A DNA stretch of 64,000 nucleotides from Pomacea canaliculata (lineage: Eukaryota > Mollusca > Gastropoda > Architaenioglossa > Ampullariidae), in contig NC_037602.1 of NCBI RefSeq assembly GCF_003073045.1, forward strand, positions 6,992,464-7,056,463, given 5' to 3'. Both the position numbers and the translations under genes were made by a program. Positions 1-64,000 of the stretch are shown one piece after another. The notes under the pieces are model-generated. The model searched no databases, had not been told where the DNA came from, and saw only the letters and a list, made by a program, of their open reading frames with translations. Numbering within the stretch: the stretch's first letter is position 1; every line of letters starts with the position of its first letter.

Positions 1-1331
1 TCGTTCTGCTTCACTACTCTAACCCATTTCTTTCGTTTTACATTTGCAATTTCTCTCGCTTCTTGAATTCCCTAGTCCAGCTCATCAATTGTGCAGTACA
101 AGGTAAGAGTCTCGCGTGTCGAGATTACACAGGTAAGTTTCTCAATTCAACATTACAGACTGTCAGCAACAAGCACAATTTACCATAAAGGAAAACAAGT
201 GGTCGACAAAAAAGAAACTGCAAACTGTTTTTAGAATTCAATCACTAACACCATGATGCGACAAAATATGCATTTTAACCATGCAGGTCTTCAGACGGAC
301 ACAATGGCACTCGAAGTTCTGTTCGCAATCAACAACAGTCACACCTATGTTAGTAAGTGAGCTCTATTACAGCAACGACACTGAAAAAAACAGAAATCAG
401 AAACATATGCGCAAATCGCACCCTTTTCCCCATGCCAGTAACACTCTTGCAAGGCCACTAAATAAAAGGCACAAACTAGCAAGCACCCTGAACATATTCT
501 TGAAGGCTTTCCATCTGCAGCCTGACCGAAAACAAACGATTTATAATGAAAAGGAGATTTGGGTTAAAGATTATTAAAAAATTCTGGAAAGGGGAGAATC
601 AATGCTATCCCTCCCATGGCAATTTAAATGTTTCCCAATTCCCATGGTATTAACAATCCTATGGACAACACTGTTTTCGGCTTTTGTTCTATAATTCCTG
701 CTACTTCACGTACAATAGATGATTCAGAGGAAAGATTTAAATCTTGATGAATGAAATAACAGTAAATTTATTTTGCAATATCAAGTATGAAATACATGTG
801 CTGTCCCATGTCCATGGGACGTTTCCCATGGGATTCTGGACAACACTGGCTTATGACTATGGATAATGAACAGAACAGGACAGAAACAAGAAAATAAGAC
901 CGAAGGAAAAAAGACGAAGAAGAACTACAACAACAAAAGAAAGAAAGATAAGAATAAAGCAAAGAAACGGAAGAATAGCAAGAAGCAGGAGGAGAATTTT
1001 GTGGTCGTAGTAAAGACAAGAGTGAATTAAAAATGAGATGACATGATGGAAGCTCAACAGTATGCCACCGTCCTTCACCCAAAAGTTCTTTCATTTTGTG
1101 TACAACATCCACTCTGTTCACATTTATTTATCCCTTCTTTTTTTTTCCGTCTATGCACTGCATCATCCCCTTCTGCAGGAAATCACACTGGCTCCTAAAT
1201 GTGTTCATTGCCGCTGATGGCCCACGCGCATCGCAGTCCTACGCCATCCTTAACTACCCTCGCAGCAGTCGCAGGGCCCGTTGGAGTTGGTGGTTGGTGG
1301 TTAGCAGCTGGGATCCTCAGGAAGGGCAGAT
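1..1331. other. Region downstream of USE1, no gene seen
   Basis: I see no supportable gene here. The part nearest 1331 should hold the USE1 3'UTR on the minus strand. A purine-rich run (about 860-1010, mostly A and G) makes long but meaningless open frames of Ser/Leu/Phe on the other strand. A short phrase, TGGACAACACTGG-like with nearby CCCATGG, occurs twice (about 640-672 and 820-850), suggesting a small local duplication. Confidence 0.5.
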
Positions 1332-4300
1332 TTATCCCTTGGGAAAGATCTTCATCACGACGACCATGAACATGAAGGTAAAGACGACGACCACCAGCAT
1401 GAGCCACACCCACCATGAGCAGGAGCGCGTGAAACCTTCCAGGCGCTCGCTCTCTGTCTGCAGCTTGCCGTAGTTGGTGTCGCCATCCGGGTACTCTCAC
1501 CCAGTTTCTGGGGGCAATAAAACGACCATCAGACGCTTTCCTGCTTAGGCAGAGGTAGGACACGGAGAGAGAGAGAGGACGCCAAGAGAAAGAGAGATGA
1601 CAGAACACGAGATAGCGCTAAGACATACCAAAAGATGACAGGGTACGAGAAAGAGAGATGATAGGGTACGAGACAAAAATGACATGGTACAAGGCAGAGA
1701 TGGCACGGTACAAGGCAAAGATGACACACCAAACATAGCTTAAGACGAAAAAAAATGCACCAGACAGAAAAAGTACCCACCAAGAGAACAGAGATATGGC
1801 ACGGAATGTGATAGAGATGACACTAAGATATGGAGAGATGACAAGGCGTGAAAATAGAAAGATGACACACCAACTGACGAAAACAAGATAAAGCTAGACG
1901 AAGACAAGAAATAAAAAGAGTAGGTCAACGGTTTCTACAGGGAATGAAAGGTCAGATTCCTTTCTCCCATAACACGAACACTTTGTATATGTGAAACTTC
2001 TAAGGGTTTTTTTTTTCTTTTCTGAAACTAGCGACTTAAGAGCGCTGAATAACTGGGAAACACAAACACCAGAATTCATGTCTAGTACCTGCAAAAAATA
2101 AAAATGAGCCTTAAGGAAACTAAGTTTGGTGTAAGTTTCTATGTGTGTGTATATATATATAAACAAACATCCACACACTCTTCAAAATTATCCTTCAGAC
2201 ACTCCTCTGAAATACCCATCAATAATGATTTGTAGGCGCTACCTGAATAGTTAACTCGTGATGCAGTCAAACCAAGCCCCTTTATGCCTCTTACTCAAAA
2301 AACGGACGAAACGATAGGAAAAGATGATAGGAGGAGGGTTAAAAATCCACGAATGATGAATATTCAAACATTTTCATCCCTCCGTTTTTTCAGAAGTGCC
2401 CCTCTCTTCCCCATCTCCTGCTCAGCATGAATTTTCTCGATCCCTGAAGCAAGCTGGCTGAGCTACCTCACCTTGACGTCCTCGCGCACGACACGCCCAG
2501 CGTCCGCCATGTTCTGCTTCAGGGCGCGTGCGTGCGCCAGCATCTCTTCGGCTAGCCGCTCCTGCATGCGGTGGTGGTGCTGCAGCAAACTGTCGATGTC
2601 GGAGCTGGTGGGTTCTCCGCCCGCGCTGGCCACGCTGCGATGCCGCACGTCTGTTTGTGGACAGAGAAGTGACCCACTACACCACTCGCCATATCCACCT
2701 TTTTAACAGGTCTACGCAAATGTATAATGCTTTGTTTGTTGTTTTGAAATCGCTGGGTGAAGCTCAGCATAAGATACTATTTTCTCAAAATCTATACAAG
2801 CGATCGCCTCCATTCTCGAGATAAAAGCGCAAAAGAATAATTATACAGAGAAATGAGTCACATTCGGGACGGCGGATATGTCCAGGGATATAACAAATGG
2901 TGCACACTGGCAGAGCTGTGACCTCAGCAATGTTATGTTTCTGGCCGCTCTCTGTGATTGGTGATGTTTGTAGGTCTGTATTCGAGAATGAAAAAGCGGA
3001 ATGGGGGAGTGGGAGATTACTCAGATTTCATAGTATGCTTTCTTGTATTGAGATTATATAAAAGACCTTCATGTGACTATGTGAGCGTCTGCATACGCCA
3101 TAAGTATGATGAATTTCGAAGTTAGGGCAAACAAAACCAGAACGATTTAAAAATTAATTATATTAGATAAACAAATTCAGAAAATCAAGTTAAAACCACC
3201 ACATAAACGCTGAGTGCGGGAGATAAATCATAATGCACAATAACTGCTTCCACTCGAATTTATTGTCTCCCTTTAATCAGCAACACTAAAATAAAACAAA
3301 AATACTAATCTACCCACCCCTCTCTATGCTCAACTGTCACGAGGTACTGTTACTCTTTAACAAAGCGTATCATGAGGATTGTTTCATGTTCTCTACAATC
3401 ATGCTCATTTTAATATTGCTGAGTTAGAATTTATAATAGGTAATCTTGTGCCAGATGTGCATAAATCAAAACATCTTGTTCATTCATATAAATATACTCT
3501 TCAGTGATTGTAAACCCTGTTTTCAAAGTCAGAAAAACACGGTGATAAAATGTCAAAAAAGTCAGAAACTATTATGAGTTAAAAATGTCATGCAAAACAC
3601 TATTTTCTCTGCTGGTAGACCATAAGTCTTTGTAAATACAAAATTCTATCATTTACTCGGGAAAATCTGAACAATTTATAGTTATGTTCTTCATTTTTAT
3701 GTTGTAAAAAAAATTTCTAAAACATACAAAGAACCGACTGTGGATGGCTCTTAATAATTTTTCAACAAAGTCAGCCCCACTTCTTCCCTCCATCACTCAA
3801 CATCATAAGCATATAAAATGATTTTTGGGAAGGTTTGACTGTACTAGACACAAAAACACAGATAAATGTAAGAGCATGCAACCCCCACACACACACATAC
3901 ACAAACACATAGAGCAACACTATTACCATGATTTGCTGAATAACTATTCTCTCTCACAACATGTAGTTTTTGCCACTGCTAAAATTTAAAATCAATACCA
4001 GTTGTGTTGCGCAGCCCTAACAGTTCCTGTTGCATATCCTCATGGCTCAGCACTTTGGCTCGAATTTGCAGGTGGCGGGCTGGTACATTGTTGGGACTTG
4101 CGCTACTTGTGGCAGCCTCTCTGTAGCCAGAACCTTTTCTGCACCTGTAGGCTATTCCAAAACATAAGTTCAAAGACATGATCCAAAACTCAATTGTGCA
4201 ACAAAAATGTTTTATCTTTCTTTGCCTTATCATTGACTTAGAAACGAAAATAATCAATTAACTAAACTCTGATACAAAATAATACATCTCACTTAAATAG

Positions 4301-5677
4301 CACTTTTCACCAGCATCAAAGCCAGGTTCAAAGCACTTAAATACAGTCAGGCCCATGAGCACACTTCTTTTTAGGGTAGGCTTCAAATGCACCTTCATAC
4401 ACAGACATGTACACAGCACAATGTAACTTTGCATGCACATTCACTTATGCACAAGCAGAGATGGAGGAGGACCAGAGTATTTAATGATAGTCAGCTATGT
4501 GAGCAGGTGTCGCATTCAAAAAAAAAAGTGCTTAAAGAAAATATTAATTAAAATTACATTGATGTAAAAGGAACTTAAATTTTTAAGATAAATTATCAGG
4601 AAAACAATACTATCACTGAGCAAAATATTCAAATCTAGTCAGCATTTATAAACTAATGAAGCAATAAGCAAACTAGTTAAGATCATGTTTTACGTAAAAA
4701 TGTATGTCTTTACTCTTCTAAAGACCTTTTAATAAGCTCACCATTTTTTCCACAGCTATGAGACCTTTCAAAAGGTCAACTTTTTTCTGGTATTCACTTA
4801 ATGTCTCCTGTGGAGGACGACTGAAAAAAATTTTTGCTCATCACACACACATATATATATATGAAACAAGTTGTTCAAACTGCATATAAATACTTATTGT
4901 GTATGAGCAAACTTCCATGATAACAATCACAGTTCATGGACAACATTGTAAGACATACTTTTCTCACAGGATTAAAAAATGTCAAAATAATGGATTTTTT
5001 TATTTTTAAGATCAGTTAAGTACTAATTTTTATGATGAATAAAAAACGTTTTTGATTTCTACTTTTGCCTGCATTTGAGTTACTAAATAGCAAACATAAA
5101 AATAAGTAAATGTAAGTAAAAAAAAAATCATAGGAGAAAAACCTGTAGTAAACAAACAGTCTTGAAACATATACCTGTGTGCCTTTTTTATTTCAGTCAG
5201 CTGATCCTGCAGGGCTCCAATAAACTGTAACAGCCAAAGCCTTATTAATTTTTTATGAATCTTAAAATTCTGGAGAAATTATCAATGTTATGCAGATTAT
5301 CTCTGTTCTCAGAACAGTGCATCATATACAGATACGAGTATGAAAACAAAGAATATTTAATCCAGCCTGTCAAATTTTATGTACTATGGAAAATGTGTTC
5401 TAAGCCATGTATTCTTTACGCATAAAATGTGCACCTTAGCAACTGATCATTGCTAAAGATCCCTAAAGTGTAAAGCAGACGACATTTTTCAACCCTTAGA
5501 ACATCTGCGTGTATTTGCGTCTAAAAAGTTATCAATTATCTATTATCAACCAAACGTTTTCAAAACTATAACTGCCTTTTCAAGTCTCCAGTCTCTAGAT
5601 TCCTTGTCTTCAGCCATTGTTTCACAACGGTGAAGAAGTCTGTTAAAATTAACTTCTTGACGTGTAGAGCCAGCCAT
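1332..5677 (-). CDS. USE1: Vesicle transport protein USE1 (ER Qc-type SNARE)
   Basis: USE1 is a tail-anchored SNARE of the endoplasmic reticulum that acts with syntaxin-18, SEC20 and SEC22 in Golgi-to-ER retrograde fusion. Exons on the minus strand: 5677-5576 (starts MAGSTRQEVNFNRLLHRCE), 5224-5175, 4820-4742 (LSEYQKKVDLLKGL), 4144-3999 (ARHLQIRAKVLSHEDMQQEL), 2650-2472 (QERLAEEMLAHARALKQNMA) and 1507-1332. The last exon has LQTESERLE, then a hydrophobic tail anchor (WWVWLMLVVVVFTFMFMVVV) and KIFPKG-stop, as in the family. Oddities: the first intron uses a GC donor; the phases of the exons ending at 4742 and starting at 4144 do not match, so one small exon between them is probably missing from my model; and the last exon appears one base short between MA and DTNYGKL, unless a later acceptor is used. 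Family identity is secure; the exact protein is not. Confidence 0.87.
1570..1740. repeat. Degenerate minisatellite in the last USE1 intron
   Basis: Imperfect head-to-tail units of about 22-25 bp, built on phrases such as GAGAGATGACAGGGTACGAG and ATGGTACAAGGCAGAGATGG, run through this stretch. The array is purine-rich and weaker copies seem to continue to about 1870. It lies in the intron between USE1 exons 2472-2650 and 1332-1507. Confidence 0.6.
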
Positions 5678-6272
5678 GTTTGATTCACATAGAATAACAC
5701 GTTTCCGCCACTGAAGAGTTAGACCGCCTCACAGCTGAGCAATCACTTCCGGATTATTAGGTTAGCTCACCACAGAGACCACCCTTAGTGGCGTCGTCAA
5801 TGGCAACGGAAAGCTACGCCAAGTGCTCCTGCGACAACATTTTTTAAATGTAAAAGTAAAGTGAATCAAGGAACTAATCTGCTCGTAAACATTGTCTGTT
5901 ACCTACTCTACATGTTGGACAAGATTTGTAAAATAAACAAAGAGGTAAAGAAATGTAAGAATTTATATCTGGGTTAAATATGCTCGATCGTCCATCGATC
6001 GAGTCATTGTGAGTAAATGTGCATGAGCTGAAAGTTTTTTTGATCCACAGATCTTCTGTAATTCTATTGTCGTACACCATAAAGCTATTTTGCTCATTCT
6101 TCTGTATGGATTTACAAGTAACGTTGACAAACTGCATAGACCACCAGCAGTTCCACCTCGCGCACTCCTTGTATAATAAATTCCTTTATGGATACATATA
6201 CCAGAATTGATGTGATGCTATCTAAATATGAATATAAATGATTTATTTTCTGTCGTTTACAGAAACAACAGC
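5678..6272. promoter_or_regulatory. Shared intergenic promoter region of USE1 and the SAXO-like gene
   Basis: The two start codons face away from each other about 595 bp apart. A splice acceptor (AG at 6261-6262) just before the plus-strand start shows that this gene has an upstream noncoding exon somewhere in this interval. No TATA box is placed convincingly on either strand. A divergent promoter is inferred from geometry only. Confidence 0.45.
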
Positions 6273-9200
6273 ATGGAAGGAAGTTCTACATTACGTGGCT
6301 CAAACAAATCTCATTCAAAAGCAATTAGCAACATCCTCAATGATGATCTGTTAACATCACCATCTCATATGAGTGTGTTTAGAGAAGATTACCCTGTCCA
6401 TGAAACATACAGACCATCTGAAATTGCCAGACCTCCACCACTAGGGGACATTATGCACAAAGATGAAAAATATTTCTGCAACCATACTTCTGAAACAGTA
6501 CGTACTGTTTTATTTTATTCCAAGACACCTTTACATCCACAACAGAAAAAAAACAAAGCTTTATTAATTGTTACAGATTTTTTCTAGTCACTTGATTGTA
6601 GACTTTAAAGGTATAATGGGTGAACTTTTTTTCCAATGACAGTGTAAAGCTTGATCAGTACAAGACACATATATATTATCAAAATATTTAGGTGAATATA
6701 TTTTTGCCATTCTCAGAATACAAACCTATAAAAATTATCAGGAACAAAGAAAGCTCAGACATGTGACCTCACATTTGCACGCAGATATACTTATTTAACA
6801 TGTAGTCCTAGGCTTCCTGTTCTAACACATTTGTATGCAGTCCTGATATCTGGGTTTTCGACCTTTTTCTGTGCCTATTTGTAGGCATGTATTTCAAGAA
6901 GAGAATTAAATGGAGTATTAACCAAATTTGGGAAAATGGCATTTTACAGCAAACTTTATCTAGTGTTATTTAAAGAAAAAAAAAATAGACCTTCATGCCA
7001 ATGGTTTTCCTAATTAATTTTAAAAGAATTTTTTAATTAGGTGTTTTCATTAGTGTAAGTAATGATAATCATTACCGTCATCAAAATAAAATATCTATAA
7101 ACCTAATTAACTGCAGTTTAAAATACTGCCCACCATGGTTACTTTATTAAACAGACAAATGTAGCACAATAACTTAATAATAACCACACAACACACTACT
7201 GCAAATAAATGAATTATATGAATTTTCTGATTTTTAGTAAATATATGATATATTTGCCTTTTTATGTTTTTAGTCCTCTCACTGTTTTTCACAGATACAA
7301 AAATAATCATACTGATGGATAATCATTCCTGTTGTCAGTCAAAACTGTTTTACTTTCCAGGTTGCATCTTTTGAGTATCGTCCAATGGCTAAACCTGTGT
7401 TAAAAGATATTCAGAATAAACTGCGTGTGACAAACTTCAGAATGGAAAAGGACCCCACCAAGGTTAATGTCTTTGAAACTACACATGATCATTATTACCA
7501 ACCAAAACGCAGTGTACAGGTGAGAAGTGGGTTTGGTTGTTCAAACATCTATCAGCCTTAGACTGTTTAAAGTGAGTATGATCTTGCCTCAAAATAAGGG
7601 AGAACAAACATTATAGAAGTCCTAGGAGGCATGGGAAGTATAAATGCATCATTGCAAACTTTGTAAAGCTAAATAATATTTAAAATAATAATAAACCCAA
7701 ATAATATTCAAATTATCAACATAGTCTACACCAAGCCCTGTTTCTTCAAGTACATGGCATACTCAAAGAGAACCTTGATTTACACAGAATTTTGAAGAAA
7801 TATGTTTAAAAGGTAATTTTGCTGTGTGGTTGGGTTGTTGTTTTTTTTTAAGGAGAAAAAAGTCAAAGGTTCAACAGCATATTTTAGATCTCCCATCTTT
7901 CAAGAAGAAAAACATGATATTCCAGTGACCACATATCGTGAGATGTTTCCTTGGACATGATCCTAAAAAGCATCCTATTTCAAAAGCACCATCTGTCCAC
8001 CAAAGTAAGTTATAAATTATAATTATGATTTAACAAAAAACATTAGTTGTTAATACTTTGTCACATATTGTAAGGGTGTACATGTGAATATGTGTGCATG
8101 AGCTAAGAGTTCAATATCAAACATATGTAAGAAACTGCTTACGGGCACTCCATTTACAGAAAGTTAACCACACTGATTTTCAGAAATGTTTATTGATAGG
8201 TGGACCCTCAACAATACAAGGTGACAAGCGACTAGGACACTACGATACTACTCATGCAGATCAGTTTCAACAAAAATGGACTTCAGTTCTTCCTTCCTTT
8301 TCAGCAGTATATATATACATATTATTTTTTTTCAGTTTTCAGTCTTTTTTTTTTAATTTTCAGTTTTTCACTTTCAGCAGCTTATTTTCCTGCACTCATT
8401 TTGTACTTATGTTTTATATCTACATATTTTTCCTTTCTTTGTCAAGATTCTGCCTATCGATTTTGCATGCTTCTTAGACTACAGCTGTTTCTGTGCATGG
8501 CAGATTGCATATGGTTTTAGTGGGACAAATCAGGAAGCATAGTGTAATTTGTAGAAAGCAAAGCCAAAAAGAGTCCCTAAATTTATAATAGTCACTCACT
8601 TTGTGACAGAAATTACACTTTATATTTTATGAAAATTTTAAAGACATTTGTGAATGGAGTAAAACACTTAATATGTTGCTGTCTTGTCATTGACACAGCC
8701 TAACATGTACATATTCTGTTCTAGTTACAGGATTCATTTATTAAAACATAAAAATCTTTCACTTCGATATGCTGTTTCTCATTTTGCATTATTATTTTGA
8801 TGTTTATTTAATAGTCCTTAGCATAACTTATTAGATTAGATGAAACCAGTCTGTTATAAATTTATACTTTATTTTTACATGTTGCAGACCTTTGTAGGTT
8901 TAAGTGGGGCATTTATCACTCTCTCTTTCACACACACACAGATATAATTTTTGTCTGTCATCTTTATTATTATTCTTTTATTTCTCTTTTATTTTTGCTT
9001 TTTTTGTTTATAGAAGGAACTAAAGGCTGTAATAACTTTTAGCCATCATTAGTTGTAAATGGTAACACTGTCTTTTTTTTAAAAATTATTTTTTTGCAAC
9101 ACACCATCAAAGAACAGGTTCATTCTTGAAGTGTTTCCATTTTTAATTGATAAAGATATAAATGATATGATTTTGCAAATAATATTTCTCCTTAAGACAG

Positions 9201-12200
9201 ATAATGCCAAAGGTATGTTATGAACTGAAAGATAATCTGATTCTACCCATTTCTAAATACATAACTTTGAAATGGAATGCACATAGGTATAAAATATAAT
9301 ATATAAGCCCTCAGTGTCTTCAGAAACTTTGTCTCTTTTAAAGTATGAGTCCTCCTTTCTAATCTACATCAGCCAACATTTTAATTTTGAAAATAACAAC
9401 CAGAGCTGGCGCTAGGGGGATACTGGGCCTCAGGCAAATAGAATTGCAGGGCCTTTGGAAGCCAGAATAACATACGGTAGCAGGGTAATAAAAAATTACA
9501 GACTGTCTCATTCCGATGGTGCACTTGATAGCGCAGACCTTTGGAGGTCGCCACTGCTCACCCCTCCCCCTTCCCCAGGGCTGACCCTGTTTCCAACAAT
9601 CCCCTATACATGCTTTAGAGTAAATTGTCTATTCTCTTTCCTGGACTGTTTCATGCATTAACTTTCAATAAAAATTAGTAGTTTTTGCCTAATGGTTATG
9701 ACAGTGAGAGAAGTTGTACTTTATCCTGCGATTGCTGCTCCATTCTGTTTATGTAGGAGGACATCATAGAGACATTAAGACAAAGGGAAAACGTCTTTGA
9801 CAGTGTGTTGCTTCGTACTTTCCTTAGCTTTTTAAATGCTGAAATCTCATGCTGAATGTTGCTTTATAGTTGCAATCTTCACTTTAGCCAACAGGCACTA
9901 ACATCCCCTCAGGAGATAGAGAAATGATTGCCTTTGGGGAAACAACTATGCGTTCTTCCTACACAGACAGTGGAAATAAGTCTGTTGTTCCCTTTGATCT
10001 GTCTGGTGTAAGCAAGCAACAGCGGAAGACAAACTTCAAACTGCATGATGGTCATGGGATCTGGGATGACAACAAGAGTCTGATGGCAGTTTCCTTCATA
10101 TCAAAATCTGATAAAAGTACACAAACTAGAATTTGACATTGTGTTCAAACAGTCCAATATCGTTATCAGATTTATATTTATAGTGAAACTGTCCTAGAAT
10201 TTTTAAATTCTTGAATTTTAATTCTTTAATTTTAAAAAAATGTGTCTATGAAATACTTCGATCATTGCCATCAGATGTAATTTGTCTTCATTTCAAATTT
10301 TAACAAATCATTTTTAAAGTGTCATAGATAGTGCCAAAAGATTAATCCTCAGGATTCACATTTAGCATAGTGCTAACTCTACTTTAAAACCTTTATTTAG
10401 CACATCAATATGATGGTTCAGAATCAGACACGGGCCTTGGTGTCTGGTTACATACATGTGCCCACATGTATGTGCATGTATCATGTATATGTGCCCTGTG
10501 ATTTTATGCTTTTGTTTTATATTTGTTCATGTGACTTTGCATGTGCCTAAGTATTCAACCACTATTCCATGGATGTCGTTGTTCCCAAAAGAACTGCCTC
10601 TAAGATAGCTTTTTTTTTTTTAACTTTGGTCAGAAATGGGATCTCACATTATGCTTTAGAAGCAACATGAATGCACATAAAATTATAATTGAGACCATTT
10701 ATAGTTATATGTTATTATTTAAAATAATGTTTCTGCAGTAAGGTATAAACCAATTGTGATTTAAAGGCATGAGGAAATTAGGTATACTTTCACCATTTTT
10801 AAAATACTATATCTTCCTTATCTCTGACAATTTTTTTTTCTTTGATTATTTATTATTTTTCTTGCTAATGTATTATACATACAATATATTGCTCAAGTAT
10901 ATATGCTTTGAAATGAGACCAACTTTAACATTGTGGAAATTGTACTGAAACAATTCAAAAACAAACGTTTTCCCAGCTTTAGTTGATCGGGTAAAGCCAA
11001 GTCAACACAGAAACCACAGTTCCATTCCAGAGGGAGACACAGATCCTGAGCGTAACAAAGACCACATGGATAGCACCACATACCGATACCATATGGGCAA
11101 TGTAAGCATTCTAGCTGTTATACTAATTTCAAAGTCTGGAAAATACCATATTTTTTTTTCTTCAAACCTTAACAGAGACGTATTTGCACTTATGTCTGCA
11201 AAAAAAAAAAGAAATAAAAATAAAATGGTTTAAAGCCCTGTTTATGCTACACATAAATTGATAAAAGCCATGGAATGATTTTCACGTGAAATTGGGCAGC
11301 CTTTCTCTAGAACTCAGTTTTCAAATAGCAATCTTAACACTTAATATCAACAAGGTTTTAAAACTCTTTTTTTTATCTTAATTGGTTTGTTTTTTTTTGT
11401 GCAGCCTGCACTTGGCCTTTATAATAAAATTGTGTCTGGAGCAAATCTGCGAACAAAAAGCAGTGTATGGTTTGGTGAACCATCACTAAACAGAAAGTTC
11501 TATGAAACGACAACACATCACACATACATTCCCAAGTCTATACCTTACACTTATAAGAGGCAGAACTTTTTGAAGAAGAGCAGCATCCCTCTTGACCATT
11601 TCAGTTAGTCTCACTTTTATTATGTTGTTTTCTTTAGCAATTGTGTGTTATCTGTAAATACATACATTTGATTATTTAAAAGTCACTTAGATGTTCTGTT
11701 TTAAACAAGATTTCTCTTTAATTTCTAGTAACAGTAACAATTAAATGCTTATCAACTGTTTATAACAGTTTGTGATAAATTGATGCACTGTTGTCACATT
11801 GCTGCAATTACCAACATTTATATGGAAAAAATCTAAAAATGACAGCTTGCTGGAGATTCCTGACATATGAACTTAAACATCAACCTATTTTCTGTGTCAC
11901 TGTTTGAACAGACAGTGAAGCATATGAAACAACAATGGCACTTGACTACAAGAAATACAAGTCATCTAGAATGATTCTGAATCCTGATGCTCTTGACAGG
12001 GTATGGAAATCTTTTGTGTATTTAAAAGTGTAAGCGCTGTAAAAAAAATCATGTGCATTTCGCATTATTTTGCTCTGATCCTACAGCCAGGCCGTCTTAC
12101 CCCGCGGGCCCGAGGCAGCGGCTGACGCCCCGAGATAAGGTAGTGTTTGACACCACGATCGCCACGGTTGTTATTTAATCAAATGTGCGGGGCCCTAGGC

Positions 12201-12800
12201 AGATGCCTCATCTGCCTGGCCCTAAGCACGGCCCTGCCTACAGCATAATACTAATTTTCTATTGATTTTTTTTCAAACATCGTCTATGGATTTTTTTTAT
12301 ACTACAGATTTCTCAGTAATGTAATTTGGGATCAGTTGGTATTTGATTATTCTGCATGTCTTTTTTCATCATTAAAAATAAGACTTCATTTTTAAAAATG
12401 CTGTTACTATCTATAAAAGCAACTAGAAAAGCTAAAAAATCATTTCCCCATCACTAGAAGTTATAGACTTGAAAAATTACTTAAAATGGCAAGGAAACTT
12501 CTTTGAAGAAATATTCCTTGTGAAAAACATTTTTCAATTATAGTTAGCATCTGAATTTTTGACATTTCTGGTACAGTTATCTGCTTTTGTTTTTTCACAG
12601 ATTAGAGAGTCACACGCCTTTCCATTTTGAAAGATAGCATGGACTTAAAGACAACCAATCAGGAGATCTTCACACCTAAGACTTCTGAAAAGCTCAAGTA
12701 TGATCGAGGTCGCATGCAGCAAAGTTCAGTCCCAATGGGAACTTTTTCTGCAACAGAGCCTGTAAAAACACTAGGCAGCCAGAACTCAGAAGTGTTCTGA
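6273..12800 (+). CDS. Probable axonemal microtubule-associated protein (SAXO/TEX45-like)
   Basis: Nine coding exons: 6273-6497, 7361-7519, 7853-8004, 8164-8285, 9888-10116, 10983-11101, 11405-11603, 11912-12000, 12606-12800 (about 495 aa). Phases agree throughout except inside exon 3, where one extra base after MF takes the frame to a stop. Skipping that base gives MFLGHDPKKHP and the phase that exon 4 needs. The protein has no signal peptide or membrane segment and is rich in Thr, Tyr, Lys and His. A loose motif of the form S-x-I-P-x-G-D followed by T-T-x-x-Y recurs about five times: STIQGDKRLGHYDTTH, TNIPSGDREMIAFGETTMR, SSIPEGDTDPERNKDHMDST, SSIPLDHFNSEAYETTM, SSVPMGTFSATEP. Spaced short repeats of this kind are typical of ciliary microtubule inner or lumen proteins such as SAXO, TEX45 and PPP1R32. 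The gene is real on splice evidence; the family name is an inference. Exon 4's donor (CA|GTTCTT) is weak. Confidence 0.75.
9401..9589. mobile_element. Probable hAT-type MITE in an intron of the SAXO-like gene
   Basis: The left end (CAGAGCTGGCGCTAGGGGG) and the reverse complement of the right end (CAGGGTCAGCCCTGGGG) are imperfect inverted repeats of the CAGGG type used by hAT transposons. Eight-base target duplications are not convincing here, so this copy is older or the limits are slightly off. It lies between exons 4 and 5. Confidence 0.5.
12088..12236. mobile_element. hAT-type MITE with perfect 8-bp target duplication
   Basis: A 149-bp GC-rich insert in the last intron of the SAXO-like gene. 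It starts CAGGCCGTCTTA and ends CTAAGCACGGCCCTG, giving related inverted termini (CAGG-CCGT-CTTA against CAGGGCCGTGCTTA). The same eight bases, CCTACAGC, flank it at 12080-12087 and 12237-12244, which is the target-site length of hAT elements. It has no coding capacity. Confidence 0.82.
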
Positions 12801-14089
12801 AACTGAGAAGAAAAATACTTTGCAAATGATTTCGTATTTTTAAATAAATCTTGACAAATCAGAAGAACAAATTTATAAAAAAATATTCAGTTTGCTTGTT
12901 TGTAGGAAAAAAAGATGCTGTACATATGGAGATTAGATATCTGTGTTTTACTTCTGATGTTCTGAAACACATTTGTAGGTATTCTGGGCTCTTAACAACA
13001 ACTTGTTTTTAACTCAAGAAAAATTATTTAAGGGAGAAAACCACTGCATTCCAAAGCAGATTGTCTAAATTAATATTTCCTGGTGAAAGAAAAAAAAAAA
13101 AAAAAAAAAACAACAAATAAGCTAGATTATTTTGTCAAGTTATCACCCAAGATAACCATCAACATATCAGCAGTCTATAGATTGATAATTAAAATGATGA
13201 TTTGATATCAATTGAAGAGATAATGGTATTTTATTTTTTTTTAAAAAATCATTTATCAGTTCCAAATGAGGATCTTCACATATTATACAATGAATGCTCT
13301 ACATTAGATTCATAAGGCTGATTTAAGCAAAAAGCTGAGCAAAAGTTCCCTGGATTACAATAACTGACCCTCTCTACCAGATGCATTTGTGAACAATGAT
13401 ATTTATGCTTGCTAATTTGCTGTTTTCATAAAACTATAACCCAGTTTGTTGGAAAGTGACATTTTGTTAATCTGCTTTTACACAAGACATGATAGTATTA
13501 CTGACACATAATCAGCAGTATGAAGTTTAACATATATCGTTACAATGTGTGTGCACATTTATGCGTGAACAATCAACAGCCTACCTCTTTCTTCTATATG
13601 ACTTCCTATTTAGTTTCCTTTTTTTAAAATTTCTACATGCTATTTTTATTGTGCTGTAAATACCTGTGGATATTTCTCTTGATGACTTGACATAGTTTTG
13701 GAATTAAAATTTGAAATGCGGCCTTCTTGTCTATATGTGTATGAGTACCTGTCCCACATTTCGTTGTCAAAAACATGAAATTAATCTTGTGGTTTGTAAC
13801 AGTGTGTTGGAAACAAAACACCATCAAACAATGCTGCAAGGTAAAAGAAATCCAGCAACTTTACAGTTGTAGGGGAGTAAGGTGTTCAAGCCCTTACTTT
13901 GAACCAATCTTTTGTGAAGACAACTCTTTCTTGCTATCTTACCTTTTTACAGCCCCCTTCGATTGCCCATTGCTAAGGTAAGTCAACTGGGCAAAGTACA
14001 CAGTGCCACACAAGCATCCAACAGCTAGCAGGTGTACTTTCAGATTCAGATGTTGCTGCTTTAACTCTAGACTATCTGCTTCCTTTAAA
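12801..14089. other. Intergenic sequence with poly-A tract, no gene seen
   Basis: AT-rich sequence after the SAXO-like stop codon; AATAAA-type signals close to the stop (about 12842-12847) could end its transcript. A pure A run lies at about 13091-13110. Nothing else is recognised. Confidence 0.4.
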
Positions 14090-14640
14090 CAATGCTATCC
14101 TTGCTTAAAATTTGCAGATGGCATAGCCATAGAAATCTGCTTCATAGACGAACACTCCTTATCACTGTGCTGGAGAGTTTGAGGACTGAGTTGATTGCAA
14201 CTTTGTGGGGTTGAAAGCTGGAAAAATCGACATGACTTATGAAGTGGGAAAGATAGTGCTAAACTCCTCTCCTGGATGTTCACAATCGGAACAGCAGGAG
14301 CAGACAGCCGCCAGCTTGCAATACCTTAGCAGTGTTTCAGTGATTCTGTTAACTGCATACAAAAAAGCCCAGTAGAGACTTTTGAAGGAAACAGTTTAAA
14401 CATCAGCTTTAGAGTGCTGGAGGGTGTGTACAGGCTACTCATTGAAAAGTATACATTTAATGGACCTGAAATGGAAGACAAGGCAAGGCTGCCCAAAGTC
14501 ATCAAACAGTCAGGCAAAACAATTAGTATGAAACAGCTAGTACTATGACATATGTATCCATATTGTCAGAAGAAAATCTGTGGGCACAGCAAACTTTCCT
14601 TAGTTGACCCAGTTGTCAAAAATGGTACTAGACTACATAA
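14090..14640 (+). mobile_element. Degraded LINE reverse-transcriptase fragment
   Basis: The plus strand reads, with breaks, KFADGIAIEICF, a decayed form of the F/YADD active-site region of a non-LTR reverse transcriptase. Further on comes GPEMEDKARLPKVIKQSGKT, like the C-terminal segment of some LINE ORFs. No ends or target duplications were found. Clade unknown; assignment is moderate at best. Confidence 0.4.
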
Positions 14641-14649
14641 AAAGTTGAG

Positions 14650-14700
14650 CAAGGTAAGGCAGCGAGGGAGAGGAAATGGCCCTGTCCTCACTAAAAGCTG
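14650..14700 (+). repeat. Dispersed repeat motif, copy 1
   Basis: The phrase AAGGTAAGGCAGCGAGGGAG followed by AGGAAATGG closely matches the stretch at about 16106-16150. It is part of a dispersed repeat whose full limits I cannot set. Confidence 0.45.
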
Positions 14701-16105
14701 GCCTTACTCCCAGTAACCAAAAAGTTAAGAAAAAAATTTTTTTGTACCTTATCACACACCCTTACTACCGTGCAACTAGCATGTAGAAATACATGCTAGA
14801 CCTTCAGACCTAAAGTCATCACTATTCTAAACAGAAGATACAGTGAGTCCAAGTCAGTTTTGTTATTGAGTCTTATGTTTTTAATTGTTCTCTTTATATT
14901 ATGTAAATAGCTGCACGATCATTAGATTTTAAGGACAGTATTTTTTCTTTTTTTTTCTTGGCATGTCGGTGTGCAGAATCTTGGTTGGCCTTAAGAGTGA
15001 CAGCGATCAGAAAAGTCTATTGTGTCTGCATTCTGGAGCTTCAGGGTTGGGGGCACGGCTTCTAAAAGGACTTTCAGCAAAAGTAATTAACAGATCTTTG
15101 TCTTTGAGGGGTATATTATGCTTTTAATGTATCTCAATGTAAAGTACTGCTGTCACGGATCAGTCCATGAGCCATATTTAACGACTTTAACCCCTTCGCT
15201 ACTTATGAAGTGCAAGCGTAGAAAGCATGCAAGGGAGAATGAATGAGAAGGTCAGCCAGAAAAGGCTTAACCGTGACAGAATATTTGATGAACACTTCAG
15301 CCATAGAATTTTTGACGGGAAAAAGTTTGAAAAAGTACTCAGGCCCAAGATATTGAAGAAAGAAGATGTGCCCGAGTAACGATTTGTGAATCTCCTGGTT
15401 TGAGATTCCAGAGTAGAGCAGGGTAGTGTCCATCGACACTGGGTGCGGCACAATACTGACCCTTGGTGGATTAACCTTGCCTAGACGTTTTTTCTGCTGT
15501 GGCCTAATTGAGTTGGAGTCATTTTGAAGGAGGAAAAATCACATTTCCGGACATTTCCTCGATCGCCCTCGGTTCAACACCCGCAGCGCCTTGGCTAGGG
15601 AAACCGCCAGCCTCATGACGTCACCATGAAGTACTGCTGCTGTGACTGAGCAGCTTCATAACATGATCTGGACAGCCTCAGGCAATCATTGTATGGTGTG
15701 TTGAAAACATATGGACGTCGCGTGTGTGTGTTGCTCTGGTGAGAGCCTGCATCCGTGACAACTGTAATAATTTGTTGAATAATTTTGAATTATATTTAAA
15801 TTCACGTTTAAATTTAGATTTTTTTTTCTCATTCAAAAGCTGCTATAGGAATGCAAATCACAAACCACAGTTCATTAATAAAAAAAATTATAAACTGTTT
15901 ACACCACTGTGGTCTTGCTAAAGACATAGAAAGATTACTTCATGCCTCTCCACTGTTCTTAAATTATACTCTCCCAACTGCAGAGGTCAGGGGAAACAGA
16001 TATAACAAGGGTGCTTGATTTTGAAGGTGCACAACTAGATGGTTCCATATACCTAACTCCCCCAATTAACCCGGCAGTAGAATGTGTACTTGACCCCAAA
16101 GGGAT
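14701..16105. other. Intergenic stretch, no gene seen
   Basis: Several short open frames on both strands (for example about 15199-15453) have no recognisable content. A more GC-rich patch at about 15490-15640 stands out from its surroundings but shows no gene or RNA signature. Confidence 0.35.
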
Positions 16106-16177
16106 CAGGAAAGTAAGGTAGCGAGGGAGAGGAGATGGGCACTGCTCTTATGGGAAGAGAAGTGAGACCTCTAACAC
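16106..16177 (+). repeat. Dispersed repeat motif, copy 2, interrupted by a SINE
   Basis: AAGTAAGGTAGCGAGGGAGA and the following bases match the copy at 14650-14700. The SINE at 16193-16386 is inserted directly after this stretch, so the repeat is older than the SINE. Confidence 0.45.
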
Positions 16178-16192
16178 CTCACTTCCTAATGA

Positions 16193-16386
16193 ATGACAGC
16201 GGTCCGGTGGCGCAACGGTTAGCGCCTGTCACCAATACAGTGAAGGTTTGCTGCCCAGAGTTCATTTCTCGTCTCGGGCACGCTGTTCTTTCTCTGCACG
16301 TGGCATCTGTTTACAGGGCTGGCTGCTTTGTCGTACTATAGCCTCAGTTGCTGGCACAGCGTAAAACACCAATTCCCCCCCCCCCT
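16193..16386 (+). mobile_element. tRNA-derived SINE with 15-bp target duplication
   Basis: The head carries an RNA polymerase III A box (GGTGGCGCAACGGTTAGCGC) and a B box-like GAGTTCATTTCTC about 40 bases later, as in SINEs derived from tRNA genes. The tail ends in a C-rich run. Identical 15-bp copies of CTCACTTCCTAATGA flank it (16178-16192 and 16387-16401), the mark of LINE-driven insertion. The duplications are perfect, so the insertion is fairly young. Confidence 0.85.
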
Positions 16387-16830
16387 CTCACTTCCTAATG
16401 ACTGTCAGGTCACAGAATGACCTTTGCCATTTTATGCACAGGGTGTCATTTGTATACAAAAAGATGAGTATTTTCTTACCATCCCTCCATCCATACCATG
16501 TAATTATACTATAGTTAAGTCAGTGTAAAGCAAAACAAACTACCTGAATAAGAGAAATATCCTTTAATCAACAGGCTCATCTTTCAAACTCAAAAGTCAG
16601 TGTCACCAACCTCCAGGAAAGATATACTTTTTTATGACACTGACATTGGCCACAACAATTCAAAGAAACATCGAACACAAAGAGCTTTTCTCATCTAATA
16701 CTAATGTAGTGTAGGCAAAGCTCAGAATTATTCTGTTCCTATTAATAAATTATTATACAAAAAATAATAGTTGCATAAAGTTAACTGTCCTTTTCCTTCA
16801 GCTGCGGCTAAGTATGAAGTCTACAGTTAT

Positions 16831-19800
16831 TTAGTGATTTAGCTTATCATGTACAGTATACATCCTCTCCCAGTATTTGCAGTGTGCAAAATACTCGTCT
16901 GCTGAAGGGTCTATCCAGCGGTCACGAATGTTGTGGTAGACTGGCTTACCCCACAGTGTTCCTGTGACCCAACCATCAACATTCTTCATAAGTTCATTTT
17001 CTTCATCACGGTTTTCACGGATTTGCTTGAGGAGCCTGCAAACAGCATTAGTGGTTCTAATAGAAATCTGTGATAAATCTGTAGAATAGCTGTCAAGTTT
17101 TAAAATATGCTATATGTAATATATCAGTTTGTTTTATACATAACATTCTTATGACAGTGAAACTCCTTGGTATTTGTATAATCTTTACATAAATTAATGA
17201 AAATGGCCTTTAAATTTACAAATTTATATGTTACTTTTGTGTTGTCATTAGGTGAAGAGAGGACAACAGACTGTATTCAGCAGTATTGTGATTGTTGAGC
17301 TCTTACACAGCACTTCAATGACTTGGATAAGATCTTCAATGCTCAATTTATTTTTGCTACAAATAAATAGAATTTTTATAGGCCCCCTTATTTTTTTCCC
17401 CATTTTATGCTCAGTTAGTTTGAGAAAACATGTGGTTTTCTTGTCATTTCCACTCCTGCCTTTTGCATCATTCACCACTCAACCATCACACTAAGGGAAA
17501 TAGCCCCACTGCCTTGTGGGGAAATCAGGGGAAAGAAAACAGCGAAGGTAGTAAACCTCTGCAGAAAATCATGATGCTAACAAGGCATTTGTGGGCAAAG
17601 ACTTTCCATGATGAAAGTGTCTGTGTTCACAACCTGGCTAACTCATTGACTGTGGTTCACTTGGAGAGGAACATAGGTGCCATCATGTGTATAAGACCAG
17701 AGACAAGATCATGAACATTCACCCTAAAAGAAACATCATGCTAAATTGGTCAAGGCCTTGATAAAAAAGAAACCACTATGCACCCCACTGCCATGCTCCA
17801 GGGTGGGGATAGAAAAAAATTTGCTATCAGAACTTCTAGAGCCAAAATATAAAATTGAGAGAAGGAACATCCATTGGTACATGGAACATCCACACATTAC
17901 ATCAATGTGGTAAAGTGAAACAACCCACCCATGAGTTAGAACGGTACTGGTAGGACATTGTGGAATTGGCATAGGTCAGATGGCCAGAATTTGGGAAAAC
18001 AGTAACTGATAAGGGTCATAAACTCTGATGCTATAAGGAAGACATCAGACATGAGCATGGTGTAGGCTTCCTCATACATAGGAAAGCACTTGGAGCTGTC
18101 ATCAGTTGCACATCCATATTCAGCAGGCTGATCTCCAAGTATGTCTTTCCAAGGCCACACAGTCAACAAAGTCCTAATATTTGCTTGGACCTATATGCAC
18201 AAAGACAATGAAGTGGAATGCCAAAGTCAACCCAAACTCCACCAGCTATGGGCAGGAACACTGGGTTAATATGGCCTTGTTAAAACCAATGACAGGGGTC
18301 CTCAGACTCCTGGAATTTGTGCATAGCTATCCATCACTTTAGCCAATACCCTAAACCCCGACAAGAAATTAAGGATGGCAACTTGGCACTCACCAGATGG
18401 AATGGTCCCTAACCAAATCAACTTCATCCTGCTGCCTAGATATTTCAAAGTCAGCATCAACATGGCCAAGATGAAGACAATTCAGTGACCATGACCTTAA
18501 CAAACACGACGCTAAAGCTGAGAATGAAGCTCCACTTAAACAACCCCTGAATTCATTTTGATTAAGAAAAGCTTCAAGACCCTAATCTTCAAGGCCAAAG
18601 TTAAACAAACTTGATGGACTGTAATGTAGACACCCTTGCTTGAAATATCAGAAGAGGTGCTACTGTCAACAGCCCAGGAAATGCTAGAACATCAAAAGAT
18701 AAAGAAACAACTTTGGGTCATGAATGATATTCTGGATCTTTGTGATCAAAGAAGGGCCTTAAAGAGAGAAAGGAAAAGCAAACATGAAGAAGCTTCCAAG
18801 TACAAAGAAGTGAATGAATAGTGCCATCAGAAAAGGGATGAAGCCAGCTGGGGAGAACTAATTTGAGAACTAATGCTCAATAATGGAGGGAATGGCATGG
18901 AGTGAGAGCCCACCAAATGCTAAAATTTCTCACCAAGTCAGGCTATCACAAGACCTCAGTCATTAAAGACAGCAATGGCTGTTTACTCACATAAAGCACT
19001 ACTGTACTCTGAATAATTTCAAACACCTGCACAACTTCTAGCTGAAGACAAATGCTAACCTCCTTTAAAACAACCAGACTAAAACTAGCACTTGCAGACC
19101 TACCAGTCCTAGGGGAAGAGGTAAAAAAAGTGGCACATAGTCTGAAGAGAAAGTCACCTAGGGTAAACAATGTCCTAGCTGAGCTGCTCAAGCAAAATAG
19201 GAATGAAACAACCAAAGCCCTCACTGCACTGTGCCAGAGAATTTGGGAACACAAAGAATAGATGAAGTCACCAGTCATATACCTTCCAAAACAGTAAACA
19301 CTGCCAGAACGATAGAACCTTAAACTTTATAAATCACCCATGTCGTGCAGAGAGTAATAGTACCACCGCTGAATAGTACCACCTGCTAGCAGAAGAACAG
19401 GCTGGCTTCGAACTAGGTAGGAACACAGTAAAGCAGATCTTCAACTGTTGCATTCTGATTGAGAAACATCTTCAGCATCAGCATTGAGCACTGAAGATCT
19501 TATCCAAGTCATTGAAGTGCTGTGTAAGAGATTAACATTCACAATATTGCTGAATAACCAAACAGGAAAAGGATTTCTTTCGTATGACAGTAGGCGTCCC
19601 TCAGGGGTGCCTTGCTGCCTGTTCCGTTCAGCATCTATTTTCGGAGAACATATCAGTGAAACCCTCCATAATTATCACACCTCCATTTCCATCTGTGGAA
19701 GGATGATTTGTAGCTTATTCCTTGTTATTCCAAGAGGAGCATAGGGTTGCAACAACACCTCTCGAGCAGACCCAGTTTTGGGCAACCCCCATCAGTTGGG

Positions 19801-21197
19801 CCCATGTGGTTCCAACGTCCTTTGCCTCACTCTCTACTGTTCTTTTCCAAGTCTCCTTCTCCACTTTTGAGCAACTGTTATATGCTCAATCTGGTTTTCT
19901 GTCTGGCCATCAGGGGAAGTCCAAGATGTCTTGTGTATACTTTTCTGTGGGATCACAATGCCACCAGTGACCTATGATGTGGTCATTGAAAGTTGGTCTG
20001 TGAAGAGCTCCGTTTCCATTGCAGGTGCCGACGCCATCTCTTTCTATGATGAGTTCCCTATTGGTGTTATTATCTCCCACTTTGGCATTTAGGTCTCCCA
20101 TAACGATCTTCAGATCTCTTCTTAGTTTAATTGGTGAATGCATTACTAATTAAAACATTTCATTTTTCTTTTATTACATGCAAGGCAGGCACTCACAATC
20201 GATTTCGCTCAGCCAGAAGAAGTGGAAGAACAGCAAGTCTGGCGTCTCGCATTTCTAAGTCGTCCTTGCTGTAAAGAAAGCAAAAAAACTGTAAAGAGCT
20301 ATAATGAAGCCTTCAAATAAAACAAGTATTTACAGAATGGGGCACTGGTCATTTTGTTCCAAGACCATATTACTCCACCACCTAAGCCAAATGATTTTAG
20401 CACCAAAAGCTGAATCATTCTAGGCCCAAAAGATAGGGGCAAAATGACCAGTGATTATAGAATGTGTCTCATTATACATGTATAAAATATCCAGAGCACA
20501 TCAAGAGTAAATGTTCCAAACACTTTGTATGATAAACACAATTTTTTTGATACTGTAATTTCTATTATAGAAAATAAGACCAATAAAATGCTGATGAATC
20601 AATGGTTGCCAGTGTTCAATGTACAGATGGATTTTAATGTACTGTGAAATCGACAACTCCATATGATCAAAGAACTAAAAAAAAGTTTTAACACACCAAT
20701 GTCTTCTTTTCTGGTAGTAAAAACCGACCCAGGAAAGACCAGTAAAGCCAATGAAAAGTCCAAACTGTGTAATTCCTGTTCAAAACCAAATACACATGCA
20801 AAGTGATATTTTTTCTAGTTTTATGAAAGTCAAAATCAAAATAATCAAGAACTCCACCTTTAACTCTCAAATAGCTTTCAGTGTTTTTTATGATGAAGTC
20901 ATCAGTCTAGGTCAGGTATTTGACTCAACTTTTTTGTCAGCTGTACTTTCATAAAAGTGTGATCATTAATCTATCCGTGGTGTGATCAATCATGTTCATA
21001 GCGAAATCATCTTAATAGAGGAGAACATGTTATGACTTAAAGTGGAACTGCACATAAAAAATTCTGAAGAAGTGTAAAAAAATGCATATTACTGAATTCA
21101 TACCACTCATTTTCTTTTTAGGAATTTGTTTTGCCCACTCAATAGGGCCATAGCCCGCAGGTGGTGGCATCTCCTGTTTGTATCCTTTCGACGCCAT
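16831..21197 (-). CDS. NDUFA13: NADH dehydrogenase 1 alpha subcomplex subunit 13 (NDUFA13/GRIM-19)
   Basis: This is an accessory subunit of mitochondrial respiratory complex I, with one membrane helix in the inner membrane. Exons on the minus strand: 21197-21104, 20775-20697, 20268-20197, 17035-16831; total 450 bp, 149 aa (human 144). The N-terminus MASKGYKQEMPPPAGYGPIE matches the family hallmark MPPPGGYGPI. Exon 2 holds the helix, FGLFIGFTGLSWVGFYY, followed by QKRRH. Exon 3 reads MRDARLAVLPLLLAERNR, matching the family EARIALLPLLQAE. Exon 4 gives KNVDGWVTGTLWGKPVYHN and ends YTVHDKLNH-stop. All phases fit. The third intron (17036-20196) is filled with LINE debris. The gene shares a very short divergent promoter with GLMP. 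Confidence 0.95.
17255..17350 (-). mobile_element. Short LINE reverse-transcriptase fragment, inverted
   Basis: The minus strand reads IEDLIQVIEVLCKSSTITIL. It is nearly identical to STEDLIQVIEVLCKRLTFTI on the plus strand at about 19483-19560, so the two form an inverted pair about 2.1 kb apart. It is a fragment of the same RTE-like LINE family. Confidence 0.65.
17490..19738 (+). mobile_element. Degenerate RTE-like LINE in NDUFA13 intron 3
   Basis: A non-LTR retrotransposon body with many stops and shifts. In order: endonuclease pieces (GTSTHYINVVK region near 17880, matching the usual GTWNVRTL start; MATWHSPDGMVPNQINFILL near 18376-18435; KVSINMAKMKT); the linker LWVMNDILDLCDQRRALKRE (about 18712-18771); reverse-transcriptase segments KSPRVNNVLAELLKQ (19153), EEQAGFELGRNTVKQIFN (about 19394), STEDLIQVIEVLCKR (19487) and ETLHNYHTSISICGR (about 19657). 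These match the endonuclease/RT protein that is often misnamed craniofacial development protein 2-like in animal genomes. It is cut off after the FADD-proximal part, where an inverted second element begins. Confidence 0.8.
19740..20145 (-). mobile_element. LINE endonuclease fragment, inverted
   Basis: The minus strand reads MGDLNAKVGDNNTNRELIIE and then CNGNGALHRPTFNDHIIG, the core of an AP-type LINE endonuclease. After this comes a tail with KGRWNHMGPTDGGCPKLGLL, resembling a LINE C-terminus, so the central reverse-transcriptase part has been deleted. It abuts the plus-strand LINE at about 19738, forming a head-on junction. Confidence 0.7.
20343..20453. mobile_element. 111-bp MITE with perfect 14-bp inverted ends
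   Basis: CACTGGTCATTTTG at 20343-20356 is the exact reverse complement of CAAAATGACCAGTG at 20440-20453. The inside is noncoding. Part of it (AAAGCTGAATCATTCTAGGC) resembles the stretch near 21770. It sits in NDUFA13 intron 2. No certain target duplication was found. Confidence 0.65.
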
Positions 21198-21310
21198 CTT
21201 GACCTTTGGGATATAACTCTGTGTGACTTGGTTGATGCATAGCCTCCCCTCTTTGTTACTACAAAGCATGTGACCGAAACGCGATCATGTGATTGTACCT
21301 CTTTACGAAG
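21198..21310. promoter_or_regulatory. Compact bidirectional promoter of NDUFA13 and GLMP
   Basis: Only 113 bp separate the two divergent start codons. Two CATGTGA motifs lie inside: GCATGTGAC at 21267-21275 and TCATGTGA at 21285-21292. The second is the M-box form of an E-box bound by MiT/TFE factors, which drive lysosomal genes such as GLMP in vertebrates. The geometry is seen; the regulator is an inference. Confidence 0.6.
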
Positions 21311-24300
21311 ATGGCGTTAACTATCAGCAGTCTCCGCGTTGGGCTTTGCTGTTCATTGATTTTGGCTATGGTTGGAGCTGATCTGGATCAAAGAACTGTA
21401 AGCAGTCAATACCTACGTAACTGCATAAAACTAGACATTCTGGTATCTTTTTACCTTTTGCAGTATAGTGTTAGAGATGCCGTTTGATTATGATACCCCA
21501 AATAATAAGCATATATATATGATGCTTGGATTGACAGTCGTCAATGTTAATTTCAGTAAAACCCATGGTAAATATTTATGTTGGTTGAATATTTCTGAAA
21601 AACAACTAATTCTAGAAAGAAACTGGTTGTTAATGTAGACTTAAGCTTAATATGGTCACCGGTCATTTTCCCCAAAACTAACGCCCCAGTCACATTGTCC
21701 CGCAGCTTGAATATATCATACTTTTCTAGCTATGTCCATATCGCCCCAAGTAAGACCACTACGTCCCAACACTGAAAGCTGAATCGTCCCTGGACCAAAA
21801 GACGAATCATTCACCAATGGCAAAAGTAGCTATTAACATCAGATATTAACAACCGTTAATATTGTGAGCTCTCTACATACTAAGATCCGAATCTTCAACA
21901 CAAATATAAATTCGGCCCTTCTATATGAATCTGAGACATGGCATGTGACAAACACCATCACCAGCAAGATGCAGACAGTCAACCGATGTCTGCACTAGAT
22001 CCTCATCATCAGATGGCCCAAGAAGATCAGTGCAAACCTTTGGGAGAAAACCAACCAAACACCTGCCAGCTAAGACATCAAGAAGTGGAAGTAGGGGGGG
22101 GTGGATCAGTAACACCCTGCAAAAGCCGGCTGACAATTGAACGAGACAAGCTCTGGGCTGGAACCCACAGGGGTGGCGCAGGGTTGGGAGACCCAGACAG
22201 ACATATGGAGATCGGTCCACAGCGAGGTGGAGGCAACTGGCATGACATGAACCCAACTGGTAAGGGACGCCCAGAACCAGATCCGATGCCGCGGTGTAGC
22301 TGCTGCCAGAGAGGTTTGTCTAAGATCACGAGAAGTCACTAGCCTTGTGAAAATTTCTCCTGCTGACTACTCAAAGTCACAGTATGATCGGTCTTGTTTT
22401 CACCAAAAGGTGGAGCATTAAGGGGTTAATTCTTCTGGATCTGATCTCCTGTTTTAGGTTGCTACAGCTTACTGTATTACTAGTTTAAGATTGTTTCATT
22501 CTTTCTCTTAAGAGGAGGGTTGTATTGTTAAATATTAGTGTCAGTTTGAATTTGAAATATAAGTCAACCTATAATTATATATAATATGAATAATCATTAC
22601 CTTCTTAAGTTTAGAGTTATGCTCGAATAGTCCTGTTATTTAGTAAGACAATACCTGTCAACATGACATTTTGTGACTTATGCTACTACATCTACATGTT
22701 TTCTTTCTGGAGGTGCCTCCTTTTTATTTGAAATGATAAGTTTTTTTTATCAGCATTGACAAAGTAAATGGCATCAGAACAGTAAAAGAAGTAAAAATTT
22801 GCTTCCATGTGTGGCAGAAGAGTCATATTATCGTTCAAAGCCAGCGTTGCTGTTCCTGTTAAAAACTGACAGGCAATGGAGGAATTGTACTTTAAACAAA
22901 CCAGTTAACCAGACACACTACTGTGTATATATATATACACACATACACATGTAAAGTGACTCAAATCAAGAAAATTGCAAGTGAATAGCAAATGTAACAT
23001 CATCCGTATATAATATATAAAAAAAATTTGCTTAAAATGCTAGATTCTCATATAATGGTTTGTCTACTATTTAGATCACGAATAGATAGATACATCTGTA
23101 TGACAAGAAAGCCAGTAACTGTCAAATTAGTTTTTTTCATTTTTTTTAAATTTATCGAATTTATATAAAGAATTATTTAATAATGAATTATTTATTGATT
23201 TATTTGTGTAAATTAGTGAATTGTAAATTAATGAAATGTCTAAATATGAAATGTTGATTATCATATACTGTATTTTATTTAGATATTACCATACTATTAA
23301 AGTTTAGCCAGCATCGTGATTACCGCTCTATTTTCAGCTCCATGTCATGCCTTATCCAGACTGTGATAAATATCCCAGCTGTGAACAAGCTCTGAATCAA
23401 AGTTCCTCAGATCCTGGTTTTCCTAATCTCATCTATGTTAGTGCAGTCGGTACTAAAGATAAACTGCACTTTGTGTTGACAACTATAAATGTGCCTTCTC
23501 TGCTTATTCTGCAAACCTCTATGGATGGACAGATGTACTTCAACTGGGATGGTATACTTTTAGCTGATAACATTACTGACATGGCCAATGCCATCAATGT
23601 ATCAGCATCGTCTGTTCTGTACCAGTATTCAGTGCTTTTCACCAGAGTAAGTTGCATCTTAAAAAGTTGAATACTTTCTTTATTGTTTGTTTTGTTTTTA
23701 GAGTAAATATTTGTACAGATTGTAACTGAATATTTTACTACTACAACTCTTTCCTATTAAGTTGTTTGCACATTCGCCAAATAAACGTGCTCAGCAGACT
23801 GTAAAGAGATTGCTGCGTGCATCTTTATTATTTAGTGCAATGCAGTATGTAAACACATCAAAGTAGAAAATGAGCAGATTTTTAATTTTTTTTGTAAATT
23901 ACTTCATTGTTTGCTTAAAGTGTTTTTGCTGTCAGAGTTAAGGCAGTCTTTCTACTTACTTCAAAGCTTGTAAAATGAAAAATAGGCTTTTTTTTTTTTC
24001 TTTTTCTGAGACTTCCTAACTATAGACATAGCTTGCTTGGTTTTTTTGGCGCATGCAGGGTTTGACAAAACTAGTTCCATACCAGAGTCTCATGTATACA
24101 TCCAAAAGTGCTGTTTATATCCTGGGGAATCACAAGAAATTTGGATCAGCCCATTGCTTAAATGTTACGATATGCAAGATCAAGTTTTGACTGGTTAAGC
24201 AGGCTCTTTAGTGATCAATACACTTTTGTACTGTGCTTTTAATCTTTAACATTTATCTTTACATGGTGGTTTGGCAGTTAATAGAGTACAATGATACAAG

Positions 24301-26315
24301 TGATGTCGCAAATCTTGCGATAGCTGATGAGCCTAATTCCAAGACAGAGTGGAAGATCCATGATTTTAGGGACTTCAAGTGGATGAATGCCACCACAGGA
24401 CAAGGAGGAAATTCCATCATTTTCAGTACTGCATATCATGACATCAATAAAACTGATGCTACCGGAAATCTTACAGGATCTCTGTATTTTGAGGTATGAT
24501 ATCTCAATAACCTTTCGACATTATCGCTAAATAAAAGTAAGAGTTGCTTTCCAGTTATTTTCATTTATTTGTTGGTTTACATTCTGCTTCAGCCAGGTAT
24601 ATATATATTTTGTATTTGACAATTTTTAAAAGGGAAAAAGGTTAAAACCTTTACTCTGTCAGATTTGGTAGGTTTTTATTTGCCTATATGTATAGAAGTG
24701 TAATTGTTTTGTTTAAACCATTTCAGAACTCACTGAAACCAGGCTTTTTACTCCATGAATTGATCACTTTTACAATAACATGGAGTGGCCAAAGGTTGTA
24801 TGATGTCCATAGTCTGACTACAGGCTTATTGTTTTGAGACATTCAGTTTAAATAAAATGAGATTATTATTATTTTAATCTCATCTTTATCTGTGATTCTA
24901 GTTTGAAATGCATGGGGAAGATGGACGAGATGAGGATCTTCCCCACCTGATCTACAATACCAACATGACTCAGTTAAATTTTGTATTGGACAAGTATACT
25001 CCTGCCTTTGCCAACTCCCGCTTTGCACTTGAAGTTGCTGTCATCTCTAACTCATCTGTTCATGATGATCTTCCAGATGAGATGTCTATTGAAGAAACAA
25101 AGTCAATAGATGATGAATACTCTCCAGGAGTGTTTAAGGTAAGATTACAGGTGCAAGAAAGGACTTAAGAATGTGCATTTGAAACAATACAAAGCACTGA
25201 TTTGTACAAAATGTTTATATTGAAGATGATAGATCACAAAATTTTCAACTAAGTTTTTTTCACAGTTGGGGTTAGACTGTTAGTTAAAGGATGTTTTAGT
25301 AGAATCCGACTTGAACAAAAGAAAAAATTTAAAAAAATTAAGGTAACAATTCATTGAGAACACAATTTTACTTGTAGAATTTTAAAAAGTTCTTATTGAC
25401 TTCCGTCATCTTTGCAGCTGGGGATTATTTTCCCATCATAAGGTTATTTTCCAGATATATTATTGGTACAACATTTGTATACTTTGTGGTCATTTTAAAT
25501 AAGAATAAATAAAATCTTTTTATCAAAACTATTTGTTGCAGATTGTGAACTGGTACTCCAGACAAAACCACAAGGATGCTGGTGGCTATATTCAGTGGAA
25601 GCCTGTTTGTTACTTAGATGCCCATAGAGCACGAGACAAAGGGACTGAAGTACAGTATTATGGTCTTACTGGTACTCAACACATCGATGACATACTCAAC
25701 ACAAGTGTGGCCTTCGCTTACTTTGGTGATCGTCTGTATACTGACAAAAATGTTGTCCGTAAAGCTTCCAACATTTCATTTGGGTTTTCTAATGATGGAT
25801 TTTATGTCGGCAGCAACTACACTGCTTGGTGAGAAGAAATTGAAGTGTTTTGTTCTTGTTCTTGAAAAGTTATATTAGTTGGAATTGGTATGTATCATAA
25901 CTTCAAAATACAATTTTCTAGTTAAAGCACAGTGCTGTGTCTAGCCTCTAAGGATGATGGGACAGAATGTCCTAGATTAAGGAAATCGATTTAAATATCC
26001 TACTCCCAACAAGTAGCAGTCTTATTATTGGTAAAGAAAGGAACTATAATAAATAAAATATAAAAACTTTGACAAAATTAGTGTTGACGTTCAGGCTACT
26101 AAAAATATTTGTTTTGCAGGACTGTTTCAATTGGCTTTGGCACCCCACCAGAAGAGTCTATTTCCACAATGGTTATTGCTGTTATTGCCGCAGGACTTGG
26201 CATCCCTGTTATCATCATTGTGATAGGTGGCCTGTACGTGTGTATCAAAAGACGAAGAAGCCAAACTTATGAGCCTCTAGGCAATGGATCAGGCAGTTAT
26301 GCACCAGTAAATTGA
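21311..26315 (+). CDS. GLMP: Glycosylated lysosomal membrane protein (GLMP/NCU-G1)
   Basis: GLMP is a heavily glycosylated type I membrane protein of lysosomes that partners with the transporter MFSD1. Six exons: 21311-21397, 23338-23646, 24278-24493, 24902-25138, 25542-25828, 26120-26315; total 1332 bp, 443 aa, all phases consistent (human about 406). Residues 1-23 form a signal peptide (LCCSLILAMVGA). The lumenal part has many N-glycosylation sequons (NQS, NIT, NVS, NDT, NAT, NMT, NSS, NTS, NIS, NYT). YIQWKPVCYLD in exon 5 is a family motif. A membrane helix lies at about residues 396-420 (MVIAVIAAGLGIPVIIIVIG), followed by KRRR and a short tail with YEPL (residues 429-432), a YxxPhi lysosomal sorting signal. 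Intron 1 carries a MITE and a LINE fragment. Confidence 0.93.
21655..21815. repeat. Diverged relative of the 20343-20453 MITE
   Basis: GGTCATTTTCCCCAAAACTA near 21662 and AAAGCTGAATCGTCCCTGGACC near 21774 parallel the start and inner part of the MITE at 20343-20453, in the same order and orientation. The ends are too diverged to define inverted repeats with certainty. It is in GLMP intron 1. Confidence 0.45.
21895..22345 (+). mobile_element. LINE ORF2 C-terminal fragment
   Basis: Across two frames the plus strand reads YESETWHVTNTITSKMQTV and IRWPKKISANLWEKTNQTP, then KPADN-TRQALGWNPQGWRR and VGRPRQTYG. These are the conserved C-terminal motifs of a LINE endonuclease/RT protein (the usual forms are ETWRMTKTITSKMQ, LWERTNQTPI and LTWNPQGKRKRGRPK). 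At least one frameshift, after the GGGGGGG run near 22096, and internal stops make it dead. It lies in GLMP intron 1. Confidence 0.75.
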
Positions 26316-28930
26316 TAAGCAATAGATAATTTGACTTAAGGTTTACTTTCTTATTCTGAATTGAAATTCTTGAGAAAATTCACTTGAACAACATATGTTC
26401 CTAATGCTTTTTCATTACCTTTGTATGAAGTTTCCCCTTTCCCTAGTAGTTGAGAAAGTTCTGTTTTAGATGAGGGTCTTGCAAAAAGTACAAAAACACA
26501 AAAAAAGAAAGGATTTAGTGTTAAACTTTGTGATTTACTGAAGATTTATTTGTTACTACATGTATCATAAAATGTTTGGAAGAGAAATAACTTGTGTATA
26601 AAGTCTCTGCCCCATGTATGCATTTGTAAAATATTTTAAATGCATAGATTTTCACATTTCTTTATTTAAGCTATAATTTTTATAGTGTCTTTTTTATGTT
26701 TGGGCTATCTTCTCCTTCTCCTCTTTCACACAATCAAAGCTCCATTTCCATCAAGATTTGTAAACCAAGTCTTTCAAAAAAAGATAACACAAATATTAAA
26801 AGCTATGTACATATGTTTGCCAGTATCTCATGTTCTTATGACATAAATTTTGAGATCTTATAAAACATTAAGGCTGGCTTGACGCATCAGTTTTGACTTT
26901 GTGGTTTATTTCTTTCAGTAATCACAAACAATATAGCACAAATATGACTTGAAATGAACAAAATAAATGTGTTCCTAGCCCTTTTAAGAGACTGTACATG
27001 TTTATTAAGCAGTGTGCCTTCTCTGATGAGATGAACAGCCTGTAGGTGAGGGCAGTATAAATACGTTTTATGGATTTTTTTTCAATGAAGAGGTGATTCC
27101 TGCTCGATAGTTGAATTCTTCTCTTACCTCCCCAACCTCTTTTTTGTCTGCTCTATTTTTACAGTCTTGGTCATAAGTAAAACTTTGCTCTTTAAGATGT
27201 GCACAGATTATGTGTCCTGATGAATACTCACCTCTCATTTTCACAAGTTGATTGAAAATCAAAAGGTTAGGTAATGACAACATGCAGCTTTGTTAATAGA
27301 TTAATTCACCAAAGGCAAGAAAATGTTGTGCTTAGAGTTATCATACAATAATAAAATGTATAGAATGGAACCAACAGGAGTCCTTACAATTCTGAAGCTG
27401 GCTAGTTTGTCCTTGCAGTAATAACACTAACAGGTTGATATTGTCATGTATTATTTTATTTAGATGATGTTCAGAAGGCATTCCATGCTGCTTTAAGCAG
27501 TGTATATGACACTTTTTTTCATAGAGATGCATTACTTTTGTATTTTTGCTTTATAATTCATTTCTTCTGGTGGAGCATGAAGTTTCTCAGAAAAAAAGTT
27601 TATGCAGCTCTGTTTGGATGTATTTTTTTGTAAAATCTCTAAAAGGAGACTGGTTGACCATTATGAATACAACTAATATAGCTAACAGATTAACAGACAA
27701 AAGAACAAAGACATCAGAATTTCTTATGCACCTTTGTCTTTTGTTACATAAAGTCATAACTACTGACTTAAATACGTGTTACCAAAGCAAAGGTTTATCT
27801 CTTGCTGTTTGTGCAATTTTGACTGAAAGAAAGATATGTTAACAGTGATCAGATGAAAATATTGTATCATTGTGTCTCAGATTGCTAAACTAAGCTTAAA
27901 ATAATGAAGGTCCATGTCATACTGAAAAATTAAGAAATTGCAATTATAGTGTTAAACTCAATGCCCAGATTTTATATATTTTTTAACAGATTTATTGGGC
28001 TTTTTTCATTTTGTTTGTATGCTCCACTCGGCATTGTTTACTGGGTGTAATTAGCGATAAGAAACACTAGACAGCCATCAAGTACATATACGAACGCTGC
28101 TTTGTATATAACAGAAATCAGTGGCTGCTGGTATTGTGATTTCCTTATAACATGAAACATTGCTGAATTGTTTTACGCTACAACAAAAGAAGCCACAAAA
28201 TTGTGTGCATCTACAAAGCTGTTGTTGAAAAATCGTATCTAATTTTTATCATTAGTTTTTTTTTGTTTTGTTTTGGTTTTTTTTTTTCATTTTTGTGAAG
28301 CATATTTTTTTTGTCAGAGAACTAAAAAATTAATGTTAGAGTATCATGACAGTTTTTTCCTCAGTTTATTATACAAGCATGAACTTTGTATGTTTGACTT
28401 TAAAACTTCAAGTTACACTTCATGGTTTAAAAAAAAACATAGAATCTTATTGGAAGTGTGTTTGTATATGAATGAATGTAAAACAAAAGGAAGTGCTGTG
28501 ATTTATTGCAAAAGCAAGATGTGAAAATGGTGCCTCTCTGTTTCACTATGTTTGTCAAGGATGAGAGAGATTATTTGCTTAATTAGCTTGTTGGGAAAAA
28601 TGTTTCTTCAAGGATGCTGTGATTTGACACTTATTTCAATGTACAAAGATCTAGACCTATATACTGGTAATTATTGCTGCTATTCAGAGAAGCAAGAAAT
28701 GTAGATCGGGCATGTCAAACTTAGAATCTTCCAAAAGCACCATGAGTCACATTTGTGTTGTCAAGGGCAGCACACATACGCAGGTCCCTTTGAGTAAGCC
28801 ATGTTTAACATGCCTGATATAGACCAAAGTTTTCCACCTGACAGACTGAATGTGCAAATGAAGAAATGGATGACTTGAAAATTGCTTAGATTGTACAAAC
28901 TAATAAAGCATTGCATTTTGAAAATAAATA
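26316..28930 (+). other. Probable long GLMP 3'UTR
   Basis: AT-rich sequence with no recognisable coding region. AATAAA-type signals occur near 26961 and again near 28900-28930 (AATAAAGCATTGCATTTTG, then AAATAAATATTG), so the GLMP transcript could end at either. Open frames at 27546-27842 and 28273-28524 look like chance. Confidence 0.35.
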
Positions 28931-30330
28931 TTGTTTTACACCATTTTCCCTATTTTGTCATTGACAACACTGTGAATGTAAGTGATGAGTTCTCTAATTA
29001 TTTTTATGAAATACACCTTTGGGATGTACGCGTGTCAGCAACTAAGGCTATATTACGGTAATACGTGCAGACAGCGTGCCGAGAGAGAAATTCAAGCCAA
29101 CCTTCACTGATTTACATACAGCGCTAATTATTCTTACGGTTATAAGGATATTTCACTGTGCAAGTACATTTTATATTGATTTTCATAGTACGTAGTTCTA
29201 ATATATTCTTGAGGCATGTTTATGCTCAGGTGGATAGGGTTAATAACCAACACATTGCGGGTTACAAACGAAAGTGTGCATAGCAATTACATTTTCACGA
29301 ACGTTTTAACTGGGCTAGAATGGCTACCGTTAAATTGCTTTTACTGCAGACATAGATAAACACCTCATCATTATAACAAAACATGTTGGAAAAAAATACA
29401 AACAGGCTTGTAGTGATTGCGGCAAGATGTGGAGGTAGTTTTAAACATTGAAATTAACAAATATAATACATTTACTGTAAAATTTTTGAATTGGTAGTGA
29501 TTGTATCTGCGAGTGCAAAAGATTCGTACATGTAACTAAGCGATTAACTGGGAATTCTAAATCCTGAGAGGTTGAGGTATGAAGAGAAAAAAAATGTACA
29601 ATCTTATTAATGGGCACCGATCTCTTCGGCTAACCTGATTAGTGAAAAACACCACGGTCTAAGCATCAAGCATTCACTTTAACATTTATAACGCAATGAA
29701 AGCAATAAAAACTAAGCTCCAGCCTCATACCACGGACGTATATAGAGATATTAGATTAGTTCATGCTCATACTATGCTACCACAGAGGATCCTCGTTGAT
29801 ACTATTAGTTCAACCAGGAACTTGTATTACTTGACTGCTGATTTTTTTTTCCAGTTAATTACTAAAACGAGGCATGCTACTATAAATCTTCCAGTTTATT
29901 CACATTTCAGATTAACTACTAATACGAGGCATACTATTAATCCAAACTTTCCGGTTTAGTTACATCATGGACATTATTTTGTGGTCACATTCTTTGTATA
30001 GGCTCGCCGAGACTAACAGCGGAGAACTTCGCTAGAGGCTAAGCGATGGTCTTGGCAGACAGCAATACATCTATACACATCCATGGGTCACTGTTAGTCC
30101 TTACTAATCAACTTGTCTTTAGAATCTTGTAGATAATTACGAAATTAAAGATATCAATATATGAGATTTATTTCTTAAGCATTAAAGAAAAACTAAACTG
30201 AGATGACAAAAGTGGAGCAGTATGTAAACCATGATGTAAACACAAATTTAGTGAAAGTGAATAGCTTCCCCTGATATTTCGCCGGCAGACTACGCCGAGT
30301 ACACTCAAAGGGAACTAAAATATTTTAAGT
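28931..30330. other. Intergenic stretch upstream of FBXW2
   Basis: No gene is recognised. The FBXW2 promoter and any 5'UTR should lie in the last few hundred bases. No TATA box is assigned. Confidence 0.35.
29849..29965. repeat. Imperfect tandem duplication of about 56 bp
   Basis: Two adjacent units share CAGTTAATTACTAAAACGAG / CAGATTAACTACTAATACGAG, then GGCATGCTACTAT / GGCATACTATTAAT and a shared CCAGTTTATTCACAT / CCGGTTTAGTTACAT end. It lies in noncoding DNA. Confidence 0.6.
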
Positions 30331-33300
30331 ATGGCATTTAAGCGGTATGTGAATTATTTAACATGTTTAATCATTTTATGCCACTTCAAATTATGTTTCA
30401 ATGGGGGGACGTTGTTAAAGACAGTTACCTCCCTTCAGACAGCGTCTGCTGATGACTGTTGGTAGAATGAGAGATGTGCACAGATCTCTACTATCTGTTG
30501 GAAGGAATCTTTAAAGGCCCAGCTTTACCTTTGAATAAATCATCTGTCAGAAGATTTGAAATACAATGTTACGTATTTATCACAAAACTATTCAGTTACA
30601 AGTTAAATATGGTTTTCCTTCTAGAAAAAAATCAACATTTTTAAAGGACTAGTGGGGAGTAAATTTGTTTTCGAATGATTAGATAAATCTTTTTGCAAGA
30701 CACTTTTTCTTGGTGAATACACCACTTTCGTTTTCGAGATGCAAGCTTATAATCATTACCATGCACAGAAAAGGGTTAAAATTATAACTCACATTTGTAC
30801 ACTGACTCACCTAATTAACATCATATATATAATATTAGGGTCATATTCATTGGCAGAGACCTTCACAACACAATTTTTTTTTTTTTGAAAAAAAAGATGT
30901 CCAATCCTGAAATTTGTGCTGCTGACCTCATTCTGTGCATGTTGATATTCAAGAATGGAAGAATAAGGACGGAAAGCTCCAAACACAAAGCAGTAACAAT
31001 AACTTTAATCTGAAGCTGATCATGAATTCAAGGGACACAAGAACAAGATAAGTTTAAAAGCTAGTGAGTTTAAAAAGTGAGTTTAAAAGTGAGTTTTAGA
31101 TCAGCTTGCGGAGAGTCTGCCATAAGAGGTATTGATTACACTGTCAGCAATACATTGTGAGATCACAAAAAAAGCAACAAGCACCACATAAATTCAAGAA
31201 AAGATGCAAGACTCCCACTCTTACCTTACCTTTTTTTATTTCTGTTAACAATGTCGTGTTAAGAGACATAAGACTAACATTTTTATCCTAATTAAATGGT
31301 ATTTTTAATTGTGCTGTTTAGATATCCCTAAACGATCCTCATTGTAGGACACAGAAACCCAAACTTTTGCTGTTTAGAGATTCCCAATCAAATCCAGACA
31401 ACCTCAGCATTTGTGAGAATTCTAGAAAGTTGTGAAATGAGGAATGCTTAATTGTAAAAATACGTATATTATTTTTTCTTTTGTTAGACAGTCATTTGAT
31501 TTTCAAGATTGGCTGAACATTCTTAAGGTGAATATAAAGAGTCTGTCAAATGAGGAAATCAGCACACTGTTTCAAGAACTGTTGCAATCTTGTTCACCAT
31601 GTCAGAAGATGTATCTGCAAGAACATCTGCAACATATTTTCCTGTGGAACCCTTTCATTGATCTGGACTGTCTTCCATTCCAAAAAATTCTGCACGTTTT
31701 AGATGTTCAGAGTTTAGCCAGATGTCGACAGGTGAGTTTACATATGTGAGTTATTTTATACTATAAAGCAATAAAGGTAACAAACATTTTCAGAGGTTGA
31801 GAAAGTTCAGGCTATTTATACAAGTAACAGTGGATCATTTCATAATAATAGCAAGCATGGTACAGGTAACCAAGATGCTTTCATCTAGCTGTGACAGTGA
31901 GATTTTTCATGTGATCTAGTGAAACACAAGTTCTTTGTTAACATAGGCAGTCTGGAATAAAAAGACAGCATTGATGACTGCAAGATAGTTTTATTATCCA
32001 GTGTTTGCCAGTCAGAAAATGTAAAAGGTTTTCAGACTGAATGTTAAAAATTGTTGGGGCTTTAAGTTAAAATGGTTGATTTGAGGACAAAATCAGTGTA
32101 AGTGTATTGATATCAACTGTGATCTTGATCCTTGATTTCATGAAAATGCTTTAATTAATAGTATCATTATGTTATGGCTGCAAAGGTTTGTTACTGATCT
32201 TTGGTAACAAATTTCAACTTTTATATCAGGTTTATTTCAAAACATCTTTTGCACTGAGACCTCTGACCTAATCTCATCTTCAAACATAATACCATTGTTT
32301 ACTTTTTCCAGCACTTAGTAAATTTTGTTTTACTTGATTGGAAGCACTCACAAAATTTATAGGTGTTTTCATATGATGGGAAACATTGCTTAATTGCTTA
32401 ATCATTGGAATTTTTTTTTATTCTGCAATATTTTTTTTGACTTGCATGAAAGGAAAGATTGTTCAGCTACATGATTGATTAGTGACCTTCATTGCATATG
32501 AAAGCTGTTATAAATTTTAACTCTTCCTGTACTGTTTGCACCTGCAGATGCAAACATCGTCATGACTACAGTTAAACTATATCCATTTGTCTGTATTGAA
32601 TGAGTTTTTTTTTTTGACAGGTATGCAAGGCGTGGAATATTGCTGTGTCATCCAACTCTCGATTGTGGTGGCTGTGGTGCAAGCGTGATGGAGCCCAGGT
32701 TGGAGATTATGAAAGCAAACATGATTATATATCTCTTTATGTTAAACTTAAGCATGTCTTGAAAAAACTGTCATTGGGAACATTCTTCTCATGGGAGCCA
32801 ATACCTGCACCTAAAGGTGTGCTTCGTATTGTGTACAAGGATGGCATCTTTGTGTTTGGTATGCATTTTTTTTTCTTTTACAAAAGAGAATTTTTATATG
32901 AGGCCAAAGCTTTGTTTTAAGAATACAGTGATTCAGTTCTGTCAATCAGTTAACTGTTTTATTGATGAAGACTTGCTTTAAACTGCAGTTTTTGGCTTAG
33001 TCATGCTGGTTATAGACCACTTATGATGCAGAATTACAAACTTCATCTGTTCTTTATTGTACTGATCGTTATGCAAACATAATCTAACATAGCCTAACCT
33101 ATATCCACTTAATGAAATGGGTACAACGAACCTGTGGGACAACATGTTAAAATTAAAGTAAAACAACCAAAACGAAGTCTTGACTTTCTTGATAATAGTT
33201 TTTGGCCTGAAATAGTTAATGTACTGCTGTTTAGTAATGGTTTATATATAGCACTAATGCTTTTTTTATGTACTTATTTAGGTATTTATTTTATCAGTTC

Positions 33301-35158
33301 ATGTTACTGTGCTAGTGCTGCTAGATAATCAGAGCCGCACGTAGATGGCAGTTATTGAAAGAACTATTCTTCTGATAACTACCATATATAAATATATGCT
33401 ATAGTTATTGATATTTAAATGTTCATGACAGATGACTTTACACAGAATAGCAATACAAAGGTAATAACTTTGCTCTGAATGCATTGAGTTGTGGGCTGCA
33501 AATGTTCTGCTATAAAAGGAAATGAAAGGATGTAAAGAGAAAACCCATAATAACGAAACATGAATAAGAAGCAGAAGAGAGCTGATGGTCTTTGTTATTA
33601 GTACATGTGGTACACAAATTTTAAGTTGTTATAAACATGTGTAGAAATGTGGATATGATTACGTGCTGAAATAATCAGATAACATCACCATTTCTAATAA
33701 GCCATTTTCCATCCTTATTATAGGAAATAGAGAATTTGTTTTTTGTAAAAGTTTATGCTTCTTTATGATTTTGTTTTAGTAATTAATCTCTCCTTTACAT
33801 TTAGACTGTGCTGTCATTGTATATTTTATATACAAAATGACCAGATACAATGATAAAATGTGACTACTGTTTGTCACTTGCCTGCATATACATATATCAA
33901 GCCCTGATAATTGCATTGTTTTGTGTTGCCAGAGCTTTATGGACGAAACAGTACAACATGTCTGATGGACACTCAAAGTTATGAAGTACTTCAGGAGTTG
34001 CAAAGTGACCGCCTGTCTTGTCTTACATTCCGTGATAACATCATTGTGGCTGGATCATTTTTGGCTGGCATGTGGGTGTGGCAGCTTGGTGGTTTTGTGA
34101 ATAAACAGGTACTCCAGGGCCACGCTGGAGCAACGATCTGTGCTGACATTCATCCCAGTAAATCCTTTGTTGTCACTGGGTCAGCTGACAAGACTGTCAT
34201 TCTGCACAACTTGGATGTTGGTGCTTCACACCATCTGCATGTAGGGCCCATAGAAAACCACGTGCGACATGTACACTTTCTGCCTCAAAACAGCACAGAA
34301 CAATTTAGAATTTGTGTGGGTGAACAATCTCGCATTGTTGTAGCTGTTGTGGACAAAAATGGGCATTGTCTGGCATATAGTCAGCACCTTGCATCAGGCG
34401 GGGGACGGTATTGTTCATTCTCTCATGCAAGTCATGATGAGAATCTTTTTTATGTGTCAGTCATGGAAGAGGCTGGTTTCTGTTCTGTAATCAGCTACCA
34501 TCTCAGTGAAACAGACTTTACTGAAGAAAAAGCAGTCATCACTGGGCTTAAAAGCTGTGCGCATGTCATAGGATGTGGTAGGAGGTTTCTAATGATTCTT
34601 TACACCATTCCTCTTGCAGAAACTGACAACAGCCACAATTTTCTCATCTTTGATCTCACCAAGAGCCAGATAATTGCACGGACATTTATTCCAATTAGAA
34701 GGTGAGTTATGTATTATTTGGGAAAGTTTGGATTGTGCAAATTAGAGTGTAATAAGATAAAAACGTGGAAGAGAAAGTTGAGAAATAATGTGAAAATGTT
34801 GAAGAAAAACCATAAAGTGGTGTGACTGTTATCTGACAAATGAGAAAGCAAATGCGATAAGCATCATTAATATTTACATTCTTACAGTTTGAGTAGTATA
34901 TTTCAGCCTTCTTGAACACATAATCAAAAAGTTCATTCCAGAGAGAATTTTTTGTTTAATTAACAAGGTGGTTTTTTTTTTCTTTCTTTCTTTTTCAACA
35001 GCAGTGAAAATGCATGGACTGTCAGTGTTGGAGACACTGACTGGCTTCATGGTCTCAGCTCAGACACTTTGTGTTCCAGAAAATTCTTGATTGTGTTTGT
35101 CTCTTATGATGGAGAACTTTGTTGTATGAGTTGGGATCAAACGCTGTGGAAGGCATAG
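30331..35158 (+). CDS. FBXW2: F-box/WD repeat-containing protein 2
   Basis: FBXW2 is a substrate-recognition subunit of an SCF (SKP1-CUL1-F-box) ubiquitin ligase. Exons: 30331-30344, 31488-31731, 32621-32858, 33933-34701, 35002-35158; total 1422 bp, 473 aa, phases consistent. The 14-base first coding exon (MAFKR) is chosen because it splices in frame to give MAFKRQSFDFQDWLN, matching the vertebrate start MERKDFETWL. The F-box lies at about residues 55-105 (FIDLDCLPFQKILHVLDVQS, then ARCRQVCKAWN). WD40 blades follow, with VLQGHAGATICADIHPSKSF and VVTGSADKTVILHNLD the clearest. The C-terminus NAWTVSVGDTDWLHGLSS and the ending SWDQTLWKA-stop match the family. A decayed second copy of the last exon lies at 49142-49315. 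Confidence 0.92.
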
Positions 35159-35284
35159 CAAGGATATATTAATTCTTTTGGCGGCTAACATGAGGCAATA
35201 TTTTACAATGACTGCTTTCATGGTATCATAAACTGAAATTAATCAGGGCTCACATCTGAATGTATCTCAGGGTTATTCAGATAT

Positions 35285-35650
35285 ATAGTATAGAATGTCT
35301 GTCCAGAAAGTATTGAGAGTTGTATTTTTTAATTTATTTTAAAAAATGTACAATTCAGTATTATCACCTTCAGAAAATATTATCCTTATGAAAACACAGG
35401 ACACTCCCAGTGCCCATGCCATTGTTGGTAATAGTGCTGGAAATCGTCAACTGTGAGGGTATTCAATCTTGGTTGTGGCTGTGTAGATGTTGCTTACTTT
35501 GCCGAAGTGGTGACCTTTTAAATGTGTTTTAATATTTGGGAACAAGAAGAAATCATACAGAGCCAAGTCAGGGCTATAAGGTGGATGTGGAAGGACTAGA
35601 AGTTTCTTTTCAACAAAAGATTCTCTCACAGCCATTGATTCATGACCCTA
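35285..35650 (-). mobile_element. Mariner-type transposase remnant
   Basis: The minus strand reads MAVRESFVEKKLLVLPHPPY followed by SPDLALYDFFLFPNIKTHLK, the well-known C-terminal signature of mariner transposases (HPPYSPDLAPxDFFLFPxLKxHLKG) including the third catalytic Asp region. Only the last third is present. The end near 35285-35310 (GTCTGTCCAGAAAGTATTGA) may be one terminus, but a matching partner was not found. It lies just after FBXW2, and I see no counterpart beside the duplicated FBXW2 fragment. Confidence 0.75.
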
Positions 35651-38150
35651 TGTATTGCTATGACATACCTCTGCTCTCAACATACTTGCATTGTTCCTGT
35701 GACAAGGCTTTTCGAAAGGGTTTTTCAAAAACAATCTTATGGGTACCTCAGAAACTAGAATGTAACTACCATTTATCAGAGATTCCATTCTAAATGGCTT
35801 TGATTACCATCCGTAAGCCCAACATATAGTTTCTGAATTTCATTCTCATTGTTTTCTGAACAGATCATATCTGTGTATGCAAGTTGTAGTGGAAGTGTCA
35901 GCATTATTTTGTGTGAGTCTGGCTTCATCTGCAGAAACACATAATCTCAATCTTTGCATTTAGATTTTGAATAAATATTTTCTGTGTCCAAAGTTTTGTT
36001 TTTTTTTTTTGTATGTTGATGATGAAATACATGTACAATATGCTATGCACTATCGAATAATTTTCTTGTGTAGCTTATGCTGAAGTTGGTAGCCTAATTC
36101 TATCACTTTTATGCTCTTTCCCTACGCTTCATGGAAGTGAATACAGTTTTAACAGTTTTCTCCCCTGAAGTATATCATCATTTATAGATACATTATTTGA
36201 CATTTGCTCAGTGCCCAAACATAATCCAGGCAGCAATCTCTGTTATGGCTAGATACTTGTACACATGAATGGGAGGAGAGAAAAGGAAAGTTTTAAGAGA
36301 ATGGCAGGAAAATACATGCAAGTCAGCCATGTAGGGTCAAATGGTGTTTCCCTTAATATGGTGTCCCATTGGTAACATCCAATCAACATTTAGCAGTTTT
36401 CATAATGTCATGCTCACACTGGACTATGGGCAAACCAGCAGTTAAAATTGCTTAATAATTTGATAAAGATTACATGGGATATTAAAGGACTAAGCCAACA
36501 AATATGAATGCTAGGTATTTATTAAAAGATAAAGAATAGTAAAATGCTGACATGTTAAAAGCATTAGTATAACTACCAGAATTTTATTACCAATGCTTTC
36601 TCCAAACTGCGATCTTTTGATCTGTCTCACAACTATTAATCCCTAACTGTCTTTAATAAAGGCTCTTCTTCTAAAGGGTCTTAAATTTAGATACAAAGTA
36701 AACACTAGATGTGTTTTGTTACGTTCCTATCACCATCAAGCATTCCATTACTTTCACTTGATTGTTTTTTTTTGCAGAAGAAAGCTGGGATAAATATAAT
36801 CAGCAGAATAGAGTAGATAATATTTATTTTAATAATGATAATGATATTAACAACAACAACATAATGACATTGGAGGCCAGAGTTAAACAAACTGGAGATA
36901 AATCTGGCTATAGGGGACTAATATGTCTCTCGCAGGAAAAAACCCAGCAAAGTATCCCAATGATTGTTAATTTAATGTGATAATTTTGAGCTGCTACCCA
37001 ATCAGTTTATAAACAGTTTATCGGTTTGATATTTGAATGAGGAAGTCTCAGTAATTAAGTCCATTGTAATAGTAATATTTCCCAAATTTTCTTTTAAGTA
37101 AATTTCAACAAAATATAAGTGGTTGAATAGTAGGAGCAAAGTCGTTCAGCAGGACACTGCCTGAGTATTTGAAGTGTGTGTTAAATAAATCCATTTATAG
37201 AAAAGGCATATGTTTTGTGGGAATGCAGAGCATTTCACAGAGGATTCAACTATTTAATATTATTTTGTTAGCAAATATACTTTGTGTTGTATTTTGGAGA
37301 GAGTTGCATGTATATGATTCAAATTACAATAGGAGAAAATCTACAAACTTTCAAATACTGCCAAATACATGTTATGAAATTGGGGAGAAAATCAAAGTAA
37401 AAAGATGCACCGTGCAAAAAGTCTTTACACAGGTGTTGCTGCTGAAGTTCAGAATACTTTTTGTCAAAGAGAATGAAACAACAATCACAGACATAAAAAA
37501 GCTGGCCCCAAGAAAAGTGAAATATTTTACCCTACCAGACTATCCACCATGGCATTATCTTTCAGTCTAGTCCAGACTGCGTTTTCTTTAGAGTTTGGAT
37601 TTTTTTTTCAAAAGTAATCTGCTTTTATTGCAATCAACTGTACACATATAATGGTCTATAGACATGTCAAGAAACTGCAAATATCATGGATAAAACTTCT
37701 GCATTTTATTTATTCTTCTTTGATAACTGTTTTCTGAAAAACAAAAAGTTTACCTTACAGCACTTAGCAGGTGCCAAGAAAAACAGCCTACAAAAACAAT
37801 CTTTTTCGTTGCTGTGCTTGTTTTTCTAGCTTATGTACGAACATTATTGACTGTGATTAGTTGGCCTTTTACGCATCAGAATAAGAAATAGTTGGATGTA
37901 TTCTCCTGCAGGATACGACTTTGTTTGCTGGCAATTTCGCTTTCATTACATCGTTCCATCTTCAGAAAGGGCGGGGAACCTATGTTTTGTTTTTTATACA
38001 AACAGGTGCAAGGTGCATGGTAATTGATTATAGTCACTAATTTATAAAATGAATGACATCTTTTACAACTTTTTGATGAAAATACGTTCGGCCAATATTC
38101 AATATAAGCCTTTCGTCCCACGACAATTTTCTTTACAATATTATTGTAGC
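35651..38150. other. Intergenic stretch before the first GH10 gene
   Basis: No gene is supported. An open frame of 133 codons at 37169-37570 has no recognisable motif and sits in AT-rich DNA. From about 37890 the sequence becomes alignable with the region before the second GH10 copy (about 51790 on). Confidence 0.4.
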
Positions 38151-38254
38151 GACACGTGTATTCAATTAGTTTACCATTTTGCGCATCAAAACGTACCTAT
38201 AAAAGTGATACTTACGGCTCCTCTTTCATTCAGATGAGCCTGGAGGTCTTTCAG
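38150..38254 (+). promoter_or_regulatory. Core promoter and 5' exon of GH10 gene A
   Basis: An E-box CACGTG (38153-38158) lies 45 bp before a TATA box TATAAAAG (38198-38205). A short leader exon ends at 38254 (GGAGGTCTTTCAG then GTGAGT). The same order and near-same spacing occur before gene B (52097 and 52137). The leader contains an in-frame ATG at 38234 that gene B lacks. Confidence 0.7.
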
Positions 38255-38694
38255 GTGAGTCAACACTTTCTTATGTACATTTGTCTGTCGGCAGCAATTC
38301 ACTTCATGGCTGAGAAGTCAAGTCTCCTGGCTACAGTCTCTTATAAGTCACTTGAACGTTTGTTTTAACAATCTGGAGGGAGTTGCTTATTTTTGTAATA
38401 TCTTTTGAAAAAAAAGGTTATTATAGCTGCTATTTCTACTTTAAGACTAATTCAAGGTCCAGTCACAAAAGCCGTACAAAAGAATAGTTTGAAAATGAGC
38501 ATATGTATTGTGATGTCGGGTACCATAGGTTGCCATCTAGTAAACAATCTTCAACATTTTAAAGCGTTAGCTGCATGAGGAGCTATCTCAGGATAGCAGG
38601 AAGTCGATTTAAACTATAAGAAAATGCCTATCGTGTTGAGAACAGTTCATGCTTGCGATGGGATCTCCTTTTGCAGACACATGTTCTAGCTAGA

Positions 38695-41600
38695 ATGAAG
38701 ACAAACGTAGTTTTCGTGCTGCTCTTAATACTGGAGACTGGTCAAGGTCAGAATCTGCTGGACAACCCCAGCTTCGAGGGAGATCTGACGGGTACATGGG
38801 ACAACAATGGGTTCCTGATGGAGCGCGTGAGTGGCGATTCGGTTGACGGAAACTTCGCACTAAAGGCCAGTTCCCGGTGAGGACATCTGCTGGGGATAAT
38901 CTGTTAGTTTATGTATCAGGACAAAAGCTAGGTACACTATTTTTGAATGTATTGTATTCAGCAATGCATATAATAACACAGGATATAATAAAGACCACAA
39001 CGATTAACAATAGTAAGATTACCATTTCGACATCTTGTTACAAATAAACACTTGTCGAGAAAGCGGTGACCATCATTAAGACATACTTCTCGTTCAGTGT
39101 CCTTTCACAAAATTCTTATCTAAATGAAAAATAACAAAACATAAATATAAAATTCAAGTAAAAACCCGTTTGCACAAGGCACATAGAGTCTTTACTGGAG
39201 GTTTGAAAATGATCGAAGTTACAGAAGGAAGAAACAATTCCTGTGATCAAGAAAAAACGATAGGAAAAGTACGGTGGATCTTATTGCATGACTACTAAAA
39301 CGTAAAGATTAAAAAGTCCCTAAAAGTAGCATACTGCATATCGTTAATATAAAACAAAGTGGCCATGTCAAAGAAACATTTCTGCTCAGTTAGAAGCGAG
39401 TTATTATGTTCTTTTATTTCTTTATTGGTGTGTTGTTGGCAATAAGTATGATAACCGACGTTCAAAGTCTTAAAAATCATGTCAATGACATCGGACGGAC
39501 AAACAAACAAGAAAAAACTAATTCCCAAAGAGAAATATTTCCAGTTCTAGAATAATTTAAATATGTAGGATTGCTGACAAAGTGAACTGGTCAGGAAAAG
39601 ACGAAAGAGCACTATACAGACACGAACTGCAGTCGCTCACTGAAGTACAACTGATGATTCCTTTCTTAGTGATCGAAGTCTTGAAGGACCACTGTACAGG
39701 TGATGCACGGCTTGAAGACCAGCGCTCGCTATGAATGATTGCTTATGTAAAGCTGCTCAACGATCTTCCCGGCACCCTTTGGCAGAATATCAGAGTCACT
39801 ATGCAGTACCAATTTGTCGATACGGGAAGTGGAACAGTTATACTAATCTAAAATCAAAGGAATTGCAAAATTTAGTTTATGTTGGTTACACAACGACAAC
39901 AAATAAGACAAAATTAGTCATAGTATGCGAGACAAGTACGTACATATGTCTATATGCATTTACATTAACATCAATAGTCGTACATTTTCTTCCGTTCTTG
40001 TAACAGGAGAGATAGGTTATTATGTGATTGGCAACCGAGGCCTGTGTAACTCCGACATGGGGTGGATTAAGATCAATGGCAGTATGAACGCGCCAGAAAG
40101 AGGTAAGCAGTGCCGTCATTATAGGGAATCTCGTCTTTTGCCTTATGGTAGTATTAAAACGCAGACAAAAAAATCACTAACACTTCTTCTACGGACCACT
40201 GCACATCACAGTTGGTCTTTCATTGAAGGATTCTATCCGGAGGAGAAAAGCTAGCAGTAAAAATAGTATTTTGCTACTAGAATTACGTTACTAAGAGTTT
40301 GAGTTTTTTGCAATCCAGATGAATTTCGAGTATTTTAAAGCGACTGATTTTTCTGATTGACCTTATCTGGGTTATACATCTTTGTCGATTTTCTGTGTCT
40401 CTGTTATAAATTACCCGCTAAGCTTTTATGGAATATTTATGTAGAGTAAGGACTAAGAAGGCATCGAAGACCTCTCAGTCCAGCCAGAAAATGACTTTAT
40501 TCTTCACAGTTTCGGAAAAAACTGTTTTTTTTATTGGAAGAAAGTTTTTTTCTTTCTTCAATTGATCCGGTCATTCTAAATTTACAAACAGCGTTCAGCT
40601 GGGTCCGGTTCTCGATACGAGGCCCTGATCCAGGGGTGAACTTTTTGGTGGACAACGCCGCTCTGTATGAAGTCCCTGAGAACACCAACTGGCTCGCTGA
40701 TTCCTACACTAACATCGACACATACAGGAAGTCTAATGTCAACATAAGGTAATGCATTTGTCAATATTAAGTAAATAATATCTTTTTCCTTCTGTCTACA
40801 CATTTTCTCGGTGTTGTTATTGGCGCTAATGTTGTTAATGGTAATATTTGTGTCTTTACAGTCCAAGTAAAAACTAGTCACGAACTGTGTAATCATATGT
40901 CTCTGCAATGTGCCCCTGTGTGTGTGTGTGCGGCCGTGCGTGAGTGCGTGTTTCTATTTCTGTATGTGCGTGTGTTTTCTTATTTTTCAGTTTCACTTTG
41001 CCGCCTGGCGTTTCCTCGTCGAAGTTTGATGTTCAGGTAATTTCTGTCAAATAAATGACAATATTTCTGGCTGTATAATCTTGTAGCAGAGCGCAAAGAT
41101 CTACACTTACTGATCTTAATAGCTGAAAGTGACGAACATTTGATGATGATTGATGATGATTTTGCAGATACGATTAAAAAAGCACCTGTACCCTTTCGGA
41201 GTAAGAGTAAAAGACACTCAAATGTCAACAAAAGCCTCTAATTTATACAGCCAACTGATCTTTAACATGTTCAACTGGGCCACAGTGCAGAGCTACAAGT
41301 GGATGTTTGACAAAGGAAACTTGGTAAATATATCAACTTACCTTTGCGATTTGGCTTCTCTTGAGAGTGAAAACTATCCTCCTAACCCTGAACGAAATTT
41401 CCTCAAAACTTGATAACGATGGCGCGTTCTCTGACTTGGACTTTCTTTCAAAGACTTTCATTATCTTTCATCAACTAAAAAAATTCTAACTCAAACTACC
41501 AAACGCATTTTTCTGGCATTGTGTGGTAAGTTTTTTGTAATACATGACAAATCCTTTTTAGGGGTGGGGGCTGGGACTAAACACGGGTGTGGTAATTTGT

Positions 41601-41838
41601 TGAAATAAAGAAATAAATGGAAAGAAATATTACAACACACACGTGTAGTCTGTTGGATATAAGGTGGAAATATGCTGTGCTGGAATTAAGGTCAAACAGG
41701 TAGACTTTTCTGGGGTCTTCTTTTGCAGACAAATCCAGACTTCCATAATGCAGTCAACGCCACCAACGTCCTCGTCGCAAGCGGGTGAGTGTCATCATCA
41801 TCCGTCATCATAATCAATCATCATCATCATCATCTATT

Positions 41839-41881
<43 letters not shown>

Positions 41882-44800
41882 TGTAGATTGAAAGTTCGCG
41901 GACACAATATCTTATGGGACGTGGCTGACAACATACCGGATGCGGTTAAGGCGCTGAGTGGACAGGAACTGAGAGACCAATTGGACAAACACGTGCAGTA
42001 CATGTGTAATCTTGGTCTTGGCAAGTAAGTGCATCTACTCTCTCTTTCCCTTCTCACCGTCGTAAGAGGTCTACACTAGTTCCTCAGCTAAGCCTCAGGT
42101 CACCTGTGGATTCAACCACAGACCTGAGTCGATTCGATCAAGGAGTGCAGTTCCTCTTCAGTAGAATTACACTTCTGTTGCTCGTTGTATGTAAACAAAA
42201 CTATATTTTTTCATACAGTTTAGTCCTGTGATATACGTAGATTGCCTACCACTGTTATTTAATGCTTTCGAAGTAATACTGCGCATGGATATCTGTGTAG
42301 GAGCAACAAATATGGCTTGTTAAAAGCGACTACGAATATAAAACTAAACAACACATAGCTGGCGTGAGTCTGAGTAAAACAAAGGCCATCATGCAGCGTG
42401 TCGTGCACGTCTTAACAAAGTCCTATGAATATTAAGCTTAATTAATGCTAAAAATAATTAAATTGATTTACAAAAAATATTTTTTTCAAAGTAATTCTTC
42501 CCCCCCCTCCCACACACACACGCATACACACATGAAAAAAATATATAAAACAAGATATAAAAAAGAGGAAGTTTTACGTGCACTGGTCAACCAAAAATGA
42601 TAAAGGAGACTGCATCAAAACGCACTCGCTTCGTGGCCTCATTATTATAGGGATGACGTGGCTGAAACGACTATAGGCAGTTATCAAATCTTGACGTGGT
42701 CGAATTAAAAGAAAGTTCGAATTGACCGGCACCCGAGCCTTTCTTTATGTCTATTTCTGTCTGTCAGACTGGCCCACTGGGACGTCATGAACGAGATGAC
42801 CCATGGTCTATACTATGAGGAGAAGTTACAGGACCGGAACTTCACCAAAAACCTTTACCGACAAATGAAGACCTGTGACAATGTCACGAAGTTGATCTTG
42901 AACGACTACCAGGCTGTTGACATCGCAGCGTCAGCAGAGGTAAGAGCCAGAACTGAGAAATCTTAAGTCTTCTTTACAAAGAAAGACGTGGTCATACATA
43001 AACTATCTCTGACTGCTGAGGGCCTATTTCAAGATTGGATTTTTCCGAGGTTATTTTTCTTCCCGTTTGCATATGCCATCCGTTCCAGGGAGTTCCTTGT
43101 AGTCATCACTATCGACTGGAGCTCTGTCGACATCCAAGTTCTAAATCTCATTGCATTCAGAGGACACCTCAATAAATTTCAGTTAATAGCTACCTTCGTG
43201 GTAACCTTACTTCCTTATTAACTCTTAGTGTTTACAACTCTACAATCTGTGCACCAGTTCACACAGCGATGTTCTTAAAATTAGAGGTAACATTCAGACT
43301 TCGTCTATTACTGACATAATGGGCAATTTTCATTGACAATGCTGCGACTCTTTCATAAGAGTATGTGTCTTCTGTATCCGTACTTCTCGACTTATACACG
43401 TATAACTAAATGTAAAATAGAGATAGTATAACAACATTGGTAGAAAACATAAACAAATAAAGAAAAATGTTTATATTTCGTGCTTTTATGCTTCCAGGAG
43501 TACTTCCAGTTGATGTCAGAGTACCTCAGTGAAAACGTTCCCGTGGAAGGCTTAGGGGTGGAGGGTCACGTTCAACAATATCTTGCCGTTGACCCCACGC
43601 TGATTCTGGTACTTTTACAACCACGCTCATAATTCGTGTTATGAATAGTGCTTTATTAACTTGTGTAGCCATCTGCCTTTATCTTTTGTCACAAAGCTCT
43701 ATACTCTAACTATACTACGGAAAGTGCGATGAAGCTAGCAACAAGTGTTGTTTGTGAGGTACTTTTTTCTTCAAAATAAACCACTGTTATCAAATAACAG
43801 GCTGTTAGGCACAAGTGGAAATTACAGCAATGGGCATCAAGCGAATTACACGAGTGACTATTATAAAAAGGAAACAGGTTACGATTTGTAATATACCAGT
43901 GTAGGCTTTAAAATTGCACGCAAATATATTGTGCAGTTTAGTGAATAATGAACAGAAATTAATAAAAGCATCCAAAGCACATTGCCTTTTTGTTTGTATG
44001 TCATGCCTAGAAATGTATACGTTTTTATTTAATCTGAGAGATGGGGAGGTCAGTAGTCGTACTGTAGGTCGGACTTCACAACTGCAGTAAAAGTTATTTA
44101 ACTACAAATATTTCCTTTTATTGGCGGGGTATAAATGTTCTCTATATATTTCAACGAATACCTTGCAAGTTGCACAGAGAAAAATGATTTTATGCGGCTA
44201 TGTCTGAAAAATATTAGGCAGATAGTTTTCTTAAGTTTACTGTTTGCTGTTAAATAAATTGTTTCAGAGAACACTCGACCGTTTGTCAATGTTAGGAGGA
44301 ATAGATGTCTTTATGACCGAGTTTGACGTCGAGTCTCCGGACCCCGTGCAGCGCGCTGATTGGATAGAGGACGCCATGCGAGCACTGTTCAGTCATCCTG
44401 CCATGAAGGGCATCATCTACTGGAGTTTCTGGGACCAGGACACGGACAATGTTAACAGAGTGCTCATTCAGGGGACCAATGTGACGGTACGATTCCTGTT
44501 GTCTGCCTACTGTTTTACAGAAGGTGACGTTACTATAATACAAAACTAGATGTAGGTGTTGACTATGAAGAGCCAGTCTAGACCAAAGGTTTTGAAGTTA
44601 TGCTATATCAACAATACATAGCTTCTTATGTCTAAGAAATTCTGTGATGTCGTAAGATTATTACTGTAGACGAATTATTTATTTGTTAGATCATAGAGCC
44701 TGGGCAGCGATTCTTCTGTCTGATAAAAAAAGAATGGACAACGAATTTGAGTAGCAACCTCGGCAGCAGCTCAAATATCTCCGCCCGTGGTTTCCGAGGC

Positions 44801-47800
44801 GACTACCAGGTGACCATCAAAAGGTCAGGCGTGCCGGTACAGGTGGAATTCTTCACTTTGGGATCAAGCGACATGTCCTTGAATATCAAAATTACAAACA
44901 AAACAAGTATGGTTGTTTTTTTTTTTTTTTGGTTTTTTTTTATCAGCCGAACAGTTTCTTATTTATCTGTTACAAAAGTAACCATTTTTTAATTTAACAT
45001 ATAACCATAATAAAAGAGGCCTGAGTTGACAAAACAATTGTCTATTCTACTGAGAATTAAGAACTCATTAAATTGAAATGGCGTCAGTTTTTTTCTGAGG
45101 GCTAATAAAAATTCATTTAGCCTATTAATTAGTAAATGGAACGATCTTATCTTAACTCAATGTGCTGTAAAGTCTGATAACATCTCAGAGTAAGATTCAT
45201 ACAAATCAAATGATATATTCATCCAAACAATTTTATTAAAATGAGTTTGTTATTGACTTCAGCCAATGAAACATTGTAAAGAACCTGGAACTGTATCTTT
45301 TCTATGCTTTTCACTTAGAAAGTATACAGTGGAAGATTAATCTATGTATTTAAGTAATTGTTTCCAAGGTATTGTTTGTATCTCTAGCTTTTATATCTAT
45401 GTACTATTTATTTGTATAAATATAGGTACTATTTACTATTTTTATATTTATGTACTATGTACTATTGTGTAACGTTGTATTATCATTGTTGTTGGCTCCC
45501 CTTCTATGGGACAAGGGCGCTTGAATAAACACCCACTCATTCCACACAGCTGCAGTAAGTGTGCCGGTGGACAAGGACTACGTACCCAAGTGTGTCAGCC
45601 ATCGTGACCAGAAGTCTCTGGGGCTGCAGTCCACGTCATCAACAAACATGCAGCTCACCTGCGTCAACGTCGAGTCCACTCCCTCTGGTGGCAACGAAGA
45701 TGACGTGGCATCGGTCACCTGTGGAACGGATCGCATCATGGCAGGCTGCACGAGCTACCAGAATGTGAGCCTTTCAGCGTCTGTCGTTTACCAAAAGGAA
45801 GCCTTCCAATTTGTCTCAAGACGACTACACTTCTTTTTTAACAGAGAACACAAATGTGTCTTGCTTACCGCTTACTCTAAATAAATGTAAAATATGCCTT
45901 TTGTCGGGAGTTTTATGTTCTCGTATCTTCAAAATGTAATCTGCTATTAAGTGTAATGAATGTAGAATTGATTAATAAATCAGGCTTAGAGAACCAAATT
46001 GTTACTTACATTTTAGATATTGTTCTACGCATGTGTCTGTTCCTCATTGAAGGCCATGCTTTGGACGAGGAAAGGAGAACAGATTGTCTTGGAGAACGGA
46101 GTAGCCGTGTGCAAAGCGTACAACGGTCAAAACTCACCGGCAGGTAATTAATTAAAACATAAATCGCACGAATTTTCTTATTTCCAAAACTGAATTGTGT
46201 GAACATGTAATCAAAATATATTTGAAAATGTCGACATCTTTAGGCATTAGTCTACGATCCAATAATATTTCACGTGTCCAAAATATTGAATCTATGTGTT
46301 TGCTTAGAGTTTTTCTTGCAAAGAAGAACCTTTTGTTTATCCTATTTATCATTTTCATGGTAAAAAAATTGTGCCTTTCTGTTATGCATATTTACAAGCG
46401 AGCGAGTATATTTATATGAGGAAATTCTCTCAAAGTAAAACACGCGATTGCGTCGAAACAACAAGTAAAAGCTTTTGGAAATCTCTCTTTTTTTTTCTTT
46501 TTTTTTTTAAGCAACGGAGTATAGCAATTATGGCAATAAGAATTATGAAAATGATTTTGCATTATATTGATTTCACTGAAGCAAATAATTGTAAATGACA
46601 TATTTGTAAGTAATCGAAATATTATTTACAGTTTCAAGAGATTAAAGCTGCTTTGGGCATAAGCGCTTTTCTGTTTTAGCAATGGTTAAGATGACGTAGA
46701 AGGTCTCACGGTTATGATTATGTAAAATACAAAGTCTACCCGACAATATTCTTTACATCTATTTGTTTTGTACTTAGGCGTGACTGCAGCTGCACGGTGC
46801 TGCAAGGTGTCTGGCATGAGTTGTGAGTTCCGGTCGGCAGGACCATCTTTGACTTTTGGCGGCGCGCAGGCCGAGGCCATTTGCTCTACAAATACCCTGC
46901 TTATAGGTAAAACACAATGTGATTTGCTTCTCTTTCCTATCTTGCGTTCTGAAGCTCTAGTCACGTGTTCTCGTTACGCTCTCGTGCAGTTTAGTCCTCA
47001 AACGCTTTAAATCAAGGTCCACTATACCTCCTTATGTTAGACTGAAACATCTAGCCTTGTAGATCTCTAGAGTTAATAAGCACTCAGCTATAACTGATTA
47101 TAGTGACTGATGCTAAATGTGTAATCCATTTTTTCGCGACTATTTCATTTGGTCTTTAACAAATGTTCAACTTTTGCAAATTTTCCATATGCAGGTTGTT
47201 CCAGTTACAGCCAGTTCCCGGATATGAATGGGGCATATGCTAACGACACAGCGAACAGTTGCGTGGCTGAGGGTGGCAATCCTGCATCTACAGATCCTGC
47301 TGAACGTTCAGGTCGGTCTGTTTGTGTCAGTATGTAAAGGAATTAAAGTGTTCATTTCTAGGTCTTGTGTCGGCTATCAATTGCTACTGACATTTGATGG
47401 TGTATAAAATCAATACTTTAGTGTAGGTTTACATTTTTAATAACATAAGTATTATTGTGTTTGCGTTCTTTTACTTTTTACGTTTTTTTTAAAATTTTAT
47501 TTATTTGATTTTATTTATAGCAGGATCCGCTGATTACGCAGCGTGATGGCATTTGTTTCTGTTTAAATCAATATTATCAGTTTGGTTTTAAAATTTTAAA
47601 TATCATTAGTATTGATATTAGAATGTAACATTATTTTATTTTTCATTTTTATTTATTGCTTCATCGCAGGATCCGTTGCTTACGCAACGTGCTGCTCGTA
47701 TCCGGACATCTCGTGCAGGCGCGTGTCCTCACTTCCGACAACTCTTGGAGCTGGTGATTACCAAGGAGTGACGTGCCCTTACAACACCACCATGGTATCG

Positions 47801-48278
47801 TGTAGCTACTTTGCTCCAGACGGCAGGTCTGGAGGAGCCAGAATCATTGGTAAGTTTGTCATTCCGTATCGTTATATATGACTTCACTTTGGTAATATTT
47901 TATTGACTGTTTAAAAAAAACTTGTTTATTGAAACTTTAAGCAAATTAAGCCGTCTCTCAGGATCAAATAAAGGAAAATTCACATTCTCATCTGAAAACA
48001 TGGTCATACAGTTAAACAATTAATTATTGTTGGTGAGAAGTAATTAATCTGCATCGATAGCTATATTAGTTGTTAAGTTATTCCCTAGTTACTTATTAAA
48101 GCATTTACATTTGTAATTTGTGATCTATGAGAGGATCTGTGTGATTGTTCATCTGCAGTCGAATTATACGGTTTGAATTTCAGACTCTAATGGCGGCGAC
48201 GAATGCAGAGCGTACATGGGAGACAACTTGTCTTCAGGGTCACGTGGTGTGACAGCTACGGCAACATGTTGTATGTAA
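38695..48278 (+). CDS. GH10 glycosidase with PCSK9-like C-terminal domain, copy A (damaged in its CBM)
   Basis: Coding exons: 38695-38876, about 39670-39828, 40007-40102, 40592-40748, 40991-41036, 41168-41323, 41729-41784, 41887-42024, 42768-42939, 43498-43608, 44268-44486, 44690-44906, 45550-45764, 46053-46143, 46778-46906, 47195-47311, 47670-47849, 48184-48278. The product starts with signal peptide MKTNVVFVLLLILETGQG and QNLLDNPSFEGDLTGTW, a CBM4/9-type start. The catalytic acid/base is in AHWDVMNEMTHG, the nucleophile in VFMTEFDVE. The C-terminal 275 residues are Cys-rich and PCSK9-like. Against copy B, the exon at 39670 has a two-base gain and a one-base loss, reads into a stop, and has lost its consensus donor. 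Every other exon keeps frame and splice sites. It is therefore either a young pseudogene, a gene using another start, or misassembled in that exon. Skipping the exon would not keep frame. Confidence 0.8.
41829..41881. repeat. (GTT)n microsatellite in GH10 gene A
   Basis: About 17 near-perfect GTT units lie directly before the acceptor of the exon at 41887, after an ATC-rich run. Copy B has a shorter, different simple-sequence run at the same place (about 56302-56325). Confidence 0.9.
47515..47550 (+). repeat. Duplicated acceptor and start of the next exon
   Basis: CAGGATCCGCTGATTACGCA and the following GCGTG repeat the acceptor and first 25 bases of the exon at 47670 (CAGGATCCGTTGCTTACGCA), about 150 bp upstream. 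The copy has diverged and soon meets a stop, so it is unlikely to be a working exon. Copy B lacks it. Confidence 0.65.
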
Positions 48279-49141
48279 AGCCGGTACAGACTACGTCGCG
48301 ATCCTAGTACAGTAACAATGTCGATCGCTGCATTGTGACAGTCTGAACAAAATCTAATTATAACTCAATAGTAGTTCATTGTTCTGTTCGTTCTTAAATC
48401 GTGTTCTCACAACGTGTTAGAATAAGTTGTAGCACTTTTTACTCTTGACATCCAGTTCACTTTAAATGCATCTATTCTATGCAGACACTTCGAAAGTAAG
48501 ACGTGCCCTATCTTTAATTACTTGATATATTTTTATTACATGTAGATTTTTTTCAAATGTTTTCATATCACTCATTTGTTATCTGAAAAATAAAGATTTA
48601 ATATCCAAAAATCAGATATTGAAGCTATATAGACTGTGATTGTGTTAACACTGTAAACTTTAAATACAAACCATGAAATTGAATTTCACATGTCTATCTC
48701 TATTGTACTGAAATTTGAATAGAATTTTACAGTAAGACCTAGTATAAACTAACTTGTCTAATAATAATAGTATTTAAAACATTAAAGTGAATTCCCCAGT
48801 TTTTTCCTCAGAGTGCACTTTAAGACATCATACAAAGTAAACTATACAAACATGTGAATAAAATAAAACATAGACCATATCAACAAACAAATGTACAGCA
48901 CAGCATCAATATCCAGAAGCAAGATCTCTCTCTCTCTCAAGTCAAATTTGAAAAAAAGTATTGAACGCTTGGTTGGAAGCTGTTTTGAATGACCTACTGC
49001 AACATCTGAGAGCAGAGCAAATGGTTATGATTTTTGGCATCGAGAAATAATTAGTAAACACGAAAGTCTTCTAGATAATTTATGCAGCAAGATGCATGAT
49101 AACAGAAATACACATCGTTTAGTCGACATCTTAATAAGCAG
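48279..49141. other. Downstream flank of GH10 gene A
   Basis: The first 180 bases align with the flank of gene B after 62982 (shared TACGTCGCGATC near 48292 and 63001). A possible AATAAA lies near 48588. No gene is seen. Confidence 0.45.
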
Positions 49142-49315
49142 TTTCTTCAGCAGCTATGAAATTTCAGGACTGTCAGTACTGGAGATACGACTGGCTTTAT
49201 GGTCTCAGTACGATCACTCTATGTCCTAGAAATACTTGACGGCATTTGTCTCGTTTAATGGAGAACTTTGGTGTATCAACTGGTATCAAACAGTGAAAGG
49301 AATAGTAAGCTTTAT
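49142..49315 (+). pseudogene. Decayed copy of the last FBXW2 exon
   Basis: The stretch GGACTGTCAGTACTGGAGA, then GACTGGCTTTATGGTCTCAG, then TAATGGAGAACTTTGGTGTA and GGTATCAAACAGTG follows the FBXW2 last exon (35002-35158) base for base with scattered changes and small deletions; the stop region (GGAATAGTAAG against GGCATAGCAAGG) also aligns. Homology begins just before the acceptor. It has no open frame of its own and no other FBXW2 exon lies nearby. It marks the left edge of the second duplicated unit. Confidence 0.85.
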
Positions 49316-49554
49316 GACTTAGTTTGATAGTATATAAACATATATAATAATACCTACATACCGATAAATACATGGTTTCTTAAAAGATGCTACTACAAAC
49401 TTATTTTGTAATCCGGATTTACTAGTGGCATAAAGTAATGAAAGCAAGACGACTTGAGTAAAAAAAAAAAAAGCATATTATTTTGGTTTGCTGGGTTACT
49501 TTCTGTAAAAAAAAGCGATGATTACTACTCTAGGACAAAAGTGTTCACAATTTT

Positions 49555-49745
49555 TGTCCAAAAGATTTTACTAGCAACAACAACAAAGACAATGGACTAG
49601 TCAAGTCTTTGACGTTCTTAAGAAAGTTCTTTCTCTGACCACCGCTGCGTCCATTACCCTTCAAGATGTCTCGAGGGACAGTCTTCGACAGGGTGTCGTG
49701 CTGGGTCACATGGACAAATGTCTTGCATCTTACGTCTCTCGACTG
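49555..49745 (-). mobile_element. LINE C-terminal fragment (RTE-like)
   Basis: The minus strand reads HVTQHDTLSKTVPRDILKGN, then GRSGGQRKNFLKNVKDLTS. This matches the conserved C-terminal segment of RTE-like LINE proteins (usual form GHVxRxxxLSKTILQGTLEGGRRRGRQRKxWxDNIKEWT). Only this segment is present. Confidence 0.6.
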
Positions 49746-50640
49746 TTGAAAGTAGAGAATTAGCGGCGCATTTATACAGACATTTTTACAATGTGGCCTA
49801 ACACAGGGTCAGAGCAAATAATTTATTCGTAGAGGAAGAAATAAATGAAAATACGCACCACAGTTGTCTCAAGTGCCAGTCAGCTGGGTTGTCAAGTAGA
49901 TTCCGACCTTCCTCCGTCTCCAGCATCATCACTTGAACAAAAATACCATTGTCTTTCTGTTAGTTATAAGACGATTCTACAAAAGAAGATCCCAGTGCTA
50001 ACATACATGAACGGTTCTTACGCGCAAACTCGTTTTCTTTTCGTTCAGATCGACTTTCTCTTATCGCGTGAATAAGGTTTAAAGAGCTGCGAATGTGTTT
50101 CAAAATGGTGTTCCCCTCATGTACCAAACATCCTTAATACTCGCTTTCTGAAAGTGTTGTAATATTTGAATGTACGGCTTCGTGACTGGACCTCGATTTA
50201 TTGTCAAGGCAGTTTCTAAAAGGTTTTATCACAAAAGTAATCAAATATCTGAAGATTTCTAAAACAGACCTGCAGGTGACTGATGAGTGACATATAACTA
50301 GAAAACTAGTTTCGCAGCAATGGAATGTACTGCCTTAACTTAGCAGCCGACAGGAAAATACGCACAATGGAGTTTTTGACTCAGCTCCAGTCGTCCCAAG
50401 TTGACGGAAAGAAGGAAGGAGACGGAGGTATTCGTTTTATAGGCATGTTTCGATACGCCAAATTGCAAATTTATTGACAACACGTGCTGTCACAACAATA
50501 TTCTTCTGGAAATTGTACGTTGTCTCAAAATGACAAATTCCAGATGTAACACATTTACACCAACTAATTGAATAATATTTCATTGTTGCGCAGAACGCTT
50601 ATCTTGAATATTGGCCGACCGTGCGTCCTTGGGAAAGTTA
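49746..50640. other. Spacer between GH10 copies, no gene seen
   Basis: Open frames such as 49845-50075 carry no recognisable content. Confidence 0.35.
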
Positions 50641-50643
50641 TAA

Positions 50644-50817
50644 CAGGGCTTCTGCTTACGCAAAAAATTGCGTACAGTACGCATTAAAAGTTCGGAGGAC
50701 CCCTTCAATTTTCGTCAATGGGGTCCCCTCCAAATTTGGGCGAGGAACAGGGACCCCTTAAAAATCTGAAGAAGGGGTCCCTGGGACCCAAAGAATTTAG
50801 CCTTAGCAGAAGCCCTG
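50644..50817. mobile_element. 174-bp MITE, CAGGGCTTCTGCT ends
   Basis: The ends CAGGGCTTCTGCT and AGCAGAAGCCCTG are perfect 13-bp inverted repeats. The five bases TATAA flank both sides (50639-50643 and 50818-50822), a likely target duplication. The inside holds smaller palindromic phrases (TTGCGTACAGTACGCA; GGGGTCCC repeated with GGGACCCC) and is noncoding. Confidence 0.8.
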
Positions 50818-50822
50818 TATAA

Positions 50823-52090
50823 CATCTCTTAAATGCTTGTTACTCTACATATAAATAGGGACCTAAGAATTTCCCTTTATCTTTCATCTGTTTGTCCGGA
50901 AAAAACTCATCTGAGTCATTATAAAAATGAACACGAGACGCTGTAATGAAAACGAAATTGTCCGCCAGCAAGTCTTATTGTCTTTAAGAATCGAGCTGGA
51001 TATGCTCGTTAAGATCGCTTTTAGACCAGAAAAATTACGGCAAGAAAGAAAGAAAGAACTTTAGCAGAAGGACGAATAGGCAGAGAGATAGAAAGAACAA
51101 GGTATAATATAGTCACAAAGTGTAGACTGCTTAAAGTGTAAGCACTGAGTGTCTTTTGCATCCCATAGCCGACCTTCACCTTTTATTCGGGCAAAAGTGC
51201 ATCTTAAGTAAGCGATGTCAGTTAATTCACTATCAATGTTTTCTTATCCACCATTGTTGACATATTTTGAAAAGTGGCCTTGTATGACGTTTATTGTTTA
51301 CTTGTAATTAATGAGGAACAAGCTGTTGGCTCAGTTTGTGGGAGCCTGTTAGGCACACAACACTCGGATCAGATGGTGTAAGCCGTAACAACGAGAACTG
51401 TTACGTGATATGATCGAAACTTATTATTTTTATTTGCACCTTTTCAGTTATCTTCTTGTAGATTTGACTGATTTTAAAAAATACATTCTGTTAAGTTCAT
51501 TTCAAGTGCTTTCTACGCGGTTTCCAGCCTGGTGAGTCCCTAGAAACCGCTGGTCTTTCCGTCCAACTTGCTTGTTTCGGCCATGTCGCTTGACACGTTA
51601 TCTTACGAAAGCAATCGTCCATCCCCCACATCGCCTTCTCTGCTTCGTCTGCACTTTCTTTCTTCAGTCTCACACGGCATATGTAATGCGATATTTTTGC
51701 TGCCATAATTTTTTTCTCGTCAACTGATTACATTATCAATTACGGCCAATTCCCTGTTTCAGACCTCAGCAGAAAAGAACTATTCTTCAACGGAACGTAA
51801 CTTTCCTGGAGGACAATTTCGTTTTCATTACAATGTCTTGTGTATTAAAGAGTACGTTTTCGTAATGCCTCATAGATTTGTTTTAGACAGGCAGATGTAA
51901 GGTGGAAGAAAATTGCTTGGTCGCTACTTATTAATAGCGTAAGAAGCATTTGACAGATTTTATGTTGTTTTGAAGGAAAGACGCTCGGCCTATATTAAAG
52001 CATTGAGCTCAGCGATGGAAAATAGTAATATTAATAATTAGTTGGCATTGATTTGCTGTTTTCTCTACAATTTTCTCAGAGATATTGCTG
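50823..52090. other. Spacer before GH10 gene B
   Basis: No supported gene. A 69-codon frame on the minus strand at 51497-51706 is more GC-rich than its surroundings but has no recognised motif. From about 51790 the sequence aligns with the spacer of unit 1. Confidence 0.4.
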
Positions 52091-52094
52091 TAGA

Positions 52095-52193
52095 GACACG
52101 TGTATTCATTTAATATGCAGCTTTGTTCATGCCTTCTATAAAAATGGTACTTGCCACGCCAACTTTACTCTGACGATTTTGGAGGTCCTTCAG
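52095..52193 (+). promoter_or_regulatory. Core promoter and 5' exon of GH10 gene B
   Basis: E-box CACGTG (52097-52102) and TATA box TATAAAAA (52137-52144), 40 bp apart, as in gene A. A leader exon ends at 52193 (GGAGGTCCTTCAG then GTAAAT). Its partner acceptor is at 52620-52621 (TTTTGCAG), 18 bases before the start codon. Confidence 0.7.
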
Positions 52194-52639
52194 GTAAATC
52201 ATTCACTTCTCTCTACGTCTTTGTCCGTCGGCTCCTGAAGTGAACGCAACACATTCTATGGATGGGACATCAGTCTCTTTCCATAGAGAGCTCATTCCTC
52301 TCTTGCAAGTTTGCTTCAACAATCTGAAGGCGCTTGCTTATTTTCATCATTCATTTGTTTAAACATGTCTTTATTTTACTATTTCTGTTTTAAGACACTG
52401 ATTCGAGGTATAGCCCTTAAAGTACTTTAAATTGTAAATTTTGTTTCCTAATGTCTATACCGTTGGTCAACATTTATTTACCATTCTAAAACACTCTTAA
52501 GCCCAGATCGTAAAACCCTAATCACGTGTTAACAGAATATCTTTCTAAATGCAAAGAAAAAAAATATCGTATCGCGCTAAGAACAGTTCATGGATGCTGG
52601 AGTTGGGATCTCCTTTTGCAGAGACGTGGTCTAACTAAA

Positions 52640-55600
52640 ATGAAGACAATTGTAGTTTTCGTGCTGCTCATAATGCTGGAGACGGGTCTAGGTCAGAATT
52701 TGCTGGACAACCCCAGCTTCGAGGGAGATCTGACGGGCACGTGGGAGAACAATGGGTTCCTGATGGAGCGAGTGAGTGTCGACAAGGTGGACGGTAACTT
52801 CGCACTCAAGGCCAGTTACCGGTGAGGTCTACTGTGACAACACGCCTACCAATGCTTTTCCCCCTGTTTCCTCTCTGGCAGCATTTCGCGTTTCTTTATA
52901 ACGACTCCGCAGACGTTAAAACGTGTAGTAAGTAACATTGCTAGAGAGATTTTGTTTTTCATGTTTTAGCGATCGAAGTCTCGAAGGACCACTTCAGGTG
53001 CTGTACGGCTTGAAGACCGGCGCTCGCTATGAACTAAGCGTTTTCGTCAAGGTGCTTAACGATCTTTCCGGCACCCTTTGGCAGAATATCAAAGTCACTA
53101 TGCAGTACGAGTTTGTCAATCCAAGTAAGTCTTGCAACTTTAAGCTCAAAGAAAAGGCAAAACTTAAGTTAAGGTTGTTTATACAATGATAATAAATGAC
53201 GAAATCTGTTACTGCTCTGGATACACAAATGCTTGCATATGTGTACATGAAAATCTCTAATTGTAAATTTTCTTCCGCTCATGTAACAGCTGAGATCGGT
53301 TATTATGTCATCGCCAACCGAGGCCTCTGTAACACTTCCATGGGGTGGATTAAGATCAATGGCAGTATGAACGCGCCAGAAAGAGGTAAGCAGTGCCGTC
53401 ATAGGGAATCTCGTCTTTTGCCTTATGTAGTATTAAAACGCAGATTAGGTAGATAGAAGTCTGGACTTTTGCAGTTCATATAAAACGGAGTATTTAAAAG
53501 CGATTGATTTTTATGATCGTCTGTATGTGGGTAATAAATCTTTGTCGACTCTCTTTAAATTACCCGCTAAACTTTTATGGATTATGTAGTGTAAGAAGGC
53601 ATCAAGGACCACGTAGTCCAGACGAGAAATTGATCTGATATTTTTTTTTTAGATTTTCAGAAAAAAATTCTCTCAGTTTGTACTTAATGCTTTTCTTTCT
53701 TCGATTTATTCGGTCATTCTAAATTTACAAACAGCGTTCAACTGGGCCCGGCTTGCGATACGAGGTCCTGATCCAGGGGTGGACTTTTTGGTGGACAACG
53801 CCGCTCTGTATGAAGTCCCTGAGAACACCAACTGGCTCGCTGATTCCTACACTAACATCGACACATACAGGAAGTCCAACGTTAATATTAAGTAAGTAAA
53901 ATGTTTTTTGTCCTATTTACATGCTGTCTCGCTCTTGTTAAAGACAGTAATCGTGTCTTTACAGTCGAAGTAGGAAATGGTCATGAAACAAGTAAACTTA
54001 AAAAAAAAAAATTGTAATCACTTGTTTATGCAGTGTGCGTCACTGTGTATCCGCGCGCGCGTGTGCGTTTACCTAATTTTGTATGTGCTTGTGTTTTCAT
54101 ATTTTTTCAGTTTCACTCTGCCGTCTGGCGTGTCCTCTTCTCAGTTTGATGTTCAGGTAATTTCCACCAAACAAATGACAATATTTCTGGCTGTACAATT
54201 TGTGAACAGCTTGTAGCAGAGCGCAATATTTGCACTAACTGATCTTAATGGCTGAAAGTAACAAGAATGTGATGATAATGATGATGATTGATGATTGATG
54301 ATGATGATTTTGCAGATACGATTAAAAAAGCACCTGTACCCTTTCGGAGTAAAAGTAAAAGACACGCAAATGTCAACAAAGGCCTCTAATTTATACAGCC
54401 AACTGATCTTCAACATGTTCAACTGGGCCACAGTGCAGAGCTACAAGTGGAAGTTCGATAAAGGAAACTTGGTAAATATATCAATTAAACTTTGCGTTTT
54501 GGCTTCTCTTAAGAGTTCAAATTATCCCCCTGTTGTTGAAATTGCATTCAAGCAGCGACCTCCGTCCTCCTGTCGTTATGGTGTATCAACAAAAATGTTT
54601 GCTATGGCCTCTTCTACGGCTTTCCTTTGTCTCGTCAGATGATAGGCGTTGGCCAAAGGTAACTGAGCTCGTGAGTGACAGTGGAAGTAACTTTGACCAC
54701 GCACGTTAACACATTACTGCAGGGGAACGTTATGCATAATTCTTACGCGTATGTCAATTACATAATACACACAGATCACGAGCCCGATCTTTTCTTTTCT
54801 CTGATCAAAAGACTTGCGAATCAAGAAACAACATTTCTTAAAACGTCAAGTCATTTTAAGTCTTAGTCTCGAAGAAAAAATTCTTTTCATTAGAAATGGT
54901 AACTTTTTGTAATATATGGCAAATCATTTTTAGGGGTGGGGGCTGGGACTAAACACAGGTGGGGTAATTTGTTGAAATAAAGAAGTAAATGGAAAAAAAT
55001 ATTGCAATTGACAAGTGTAGTCTAATGTGTAATGGAGATAACCGGGAAATTAGGGTGTAATAGGTGGACTTTACTGAGGTCTTCTTTTGCAGACAAATCC
55101 AGACTTCAGTAATGCAGTAAATGCCGCCAACGTCCTCGTCTCAAGCGGGTGAGCATCATCATTATCATTTAGTTATTGTCCTGATCAAAATAAACTTACT
55201 AAAGAGTAAGAGAATAAGCACAAAATTAGTACCTTATTTTTTAATTGTACTCCCACACTTTTCAATGTGTAATGTAGTGCTACTTTATTAATATAATGCT
55301 ATAACAGAACACAATACAACACAATACACTACAACTTTATTGGTCCATTAGGGCAATTACAGGTAGTGCTCATATGCTAGCAATACACAGATAAATACAT
55401 TTGTACACATGTGCACATTTACTACAGTAAATAAGTTGTTTCTTTCACACACGCACACACACAGAGAGAAGATTCAGTTGGTGGCTTTAGGTCACACCAG
55501 GCTAACACAAGATCACGGCAAGTTGAAGATTTCAAGCGAATGGCACGTGAAATGAATGAGTTGTGGATGCGATTCTTTGTGCATACAGGCATTGATTACC

Positions 55601-58600
55601 TGCAGCTAGACCACAAGAGTTAGAATTCACATGCAAACACATGATCAGAAACAGAGGATGCGTAATGCCTTCCTGAGGTTTTGCTGATGACAAAAGGCTG
55701 CCAAGTCCCTCTACCTGTTTCCGGTGATCTTGAAACAGATATTAACAAGAAAGACAAGACTTTCCGTCACCTAGGGAGAGTCTGTGGAACAAAGAGATGA
55801 AAGAAAAAGTGATGAGACATACAAAGAAGGACTGACAAAACCGAGTGAGAATGACAGTTGACAGAGAAAGTTCGCGCTTGAGCTACAGGCGATGATGGGT
55901 CTTACGGAGGATTATGTCAGTTTTGACGTTCCATTTAAGATGGTTATCGAAGATAGCCCTTAAATATTTGTGATTCTTTGAGGCATTCAGGACAAGGAAA
56001 TGTTCGTCATAGCAGCGTACAATTTCAGGAAGAGCACCACCATGAGTATGTTTATTCTTATTAAAAATATGACAGCAAGGCAATGTCATCAGCAACTGGT
56101 CTGAAGTTATTGAGTTGACTGGGCCTAGTGGTGTTTGAGACAGAATTGACTGAAGGTATATTTGTTAGTCTAGAACCGATGACTGCTTAAATTGTCTATA
56201 TTTGTGTGTATGTTGTCATCGTGACCATTATTTTTGTTGTTGTCAATTTTGTTGCTGCTCTTGTCATTGTTAGTATTGTTGATAATATAATTGTCTTCCT
56301 AATCATCATCATCATTATTATTGCTTTTTGTAGATTGAAAGTTCGCGGACACAATATCATATGGGACGTGGCTGACAACATACCGGATGCGGTTAAGGCG
56401 CTGAGTGGACAGGAACTTAGAGACGAGGTGGACAAACACGTGCAGTACATGTGTAATCTTGGTCTTGGCAAGTAAGTGCATCTACTCTCTCTTTCCCTTC
56501 TCATCGTCGTAAGAGGTCTACACTAGCTCCTCAGATAAGCCTCAGGTCGCCTGTCGATTCAACCACAGACCTGTGTCGATTCGATCACGGAGTACAGTGC
56601 CTCTTTAGCAGAATAACACTTCTGTTATTCGTTGTATGTAAACAAAACTACATTTTCAATACAGTTTAGTCCTGTGATATACGTAGATTACCTACCATTG
56701 TTAATAAATGCTTTTCGAAGTAATGTTGCGCAAAGATACATGAGTAGGAGCTAGAAAATATGTTTATTGTTTAGTTTAATTTACACTGTAGCAGAGCAGT
56801 CGGAAAGGCAGAGCCGTACCGCTCATAGCAACAAATATGGCTTATTAAAAGCGACTACGAATATAAAACTAAACAGCACATAGCTGGTGTGAGTCTGAGT
56901 ATAACAAAGGCCATCATGCAGAGTGCCCTGTGAATATTAAGCTCAATTAGAAAGGATGCTAACATTTAATATATTGATTTACAAAAAATATTTTATCAAA
57001 GTAGTTCCCCCCCCACACACACACAGAGAGACACGATTAAAAAAAGGGGGAAGCTTTGCGTGCACTGGTCAACCAAAAGTTATGAAGAAGACTGGATCAA
57101 AATGTACCCGCTTCGTGGCCTTATTATCACATGGATGATGACGTGGCTGAAACGACTATAGGCAGTGATCGAATCTTGACGTGGTCGAATCGAAAAAGTT
57201 CGAACTGACTGGCCCCCAAGCCTTTCTTTATGTCTATTTCTGTCTGTCAGACTGGCCCACTGGGACGTCATGAACGAGATGACCCATGGTCTATACTATG
57301 AGGAGAAGTTAGAGGATCGGAACTTCACCAAAAATCTTTTCCGACAAATGAAGACCTGTGACAATGTCACGAAGCTGTTCTTTAACGACTACCAGGCTGT
57401 TGACATCGGAGGGTCTACAGAGGTAAGAGCCAGAGAAATCTTAAGAATCTTCTGTACAAAGACGGACGCCGTCATAAGATCGAGGTCAGCTCATTACTTA
57501 CTGTTACGAACATTTTTTTAGTTTGACTTGTTTCCGAGGTTAATTTACATCCGGTTCGCTATACCATCACCTCCAGGGAGCTCTCTCTAACCATCACAAT
57601 GTACTGAAAGTAAGATATCGAGGTCTGCCGACCTGCGGGGTCTAAATCTCCAGCATTCAGAGGAAACCTCGATACTTTCGATCAATAATTACCTCCGTGG
57701 CAACCTTACTTCATGATTACTTTTCCTTTGTAGTATCTCACCGACCTCATCAGTATGCAGTATTTTGATGACGTCCAAGTGTAGATACACAAAAACAGGG
57801 AGCTTAAGTTTGATGTAGCATAACTAAATATAACTCGGTACCGTTAGAAAGAGATAAATAGAACTAGAAATGAGTGTTTATTTCCTGCTTTTATGTTTCC
57901 AGGAGTACTACCAGATGATGTTAGAGTACCTCAATGAAAACGTCCCCGTGGAAGGTTTGGGAGTACAGGGTCACTTTCAAGAATATCTTGCCGTTGATCC
58001 CACGTTGATCCTGGTACTTTTACAATCACGCTGATAATTCTATTGCAGTCTGTTTTAACCTTTGTCACAAATTTCTATACTCTAACGATACGGCGGAAAA
58101 TGTGATAAATCTGGGAACAGGTGTCGTTTGTCGAAGTTCCTTATGAGTAAACAGTTGTTACAGAATACCAGGCTGCTAGGCACCAGGCGAAATTACATTC
58201 AATTGATAAGAGCTGATTACATGAGCGAATGTTGTCCAAGAGAAACATGTTATGGTTTGTATCTAGAATTGTAATTTAAGTAGACGAATTAAAGACAATT
58301 ATCGGATGTTTTAATAAATAATGAGCATAAATTAGTTTTAAAATCCGCAGAAGGAACTCGCCTTTACGTTATATGTCATTTGTACCCTACCCGCAAGTTA
58401 AACTGTGAGTGAAAATTGCACCCCTGTAGACTTGTAACCAGTGTCTGTATAGATAAATTTATTGAAGTAATGTGCAGTGGTTCTCACTTTTTTTTCTTTT
58501 CTTTTATATTAGCACTACGCAGTTTCCTGTTTAAAGGGTTGGGGAACGTCGCACAACGTTTCTGAATGTCTTTTCATATATACACTCACATCAATCATAC

Positions 58601-61600
58601 TGGGATAAATTGCGTAAACAGAGTAGCTTTGCAAATCAGAGTTAGTTTTTACAAACAGTTCAGAGAGAGAGGTCGCGGACATTCGCACTCTTGCGCACTT
58701 TGCTGTTCACTTTAATCTTTCCGTCTAAGTTATCTAACTACAAGATTTTAATTTGTATTGGTAATAATTCAAATATCTTCAATTGCTATTAAGTTAACAT
58801 TTCATTAAGTAACCTTGATTGCAATTCAGCTGTTGCCATTTCGGTGTCTCAGCATGATTGTTTTATATATTTCGTCAAAATGTATTGATAGTTTCACAAA
58901 AATACGTTTGTTCGGCGCATATTAGGCAGTTGAGTTCTAAAGTTTATGGCTTGCTGTTGTATAAATTGTATTTCAGAAAAGAGTCGACCGTTTGGCAACG
59001 TTAGGGATAGATGTCGTTATGACCGAGTTTGACGTCCAGTCGCCGGACCACGTGCAGCGCGCTGATTGGATAGAAGACGCCATGCGTGCAATGTTCAGTC
59101 ATCCTGCCATGAAGGGCATCGTCTACTGGAGTTTCTGGGACCAGGACACGCAAAATGTTAACAGAGAGCTTATTCAGGGAACCAACGTGACGGTACGATT
59201 CCTGTTGTCTGTGTTCTGTCTCAATAAACAATACTACACATTGGTTTTCATTAGACATAGCCAATCTAGAGTTAAGCTTTTCAAGGATCATGCTACACAT
59301 GCTTACCAACAATGCTTAGTTTCATCTTATTCTATATAAATATATGTATTTCTTCTGTATATGTAGCTATAGGATTTCATTTAGAGTATTAATTTACGTG
59401 TATCATTAATCGGTGTAGATTATAGAGCCTGGACAGCGGTTCTTTTGTCTGATAAAAAAAGAATGGACAACAAATTTGACTAGAAACCTTGGCAGCGACT
59501 TAAACGTCTTCTTCCGTGGGTTTCGAGGCGACTACCAAGTGATTATCAAAAGGTCAGGAGTACCGATACAGGTGGAATCATTCAGCTTGGGATCAAGCGA
59601 TATGACCGTCAACATAAAAGTTGCCAACAAAACAAGTAGGTGTTTTTTCAATTAGTAAAATAACTCCAGTTGACTTTACAGAAATGAACCATGTGATTAT
59701 TATCAATGAAAAAATAGGTTTTGATTCTCATGAAGTTCAATATATCGTCAAATTAAGGTGACATAAAGAATTTTTCTTCTTTGGCAAACCTTTTGTCACT
59801 TAGCTTAATAATTAGCAACTAGAACGGTCTTGTCCTCACTCACTCACTCAGCGGCAGCAAACGTGCCGGAAGACAAGGACTATGTACCCAGGTGTGTCAG
59901 CCATCGCGGCCAGAAGCCTCTGGGGCTGCAGTCCACGTCATCAACAAACATGCAGCTCACCTGCGTCAACGTCGAGTCCACTCCCTCTGGTGGCAACGAA
60001 GATGACGTGGCATCGGTCACCTGCGGAACGGACCGCGTCATGACAGGCTGCACGAGCTACCAGAACGTGAGCATTTCAGCGTTTATCTCTTACCAGGCGA
60101 CAGCCATGCATTTGATTGCCTCATGGTTTAAACAGCAGATCATCACCCACAAAGAAAATAGCAATGATTATTAAGTTACAAACAAATTGTTTGTACGTGT
60201 GAAGTCCAAATCTAGTCGCCCTTTCATCTCGTTAAAACGAAGTGCACACATTTTAATGACATTGATGGCTTCTAGGTCTTGAATCTATGGGTGTCAGACC
60301 TTTATAAAAACAGTTCATACAGTCTTTTTTGACTTAACACCTGTGCACATGACGACAAAACGACGAAACATGCAAATGATCTAACATTCTCGGTTAGAAA
60401 GACACATATCTGGAGCAAGTCTTTTAGAGATTGTTCTACGTCTGTCTTGTCCTCATCGCAGGCCATGCTTTGGACGAGGAAAGGAGAGCAGGTTACCATT
60501 GAGAACGGAGTGGCCGTGTGCAAAGCGTACAACGGTCGAAACTCGTCAGCAGGTAATTAATTAAAACATAAGTCAAACGCTTTTCTCACTCCAAAAAACT
60601 AAGTTGTGTGAGCATATATTGAAAACATATTTTGAAATAAAGTAATTTTAAGGAACTGGTGTATGATCCAGTAATATTTCATAAGAATATATTGGATTTT
60701 CTGGGCTTTTTATATTTTACTTTAAAGAAAAATCTATTTTATTTAAAACAATTTGCCCCACCTTAAAAGACCAAAAATGCCTTATCGTTACATATATTCA
60801 CACACACGAGTGGTCCATATCGTTACCTAGCCACAACCAGTCGCGACCTTGGGAAGTAAGTGATAGACGGGACCACTCAAGAATAATAATTGCACATCAC
60901 ACCTCTCTTTCTCTGTCTCCCTCTAGCCCCCCAGGTCGTAAAACTGCATGTGGTCGAAGGAGAAGAAAAAAACCACTACGTCGGGTGTCCGGTTCTAATA
61001 AAAAATATTAACACCTGGCACAATAAACACGAGGCTACACTGCCCTGTACCATTTACGTACAAATAAAGGTTCCGCTAAAGTTTGTTATTTTTATGTCTT
61101 GAGTGGACCTATGATTGTACAAAAAGGTTTGCCACAGACCAGTCCGTGCCTCAGTGTGTGTGTGTTTTTTTTTTTCATTTATTCTCCCATACATTCTATC
61201 CACACCTGCAGTCCGTAAGTCGCAATGGGGTTAAAATAATAAAAAAAAGAGAGGCACGGACTGGTCCGTGACACGGTTAGTATTCGTCCACTTCTCTCCG
61301 TGCTGGCTGATCTCTTGAGGAGATAATGAGTAGCGTGAATGTTCACTGGCCTCTGCCTCGAGACACACTGGCACCGAATGACCACAATACGGAAATAGCG
61401 GCGTTCCTTGACCTCACACCCTTTTTGGTTTCCCTCTACCAGTGTCCACTCGTCCGTTTGGCTGCACGCTTGAAGTAAGAAGTATTCTATAGAGTGTAAA
61501 TGCGACGCATTGAAGACAACCTTTTTAATTAAGACGTCAGTCTGATAATATGTTTTACATCTGTTTGTGTTTAGGCGTAACTGCAGCTGCACGGTGTTGC

Positions 61601-62982
61601 AAGGTGTCAGGCTTGAGTTGTGAGTTCCGGGTGGCAGGACCATCCTTGACCTTTGGCGGCGCTCAGGCCGAGGCCCTCTGTTCTACAAATACCCTGCTTA
61701 TAGGTAAAACACAGTGTCTTGCATTTGTAAAGCTCTAGTCACATGTTCTCGTTACATTCTGCATGCATACTGGTCTGAAATGTTGTAAGACAAGGTGCAC
61801 TAAATTTCCTTGTGTTAGAGACACAAGCTTATCTTGTAGACTTCTACAGTTACTAAGCGCTCAACTATTACTGATTCAAGTGACTGGTGCTGAATTTATT
61901 ATCCATATTTTTATAGCTTCTTTATTGATTCTTTAACAATTATTCAACTTGCTAACTTTTCAAATATAGGTTGCTCCAGTTACAGTAAGTACCCCGATAT
62001 GAATGGGGCATATGCCAACGACACAGCGAACAGTTGCGTGGCTGAGGGTGGCAACCCCGTATCTACAAATCCTGCTGAACGTTCAGGTTGGCTGATTTGT
62101 GTCATTATATAAATACAGTGTTCATTACTCAGTCATATGTGGGCTGTAGATTACTACTGACAGTTGTTGCTGTATAAAATCAATGTTCGTATATTTCAGT
62201 GTCTGAATTGTTAATAGCATTAGTATTACTGTGTAAGTTTAATTTTTGGCGCATTTAAACTTTTAATTTTTGTTTATTTTTACAGGATCCGTTGCTTACT
62301 CAGCATGCTGTTCGTGTCCGGACATGTCGTGCACGCACGTGTCATCACTTCCGACAACTCTTGGTGCAGGTGATTACCAAGGAGTGACCTGCCCTTTCAA
62401 TACTTCCATGGTCTCGTGCAATTACTTTGCTCCGAATGGCAGGTCAGGCGGAGCCAGGATCGTTGGTAAGTTTCAAAACTCGTAAACCAAAAGGTAATGG
62501 TGACTGGAGATGTTTAAAATTACGGAACAGTACTTTTCCCTGGATGTAAAGGCCAGTATTTGGCGAGCTGATCATGGGTAATTTTGCAATTAAGTACACT
62601 ATTTTCAACGTGGATTATTGAATATTTAAATTAAAGTTTTTACTGGGGTTTTAACTTGATCTTTCCTGAAGATAGTGTAGATTTATATACATCTCACTAT
62701 AGTTTATCACACTGTTACAAATTATCAATTTTATAGTATAAAAGTATATAGTATAAGCAGTTAATTTCCAGGGATAGCTGTAATCATTCTTCCATAATTT
62801 ATTAGTTATTTCAAGAACATTTATATTTGAAAAAGTTTATAGCATGGAAGAATCGGATTGTTCATCTACTTTTACTGTTTAATTCAGAGACCAATGGCGT
62901 CGAGGAATGCAGAGCATACATGGGAGACAACTTATCTGCAGGGTCACGAGGCGTCATAGCGACGGCAACGTGTTGTATGTAA
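52640..62982 (+). CDS. Secreted GH10 endoglucanase/xylanase-like enzyme with PCSK9-like C-terminal domain, copy B
   Basis: Coding exons: 52640-52821, 52970-53124, 53290-53385, 53735-53891, 54111-54156, 54316-54471, 55093-55148, 56334-56471, 57251-57422, 57903-58013, 58977-59192, 59419-59635, 59852-60066, 60462-60552, 61575-61703, 61970-62086, 62286-62465, 62888-62982; 2529 bp, 842 aa, all phases consistent. Residues 1-18 are a signal peptide (MKTIVVFVLLIMLETGLG). About 19-195 is a CBM4/9-type carbohydrate-binding region. About 200-495 is a GH10 barrel: RGHNIIWD, acid/base Glu338 in AHWDVMNEMTHG, nucleophile Glu440 in VVMTEFDVQ, YWSFWDQD. About 496-567 is a beta-rich extension. Residues 568-842 hold about 20 Cys in three modules with LxGCSSY, CxAxxG and ASCC/RCC patterns, as in the PCSK9 V domain. 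Predicted role: extracellular hydrolysis of beta-1,4-glucan or xylan, perhaps in the gut. The C-terminal domain's partner is unknown. Confidence 0.9.
55300..56150 (-). mobile_element. LINE 3' end inserted in an intron of GH10 gene B
   Basis: The minus strand carries reverse-transcriptase-like text (EIVRCYDEHFLVLNASKNHK and YLRAIFDNHLKWNVKTDIIL, matching the usual WCDDNFLxLNxSKTK ... YLGxxxDxxLKW). It then runs through broken sequence to an end with CCTAATGGACCAATAAAGTT and a (TGTATTG)-like simple tail, as in CR1/L2-like LINEs. Gene A lacks it at this intron, so it inserted after the duplication. Confidence 0.7.
60808..60878. repeat. Small inverted repeat in GH10 gene B intron
   Basis: GAGTGGTCC (60808-60816) and GGACCACTC (60870-60878) are exact reverse complements around 53 bases. 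CTTGAGTGG near 61098 may be a third related end. It may be a MITE edge; the limits are uncertain. Confidence 0.35.
61133..61270. mobile_element. 138-bp MITE with 20-bp inverted ends
   Basis: CACAGACCAGTCCGTGCCTC (61133-61152) and, reversed, CACGGACCAGTCCGTGCCTC (61251-61270) differ at one base. The inside is noncoding with a T run. It lies in the intron before the exon at 61575 and is absent from gene A. Confidence 0.75.
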
Positions 62983-64000
62983 AGCCAGTACGGACTTAAC
63001 CTACGTCGCGATCACATTACGATAAAACAGTCGCGGAATTGCCTTCTGACAGTCGTAATAAAATCAATGAGCACTTAAAAATAGCTCCTTGTTCTCCTTT
63101 TTTTAAAAACATGTTCTTTCAACACGTTAAACTCATGCAAGCTTTACTCTTTGACAGACTCTTTCCTAATGCCGTGAGTTCAATTTATAAAGCATTAAAA
63201 TGAACTTATATAACGCACATTCCGGCCCTATGAACAAGCTCATGACGCTTTACACAAAAAACGCACACACACGCGTGAGCGCGCACTTATACATACACAC
63301 TGATGCACGCAATACAACAAGCAAAATTGTTGTCTAAAGAATGTTATATGGGATGAAAGATATGGAGTCAGAAGTTGGCTCCATTGAGATGCATAATCAT
63401 GAAACATAGGACAAAGCCCACTGCATTGACTGCGATCTAAGAAAGAGTATTGGTTACACTAAAGGTAATCTCAAAGATTTTTAACTCTGCACATGAAAAC
63501 ACGTGAAAAATATAACCAAAACCTCGTAGAAAAAAATATTGTCACGGCCCGGTGTTGTCATCGAGTATAATTCTGACTTAGCAATTACCTAATTCTGACA
63601 ACTCTTGGTGTTCATAATTATCAAGAAATAACCCGCTTTTCCTCTGCTTTTATGGTGTCGTGAGGAAACTTTACTCCAGACGGCAGGCCATCAGAATCCA
63701 GATCCACTGAAATGCAGATAGTGTCATGTTTACTTCGCCGGAATATCAATGAATGGAGATACTGAACACAAGGGAGAGTAATGACAAGACATTATTTTGA
63801 ACAACAGTGCTAGATTAGCTCCCTTTATTCGAGAGAGAGCATTGAGGACTCCACAATACTCTTTTCGGTGCTTGAAAAAAATTATTAAGGTTTTAGTATT
63901 TTTTTACCAGACTTCTCAATGAAAATACAAAGTTAACGTTTTTCAAGTCGTACGTACTGTTTTAAAATTAACACCAGCTTTATGAACAACTGTGAATCTA
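62983..64000. other. Downstream flank of GH10 gene B
   Basis: AATAAA near 63056-63061, about 75 bases after the stop codon, is the likely polyadenylation signal. Homology to the gene A flank fades at about 63170. A CA-rich run lies near 63270-63310. Apart from the exon remnant near 63600 no gene is seen. Confidence 0.5.
63590..63700 (+). pseudogene. Decayed copy of a PCSK9-like-domain exon
   Basis: TTCTGACAACTCTTGGTG, then ATTATCAAGAAATAACCCGC, ATGGTGTCGTG and ACTTTACTCCAGACGGCAGG follow in order the exon at 47670-47849 / 62286-62465 (TTCCGACAACTCTTGG, ATTACCAAGGAGTGACGTGC, ATGGTATCGTG, CTTTGCTCCAGACGGCAGG). It has stops and no splice sites. It is the only trace here of a third copy of the GH10 gene. 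Confidence 0.78.

Follow-up and report, generated by a model that had tools for sequence, protein, structure and literature searches.

The V domain of PCSK9, a cholesterol regulator, is a Cys-rich tail in three parts. It is of drug relevance, and to our knowledge its origin is unclear, with most accounts treating it solely as a part of PCSK9. In the literature its protein ligands include CAP1, annexin A2 and MHC-I, with the LDL receptor itself being bound mainly via the catalytic domain (account in PMC9816786), and each of its subdomains holds three disulfides (account in PMC3820617). On the side of the enzymes, GH10 is a family that cleaves xylan of plant walls. GH10 transcripts have been reported as digestive genes in the apple snail hepatopancreas (PMC5322654), and the GH10 family of apple snails is reported to be expanded (PMC13336756). 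Among gastropods, EGXA from Ampullaria crossean and the GHF10 genes of Pomacea canaliculata resemble the protein presented below in being animal GH10 enzymes associated with a herbivore digestive gland (as given in PMC5322654). No paper on a pairing of GH10 with a PCSK9 V-type domain was found in the literature searched.

Here, we analyzed a window of 64,000 nucleotides, i.e., the whole stretch of Pomacea canaliculata DNA to which all positions refer, in which a gene for such a pairing is predicted (Table 1, gene copy 2). Rebuilding this gene from the DNA gave 17/17 introns with GT-AG borders and 18 exons that join into one frame of 842 residues plus stop, in agreement with the original prediction of one continuous 18-exon frame.

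Table 1. Positions of the gene copies, domains and smaller features within the window
Feature	Position	Strand	Evidence
Gene copy 2, 842-aa CBM_4_9-GH10-(PCSK9 V-type) protein, 18 exons	52640..62982	+	GT-AG introns, one frame, Pfam
Putative signal peptide, residues about 1-19	52640..52696	+	translation read by eye
CBM_4_9 domain, residues 20-156, exons 1-4	52697..53769	+	Pfam 34.1 bits, cut-off 25.9
GH10 catalytic domain, Pfam residues 220-481, exons 6-11	54337..59150	+	Pfam E 6.2e-33; PDB 7d88_A E 7.5e-51
E338 codon in HWDVMNEM	57276..57278	+	aligned to 7d88_A Glu; Ala in 7d89_A
E440 codon in MTEFD	59025..59027	+	aligned to 7d88_A Glu; Ala in 7d89_A
GH10-associated C-terminal segment, exon 12, residues 496-567	59419..59635	+	7d88_A alignment to about residue 558
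PCSK9 V-type Cys-rich tail, exons 13-18, residues 568-842	59852..62982	+	Pfam, PDB module profile, shuffles
V module 1, residues 599-680	59944..61606	+	PCSK9_C1 E 5.1e-12, above cut-off
V module 2, residues 681-762	61607..62317	+	PCSK9_C3 E 1.6e-4, 22.3 bits, below cut-off 26.7
V module 3, residues 763-842	62318..62979	+	PCSK9_C1 E 3.3e-8, above cut-off
Possible polyadenylation signal of copy 2, AATAAA	63057..63062	+	short motif, many other occurrences there
Decayed extra exon 17 past copy 2, in-frame stop	63593..63690	+	blastn 69.4%, E 2.4e-6
Gene copy 1, tandem paralogue, same 18 exons; exon 2 frameshifted, its donor lost	38695..48278	+	
Partial duplicate of intron 16/exon 17 border, within copy 1	47488..47548	+	blastn 80.3%, E 2e-7
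Inverted remnant of exon 1 and upstream part (third copy)	49882..50018	-	blastn 74.8%, 139 columns, E 2.3e-19

The enzyme core and its bacterial relatives

Searches of the whole 842-residue protein against Pfam recovered CBM_4_9 (E 4.3e-8) and Glyco_hydro_10 (114.8 bits versus a cut-off of 22.1, E 6.2e-33), both above cut-off, and the best PDB match of the GH10 region was 7d88_A (E 7.5e-51). The latter, a GH10 beta-xylanase also represented by 7d89_A, shares with the snail protein the GH10 domain with both Glu and, in 7d88_A, a C-terminal extension. The residues E338 and E440, which we take to be the acid/base and the nucleophile of GH10, respectively, are aligned to the pair of Glu in 7d88_A that is replaced by Ala in 7d89_A. 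The proposed profile check for GH10 thus gave a clear match, and the claim of a CBM4/9-type region followed by GH10 with both catalytic Glu is borne out. The protein is most likely a secreted animal hemicellulase, probably a digestive xylanase or glucanase.

Bacterial GH10 relatives (44 found, 24-32% identity to the snail protein) share the CBM_4_9-GH10 core, but are encoded in continuous reading frames in contrast to the 18 exons of copy 2. Among the 18 that were scanned, which were picked partly for long flanks, CBM_4_9 precedes GH10 in 16, and a further module follows it in eight, namely a dockerin (four), CBM_3 (three) or MAM (one). One of the 18 carries a second catalytic domain (GH62) after GH10, and in nine no known module follows GH10 at E<=1e-3, so this position does not serve attachment in every case.

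Relatives of the snail tail were also sought in prokaryotes. A V module profile had zero matches in 47 bacterial loci, and tail peptide patterns in prokaryote and viral contigs pointed to 35 and 108 stretches, with no relatives among them by tblastn, which detects close relatives only. At E<=0.1, PCSK9_C1 matched in 3/10 prokaryote genomes, never above cut-off, as it also did in 3/14 controls, while at E<=1e-4 it matched in 0/392 and 0/398 prokaryote genomes, a search in which nothing matched anywhere and absence is thus not proved.

The V-type tail in two gene copies

Past residue 567 the protein has 20 Cys, of which 18 stand in register as six per module over three modules with the common spacing C-20-C-9-C-(21 to 25)-C-(18 to 24)-C-1-C. 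The V domain of PCSK9 (PDB 2p4e, 7anq) likewise consists of three six-Cys modules in the order C-x19-C-x8-C...C...CC, and its module 1 has the spacing 20-9-23-17-1 by our own count from the module-profile PDB alignment. The count of roughly 20 Cys in three repeats is hence confirmed, as are the motifs LIGCSSY, VCKAYNG, AARCC and TATCC, all of which are present.

PCSK9_C1 matched residues 599-680 with 62.3 bits (cut-off 31.3) when the whole protein was searched against Pfam, and 67.5 bits (E 1.2e-18) were reached when the tail was searched alone. The expected match of residues 568-842 to the PCSK9 families held for modules 1 and 3, which lie above the PCSK9_C1 cut-off, while module 2 matches PCSK9_C3 below its cut-off. 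In the tandem copy, on which the original prediction was silent, modules 1 and 3 also match PCSK9_C1 above cut-off and module 2 is at the PCSK9_C3 cut-off (26.7/26.7 bits). PCSK9_C2 had no match at E<=10 in any of the six modules from both copies. In contrast to PCSK9, the modules therefore do not each match a separate C1, C2 or C3 family, as modules 1 and 3 both match C1, and the V-type tail is attached to GH10.

A profile built from the six modules was needed to recover PCSK9 from the PDB, where it made up 17/18 matches (best E 1.9e-11); the single tail sequence did not recover it, and its sole match, a capsid protein (E 0.24), was taken as chance. PCSK9 families were absent at E<=1 from the reversed tail and from 3/3 shuffles with fixed Cys, one of which matched the unrelated Cys_rich_VLP (E 0.15), so the PCSK9 match exceeds mere Cys richness and chance Cys spacing was dropped as an explanation. 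Single-module matches to crAss_PVA (E 0.011, 0.032) and DUF2967 (E 0.0039) were below cut-off and also taken as chance; NCBIfam gave two partial matches, both far under their cut-offs. The profile matches thus support the assignment of the tail to the PCSK9 V type.

All 18 module Cys are kept in both copies, and the tail has 86.5% identity and a dN/dS of 0.223 (Fisher p 2.5e-11) between copies 1 and 2, compared with a dN/dS of 0.28 for GH10, as measured from a single genome with two copies, of which copy 1 is broken. The tail is under purifying selection, with a constraint as strong as that on the enzyme.

Candidate roles of the tail

We give about even chances to the tail being a multivalent, perhaps protease-resistant attachment module on a secreted hemicellulase, a protein that would unite a bacterial-type core and an animal domain. 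The CBM_4_9-GH10 core would have acquired a disulfide-locked three-module animal domain at its C-terminus, in the place where some bacterial relatives bear a dockerin, CBM_3 or MAM, and the tail would fix the enzyme at several points to mucus, particles of food, partner proteins or the surface of the gut. It may additionally withstand gut proteases. The presence of such modules at the same place in 8/18 bacterial relatives makes the originally suggested capture of a binding module plausible. A conserved ligand-binding surface of the tail was not identified.

It is unlikely that the tail chiefly binds glycans, as a new carbohydrate-binding family whose three similar units would provide avidity for plant or algal polysaccharide, in the manner of the three-unit CBM13 of some GH10 xylanases. 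CBM_3 occupies the equivalent place in 3/18 of the scanned bacterial relatives, and an aromatic residue lies three places past the third Cys in 3/3 modules (TSY, SSY, NYF). However, the V domain of PCSK9 is described as a protein binder (PMC9816786). The tail furthermore contains a single Trp and matches no CBM family at E<=1 (Pfam).

To a similar degree we doubt that the tail is chiefly a tightly cross-linked cap without a specific ligand that helps the enzyme to fold and be exported and protects against gut proteases, as a tail of this kind is dispensable for the stability of many GH10 enzymes. The 18 conserved module Cys, for which nine disulfides are expected by analogy to PCSK9 (PMC3820617), would fit a cap, but the non-Cys residues are kept between the copies as well, which suggests more than a cap.

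A role like that of the PCSK9 V domain, with the tail directing a receptor or the enzyme itself to endocytic sorting, is very unlikely despite the homology of the two domains. No peptidase family matched the 842-residue protein at E<=1 (Pfam), which places it apart from PCSK9 with its prodomain and subtilisin-like catalytic domain, and His accounts for 2/276 tail residues, i.e., the Cys/His-rich character of the His-rich PCSK9 V domain has been lost. On these two grounds the receptor role that the original prediction had also raised is unsupported; in PCSK9, moreover, it is mainly the catalytic domain that binds the LDL receptor (PMC9816786).

Returning to the attachment module, it is possible, and proposed here tentatively, that the V domain did not arise with PCSK9 but is an ancient animal module for extracellular attachment that can be carried from protein to protein, replaces the dockerin or CBM in this protein and was gained separately by PCSK9. 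If this were true, its ligands on a digestive enzyme would reveal the job of the V domain before LDL-receptor control. A GH10 enzyme with a natural V-type tail would serve as a test object, since its V domain could be deleted or assayed with neither a protease nor the LDL receptor involved. The fusion may also inform on the way in which animals give new targets to bacterial-type wall-degrading enzymes; for the biology of digestion, the effect would be more modest.

Single-gene status

That the GH10 part and the tail form one gene is supported by the exon layout and frame common to the tandem copy and by the similar constraint on both parts. An alternative is that two adjacent genes were wrongly joined, with exons 1-12 belonging to a GH10 gene and exons 13-18 to another, Cys-rich one. 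A stop shortly past the exon 12 donor on read-through in copy 2 would speak for this reading, which is however highly improbable and was dropped on account of the tandem copy, which has the identical junction, phase and frame, and of the similar dN/dS of both parts, in addition to which the start of exon 13 has no hydrophobic signal-like stretch (by eye) and intron 12 of copy 2 (59636-59851) has no AATAAA or ATTAAA. The read-through stop in copy 2 does make a short form of the protein possible.

Gene structure and PCSK9-type tail

Rebuilt from the DNA, the fusion gene under study (copy 2) comprises 18 exons with GT-AG borders at 17 of 17 introns and a single frame of 842 residues, confirming the continuous frame of the original prediction. 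The motifs noted in its Cys-rich tail (residues 568-842) are present, the roughly 20 Cys noted there were counted as exactly 20 beyond residue 567, and profile searches identified the enzyme part as Pfam GH10 and assigned tail modules 1 and 3 to PCSK9_C1, one of the three Pfam families (PCSK9_C1, C2, and C3) of the PCSK9 C-terminal V domain.

Features of the fusion gene, its tandem copy, and related fragments
Feature	Position	Strand	Remark
Copy 2, fusion gene	52640-62982	+	
CBM_4_9	residues 20-156		copy 2 protein, Pfam
GH10	residues 220-481		copy 2 protein, Pfam
PCSK9_C1	residues 599-680		copy 2 protein, Pfam
Copy 1, second fusion gene	38695-48278	+	
Third, truncated copy	49882-50018	-	exon 1 and its upstream sequence, inverted, ~75% alike
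Decayed extra exon 17	63593-63690	+	in-frame stop, downstream of copy 2
Partial duplicate of exon 17 border	47488-47548	+	within intron 16 of copy 1
Short duplicate of exon 13 flank	45113-45159		like the exon 17 border duplicate

Searched singly, modules 1 and 3 of copy 2 matched PCSK9_C1 above the curated cut-off (E 5.1e-12 and 3.3e-8, respectively), and module 2 matched PCSK9_C3 below it (E 1.6e-4). The corresponding modules of copy 1, a tandem paralogue, matched PCSK9_C1 (module 1, E 4.2e-12; module 3, E 3.3e-9) and PCSK9_C3 (module 2, E 6.6e-6, its 26.7 bits matching the printed cut-off), while none of the six modules matched PCSK9_C2 at E≤10. A profile built from all six modules retrieved 18 distinct sequences at E≤10 from all PDB chains, of which 17 were PCSK9 (best E 1.9e-11) and one was an unrelated sequence (E 0.48); these matches, together with PCSK9_C1 on modules 1 and 3, uphold the proposed PCSK9-type identity of the three modules. 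The Cys spacings of the tail modules are 20-9-25-18-1, 20-9-21-24-1, and 20-9-23-21-1, and that of PCSK9 module 1, counted by hand in the PDB alignment of the six-module profile, is 20-9-23-17-1. Neither three Cys-fixed shuffles of the tail nor the reversed tail matched PCSK9 at E≤1; one shuffle matched Cys_rich_VLP (E 0.15). The kinship to PCSK9 is distant, since a phmmer search of the PDB with the tail as a single sequence returned no PCSK9. The tail has only 2 His among 276 residues, whereas the PCSK9 domain is rich in both Cys and His.

Both the enzyme and the domain are known; their pairing did not turn up in the literature and sequences searchable here. Among the matches listed on snail or animal GH10 and on PCSK9, in a search with most subscription papers outside its scope, no title or abstract opening concerned such a fusion, and no paper in the searched literature joined PCSK9, GH10, and molluscs or named the PCSK9 Pfam families. 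The architecture may already stand in some database without a paper, as eukaryote protein databases lay outside the search. The fusion takes the V domain outside PCSK9 and offers a route to testing its binding partners.

Tandem copy and selection

Copy 1, missing from the original prediction, emerged when the window was searched with the protein by tblastn. It too has 18 exons, equal in length to those of copy 2, by the borders used here, except for exon 2 (+1 base) and exon 11 (+1 codon), and because it shares the fusion layout, the fusion predates the origin of the tandem pair. Its exon 2 is frameshifted and has lost its donor, which probably makes copy 1 either a recent pseudogene, the product of misassembly, or a gene using another exon 2.

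With exon 2 excluded, the proteins of the two copies share 86.7% identity over 789 codons, with a dN/dS of 0.234. By part, dN/dS was 0.281 for GH10 (residues 200-495), 0.188 for the exon 12 segment, 0.223 for the tail (569-842), and 0.677 for the 18 signal-peptide codons. Nonsynonymous change is depleted in both the tail (Fisher p 2.5e-11) and GH10 (Fisher p 7.2e-7). The two copies share all 18 module Cys as well as C582; at the position of C762, copy 1 has Tyr. As judged from the DNA, the fusion is genuine, and selection maintained it.

GH10 enzyme and bacterial relatives

Among PDB chains, residues 19-566 match the beta-xylanase 7d88_A best (E 7.5e-51), in an alignment that runs past the GH10 barrel into exon 12. 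Both predicted catalytic Glu were recovered, E338 (HWDVMNEM) and E440 (MTEFD) aligning with two Glu for which PDB entry 7d89_A has Ala; from their position at the two Glu of 7d88_A, the enzyme of copy 2 looks active.

Prokaryote genomes yielded 44 loci related to the GH10 part (24-32% identity), of which 18, chosen partly for long flanks, were scanned with Pfam. CBM_4_9 precedes GH10 in 16 of them, which marks the CBM_4_9-GH10 core as a bacterial-type arrangement. C-terminal of GH10 are dockerin (4), CBM_3 (3), MAM (1), and GH62 (1) domains; nine relatives have no module there at E≤1e-3, save weak matches in the barrel-adjoining segment. Dockerin, CBM_3, and MAM are attachment modules, and with one of them present after GH10 in 8 of 18 relatives, the tail occupies the spot where bacteria often place such a module. 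Across reading frames of at least 60 residues from 47 loci, the V-module profile had no match at E≤1. PCSK9_C1 had none in two bacterial phyla (392 and 398 genomes, E≤1e-4), but because the controls gave none either, this result falls short of showing absence. A gammaproteobacterial CBM_4_9-GH10 protein (L011:2999-6427) carries a 447-residue C-terminal part with 14 Cys and no Pfam match, which is not V-like by the module profile. A planctomycete counterpart (L025:3437-6124) bears a C-terminal MAM (E 1.7e-14), a domain that is, to our knowledge, unusual in bacteria.

Possible role of the tail and neighboring genes

Passages in the literature describe the PCSK9 V domain as three subdomains with three disulfides each (PMC3820617) that bind CAP1 through modules 1 and 3 and annexin A2 and MHC-I through module 2 (PMC9816786); others list family 10 cellulase and xylanase transcripts as digestive genes in the apple snail hepatopancreas (PMC5322654) and report GH10 as expanded in apple snails (PMC13336756). 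Introns, neighboring genes such as that of the NCU-G1 family, and the PCSK9-type domain point to an animal, perhaps a gastropod, as the source of the window. We infer that copy 2 encodes a secreted hemicellulase with the tail as a holding module, which would tether the enzyme to a surface or to a partner much as a dockerin or CBM does. Two rivals of equal standing are that the tail has a glycan ligand or that it stabilizes the enzyme; a part in PCSK9-like sorting is less likely.

Elsewhere in the window, a gene for a WD40-like protein lies at 31441-34705 (+), where WD40 families match 33914-34702, all under their cut-offs; 31441-32917 was read by eye as F-box, without a Pfam match, and the whole is perhaps an F-box/WD protein. 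Exons of a gene of the lysosomal NCU-G1 family lie at 23320-25832 (+; Pfam E down to 4e-17), and an exon of a GRIM-19 family gene at 16834-17109 (-; Pfam E 2.9e-19).
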